From Bacteroidota bacterium (GTDB lineage: Bacteria > Bacteroidota > Bacteroidia > Bacteroidales > Prolixibacteraceae): DNA of 14,275 nt. This document shows positions 1 through 14,275 of this stretch, in pieces. Position numbers and translations under genes: made by a program. Under the pieces are notes generated by a model. That model was not told the origin of the DNA, searched no databases, and saw nothing but the letters and a program-made list of their open reading frames with translations. The first letter of the stretch is position 1. Each line of letters begins with the position of its first letter. The stretch covers positions 1 through 14,275 of the forward strand of contig JAUYEQ010000168.1 of assembly GCA_030691295.1 (NCBI GenBank), in the 5' to 3' direction.

Positions 1-514
1 GGGTTCGGCAACCTATCTGGTAACCAGTGGCGGTGTGCCGGGCACTTCGAGTGGAACTTCCTTTTCATCGCCGGTTATGGCCGGAATGGGCGCATGTTTG
101 TTGCAGGCAAATCCATGGGCAAACGTCAAACAGGTTAAAATGGCCATCGAACAAAGCGCTCATCAATACAGCAAACCAGATTCGCTGCTTGGTTACGGAA
201 TTCCTGATTTTGAAAAAGCTGATAAATACCTGAAAGTGAATTTCGCGAACGATTTAAAAGCTCAAAGTGGCTGGACAATTTCACCAAACCCGTTTTTCGA
301 TTATATATTTCTCAGGAATTTGAATCCGGAAAGAGTCGAAAATTGCCGTATCACCATTTATTCCATGCAAGGGTTAAATATATGGGAGTCAACATTTGCA
401 GCCACCGAAACCATATTGTTGAAGAATCTTGGAAATTTGCCTAAAGGTTTTTTGATCATGAACATTCAGTCAGGCGAAAAAAAACAACAATTTAAACTGA
501 TAAAAACAGAATAG
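1..514 (+). CDS. Subtilisin-like (S8) serine protease with T9SS sorting domain, C-terminal fragment
   Basis: The frame is open from base 2, so the gene begins upstream of the window and about 170 codons are visible. The first segment holds GTSFSSP, the signature around the catalytic serine of subtilases (family S8); that serine is the codon at 59-61. The Asp and His of the triad lie outside. About 45 residues later the fold ends (GYGIPDFEKA, typical of the last S8 helix). The final ~80 residues look like a type A T9SS sorting domain: an SPNPF motif, beta strands, a YSMQG strand and a short basic tail, IKTE. Known for the family: such domains carry proteins through the outer membrane by T9SS and are then removed. 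Inference: a secreted or surface-anchored protease. Substrate unknown. The stop codon overlaps the first unit of a tandem repeat. The fragment is sound; the N-terminal architecture cannot be judged. Confidence 0.9.
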   Translation, partial: GSATYLVTSGGVPGTSSGTSFSSPVMAGMGACLLQANPWANVKQVKMAIEQSAHQYSKPDSLLGYGIPDFEKADKYLKVNFANDLKAQSGWTISPNPFFDYIFLRNLNPERVENCRITIYSMQGLNIWESTFAATETILLKNLGNLPKGFLIMNIQSGEKKQQFKLIKTE

Positions 515-539
515 TGATCAGTGTTCAGAAGCAGTGTTC
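513..539 (+). repeat. AGTGTTC-type tandem repeat at the protease stop codon
   Basis: Four units of 7, 7, 6 and 7 nt at 513-519, 520-526, 527-532 and 533-539; units 2 and 4 are both AGTGTTC. The first unit starts inside the TAG stop. The same layout recurs after three other genes in this window (2415-2452, 2614-2644, 7571-7601). Confidence 0.75.
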
Positions 540-544
540 GGAAC

Positions 545-586
545 TGGAAACTTGAACCTGAAACTTTGAATTTGAAACTTGAAACT
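545..586 (+). repeat. TGAAACT heptamer repeat upstream of xseA
   Basis: Degenerate units led by a TGAAACT consensus. Clean heptamers lie at 559-565, 566-572, 573-579 and 580-586, three of them exactly TGAAACT. The array ends 6 nt before the xseA start codon. A second copy of this family precedes xseB at 2168-2202. Confidence 0.7.
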
Positions 587-592
587 TTTTAA

Positions 593-2044
593 ATGAACGA
601 TCAGCAACTTTCTCTATTCGAATTACAACGTCAGGTAAAAGGCAGTCTGGACGACACTTTTTCACTTCCTGTTTGGGTGAAAGCTGAAATCAGTGAAATG
701 ACCGTGAACCGAAGCGGACATTGTTACCTCGACCTGATTGAAACTGAACAGGGAACCGACACAGTGATTGCACGTTGTCGCGCTACCATCTGGTCGTACA
801 CTTTCAGGATGCTTAAACCTTACTTTGAAACTACTTCAGGACAAGCTTTTACGGAAGGGCTGAAAGTACTCTTGCACGCCAAAGTTGAATACCACGAAGT
901 ATATGGTTTCAGTCTGAACATCCGCGATATTGATCCGGTTTATACATTGGGCGATATGGCCCGGCAACGCCGCGAAATCATCCGTCGATTAGAAGAAGAC
1001 GGAGTCCTTGAAATGAACAAGGAACTTGAATTGCCTTTGGTTCCTCAGCGTATCGCTATCATCTCCTCTCCCACTGCCGCAGGATTGCAGGATTTCGTGG
1101 ACCAATTGCACAATAATCCGCACAAATTTGTTTTTTACACTAAACTGTTTCCGGCAGTGATGCAGGGAAATGAAGCTCCCGGCAGCATCACCAAAGCACT
1201 TGAGCAGATTTTCGAATACGAGGATTTGTTTGATACCGTGGTGATTATTCGTGGCGGCGGGGCGCAAATTGATCTTGCTTGTTTCGATAACTACGATCTC
1301 GCTTTCAATGTGGCACAGTTTCCGCTTCCGGTAATTACCGGAATTGGGCACGACAAAGACGACACAGTGATTGACCTGGTGGCGCATACCCGCATGAAAA
1401 CGCCCACCGCTGTTGCCGAGTTCCTGATTACGGGAGCATTGCAGTTTTCGCAGCAACTGAACGAATTGGAGAAACACTTTACGGAACTGGTGAACGATCA
1501 GCTCGAAGAAAATAAAAATAGGCTGAACGATACAGCCGATCAGTTAAATGATATGGTAAATCAGATGATTGTTGCCCAGCAAAACCGGTTAAACATTGCC
1601 GGGATTCAACTTAAAAACCGTTCAGCAGCTTTCCTGAAAAACCAATATACTGATCTGAAACAGTTAACTACCAACACGAAAAACCTGACCAGCCGATTTG
1701 TCACCCGCCAGAACCATCAGCTGGAACAATCAGGAAATAAAATGAATTATATTTTCAAAGGGCAGATTTTGAAAAGCAAAAACCTTCTGAAACAATTTCA
1801 GGATATAATTAAAATCAGAACGTTTGAAACAATCCGAACTGAAAAGAAAAATCTAAATTTGATTCAGGAAAAACTTCGGTTGGTCGATCCGCAAAATATC
1901 CTGAAACGTGGATATTCACTGACAATGCTGAAAGGAAAAATTCTAAAATCGGTACAATTGGTTAAGGAAGGCGATCTGCTCGAAACAAGACTGAGCGATG
2001 GGACTTTGGAAAGTACAGTGAAAAGAATATCCAATAGTCAATAA
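593..2044 (+). CDS. xseA: Exodeoxyribonuclease VII large subunit
   Basis: Catalytic subunit of exonuclease VII, which with several XseB copies degrades single-stranded DNA from both ends into short oligonucleotides in the cytoplasm. The 483 residues follow the family order. An N-terminal OB-fold (about residues 10-117, including VWVKAEISE) binds ssDNA. The nuclease domain carries IISSPTAAGLQDF (157-169), RGGG (220-223), GIGHDKD (250-256) and KTPTAVAEF (269-277). A long charged, Asn/Gln-rich helical region (about 285-430) should be the coiled stalk that holds XseB. A C-terminal strand domain follows. The ATG at 593 is the natural start because the OB-fold begins at once; no clear Shine-Dalgarno is present, and a heptamer repeat fills the leader. 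The last six codons (RISNSQ) and the stop lie inside another heptamer repeat, so the extreme C-terminus may be recent. xseB follows 166 nt later on the same strand. Confidence 0.97.
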   Translation: MNDQQLSLFELQRQVKGSLDDTFSLPVWVKAEISEMTVNRSGHCYLDLIETEQGTDTVIARCRATIWSYTFRMLKPYFETTSGQAFTEGLKVLLHAKVEYHEVYGFSLNIRDIDPVYTLGDMARQRREIIRRLEEDGVLEMNKELELPLVPQRIAIISSPTAAGLQDFVDQLHNNPHKFVFYTKLFPAVMQGNEAPGSITKALEQIFEYEDLFDTVVIIRGGGAQIDLACFDNYDLAFNVAQFPLPVITGIGHDKDDTVIDLVAHTRMKTPTAVAEFLITGALQFSQQLNELEKHFTELVNDQLEENKNRLNDTADQLNDMVNQMIVAQQNRLNIAGIQLKNRSAAFLKNQYTDLKQLTTNTKNLTSRFVTRQNHQLEQSGNKMNYIFKGQILKSKNLLKQFQDIIKIRTFETIRTEKKNLNLIQEKLRLVDPQNILKRGYSLTMLKGKILKSVQLVKEGDLLETRLSDGTLESTVKRISNSQ

Positions 2045-2073
2045 TGAATATCGAATATCCAAATAAGAATGAA
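2025..2073 (+). repeat. GAATATC heptamer repeat overlapping the end of xseA
   Basis: Seven consecutive 7-nt units from 2025: GAATATC at 2025-2031, 2046-2052 and 2053-2059, with related units between and after (CAATAGT, CAATAAT, CAAATAA, GAATGAA). The xseA stop codon (2042-2044) falls inside the third unit, so the array is partly coding. Confidence 0.65.
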
Positions 2074-2131
2074 GTAAAATCAGACCAAAATAGTTGGTTT
2101 TAATGACTTTAACTTATTGAAATATTGAGGG

Positions 2132-2152
2132 ATGCTGAAACAAGTTCAGCAT
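2132..2152. repeat. Palindromic REP-like element (ATGCTGAA / TTCAGCAT)
   Basis: Perfect 8-bp inverted repeat: ATGCTGAA (2132-2139), 5-nt loop, TTCAGCAT (2145-2152), followed by GACG. Read on the minus strand the element translates as HAELVSAS, a peptide string I recognise from spurious small-protein predictions across Bacteroidota, which marks a dispersed intergenic palindrome. It lies in the xseA-xseB gap. Confidence 0.7.
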
Positions 2153-2167
2153 GACGCCCAATCGAAG

Positions 2168-2202
2168 CGAAACTTGAAACATGGAACTTGAAACTTTGAA
2201 CT
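2168..2202 (+). repeat. TGAAACT heptamer repeat upstream of xseB
   Basis: Five uninterrupted heptamers: CGAAACT, TGAAACA, TGGAACT, TGAAACT and TTGAACT, beginning at 2168, 2175, 2182, 2189 and 2196. The array ends 8 nt before the xseB start codon. Same family as 545-586. Confidence 0.75.
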
Positions 2203-2210
2203 AAATTAAT

Positions 2211-2411
2211 ATGGCAACGAAAAAAGTAACTTACAAAGAAGCGATTACAGAAATTGAAGAAATTCTGGAAAAGATTGAAAATGAAGAACTGGATGTGGAT
2301 GAACTTTCGGAACAGGTAACCCGTGTTTCGGCGTTGATCACCATCTGCAAAGACAAACTGCACAAAACGGAAGCAGAAGTGGAGAAGATTTTGAAAGACA
2401 TGAACCAGTAA
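2211..2411 (+). CDS. xseB: Exodeoxyribonuclease VII small subunit
   Basis: A 66-residue protein, the usual length for XseB. It is almost wholly helical and acidic: a first helix around TYKEAITEIEEILEKIEN, a turn with the family-typical ELDVDELSEQV, then a second helix ending EVEKILKDMNQ. This two-helix hairpin packs along the XseA stalk; several copies per XseA are needed for exonuclease VII activity. The ATG at 2211 gives the complete first helix and has no obvious Shine-Dalgarno. It is co-directional with xseA, but the 166-nt gap is full of repeats and contains a palindrome, so whether both are cotranscribed is uncertain. An AGTGTTC-type repeat starts 3 nt after the stop. Confidence 0.95.
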   Translation: MATKKVTYKEAITEIEEILEKIENEELDVDELSEQVTRVSALITICKDKLHKTEAEVEKILKDMNQ

Positions 2412-2414
2412 AGC

Positions 2415-2452
2415 AGTTGGAAGTGTTCAGTCACAGTTTGCAGTGTCCAGAA
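2415..2452 (+). repeat. AGTGTTC-type tandem repeat after xseB
   Basis: Units at 2415-2421 (AGTTGGA), 2422-2428 (AGTGTTC), 2429-2434 (AGTCAC, 6 nt), 2435-2441 (AGTTTGC) and 2442-2448 (AGTGTCC), then AGAA. It begins 3 nt after the stop and is in the sense direction of xseB. The 6-nt third unit matches the other family members. Confidence 0.7.
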
Positions 2453-2482
2453 GAAACCAAACGGGAATTTTTCGAATCATTC

Positions 2483-2540
2483 TAAAAAAAACGGCAAAGA
2501 ATATCGCAATTATTTGGACAAAAGCGATATCCTTTGCCGT
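2483..2540 (-). terminator. Rho-independent terminator of the TonB-dependent receptor
   Basis: A 17-nt arm at 2491-2507 (ACGGCAAAGAATATCGC) is complementary to 2524-2540 with one mismatch; the loop is 16 nt. On the minus strand the hairpin is followed at once by a run of seven T (2490-2484), the classic layout. On the plus strand no T-run follows, so it serves the receptor gene, whose stop is about 110 nt upstream. Confidence 0.85.
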
Positions 2541-2557
2541 CTGGCTTCAGCCGACGG
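2537..2557 (-). other. Second hairpin overlapping the terminator arm
   Basis: CCGTC (2537-2541) pairs with GACGG (2553-2557) and GGC (2543-2545) pairs with GCC (2550-2552), with T2542 bulged and a 4-nt loop (TTCA on the plus strand). It shares 2537-2540 with the outer end of the terminator stem, so the two full stems exclude each other. In the minus-strand transcript it forms first. Confidence 0.5.
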
Positions 2558-2602
2558 ACGAGAGAATTCTTTAGTTACAGAATTTCGGTTCAAGTAACAA
2601 AA

Positions 2603-2644
2603 TTCAGAATGTATTCTGAAAACTGAGACTGAACACTGATCACT
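2603..2644 (-). repeat. AGTGTTC-type tandem repeat after the receptor gene, with adjoining palindrome
   Basis: Read on the minus strand from 2644: units AGTGATC, AGTGTTC, AGTCTC (6 nt) and a fourth heptamer, then AGAA, ending at 2614. It starts 6 nt after the stop. By direct alignment 28 of 31 positions match 7571-7601. Its tail overlaps a perfect dyad, TTCAGAAT (2603-2610) and ATTCTGAA (2613-2620), separated by GT. Confidence 0.75.
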
Positions 2645-2650
2645 TTTGCC

Positions 2651-5095
2651 TTAGAACTTGATATCAATCCCAGCCAGAAAATGCATTCCTGCCTGCGGAA
2701 AATATCCGTCCATAGCAAAACGCTCGCCGCCCAAAACATAGGAATAAACCCAGGCGTTGTTTTCATATTCGGTGTCGAACAGGTTGTTCACCATAAAATG
2801 CAGGTTCAGCTCTTTGGCGAATTTTTGGGATACCCGATAAGTCATTTTTAGATTGTTCAGCAGATAACCATTTAGTTTTCGGTCTTCACTCGCGGTATTG
2901 TCGATGTACTGTTTGCTTACCGAATAAGTTTGCAAACTAACATTCAATCCTTTGGCGGCCATCCAGCTGATTTGACTGTTGGCAATTACTTCAGGAGAAA
3001 AAGCCAGATCAGTAGTTCCCAGCTCGGTTGCAATCTGTCCGCCATTGTCCCAGTCATCCACATAATCGGTAAAATCCTTGATTTTGTTTTTGCTCAAAGT
3101 AACATTTACATCCCATTTTAACTTTTCGGTAAGCTTCATTCCGGCCATCAGTTCCAGTCCGGCGCGGTAACTATTGTCCACATTGGTCATTATCGGCGCA
3201 CCCACATCATTGATTTCGCCAGTCAGGATTAACTGATTTTGGTACAACATGTAATATGCATTCACGCCCAAAGCCAGACGGGAAGTATTGAATTTGTAGC
3301 CAAACTCAAAATCGTTCAGAGTTTCAAAAGTCGGTGCCTTTCCATCAGGATCGGCATCCACATAATTGTCGCGGTTGGGTTCCCTGTTGGCGCGGGCAAA
3401 GTTTACATACATGTTTTGCTGATCGTTCAACTGATAATAAATACCCACTTTCGGATTGAAAAACTCAAAACTGTGCGATTGTTTCAGGTCGCGCAAATCA
3501 TCGTCGGTACCTGTAATTTCGTAATCGATGGTACGGTACTGGAAATCAGCAAACAAGTTCAGGTTTTCAGCCAATTCGTAGTTGTATTTGGCATACACGT
3601 TAAAGTCTTTTTTCAGCCCGGTTCCGCGGTACCACTCGTGATTCATTCCTGAAGTTCCTGCATTTCGTGCCCAGATTACTTTTCCAAAATGATCCCCATC
3701 GTACACATTGTAGCCTCCACCAAAAGTAAATTCATTGGTTTCCAGCTTTCTGTTCACCGAAAATGTGGTTCCGTAGAAATCGTTTGCAAGCCATTTTCGC
3801 CGAATCAAATCCGATTTTTTGATTGTTTCCCCTCCAATTACCGGAGGTGTGATCAGATAATCAGCAAGTTTTCCATTTTCCTTGAATTGTTCGTAATAAC
3901 CATTCCCTGCGGTATAAAAAAGACTTGCATTGAAATGGAAAACCTCATTCAATTTGCGCGAAAACAACAACTGATAATGATCTTGCTGATAATGGTCAAT
4001 CTCATTCTCGTAGGTGTACAAATTATAGGTGCGGCTGTCTGAATTCACCATTTCGTCCACCTGTTTCTGGCTGTATAGCCAATGATCTCCATACCGCTGC
4101 ATCCCCTCAGCATCGTTGTTCAGACGAACCGAAGGCACGCCGTTCCAGGCCTGGTAGGTGTCTTCCAATCCTGAAAAAATATTGACTTTCAGAATCGTAT
4201 TCGGTGTAAAATATCCTCCTGAAAGAAAAAATGATTTCAGGTCAGCCGAAGCGCGGTCGATAAAACCATCGGAACTGATTTTCGACAACCTCGCATCGAA
4301 AGTGAATTTTTCTTTGATGATACCTGAACCCACGCCAACCGAATGTTTCATGGTTCCGAACGAACCGGCGGATGTGCTGTATTCGGCAAATGCATCTTTG
4401 TTGATGGTGGTGGTTTGCAGATTGATGGTGGCTCCGAAAGCCGCAGCACCGTTTGTGGAAGTTCCGACACCGCGCTGTACCTGAATATTATCGGCTGAGG
4501 AGGCAATATCAGGAATATCGACCCACCAGGTTCCGTGCGATTCGGCATCGTTCATCGGAATGCCGTTAACAGTAACGTTAATGCGGTTTAAATCGGTTCC
4601 GCGAATCCTGAAATTGGTATATCCCACGCCAGTTCCGGCATCAGAAGTGGCCACAAATGAAGGTGTTAATCCAAGTAAATAAGGAATATCCTGCCCCATG
4701 TTTTTGTCCTGAATTTCCGACTTCCCGACTGTTGTAAAAGCTACCGGAGTCTTTTCCTTCACACGGGTAGCCGAAACCAGAACTTCTTCCGCCAGAATGT
4801 TGTCATGTTTCATCACGATATCAAAAGTCTGATTACCGCTGATTTTCACTTCTGCAGTTTGTTTTTCATACCCAATGTAAGAGAATGTCAAATTGTAAGT
4901 TCCGGCCTTCAGGTTCTTAAACAGGTAAGCACCGTTTACATCGGTAGTTGTACCGCTAAAACTGTTTGAAATCGCCAGGTTGGCACCAATAAGTCGCTCA
5001 CCTGTTTCGTTTTTTACAGTTCCTTTCAGGGTGAATTGGGCCATTGCCAAAAACACCGCACATTGCAAAAGCAATGTCAAATAAATCCGTTTCAT
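2651..5095 (-). CDS. TPP-riboswitch-controlled TonB-dependent outer-membrane receptor, probable thiamine-compound transporter
   Basis: An 814-residue outer-membrane receptor, expected to import its ligand using TonB-ExbBD energy. Residues 1-20 are a signal peptide ending AMAQ. Residues ~21-98 form a carboxypeptidase-regulatory-like domain common in Bacteroidota receptors (GTVKNETGERLIGANLAI). A TonB-box-like EEVLVSAT lies at 103-110. The plug spans about 115-229 (NFRIRGTDLNRINVTVNGIP, then IQVQRGVGTSTNGAAAFGA). The rest is beta-barrel, ending in the aromatic residue F. The ligand is inferred from regulation: a TPP riboswitch occupies the leader. THI-element-controlled receptors of this kind are known in Bacteroidota and usually sit with pnuT and a thiamine pyrophosphokinase; neither is visible here. 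Promoter (5258-5288) and terminator (2483-2540) flank a single gene. The ATG at 5095 gives the complete signal peptide. Receptor: very sure. Substrate: fairly sure. Confidence 0.93.
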   Translation of the reverse strand: MKRIYLTLLLQCAVFLAMAQFTLKGTVKNETGERLIGANLAISNSFSGTTTDVNGAYLFKNLKAGTYNLTFSYIGYEKQTAEVKISGNQTFDIVMKHDNILAEEVLVSATRVKEKTPVAFTTVGKSEIQDKNMGQDIPYLLGLTPSFVATSDAGTGVGYTNFRIRGTDLNRINVTVNGIPMNDAESHGTWWVDIPDIASSADNIQVQRGVGTSTNGAAAFGATINLQTTTINKDAFAEYSTSAGSFGTMKHSVGVGSGIIKEKFTFDARLSKISSDGFIDRASADLKSFFLSGGYFTPNTILKVNIFSGLEDTYQAWNGVPSVRLNNDAEGMQRYGDHWLYSQKQVDEMVNSDSRTYNLYTYENEIDHYQQDHYQLLFSRKLNEVFHFNASLFYTAGNGYYEQFKENGKLADYLITPPVIGGETIKKSDLIRRKWLANDFYGTTFSVNRKLETNEFTFGGGYNVYDGDHFGKVIWARNAGTSGMNHEWYRGTGLKKDFNVYAKYNYELAENLNLFADFQYRTIDYEITGTDDDLRDLKQSHSFEFFNPKVGIYYQLNDQQNMYVNFARANREPNRDNYVDADPDGKAPTFETLNDFEFGYKFNTSRLALGVNAYYMLYQNQLILTGEINDVGAPIMTNVDNSYRAGLELMAGMKLTEKLKWDVNVTLSKNKIKDFTDYVDDWDNGGQIATELGTTDLAFSPEVIANSQISWMAAKGLNVSLQTYSVSKQYIDNTASEDRKLNGYLLNNLKMTYRVSQKFAKELNLHFMVNNLFDTEYENNAWVYSYVLGGERFAMDGYFPQAGMHFLAGIDIKF

Positions 5096-5109
5096 TGTTG
5101 TCTTTTAAA

Positions 5110-5141
5110 TGGTTAATAAATAACCAATGAGGCAAGTTATT
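5110..5141 (-). promoter_or_regulatory. Two alternative leader hairpins, possible riboswitch expression platform
   Basis: Between aptamer and start codon, TGGTTA (5126-5121 on the minus strand) pairs perfectly with TAACCA (5115-5110) around a 5-nt loop. An upstream AATAAC (5141-5136) can instead pair with GTTATT (5124-5119). Both helices need 5121-5124, so they compete. The proximal hairpin ends 14 nt before the ATG and has no following T-run, which points to control of translation, not termination. Pairing is seen; switching is inference. Confidence 0.45.
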
Positions 5142-5147
5142 CCCTTT

Positions 5148-5243
5148 CGCCATCCCTTCGCCGGCATTATCCGTATCAGGTTCGGTGGGTGTGATCTCAG
5201 CCTTTTATTACCCCGAATTTAATCGGGCAGGCACCCCATTGCG
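5148..5243 (-). promoter_or_regulatory. TPP (THI-box) riboswitch aptamer
   Basis: The minus strand carries the conserved thiamine pyrophosphate aptamer blocks in order: GGGGTGCC (5237-5230), GGCTGAGA, ACCC, GAACCTGAT, GGATAATGCC, GCGAAGGGA (5161-5153). P1 can form between 5243-5238 and 5153-5148 with one mismatch. The variable P3 side carries an extra stem, CCCGA/TCGGG, with a 6-nt loop. Known: TPP binding to this class lowers expression of thiamine synthesis and uptake genes. It lies 52 nt upstream of the receptor start. Confidence 0.97.
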
Positions 5244-5257
5244 TAAATTGATGGGTG

Positions 5258-5288
5258 CAAAAATAGGTTTTTAAACATACGAAACAAA
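5258..5288 (-). promoter_or_regulatory. Bacteroidota-type promoter for the riboswitch-receptor transcript
   Basis: On the minus strand TTTG (5288-5285) and TATTTTTG (5265-5258) match the -33 TTTG and -7 TAnnTTTG consensus exactly, with a 19-nt spacer. The predicted transcript start, near 5254, falls about ten bases before the aptamer P1 stem, as expected for a riboswitch leader. A second TAnnTTTG match, 5292-5285, lacks a well-placed -33 element. Confidence 0.7.
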
Positions 5289-5541
5289 TATATCCAAAAA
5301 AATAAGTGTTCCCGGTCCTTTTCTATTTTCGGATTTTGAATTCAAGAAACAATCAAAAACAAACATGCTCTATTTTCGGAAAAATTGTCATTTAAACATT
5401 TCACGACTCAGAAATATTGACAGCAAAAATGACTTTATGACATTATCAATCAAATAGATATGCATTGGCATCAGGTTTGAAATGATTCCGTCGAAAACAA
5501 ATAAAAACAAATGTATTAATTAAAAAATGGAGGATTAAATT
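5289..5541. other. Intergenic region upstream of hsp20
   Basis: The divergent gap between receptor and hsp20 totals 446 nt; riboswitch and promoter fill the left part. In this right part I see a 12-bp direct repeat, TCTATTTTCGGA, at 5322-5333 and 5369-5380, and AT-rich sequence with no coding frame. No full Bacteroidota promoter for hsp20 is found. CAGGTTTG (one mismatch to TAnnTTTG) is near 5475 but lacks a -33 box. TTGACA (5417-5422) with CATTAT 18 nt later resembles a sigma-70 promoter but is not the type expected here. Confidence 0.5.
5529..5533 (+). promoter_or_regulatory. Strong Shine-Dalgarno of hsp20
   Basis: GGAGG lies 8 nt before the ATG at 5542. Most other genes in the window lack such a motif, and Bacteroidota usually depend little on it. 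It fixes the start codon and suggests efficient translation. Confidence 0.7.
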
Positions 5542-5976
5542 ATGTTACCAGTATTTAAAACCAGAAGCTTGCCGGGTTTATTTGATGAATTTTTAAGTGG
5601 AAATTTGATTCCGAATTTTGTTGAAGAAGGTGGATGGAAATCGACACCGGCTGTAAATATTTACGAGAGCAACGAAAAATTCGCGATTGAAATTGCAGCT
5701 CCCGGCCTGGAAAAAGAAGATTTTAAAATTGATTTAAAAAACGAGATCCTTACTGTATCTTCTGAAAAAAGTAACCAAAAAGAAAGCGAAGGAAACAAAG
5801 GAAAAGTGATTCGTTCAGAATTCAGGTACGCTTCATTCCAGCGTTCTTTCGCATTGCCAAAGGAAGTTGATGTAACCAACATCAAAGCATCCAATAAAAA
5901 TGGTATTTTAACCATCGAACTTCCGAAAAAGGTTGAGTACAAGAATAATTTGTTCCGTCAGATCGAAATTCAATAA
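5542..5976 (+). CDS. Small heat-shock protein, Hsp20/alpha-crystallin family
   Basis: A 144-residue ATP-independent chaperone that binds unfolding proteins in the cytoplasm as large oligomers. The N-terminal arm (1-35, with LPGLFDEFLSG) is typical of bacterial class A/Hsp17-like members. The alpha-crystallin domain spans about 36-129: PAVNIYESNEKFAIEIAAPGLEKEDF at its start and the diagnostic NGILTIELPK (120-129) at its end. The C-terminal tail carries an I-x-I anchor, IEI (141-143), used in oligomer assembly. Length and motif spacing are normal. The start is set by GGAGG 8 nt upstream. It is a single-gene unit closed by a terminator at 6004-6039 and convergent with cdd. Heat or stress induction is expected for the family, but no heat-shock promoter or CIRCE-like repeat is visible. 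Confidence 0.95.
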   Translation: MLPVFKTRSLPGLFDEFLSGNLIPNFVEEGGWKSTPAVNIYESNEKFAIEIAAPGLEKEDFKIDLKNEILTVSSEKSNQKESEGNKGKVIRSEFRYASFQRSFALPKEVDVTNIKASNKNGILTIELPKKVEYKNNLFRQIEIQ

Positions 5977-6003
5977 GCGCTAATTTTATATTGTGCTTTT
6001 GTC

Positions 6004-6039
6004 AAGGGGATTGTGCTTTCGGGTACAGTCCCTTTTTTT
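6004..6039 (+). terminator. Rho-independent terminator of hsp20
   Basis: AAGGG (6004-6008) pairs with CCCTT (6030-6034 region), and after one bulged G the stem continues through ATTGTGC against GTACAGT with two G-T pairs around a 6-nt loop. Seven T follow (6033-6039). It overlaps the stop codon of convergent cdd. On the minus strand no T-run follows, so it acts for hsp20. Confidence 0.8.
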
Positions 6040-6517
6040 ATAGTGCTTTCTTAGAAAAACTTAAAGGCAATAAACTCTCCACACCCTGTAAAACCAGTAT
6101 TGAATCCTGTCCGTCGAGAATAATACGGATGGGAGTTTCAAATCGCACTTCCGTTTCAGCCAAAGCTTGCCGGCAGGCACCGCAGGGTTTTACCGATTCA
6201 TTTACTAAAATACCGCTTTTAGCTGCCGAAACTGCAATTGCTTTTACTCCTGCATCAGGAAAATTGGCATTGGCATAAAACAAAGCGACCCTTTCTGCGC
6301 ATAATCCTGAAGGATATGCCGAGTTTTCCTGGTTATTTCCGGTAACAATTAAACCGCTGTCCAACAAAACGGCTGCTCCAACATGAAATCCTGAGTACGG
6401 AGCATAAGCCAGGGCAGTAATTCTTCTGGCTTCATTCAACAAAAGCTGATCATTTTCAGGCAATTCACCAATGTTTTGGTATTCGTGTACTACAATCGTG
6501 ATTTCCGTCGTTTTCAT
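6038..6517 (-). CDS. cdd: Cytidine deaminase
   Basis: Hydrolyses cytidine and deoxycytidine to uridine and deoxyuridine plus ammonia in pyrimidine salvage; cytoplasmic zinc enzyme. The 159 residues include the substrate-binding GNNQENSAYPSG (60-71, with N62 and E64), then CAER with zinc ligand C73 and proton-shuttle E75, then PCGACRQ with zinc ligands C112 and C115. YAPYSGFHVGAAV (38-50) is also characteristic. Length fits the homotetrameric class, with about 20 extra N-terminal residues common in Bacteroidota. The ATG at 6517 lies only about 15 nt after the predicted transcript start (promoter 6536-6566), and no Shine-Dalgarno is seen. It is divergent from the GH73 gene and convergent with hsp20, whose terminator overlaps its stop. 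Confidence 0.96.
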   Translation of the reverse strand: MKTTEITIVVHEYQNIGELPENDQLLLNEARRITALAYAPYSGFHVGAAVLLDSGLIVTGNNQENSAYPSGLCAERVALFYANANFPDAGVKAIAVSAAKSGILVNESVKPCGACRQALAETEVRFETPIRIILDGQDSILVLQGVESLLPLSFSKKAL

Positions 6518-6535
6518 ATATTAAACAGTTTTGCC

Positions 6536-6566
6536 CAAATGTACGTTAATAGTTCTTATTTGCCAA
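6536..6566 (-). promoter_or_regulatory. Promoter of cdd
   Basis: On the minus strand TTG (6566-6564) and TACATTTG (6543-6536) match the Bacteroidota -33 and -7 elements, separated by 20 nt. The predicted start, near 6533, gives a leader of about 15 nt. The TTG is half of a CAATTG shared with the opposing promoter. Confidence 0.7.
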
Positions 6567-6598
6567 TTGAGTTAGATAACAACATTTTCTTATTTTTG
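6567..6598 (+). promoter_or_regulatory. Promoter of the GH73-LysM gene
   Basis: TTG (6567-6569) and TATTTTTG (6591-6598) match -33 and TAnnTTTG, separated by 21 nt. The predicted start, near 6601, leaves about 13 nt before the ATG at 6615. Its -33 TTG directly abuts that of the cdd promoter. Confidence 0.65.
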
Positions 6599-6614
6599 TA
6601 GCAATCACATTAAA

Positions 6615-7565
6615 ATGGTCATGATTAAAAATACGATTTTATTTACTTTTTTGTTCTTTTCAATTCAGTTGGTTGCACAATCAACGCAACTTACCCGCGA
6701 TGAATACATCCGTAAATTCTATAAATTAGCAATATCGGAAATGAAGCGCAGCGGAATTCCTGCCAGCATAACACTTGCACAGGGCTGTTGGGAATCGGGT
6801 AACGGAAACAGCCGGCTTGCTACCGAAGCAAACAATCATTTCGGAATAAAATGCAAAAGTGAATGGAGAGGCAAAAAAATCTACCACGATGATGATGCCA
6901 GTCAGGAGTGTTTCAGGAAATATGCGAATGCCGAAACTTCATACATTGATCATTCAAATTTTCTGATGAGTGGAAGCCGTTACAGCTTTCTTTTTCAACT
7001 CGACCCCAAAGACTATGTAGGCTGGGCGCACGGACTGAAAAAAGCCGGATACGCCACTGATCCAACTTACGCCCAACGACTAATCAAAATTATTGAGGAA
7101 TATAAGCTTCATGTTTACGACGAATATGTTGATAACCGGCAACTGGCTTCCCTGAAAAATGAAACTGCGCCTGTTAAAATACAACCTTCGACCCTTGGGA
7201 AAATAAATTCGAGGCATAAAATTGAATTGCGGAACGGCTTGCGAACCGTTGTAGTGGAGGAAGGTGATAGTTACCAAAGCATTACCAAGGATTTGGCATT
7301 GAAAGACTGGGAATTACACACTTACAACGATATAGAAAAAGACAGTAAAGTAAGGGTGAACGAAATTCTCTATATAGAAGCAAAATATAAAAAAGGCAAC
7401 AAGGACCACAAACAACATGTTGCCGAAGATGGCGACACGATGCACTACATTGCACAACGATATGCCTTGAGAATGAAACCATTATTGAAGAGAAACCGCA
7501 TGAAAAAGGGTGAAGAACCCATTGCCGGCCAGATTGTTTATCTGCGGAATAAAAGACCGAGGTAG
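6615..7565 (+). CDS. Secreted GH73 glucosaminidase-family peptidoglycan hydrolase with two LysM domains
   Basis: Predicted beta-N-acetylglucosaminidase cutting glycan strands in peptidoglycan, acting in the periplasm or at the surface. Residues 1-22 are a signal peptide (ILFTFLFFSIQLVAQ). The GH73/FlgJ-like domain spans about 27-165: ITLAQGCWESGNGNSRLA contains the catalytic glutamate (E60), NNHFGIKC follows, then FRKYANAETSYIDHSNFL and the conserved W-A-GLKKAGYATDP-Y segment. Two LysM modules follow, about 209-255 (VVEEGDSYQSI) and 267-312 (HVAEDGDTMHYIAQRY), which should bind N-acetylglucosamine chains. The 316-residue length and order are common for Bacteroidota wall hydrolases. A second ATG at 6621 gives an equally good signal peptide, so the start is uncertain by two codons. 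No Shine-Dalgarno; the leader is very short. An AGTGTTC-type repeat begins 5 nt after the stop. Confidence 0.93.
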   Translation: MVMIKNTILFTFLFFSIQLVAQSTQLTRDEYIRKFYKLAISEMKRSGIPASITLAQGCWESGNGNSRLATEANNHFGIKCKSEWRGKKIYHDDDASQECFRKYANAETSYIDHSNFLMSGSRYSFLFQLDPKDYVGWAHGLKKAGYATDPTYAQRLIKIIEEYKLHVYDEYVDNRQLASLKNETAPVKIQPSTLGKINSRHKIELRNGLRTVVVEEGDSYQSITKDLALKDWELHTYNDIEKDSKVRVNEILYIEAKYKKGNKDHKQHVAEDGDTMHYIAQRYALRMKPLLKRNRMKKGEEPIAGQIVYLRNKRPR

Positions 7566-7570
7566 TAATA

Positions 7571-7601
7571 AGTGTTCAGTGTTCAGTCTCAGTTCCCAGA
7601 A
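7571..7601 (+). repeat. AGTGTTC-type tandem repeat after the GH73 gene
   Basis: Units AGTGTTC (7571-7577), AGTGTTC (7578-7584), AGTCTC (7585-7590, 6 nt) and AGTTCCC (7591-7597), then AGAA. It is in the sense direction of the upstream gene and matches 28 of 31 positions of the copy at 2614-2644 on the other strand. Confidence 0.75.
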
Positions 7602-7642
7602 AAAAAGCAATTCGACAATTGATCAATTTGACGATTTGACAA
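7600..7642 (-). repeat. Octamer tandem repeat (TTTGACAA type) downstream of the membrane-protein gene
   Basis: Four 8-nt units on the plus strand: TTCGACAA (7611-7618), TTGATCAA (7619-7626), TTTGACGA (7627-7634) and TTTGACAA (7635-7642). On the minus strand the array lies just after the gene ending at 7660. A weak stem, CAATT (7608-7612) with AATTG (7617-7621), is followed on that strand by a C and seven T (7606-7600), so it might also terminate transcription. Confidence 0.6.
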
Positions 7643-7659
7643 TTCAGAATTCATTTTAA

Positions 7660-8016
7660 TTACTGGATGTCATTCATTTTCCAACGGCTGAAAAGCAATC
7701 GCAATAAAACCCGATCTGTAAAAAAGATAAAATTCAGTATAAATACTGCGAGAATTACCTGAATGATATTTTCAGAAGCAAATGCCAAAGTATGCATTAC
7801 TAATTCTTTGTCAATATAGTAGTACAATCCGACAGCGACTGAAAGCAGCGACAATAAAACGCCTGTCAGATAAAAATATTCATACAAATCATTTTTCAAC
7901 TGTTTGCGACGGACAACAGAAAGTGTTACTTTTTGCGCAAAACCAGCAGACAAATGAAAATCAGGTTTTGTCCTGAACGACTTTTCAATGATATAATCAA
8001 GTTCCTTATTTTCCAT
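7660..8016 (-). CDS. Small two-helix membrane protein overlapping the ECF sigma gene, possible anti-sigma factor
   Basis: A 118-residue protein of no family I can name. The first ~45 residues are cytoplasmic-looking and basic (EKSFRTKPDFHLSAGFAQKV, RRKQLKND). Two hydrophobic helices follow, about 47-68 and 83-100, with a short tail. Its ATG lies inside the end of the sigma gene (11-nt overlap) behind an AAAGGAGA ribosome-binding site, so the two are translated together. Known pattern: genes overlapping and following ECF sigma genes often encode membrane anti-sigma factors that hold the sigma with an N-terminal cytoplasmic domain. Inference: this protein plays that role. It shows no zinc-binding HxxxCxxC motif and is short for a classical anti-sigma factor, so an accessory membrane protein is the alternative. 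Confidence 0.8.
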   Translation of the reverse strand: MENKELDYIIEKSFRTKPDFHLSAGFAQKVTLSVVRRKQLKNDLYEYFYLTGVLLSLLSVAVGLYYYIDKELVMHTLAFASENIIQVILAVFILNFIFFTDRVLLRLLFSRWKMNDIQ

Positions 8017-8587
8017 GGGTAATCTCCTTTACCAATTTTAAACTGTTTTCATCAACCACAAACTTTAATTTTTCCTTCAGAAGTGCTTTTGCCCTGAACA
8101 GATAGCTTTTAATTGTTCCTTCAGGCATTCCTGTAATCTGTTCAATTTCCCGATACGAAAACTCTTCCAAATGAAACAAAGTTAAAACTGTTCTGTACTG
8201 AACAGGCAATAATTCAATTTGTTCGTGAACATACCGGTGCAAGTCGGTTCGTTCGTAATCATCTGATTTGTAATCTGTCAGATTTCGCAATGCAACAGAA
8301 TCATCCGGATTAACCTCAACAACTTTTTTAAACTTCCGCAGGTAATTGATGCTTGTATTGTATGCGATAGTGGCAATCCAGGTCGATAATTTGCATTCAT
8401 TCCGGTACTTCCCCAGATTTTGATATACCTTCATAAATACATCCTGACAAATATCTTCCAACTCATCCTGACGCTGAATTAACCGGCCGGTAATATGAAC
8501 CACCAGTTTCTGGTATCGGTTTACCAAAAACGTAAATGCGTTCATATTTCCTTTTAAAATCTGGGCAATTAATTCAGAATCGTTCAT
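8006..8587 (-). CDS. RNA polymerase sigma factor, ECF subfamily
   Basis: Directs RNA polymerase to a set of promoters, normally in response to an envelope or stress signal. With the ATG at 8587 it has 193 residues. Region sigma-2 is about 20-88 (FLVNRYQKLVVHITGRL, DELEDICQDVFMKVYQNL, STWIATIAYNTSINYLRK), with the DICQDVF core-binding helix intact. Sigma-4 is about 124-176 (LPVQYRTVLTLFHLEEFSYREIEQITGMPEGTIKSYLFRAKALL), with its helix-turn-helix at ~143-165. The frame stays open 20 codons further to a TTG at 8647, but that would put the start in the tail of the upstream terminator; 8587 begins the normal ECF N-terminus (MNDSELIAQILKG). TACCTTTC (8634-8627) is one base off the -7 consensus and would give a 37-nt leader. 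The gene overlaps the next by 11 nt. Targets unknown. Confidence 0.93.
   Translation of the reverse strand: MNDSELIAQILKGNMNAFTFLVNRYQKLVVHITGRLIQRQDELEDICQDVFMKVYQNLGKYRNECKLSTWIATIAYNTSINYLRKFKKVVEVNPDDSVALRNLTDYKSDDYERTDLHRYVHEQIELLPVQYRTVLTLFHLEEFSYREIEQITGMPEGTIKSYLFRAKALLKEKLKFVVDENSLKLVKEITHGK
8023..8030 (-). promoter_or_regulatory. Ribosome-binding site of the membrane-protein gene, inside the sigma gene
   Basis: AAAGGAGA on the minus strand lies 6 nt before the ATG at 8016 and within the last codons of the sigma factor (VKEI). It is one of only two strong Shine-Dalgarno motifs in the window and supports the overlapping start. Confidence 0.65.
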
Positions 8588-8643
8588 ACAGGTTGTTTGA
8601 CAACAGCTCGCCTTTAAATGTTGCACGAAAGGTATAATTTCTT

Positions 8644-8689
8644 GCAAAATAAAACCCGGTGCCTGGGTCTAAACGCCAAACACCGGGTT
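8644..8689 (-). terminator. Rho-independent terminator of the giant surface-protein gene
   Basis: AACCCGGTG and CACCGGGTT form a perfect 9-bp inverted repeat (8689-8681 with 8661-8653 on the minus strand), with a 19-nt loop, followed by T-rich sequence (TTATTTT). It lies 40 nt after the stop at 8729 and upstream of the sigma gene, separating the two units. On the plus strand no T-run follows. Confidence 0.85.
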
Positions 8690-8728
8690 GCTAAGAAAGT
8701 CCTGTTCTCTATGAAAAACTACATCAGG

Positions 8729-11700
8729 TTATTTCTTTATTATTGAGCGAGATTGAATATTTCCTCCAATCTTTAGTTTAACCAGATAAGATCCTGGCAC
8801 AAGCCTCGACAGGTCAACAACGGTCTTTTGTTCGTTCAATTGTTGTTGCATCAACAGGTTTCCTTGAATGGAGTAGACTTCCATCCTCACTGGTTCATCG
8901 GCTATTTCTCCTAAACCGATGGTTAATGGCCCTGTTGTTGGGTTTGGATAGATTTTCAGCGATGATATAAGCCATGAGTTATTTGTGGTGATAACTTGTG
9001 TCATTGTATTAACGGCAAAAGAAACCGAGACCACTGGTGAATTCTCAGATAGCATAACGGGAAGCTTCTCTGACTGTGTAAGGCCAGGCAATTCGATTAC
9101 GATTTCATGTTGGGCAATGGCCAACTTCTCAAATTTATAAAACCCGCTTGCGTTGGTAAAACAAGAAGAAACAGGAGTCGCCCCTCCTTTTTTGTAAAGA
9201 TGCACCAATGCACCAATTACGGGGGTTTCTGTTCCGGTGTGCGATCGAACTATCGATATGCTTTTTGTCCCGGGAAGCTGTTTTTCAAATACAAATCCGG
9301 AAATCTCACCTGTGCCGGAACTTAATGCTTCCAAAGCTATACAATCAATCGTTTTGGAAACGGTGCCTTCATCAGAAACTGTAATGATCTCGGCGTTTGC
9401 CCAGTTTATCACATTTCCGACATAGGTTGGAGTGAAAGCTTGCGCATTGTTCAGGGGGGACACCAAAACAATCCATTCACCTTGCTCAACAACGAACCTG
9501 GAATAATTTTCCTCAACAACCTGTGGAATATCCCTTTCGATAAACGAGCCTCCGTTTTTCTTGTAAAGTTGATAGGAAAGTTCTGCCACCGGAATGACAG
9601 TATTGTTCATTCTTGAAATCAAGGTCAAGCTTGGCGGTACCTGTTTCACCCAAACAATGACTTGAGCGCTTGTTGAGTTTACTTCACCATCGTTGACCAC
9701 CAATGTAAAGGTATAAGGCGTATCCACATTAACTTTTGGCGCGGTAAAGGTTGGCTTTACCGATGTTGCTGAACTGAGGACAATCCCTGCCGGAGCAGTC
9801 CACTGGTAGCTCAGCTGATCACCATCGGGATCACTCGAAAGGCTGCCATCCAATGTTGCGGTTACTCCTTCGTTCACATTCTGTTCTGATCCTGCACTGG
9901 CCATTGGCGCTTGATTTTGGTTCTTAACAGTGACCACCACCTGATCGGCTGGCGAATCAACCGTGCCATCGTTGACTACTAAAGTGAAAGTGTAATTGGT
10001 ATCGGCTGAAACACCGGGTGCGGTAAATGTTGGTTTCTGTACCGAGGTTGAACTCAACGTAATCCCTGCTGGGGCTAACCATTTGTAGGTTAGAGGATCA
10101 CCATCAGGATCACTTGACAAACTTCCATCCAATGTTGTGGGTGTGCCTTCGTTCACATTCTGGTCGGCACCGGCATTGGCTGTTGGCGCTTGATTTTGGT
10201 TCTTAACGGTGACCACCACCTGATCGGCTGGCGAATCAACGGTGCCATCGTTCACTACCAAAGTAAAAACATAATTGGTATTGGTCGTTATCAGAGGTGC
10301 GGTAAATGTTGGTTTCTGTACCGAAGTTGAACTCAAGGTAATCCCTGCCGGAGCTGTCCATTTGTAGATTAGCGGATCACCATCAGGATCGCTCGAAAGG
10401 CTGCCATCCAAAGTGGCGGTTACACCTTCTTCGACATTCTGGTCGGCTCCAGCATTGGCTATAGGAATTTTATTTACATGCTTGACCGTAACAACCACTT
10501 GCTGATAACTTGCATTTACGATTCCATCGCCAACATATAACAAAAAGATCAATTGGGTGTCTTTGGTAACTTCAGGAGCTAAAAATGTTGGTTTAGCCAC
10601 TGTTTCAGAACTGAGCACAACTCCGGCTGGAGCGGTCCATGCATACTGAAGCTCATCGCCATCAGGGTCGTATGACCCCGATCCATCAAGCGTTACCAGA
10701 GCGCCTTCATCAACGGTTTGGCTCACCCCTGAATTTACAACCGGAGTTTTATTGACAAGTTTAACGGTAACGATTACCAGATCTTCCGGAGAATCAACCG
10801 TCCCATCGTTAACTTTCAGAGAAAATATAAATTCAGTGTCCTTCGAGACTTCGGGCACTGTAAATGTGGGCTTGGCCGCTGTTTCAGAACTGAGGGTGAT
10901 GCCGATGGGAGTGGTCCAAAGGTAAGTCAGCGTGTTGCCGTCTGCATCTGAAGACGCAGTTCCATCGAAGGTAACAAAAGCGCCTTCATCTGCCGTTTGG
11001 TCGGAACCTGCATTGGCAACCGGGGGTTGATTTGTGGCAGTGATATGAGCAAAATCTTTCCATTGGCTGGCGACCTTGTAGAGGTTTTCGGAACCTGCCG
11101 GAACAAATAATGTACAATTGGATTTATCAATACCAAAAAATACATCTTTTTTTGAACTTAAATCGACAGGCGTTGGATTATTGGCGTAGATCGAAGCTAA
11201 CCCAGAACAATTATAGAAAGCTTGACTCCCAATCGAGTTTATCGAAGTCGGAAGGGAAATAGAAGTGAGTCCCGTGCAATTCTCAAATACCCAATCCTCC
11301 AAAGTCGTAAGTCCAGAAGGCACATAAATGGAAGTTAAACCGGAACAGTTGTAAAAGGCATCGACTGCAACGGTGGTGACGGTTGCGGGGATTACGAAAT
11401 CTCCGCTGGTGGCAGGTGGGCAATAAATTAATCGGGTTTTATTTTTATCGTACAAAACACCATTCAGGCTTGAATAATTAAGGTTGTTCCCGTCAACCGA
11501 AACATAACCAGTTGCTGCAATAAATGCACCCCGGCCAATTAAAATGGTTGAAGCCGGAATATTAAAATTCAGGATCTCTTTGCACGAATAGAAAGCAAAC
11601 TCATCAATTATCTCGACCGCTTGAGGTAACGAAATGTTTTTCAATTTATAGCACTGATAAAAAGCAAGATTGCCTATAAACTTAACCGATTCGGGTAAAT

Positions 11701-14275
11701 CACAGGTAACTAACGCAGAACATTGCCTAAACGCTCCATAGCCGACCAATACAACATTGGATGGAATTTGTACATCGGTCAGCCTATCGCAATACGCGAA
11801 ACTTAAGTACCCAATTTCATCGATCTGCGAATTTGCCCCAAAAGCAACTTGGGTCAATCCATCACAATTATTAAAAGCACTTCTCCCAATGGTTTTTGCT
11901 GATATTGGAATACTCACTTTCGTCAGGTTCGAACGATTTAGAAAAGCATTTCGTGGAACTTCACTGGCTGGGTAAGTGATATTATCTGACCCAAAAGTAC
12001 CTTCTGTTCCTATATACTCTACAATAGTTACGCCGCTCAAATCCAATTCGGCCAACATGGGCATTAAATCGCGCATAGTTTTAAAATCGCGCGCATCAAT
12101 GGTGCCTGTTAAAGTTAGTTTGAAAATAGAATTTAACTCACTTGTAATTAACAGCGAGGATAATGTTCCAGGATAAATTATATCAAGAATCTTATTGCCA
12201 TCTACAACGGTAATTTTCGAAGTTTTTAACGTCAAGCCCGGAAATTTCTGATTAGTCATCACACAATGATATACACCAGTTTCAGATGGGGTATATTTAC
12301 CTGTTTGATCTGTATTTTGAATTAATTGATCATCTTTATACCAATTAAATGTTGTTGCTATACCATTTATATCTGATTCGGGCGAAAAATCTATCTCGGT
12401 TCCAATATTTACTATAGATTCGGCAAATAATCCATTTACACGTTGAGGGGAATAACTCATCCCATTCAGATTTACGGTGGTAATGGGTAGATTTAATGGT
12501 AATAGTTGTTTTAAAACACTGAAAGGCAAAGAATTTCCTCCAACATGTATGCTTTCAATTTTTGATTGTCCATTTATATTTAAGAAATTAAGCATGTTGT
12601 CCCAACAACCAAGTTGAGTTAAATTAGACAAAGAACTCACATCTAGTGATTGTAAAAGATTAGCGTAGCAAAATAAGTGTTGTAAATTTCTTAACCCCTG
12701 AAGGTTAAGAGTAGTAATTTGATTTCCGCCGCAATACAGGCCTTGTAAATTTTCTAACCCAAATACATTAAGTTCTGATATCTTATTCCAGTAACATTCT
12801 AATCTTTGCAAATAGGTTAAACTTCTGACATCAAGTGAGTTTATTCTTTTATCATTAATCACTAGGCTTGTAACCCTTTTCTGATCTTGAATTGTCTCCC
12901 AAGTTACACCAGCCCATTCTCCAATATTACTCTCATATGCCCATTCATTCTTTAATGGAGAATCTGATGGTGCGTTATCCCTGATTGACTTTAGTGTTTC
13001 CACATCATCAATGTAGTATCCTTTTGTTATTGACTCAATATGCCCGAAATCTTTCCATTGGTTGGCACTTGCGTAAGAAGTTTCAGAGTCAAAAGGAACA
13101 TATAAGGTACAACTGCTTTTATTGAAAGTACTAAAAGCATCTGCCAATAAACTGGGTGGCGTTGGATTATGTGAATAAAAAGAAGTCAATCCATTACAAT
13201 CTGCGAAGGCATTAGATCTAATTAAATAAACAGACTTTGGTAATGAAATAGATGTGAGCTTACTACAACCTTTAAATGCGTTGTTCCCTATTGTTTTAAC
13301 AGTAGTAGGAACAAACAACTCTCCTGTTTTGTAATTTGTACAAAAAATTACATAGTCCTTATACTTATTTAAGAGCATACCTTCAATTGCTGAAAATTTT
13401 GAATTATTGGCATCAACTGAAAAAATTGCCTGGGTATTTAAAAATACATCTTTCCCTAAGGATGTCAAAGATGCAGGAATTGAAACAGAAGTTAAGGAAG
13501 TACAACCGTTAAAAGCATAATCTCCAACAGAAGTTACAGAACCAGGAATTTCTATGGATTCAAGTGCAGTACAACCAACAAAAGGTGACATGCCAATAGT
13601 TATTATCGAAGCCGGTAGTTCAAAATTTACGGTTTTCAAACTCACACAGTTCTGAAAGGTAAAGTTACCAACAGACGAAACCGTTTTAGGAATGGTCATA
13701 GACTCAAGCCTCGGGCAATCCGAAAAAGCTGATCCTTCAATATTCGTAATTGATACAGGTATTGTTATGCTTTTAATTCCTGAATGCGCAAAAGCAGAAA
13801 CACCTAAATTAGTTATCGAGGAAGGTTGTTCAAATTCAACGGTTTCCAGTCCGTAACACGAATAGAAAGCATTTGCCAAGTTTGTTACTGTTTTTGGTAT
13901 TGTGAAGTTCTTCAACCCTGTACAACCAAAAAACGGATTTCCTGAGATTGTTGTAATTGAAACCGGATCTTCAAATTTAATTTCAGAAAGATTTTCACAA
14001 CTATTAAAAACCGGCCCGTTAATTTCAATTACAGAAGATGGTATTGTGAAACTAACCAAACTGTTACAATTATAAAAAGTCATGCTGTTAAGCGAAGTTA
14101 AAGCTGAAGGTGATTTAATTTTAAAATCAGATAAAGCGGAACAACTTTGAAATGACACGCCAATCTTGTTTAAAGTTCCGGGCAAAAAAATGGCTTTTAA
14201 ATGGTTATTCTCACTAAATGTTCCATCCGGGATTTCATTGCCAATAATAACTGTTTCACTGATATTAATATTTTC
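8729..14275 (-). CDS. Giant T9SS-secreted surface protein with BspA-type LRRs, PKD-like repeats and sorting domain, N-terminus missing
   Basis: The frame runs off the window end, so the start is unseen and 1848 codons are visible. Order by DNA position: first LRR_5/BspA array (14275-13040); a different LRR region with LxxLxCxxN repeats (about 12900-12540); an Ig-like segment (about 12480-12200); a short linker (LTLTGTIDARDFKTMRDLMP) and second LRR_5 array (about 11985-11040); five PKD-like repeats (11032-9638); an unassigned beta region; a carboxypeptidase-regulatory-like domain (about 9320-9050, VIGALVHLYKKGG and GFYKFEKL); a type A T9SS sorting domain (about 8970-8732, IYPNPTTG to SIIKK). 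Known: BspA-type LRRs and PKD repeats mediate adhesion or protein binding on surface proteins. Inference: a T9SS-exported adhesin or scaffold. No catalytic motif is seen. The upstream half is visibly more AT-rich than the PKD part. A terminator follows 40 nt after the stop. Confidence 0.93.
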   Translation of the reverse strand, partial: ENINISETVIIGNEIPDGTFSENNHLKAIFLPGTLNKIGVSFQSCSALSDFKIKSPSALTSLNSMTFYNCNSLVSFTIPSSVIEINGPVFNSCENLSEIKFEDPVSITTISGNPFFGCTGLKNFTIPKTVTNLANAFYSCYGLETVEFEQPSSITNLGVSAFAHSGIKSITIPVSITNIEGSAFSDCPRLESMTIPKTVSSVGNFTFQNCVSLKTVNFELPASIITIGMSPFVGCTALESIEIPGSVTSVGDYAFNGCTSLTSVSIPASLTSLGKDVFLNTQAIFSVDANNSKFSAIEGMLLNKYKDYVIFCTNYKTGELFVPTTVKTIGNNAFKGCSKLTSISLPKSVYLIRSNAFADCNGLTSFYSHNPTPPSLLADAFSTFNKSSCTLYVPFDSETSYASANQWKDFGHIESITKGYYIDDVETLKSIRDNAPSDSPLKNEWAYESNIGEWAGVTWETIQDQKRVTSLVINDKRINSLDVRSLTYLQRLECYWNKISELNVFGLENLQGLYCGGNQITTLNLQGLRNLQHLFCYANLLQSLDVSSLSNLTQLGCWDNMLNFLNINGQSKIESIHVGGNSLPFSVLKQLLPLNLPITTVNLNGMSYSPQRVNGLFAESIVNIGTEIDFSPESDINGIATTFNWYKDDQLIQNTDQTGKYTPSETGVYHCVMTNQKFPGLTLKTSKITVVDGNKILDIIYPGTLSSLLITSELNSIFKLTLTGTIDARDFKTMRDLMPMLAELDLSGVTIVEYIGTEGTFGSDNITYPASEVPRNAFLNRSNLTKVSIPISAKTIGRSAFNNCDGLTQVAFGANSQIDEIGYLSFAYCDRLTDVQIPSNVVLVGYGAFRQCSALVTCDLPESVKFIGNLAFYQCYKLKNISLPQAVEIIDEFAFYSCKEILNFNIPASTILIGRGAFIAATGYVSVDGNNLNYSSLNGVLYDKNKTRLIYCPPATSGDFVIPATVTTVAVDAFYNCSGLTSIYVPSGLTTLEDWVFENCTGLTSISLPTSINSIGSQAFYNCSGLASIYANNPTPVDLSSKKDVFFGIDKSNCTLFVPAGSENLYKVASQWKDFAHITATNQPPVANAGSDQTADEGAFVTFDGTASSDADGNTLTYLWTTPIGITLSSETAAKPTFTVPEVSKDTEFIFSLKVNDGTVDSPEDLVIVTVKLVNKTPVVNSGVSQTVDEGALVTLDGSGSYDPDGDELQYAWTAPAGVVLSSETVAKPTFLAPEVTKDTQLIFLLYVGDGIVNASYQQVVVTVKHVNKIPIANAGADQNVEEGVTATLDGSLSSDPDGDPLIYKWTAPAGITLSSTSVQKPTFTAPLITTNTNYVFTLVVNDGTVDSPADQVVVTVKNQNQAPTANAGADQNVNEGTPTTLDGSLSSDPDGDPLTYKWLAPAGITLSSTSVQKPTFTAPGVSADTNYTFTLVVNDGTVDSPADQVVVTVKNQNQAPMASAGSEQNVNEGVTATLDGSLSSDPDGDQLSYQWTAPAGIVLSSATSVKPTFTAPKVNVDTPYTFTLVVNDGEVNSTSAQVIVWVKQVPPSLTLISRMNNTVIPVAELSYQLYKKNGGSFIERDIPQVVEENYSRFVVEQGEWIVLVSPLNNAQAFTPTYVGNVINWANAEIITVSDEGTVSKTIDCIALEALSSGTGEISGFVFEKQLPGTKSISIVRSHTGTETPVIGALVHLYKKGGATPVSSCFTNASGFYKFEKLAIAQHEIVIELPGLTQSEKLPVMLSENSPVVSVSFAVNTMTQVITTNNSWLISSLKIYPNPTTGPLTIGLGEIADEPVRMEVYSIQGNLLMQQQLNEQKTVVDLSRLVPGSYLVKLKIGGNIQSRSIIKK
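9638..11032 (-). repeat. Five tandem PKD-like repeats of exactly 93 codons
   Basis: Starts at 11032, 10753, 10474, 10195 and 9916, each 279 nt with no insertion or deletion. Each begins N-x-x-P, has EG near residue 16, DPDGD or DADGN near 29-33, a conserved W39, KPTF around 54-57 and VxVTVK or VIVWVK near the end. Repeats 3 and 4 share 78 of 93 residues and long stretches of DNA, so they are the most recent duplicates. Confidence 0.92.
11040..11985 (-). repeat. Second LRR_5 (BspA-type) array
   Basis: Repeats of about 23 residues with the pattern C-x-x-L-x-x-I-x-[IL]P, then a G-x-x-A-F segment (IGRSAFNNCDGLTQV, VGYGAFRQCSALVTC and others). It ends in a cap (NPTPVDL, then CTLFVPAGSENLYKVASQWKDF) that closely resembles the cap of the first array. 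Confidence 0.85.
13040..14275 (-). repeat. First LRR_5 (BspA-type) array, continuing beyond the window
   Basis: About 23-residue repeats with C-x-x-L-x-x-[IV]-x-IP and G-x-x-AF cores (for example IKSITIPVSITNIEGSAFSD). The 30 codons before the first possible start codon (14275-14186) keep the pattern (EIPDGTFSENNHLKAIF), so coding continues outside. It ends in the cap NPTPPSL ... CTLYVPFDSE ... NQWKDFGHI. Confidence 0.88.

Follow-up and report, generated by a model that had tools for sequence, protein, structure and literature searches.

Heptad arrays in the window

The window, a stretch of 14,275 nt of Bacteroidota DNA, carries short arrays of AGT-type repeats at four gene ends, and heptads of a second family lie directly before two start codons. 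The features considered here are the following.

513..539, plus strand: AGT-type heptads, 7-7-6-7, following a peptidase S8 gene stop (sequence, and pattern match at 513-528)
542..587, plus strand: ACTTGAA-type heptads (second family), immediately ahead of the xseA start codon at 593 (lag-7 segment)
2169..2202, plus strand: array of the ACTTGAA type, immediately ahead of the xseB start codon at 2211 (lag-7 segment)
2409..2650, no strand: convergent gap between xseB and the TonB receptor gene, in which facing arrays pair around inner hairpins
2415..2452, plus strand: AGT-type heptad array, 7-7-6-7-7, 3 bases past the xseB stop TAA at 2409-2411 (sequence, and pattern match at 2427-2443)
2614..2644, minus strand: AGT-type heptad array, 7-7-6-7, 6 bases past the stop codon closing a TonB-dependent receptor gene at 2651-5095, minus strand (sequence, and pattern match at 2629-2644)
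7571..7601, plus strand: AGT-type heptad array, 7-7-6-7, 5 bases past the glucosaminidase gene stop TAG at 7563-7565 (sequence and pattern search)

The gene ending at 2409-2411 was identified as xseB by its Exonuc_VII_S match. The array after it reads AGTTGGA-AGTGTTC-AGTCAC-AGTTTGC-AGTGTCC-AG, and the one at 513-539 reads AGTGATC-AGTGTTC-AGAAGC-AGTGTTC-G and itself supplies the AG of the stop TAG at 512-514. The 6-nt unit of this first copy is AGAAGC rather than AGTCnC. An earlier note on this DNA had placed four copies at stop codons in sense orientation, which the sequence coordinates bear out on both strands, and the 28 of 31 matching bases that it counted between copies 2614-2644 and 7571-7601 were correct on re-reading. 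An Rfam scan of the window matched no curated family to the arrays, with only a TPP riboswitch reaching gathering score.

Placement, layout and turnover at gene ends

Searches of the genome containing the window returned 27 matches to AGTGTTCAGTGTTCAG with up to two mismatches and 35 to TCAGTnnCAGTnnnCAG, and none to either pattern reversed. Thirty-two of 36 distinct copies (window copies included) follow a stop on the same strand, the match starting at -5 to +32 nt; two others follow an opposite-strand gene, one lies in a called CDS and one is without a called upstream gene. Across three genomes of the genus, CAGTnnnCAGT arrays were found near the stop at 27 of 1237 gene ends outside the window, or only about 2% of ends, while the reversed seed was found at 2 and the complementary seed at 3. 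The motif-blind part of this sample, every fourth contig of the window's own genome and the first twenty contigs of relative G461, gave 12 of 590 ends (reversed 2, complementary 1). The sample from relative G457 was not motif-blind because its long contigs were taken, for length, from the motif match list. In 24 of the 27 arrays outside the window, the first AGT falls between -5 and +6 nt relative to the stop.

Copies in the window's genome occupy tandem gaps more often than convergent ones (18 versus 11). The 21 matches to AGTGnTCAGT in 800 kb of G457 comprised 13 tandem-sense, 3 convergent and 1 tandem-antisense copies and 4 in CDS, with none in divergent gaps. Elsewhere, copies fall between the genes of conserved pairs including atpD-atpC, thrA-thrB and purK-purE; these genes are probably co-transcribed, so the copies would lie within operons, and the proposal in the earlier note that the repeats mark transcript 3' ends is not supported. 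In convergent as in tandem gaps, some of the latter in likely operons, the arrays begin at the stop codon and almost always read in sense. This gene-end repeat family is real and extends past the window. Its fixed placement, sense direction and phase of units are not drift, as the earlier note had argued, and the outcome that the note named as refuting, random strand and distance or copies common inside CDS, did not occur.

The family consists of a CAGT anchor with two or three free bases, most often repeated four times at steps of 7 or 6 nt, and its unit types, AGTGTTC and AGTCnC, are located after stops. Step number ranges from 2 to 8 among 29 arrays of the genus. Four steps are commonest, being found in 12 of these 29 arrays (window included), in 11 of the 27 that lie outside the window and at 37 of 71 loci selected by the motif. 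The 7-7-6-7 layout first described for every copy is frequent, occurring at 34 of 71 motif-selected loci, but it is not general, being found in 5 of 29 genus arrays with the window included and in 4 of 27 outside it (7-7-6 in 5 of 27).

Because the 23-base pattern fixes most letters and so hides conservation, seed-only columns and the TonB orthologs were used to assess it. Seven of ten TonB ends with the element were compared; L278, L281 and L289, whose arrays differ, were excluded, and only the later units of L286 were used. Changes among the seven retained copies fall only in spacer columns, flank and last base, and the anchors are invariant, a result biased toward conserved anchors since it was the element itself by which the copies had been recognised.

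The 23-base core is present in several Bacteroidota genera, including the irregular 7-7-6 sequence. Presence is patchy, with 8 of 109 genomes positive in a phylum sample and no match to the search pattern in relative G459. Orthologous gene ends turn over fast, and relatives hold other heptad families at the same place. The glucosaminidase end has an array in the window's genome and none in G412, where the protein is 97% identical; the automatic element count at these ends missed two weaker copies (L254, L255). A comparison with G461, in which 16 ends were element-free in both genomes and 2 had the element in both, says little because just 18 ends were comparable and both positives come from one motif-selected locus of the window's genome (L048).

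The AGTGTTC family is one among several heptad families that share one polarity, with the G-rich strand outward from genes. Of 27 after-stop heptads of the genus (window included), 19 had more G than C and 4 had less; the corresponding counts were 45 and 11 of 58 at motif-selected loci of the genome_contigs collection, and 203 and 220 of 482 for heptad-free gaps of the genus. Heptads before start codons also show the outward polarity. Lag-7 segments numbered 74 versus 11 in a Markov control, and lag-14 segments 57 versus 6.

RNA structure and the atpD-atpC junction

Within the gap at 2409-2650, AGTGTTCAGTCACAGTTT pairs with AAACTGAGACTGAACACT, these being the two facing arrays. The plus-strand RNA of the gap is predicted to fold at -74.4 kcal/mol, with z -6.2 relative to 200 shuffles and partner-arm scores of 12 and 17. 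Taken as single arms, three of the four window copies are no more structured than their shuffles (z 0.15, 0.48 and 0.98); the copy at 513 has z -2.0, with 7 of 200 shuffles equally good. The RNA of array 7571-7601 is predicted to be unstructured, and no matching arm was found in its gap.

None of the 18 tandem copies of the window's genome has a matching partner arm, and tandem gaps with an element in the genus sample are unstructured (median z 0.09; 2 of 16 below -2). Median z in convergent gaps of the genus is -2.55 without the element (26 of 42 below -2) and -1.46 with it (3 of 6). The gaps at TonB ends gave z below -2 in 18 of 20, array present or absent, and those at glucosaminidase ends are mostly unstructured (3 of 17). 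A facing copy was present in 5 of 11 convergent gaps of the window's genome, the window pair making up two of the five, and at 9 of 24 genome_contigs loci; the reversed control gave 0 and 1. Only about 3 T occur in the 8 nt past partner arms. By eye, some copies have an A-run before and a T-run after the arms.

The atpD-atpC junction was picked because motif matches occurred there. Forty gaps were gathered from a related genus, taken to be Flavobacterium, and 38 were analysed; one of the 40 (L428) is 11 nt long and holds no array. The mean lag-7 match in the 38 gaps was 0.624, compared with 0.245-0.315 at lags 5, 6, 8 and 9, and the gap is a heptad-rich hairpin, with z below -2 in 35 of 38 (median -4.9). 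G exceeds C in the 5' half of 32 gaps (G<C in 5), and the reverse holds in the 3' half of 32 (G>C in 4). The gaps split into about 12 sequence clusters, and in 37 of 38 the 5' arm is a closer match to the 3' arm of the same gap than to those of other clusters on average. The predicted folds have 20 internal loops of 3x3, 4 of 2x2 and 2 of 4x4; single-mismatch (1x1) loops exceed the 3x3 loops, 37 versus 20. Arm mismatches recur in slight excess at lags 7 and 14 (0.117 and 0.127) over lags 1 and 2 (0.100 and 0.111). At this one junction, then, the sequence is replaced without loss of position, 7-nt register, approximate length or polarity. The same 7-base design with swapped letters suggests that layout, and not wording, is maintained.

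Possible nature of the arrays and known parallels

STRR sequences of cyanobacteria are heptanucleotide arrays between genes. REP and BIME elements often lie close behind stop codons, and the AGTGTTC arrays are likewise multicopy and intergenic. REPs are palindromic, bear a tag and have a transposase associated with them; single AGTGTTC arrays, in contrast, are not palindromes.

The closest parallel is the G-rich heptamers of Rehm et al. 2015 (PMC4692102), GGGAATC in Xanthomonas and GGGGA(C/T)T in Nostoc. These were described in sense near the stop, some overlapping it, or antisense upstream of the start, and as under-represented between divergent genes. The authors, to whom the function was unknown, found that the heptamers form G-quadruplexes and linked these to a preference for four units. 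The AGTGTTC arrays resemble them in their 7-nt unit, about four repeats, sense placement after the stop and rarity between divergent genes, and differ in being without GGG, in their recurrent 6-nt unit and in their Bacteroidota host. The same-register sequence swap seen here at an orthologous junction was not found for the Rehm heptamers in the sections consulted of that paper (PMC4692102). The statement in the earlier note that no function is described stands within the literature searched, although the placement rule has this published parallel (PMC4692102), which was not named there. Among the matches listed by a literature text search with the repeat letters, no title concerned bacterial repeats.

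MacGregor 2015 (PMC4679880) described TAACTGA direct repeats, intergenic heptads of Beggiatoaceae, Cyanobacteria and some Bacteroidetes. In Beggiatoaceae they are pure heptamers, mainly upstream of starts, and one set in Flexibacter litoralis lies immediately past a stop in reverse orientation (PMC4679880). That set shares its polarity with the AGTGTTC arrays, and the complement of TAACTGA contains CAGT; unlike these repeats, the present family has AGTGTTC/AGTCnC units after stops and mixes 7- and 6-nt steps.

We tentatively favor, at somewhat short of an even chance, the reading that the arrays are a sequence-flexible gene-boundary RNA element in 7-nt register with a putative function. The window repeats would be one sequence family of a wider class of short gene-flanking heptad arrays with the G-rich strand outward. 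In mRNA, the array may act as a boundary in the untranslated stretch that opens once the ribosome leaves the stop. Where a same-family array lies across the gap, a hairpin would form, either as a continuous stem or as 4-bp rungs with 3x3 loops, and could protect the message upstream of it and keep that message apart from the following start. Where there is none, the unpaired tract may be one half of an element or may bind protein. The hairpin part of this model does not cover the tandem copies because those lack a partner arm in the window's genome and structure in the genus. New arrays presumably arise when gene ends undergo duplication in 7-nt register and conversion with one another, rather than through a coding transposon.

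A purely mutational origin without function is a rather unlikely account. Heptad duplications would accumulate on the G-skewed coding strand and be tolerated outside CDS, with R-loops or strand slippage beginning at the stop because untranslated RNA starts there. The start of the arrays at the stop codon, their G-skewed sense polarity, the absence of matches between divergent genes (0 of 21) and the fast turnover of gene ends agree with this, and the introduction of PMC4679880, which cites Mrazek 2007 for it, mentions a proposal of DNA polymerase slippage on heptads. Such a process does not predict an identical irregular 7-7-6 sequence across several genera, outward polarity before start codons, the matched arms of atpD-atpC gaps or change confined to spacers, flank and last base in the seven TonB-end copies.

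We regard as doubtful a further proposal, that of a layout-coded border element, an outward array of about four steps in 7-nt register, led by the G-rich strand, in which the letters of both arms are repeatedly overwritten together and register, length and polarity are kept.

Insertion in sense at stop codons by a mobile mini-repeat, MITE- or REP-like and moved in trans, is improbable. It would fit a 23-base core common to several genera and the varying presence among close relatives at the glucosaminidase end, and Y1 transposase domains occur in the window's genome (8 Y1_Tnp matches). No inverted ends, tag, target duplication or clean insertion footprint were seen by eye, however, step number is variable, the viral contig collection is without the core, and a fixed insert would not change to unrelated heptad families at one junction with the register kept. 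We give similarly little weight to a linear site just past the stop for an RNA-binding protein or Rho, with one unit per subunit or domain. The invariant anchors and free spacers of the seven orthologous copies and the poor folding of three of four single window copies point toward it, as does the repeat-binding regulator likewise proposed for TAACTGA repeats (PMC4679880); the patchy presence in the phylum and the other families held by relatives in the same place argue against it.

It is highly improbable that the arrays are simply the arms of intrinsic terminators of the ordinary bidirectional kind, shared by convergent genes. Facing copies are frequent in convergent gaps, TonB-end gaps fold well, and A- and T-runs flank some arms. 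In the window's genome, however, tandem copies outnumber convergent ones and lack partner arms, the window copy at 7571-7601 does not fold, T content past partner arms is low, and copies occur between atpD-atpC, thrA-thrB and purK-purE. As a full account the terminator is out, because copies lie in likely operons and tandem copies are unstructured in the genus; the convergent copies may qualify as intrinsic terminators. A phage-borne element was rejected, with 0 exact matches to the 23-base core in viral_contigs, and quadruplexes cannot be the cause here, since GGG is absent from the AGTGTTC consensus and from all four window copies.

Heptameric repeats beside bacterial genes are on record from several phyla, with no agreed cause, and the placement of the G-rich heptamers was discussed through G-quadruplexes. 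A family unable to form quadruplexes obeys the same placement rule, and the cause must therefore be more general. If the layout-coded element were true, it would call for an unknown activity by which heptads are written or copied into gene ends in register, for which templated reverse-transcriptase-like addition and register-locked conversion are candidates, or alternatively a reader that recognises spacing and not sequence. The atpD-atpC junction is a natural experiment, with many species holding the same 7-nt architecture in different letters at one junction, and it makes the question of what is maintained, whether spacing, structure or mutation, directly testable.

The AGTGTTC arrays and their position at gene ends

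Four AGTGTTC copies had been claimed in the earlier note, and the window sequence bears them out in both position and phase. Each is an array of 7-nt and 6-nt units with CAGT anchors and free spacer bases.

513-539, plus strand, array
2415-2452, plus strand, array
2614-2644, minus strand, array
5136-5248, minus strand, TPP riboswitch (RF00059, 65.4 bits) directly upstream of the TonB-dependent receptor gene
7571-7601, plus strand, array
8729-14185, minus strand, large ORF with, by eye, leucine-rich and PKD-like repeats

The window is one of the 721 contigs (C245) that make up a draft genome of 4.44 Mb, and its genes encode exonuclease VII subunits, a TonB-dependent receptor, a glucosaminidase, a small heat-shock protein, a cytidine deaminase, a sigma factor and the end of a peptidase S8. 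Because the riboswitch lies just upstream, the receptor is probably a thiamine-related importer.

AGTGTTCAGTGTTCAG, with at most two mismatches, matched 27 times in the same genome and its reversed control never; a looser phase pattern gave 35 matches versus 0. The further claim that copies follow gene ends in sense orientation held for this genome, as a same-strand stop precedes 32 of 36 distinct copies, the window's included; the remaining four comprise two after an opposite-strand gene, one within a called coding region and one without an upstream gene call. The 113 loci from other genomes contain 114 distinct matches, of which 89 come after a stop on the same strand (84 at -5 to +46 nt, five at 142-919 nt); the other 25 comprise 19 after an opposite-strand gene, three with no gene called and three in called coding regions; the gene caller was home-made and some exceptions may be miscalls. 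Across 800 kb of G457, a relative in the genus, AGTGnTCAGT was found in 13 of 323 tandem-sense, 3 of 108 convergent, 1 of 323 tandem-antisense and 0 of 150 divergent contexts, and four times in coding sequence.

The seed CAGTnnnCAGT lies near the stop at 30 of 1247 gene ends, versus 2 for the reversed and 3 for the complementary seed. These ends came from the window (3/10), samples of its genome (6/274; reversed 2, complement 1) and of G461, another relative (6/316; 0 and 0), both chosen blind to the motif, and G457 contigs chosen from the hit list (15/647; 0 and 2). Of 27 arrays outside the window, 24 have their first AGT at -5 to +6 nt from the stop (27/29 when the window is included), and the array sometimes itself forms the stop codon. 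Four is the modal number of steps (11/27 outside the window, 12/29 with it, 37/71 core-selected loci), and the 27 arrays include five with the pattern 7-7-6 and four with 7-7-6-7. Placement and four-unit preference are shared with the G-rich heptamers of Xanthomonas and Nostoc, as Rehm et al. (2015; PMC4692102) describe them. Other papers treat TAACTGA repeats (MacGregor 2015; PMC4679880) and elements of four or five heptanucleotides in Geobacter (genome paper; PMC2700814). Literature searches, with most subscription journals outside their scope, found nothing on the AGTGTTC family or heptad swapping.

Distribution and turnover

Within the genus, CAGTnnTCAGTCnCAGT occurs in 22 of 23 genomes, its reversed control once in one genome. 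The 23-base core of the arrays was found in 8 of 60 genomes sampled from the family and 2 of 395 from the phylum, and the looser pattern in 8 of 109 from the phylum (reversed control, one match), the window's genome being counted each time. At least 113 records in genome_contigs share the core, and most of the 80 listed are labelled Prolixibacteraceae, Flavobacterium, Algoriphagus or other Bacteroidota; the viral contig collection gave no match to the core. Among the matches listed is one MAG named Limnohabitans (L086; JASGCW010000027.1, core at 1317-1339 and 2550-2572), which also carries long AGT arrays and in which the Bacteroidota core may reflect binning contamination or transfer. Y1 (IS200-like) transposase domains, possible RAYT relatives, are encoded in the window's genome on contigs C706, C107, C219 and C661 and at four further places.

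At orthologous TonB-receptor ends the array is present in 10 of 22 genomes examined, including the window's own, and at several array-free ends its place is taken by another hairpin or heptad family. These gaps have a fold energy z against shuffles below -2 in 18 of 20 cases, array present or absent. In seven of the copies compared base by base (three further copies omitted), changes are confined to spacer columns, flank and last base. Counting at the glucosaminidase end gave the array in 2 of 22, and inspection by eye showed two weaker copies; z is below -2 in 3 of 17 gaps. In other species of the genus the glucosaminidase stop is followed by another multicopy family, hairpin-like and by eye of the type CCCCATCCCC or CCCCTTCCCC...AAGGG; it takes the gene-end place of the array at seven loci from other genomes:

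L251, L253, L258, L259, L260, L265, L266

Heptad families, polarity and pairing

AGTGTTC is one of several heptad families. A 7-nt period was found in 74 intergenic segments, versus 11 in a Markov control, and lag 14 gave 57 versus 6. Lags 4-6 show no excess; lags 8 (21 vs 3), 9 (13 vs 8), 10 (15 vs 5), 13 (17 vs 9) and 15 (19 vs 8) show some, far under lag 7. Families after stops include AGTGTTC, AAGTTTC, GTTACGG and GAAGTCG, and those before starts include complements of such units. Heptad-free gaps are balanced after stops and already C-rich before starts.

Base balance of heptads and heptad-free gaps (G>C, G<C, n) in the genus and in loci of other genomes selected by the core
After-stop heptads: genus 19, 4, 27; selected loci 45, 11, 58
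Before-start heptads: genus 6, 12, 21; selected loci 6, 27, 35
Heptad-free gaps after stops: genus 203, 220, 482; selected loci 190, 171, 397
Heptad-free gaps before starts: genus 188, 326, 580; selected loci 131, 269, 439

Single window arrays barely fold (z -2.0, 0.15, 0.48 and 0.98), and the convergent gap 2409-2650, where two facing arrays pair, has a strong predicted fold (z -6.2). A CGGCAAAGnATATCGC...GCGATATCCTTTGCCG-type hairpin lies at about 2494-2565, and similar sequences occur at further gene ends in the genus. A partner arm was found for 0 of 18 tandem and 5 of 11 convergent copies in the window's genome, two of the latter being the window pair, and for 11 of 55 tandem and 9 of 24 convergent copies elsewhere; the reversed control gave one, convergent and elsewhere. 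In 45-200 nt gaps of the genus the element is not linked to more structure, because median z is no lower with it than in a random quarter of element-free gaps, whether tandem (0.09, n=16, vs -0.51, n=91) or convergent (-1.46, n=6, vs -2.55, n=42). The selected loci gave -1.51 (n=46) versus -0.59 (n=47) in tandem and -4.0 (n=32) versus -3.4 (n=24) in convergent gaps. Some folds form ladders of paired 4-base anchors, with the three spacer bases in a 3x3 loop; internal loops comprise 20 of 3x3, four of 2x2, two of 4x4 and 37 single mismatches, and lags 7 and 14 show just a slight rise in recurrence of arm mismatches.

The atpD-atpC junction, picked because motif hits lay there, was followed in a genus taken to be Flavobacterium because Flavobacterium AtpD (L060) matches there at 89-100% identity. 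Of 61 evenly drawn genomes, 57 yielded an AtpD; the first 42 by score rank, minus two near contig ends, gave 40 gaps. Two were left out, L425 (Ns) and L428 (gap of 11 nt, array absent). The 38 analysed come from related genomes and are not 38 independent events; 34 are 68-95 nt long. Their mean lag-7 match is 0.624 versus 0.245-0.315 at lags 5, 6, 8 and 9, and 35 gaps have a hairpin z under -2, 30 of them under -3. As a yardstick, element-free tandem gaps in the selected loci have a lag-7 match of 0.372 versus 0.299, and 15 of 47 reach a z under -2. The 5' half is G-rich in 32 gaps and C-rich in 5, the 3' half C-rich in 32 and G-rich in 4. Overlap of 6-mers gives 12 clusters (19, 4, 3, 3, 2 and seven singles), a rough grouping whose largest member mixes visibly different heptads through single linkage. 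For 37 of 38 gaps the 5' arm scores higher against the 3' arm of the same gap (mean 15.5) than on average against other clusters (7.9).

Possible role of the element

Where both arms are present, the CAGTnnn grammar would be explained by the ladder of anchors and 3x3 loops; such pairing does not account for the unpaired tandem copies of the window's genus. The strongest competing explanation is that mutation alone would have produced the arrays. A terminator role is rejected in many places, since in other genomes the element sits inside short tandem gaps of gene pairs that are probably co-transcribed, judging from known operons: the ATP synthase beta and epsilon genes, aspartokinase/homoserine dehydrogenase and GHMP kinase (thrA-thrB by position), purK and purE, prephenate dehydrogenase and DAHP synthase/chorismate mutase, and peptide deformylase and DUF5606. 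As ladders cover only two-armed sites, we favour a boundary element in the untranslated RNA that follows the stop codon; it would work through a hairpin wherever its two sides match, and its arrays would be renewed in a 7-nt register.
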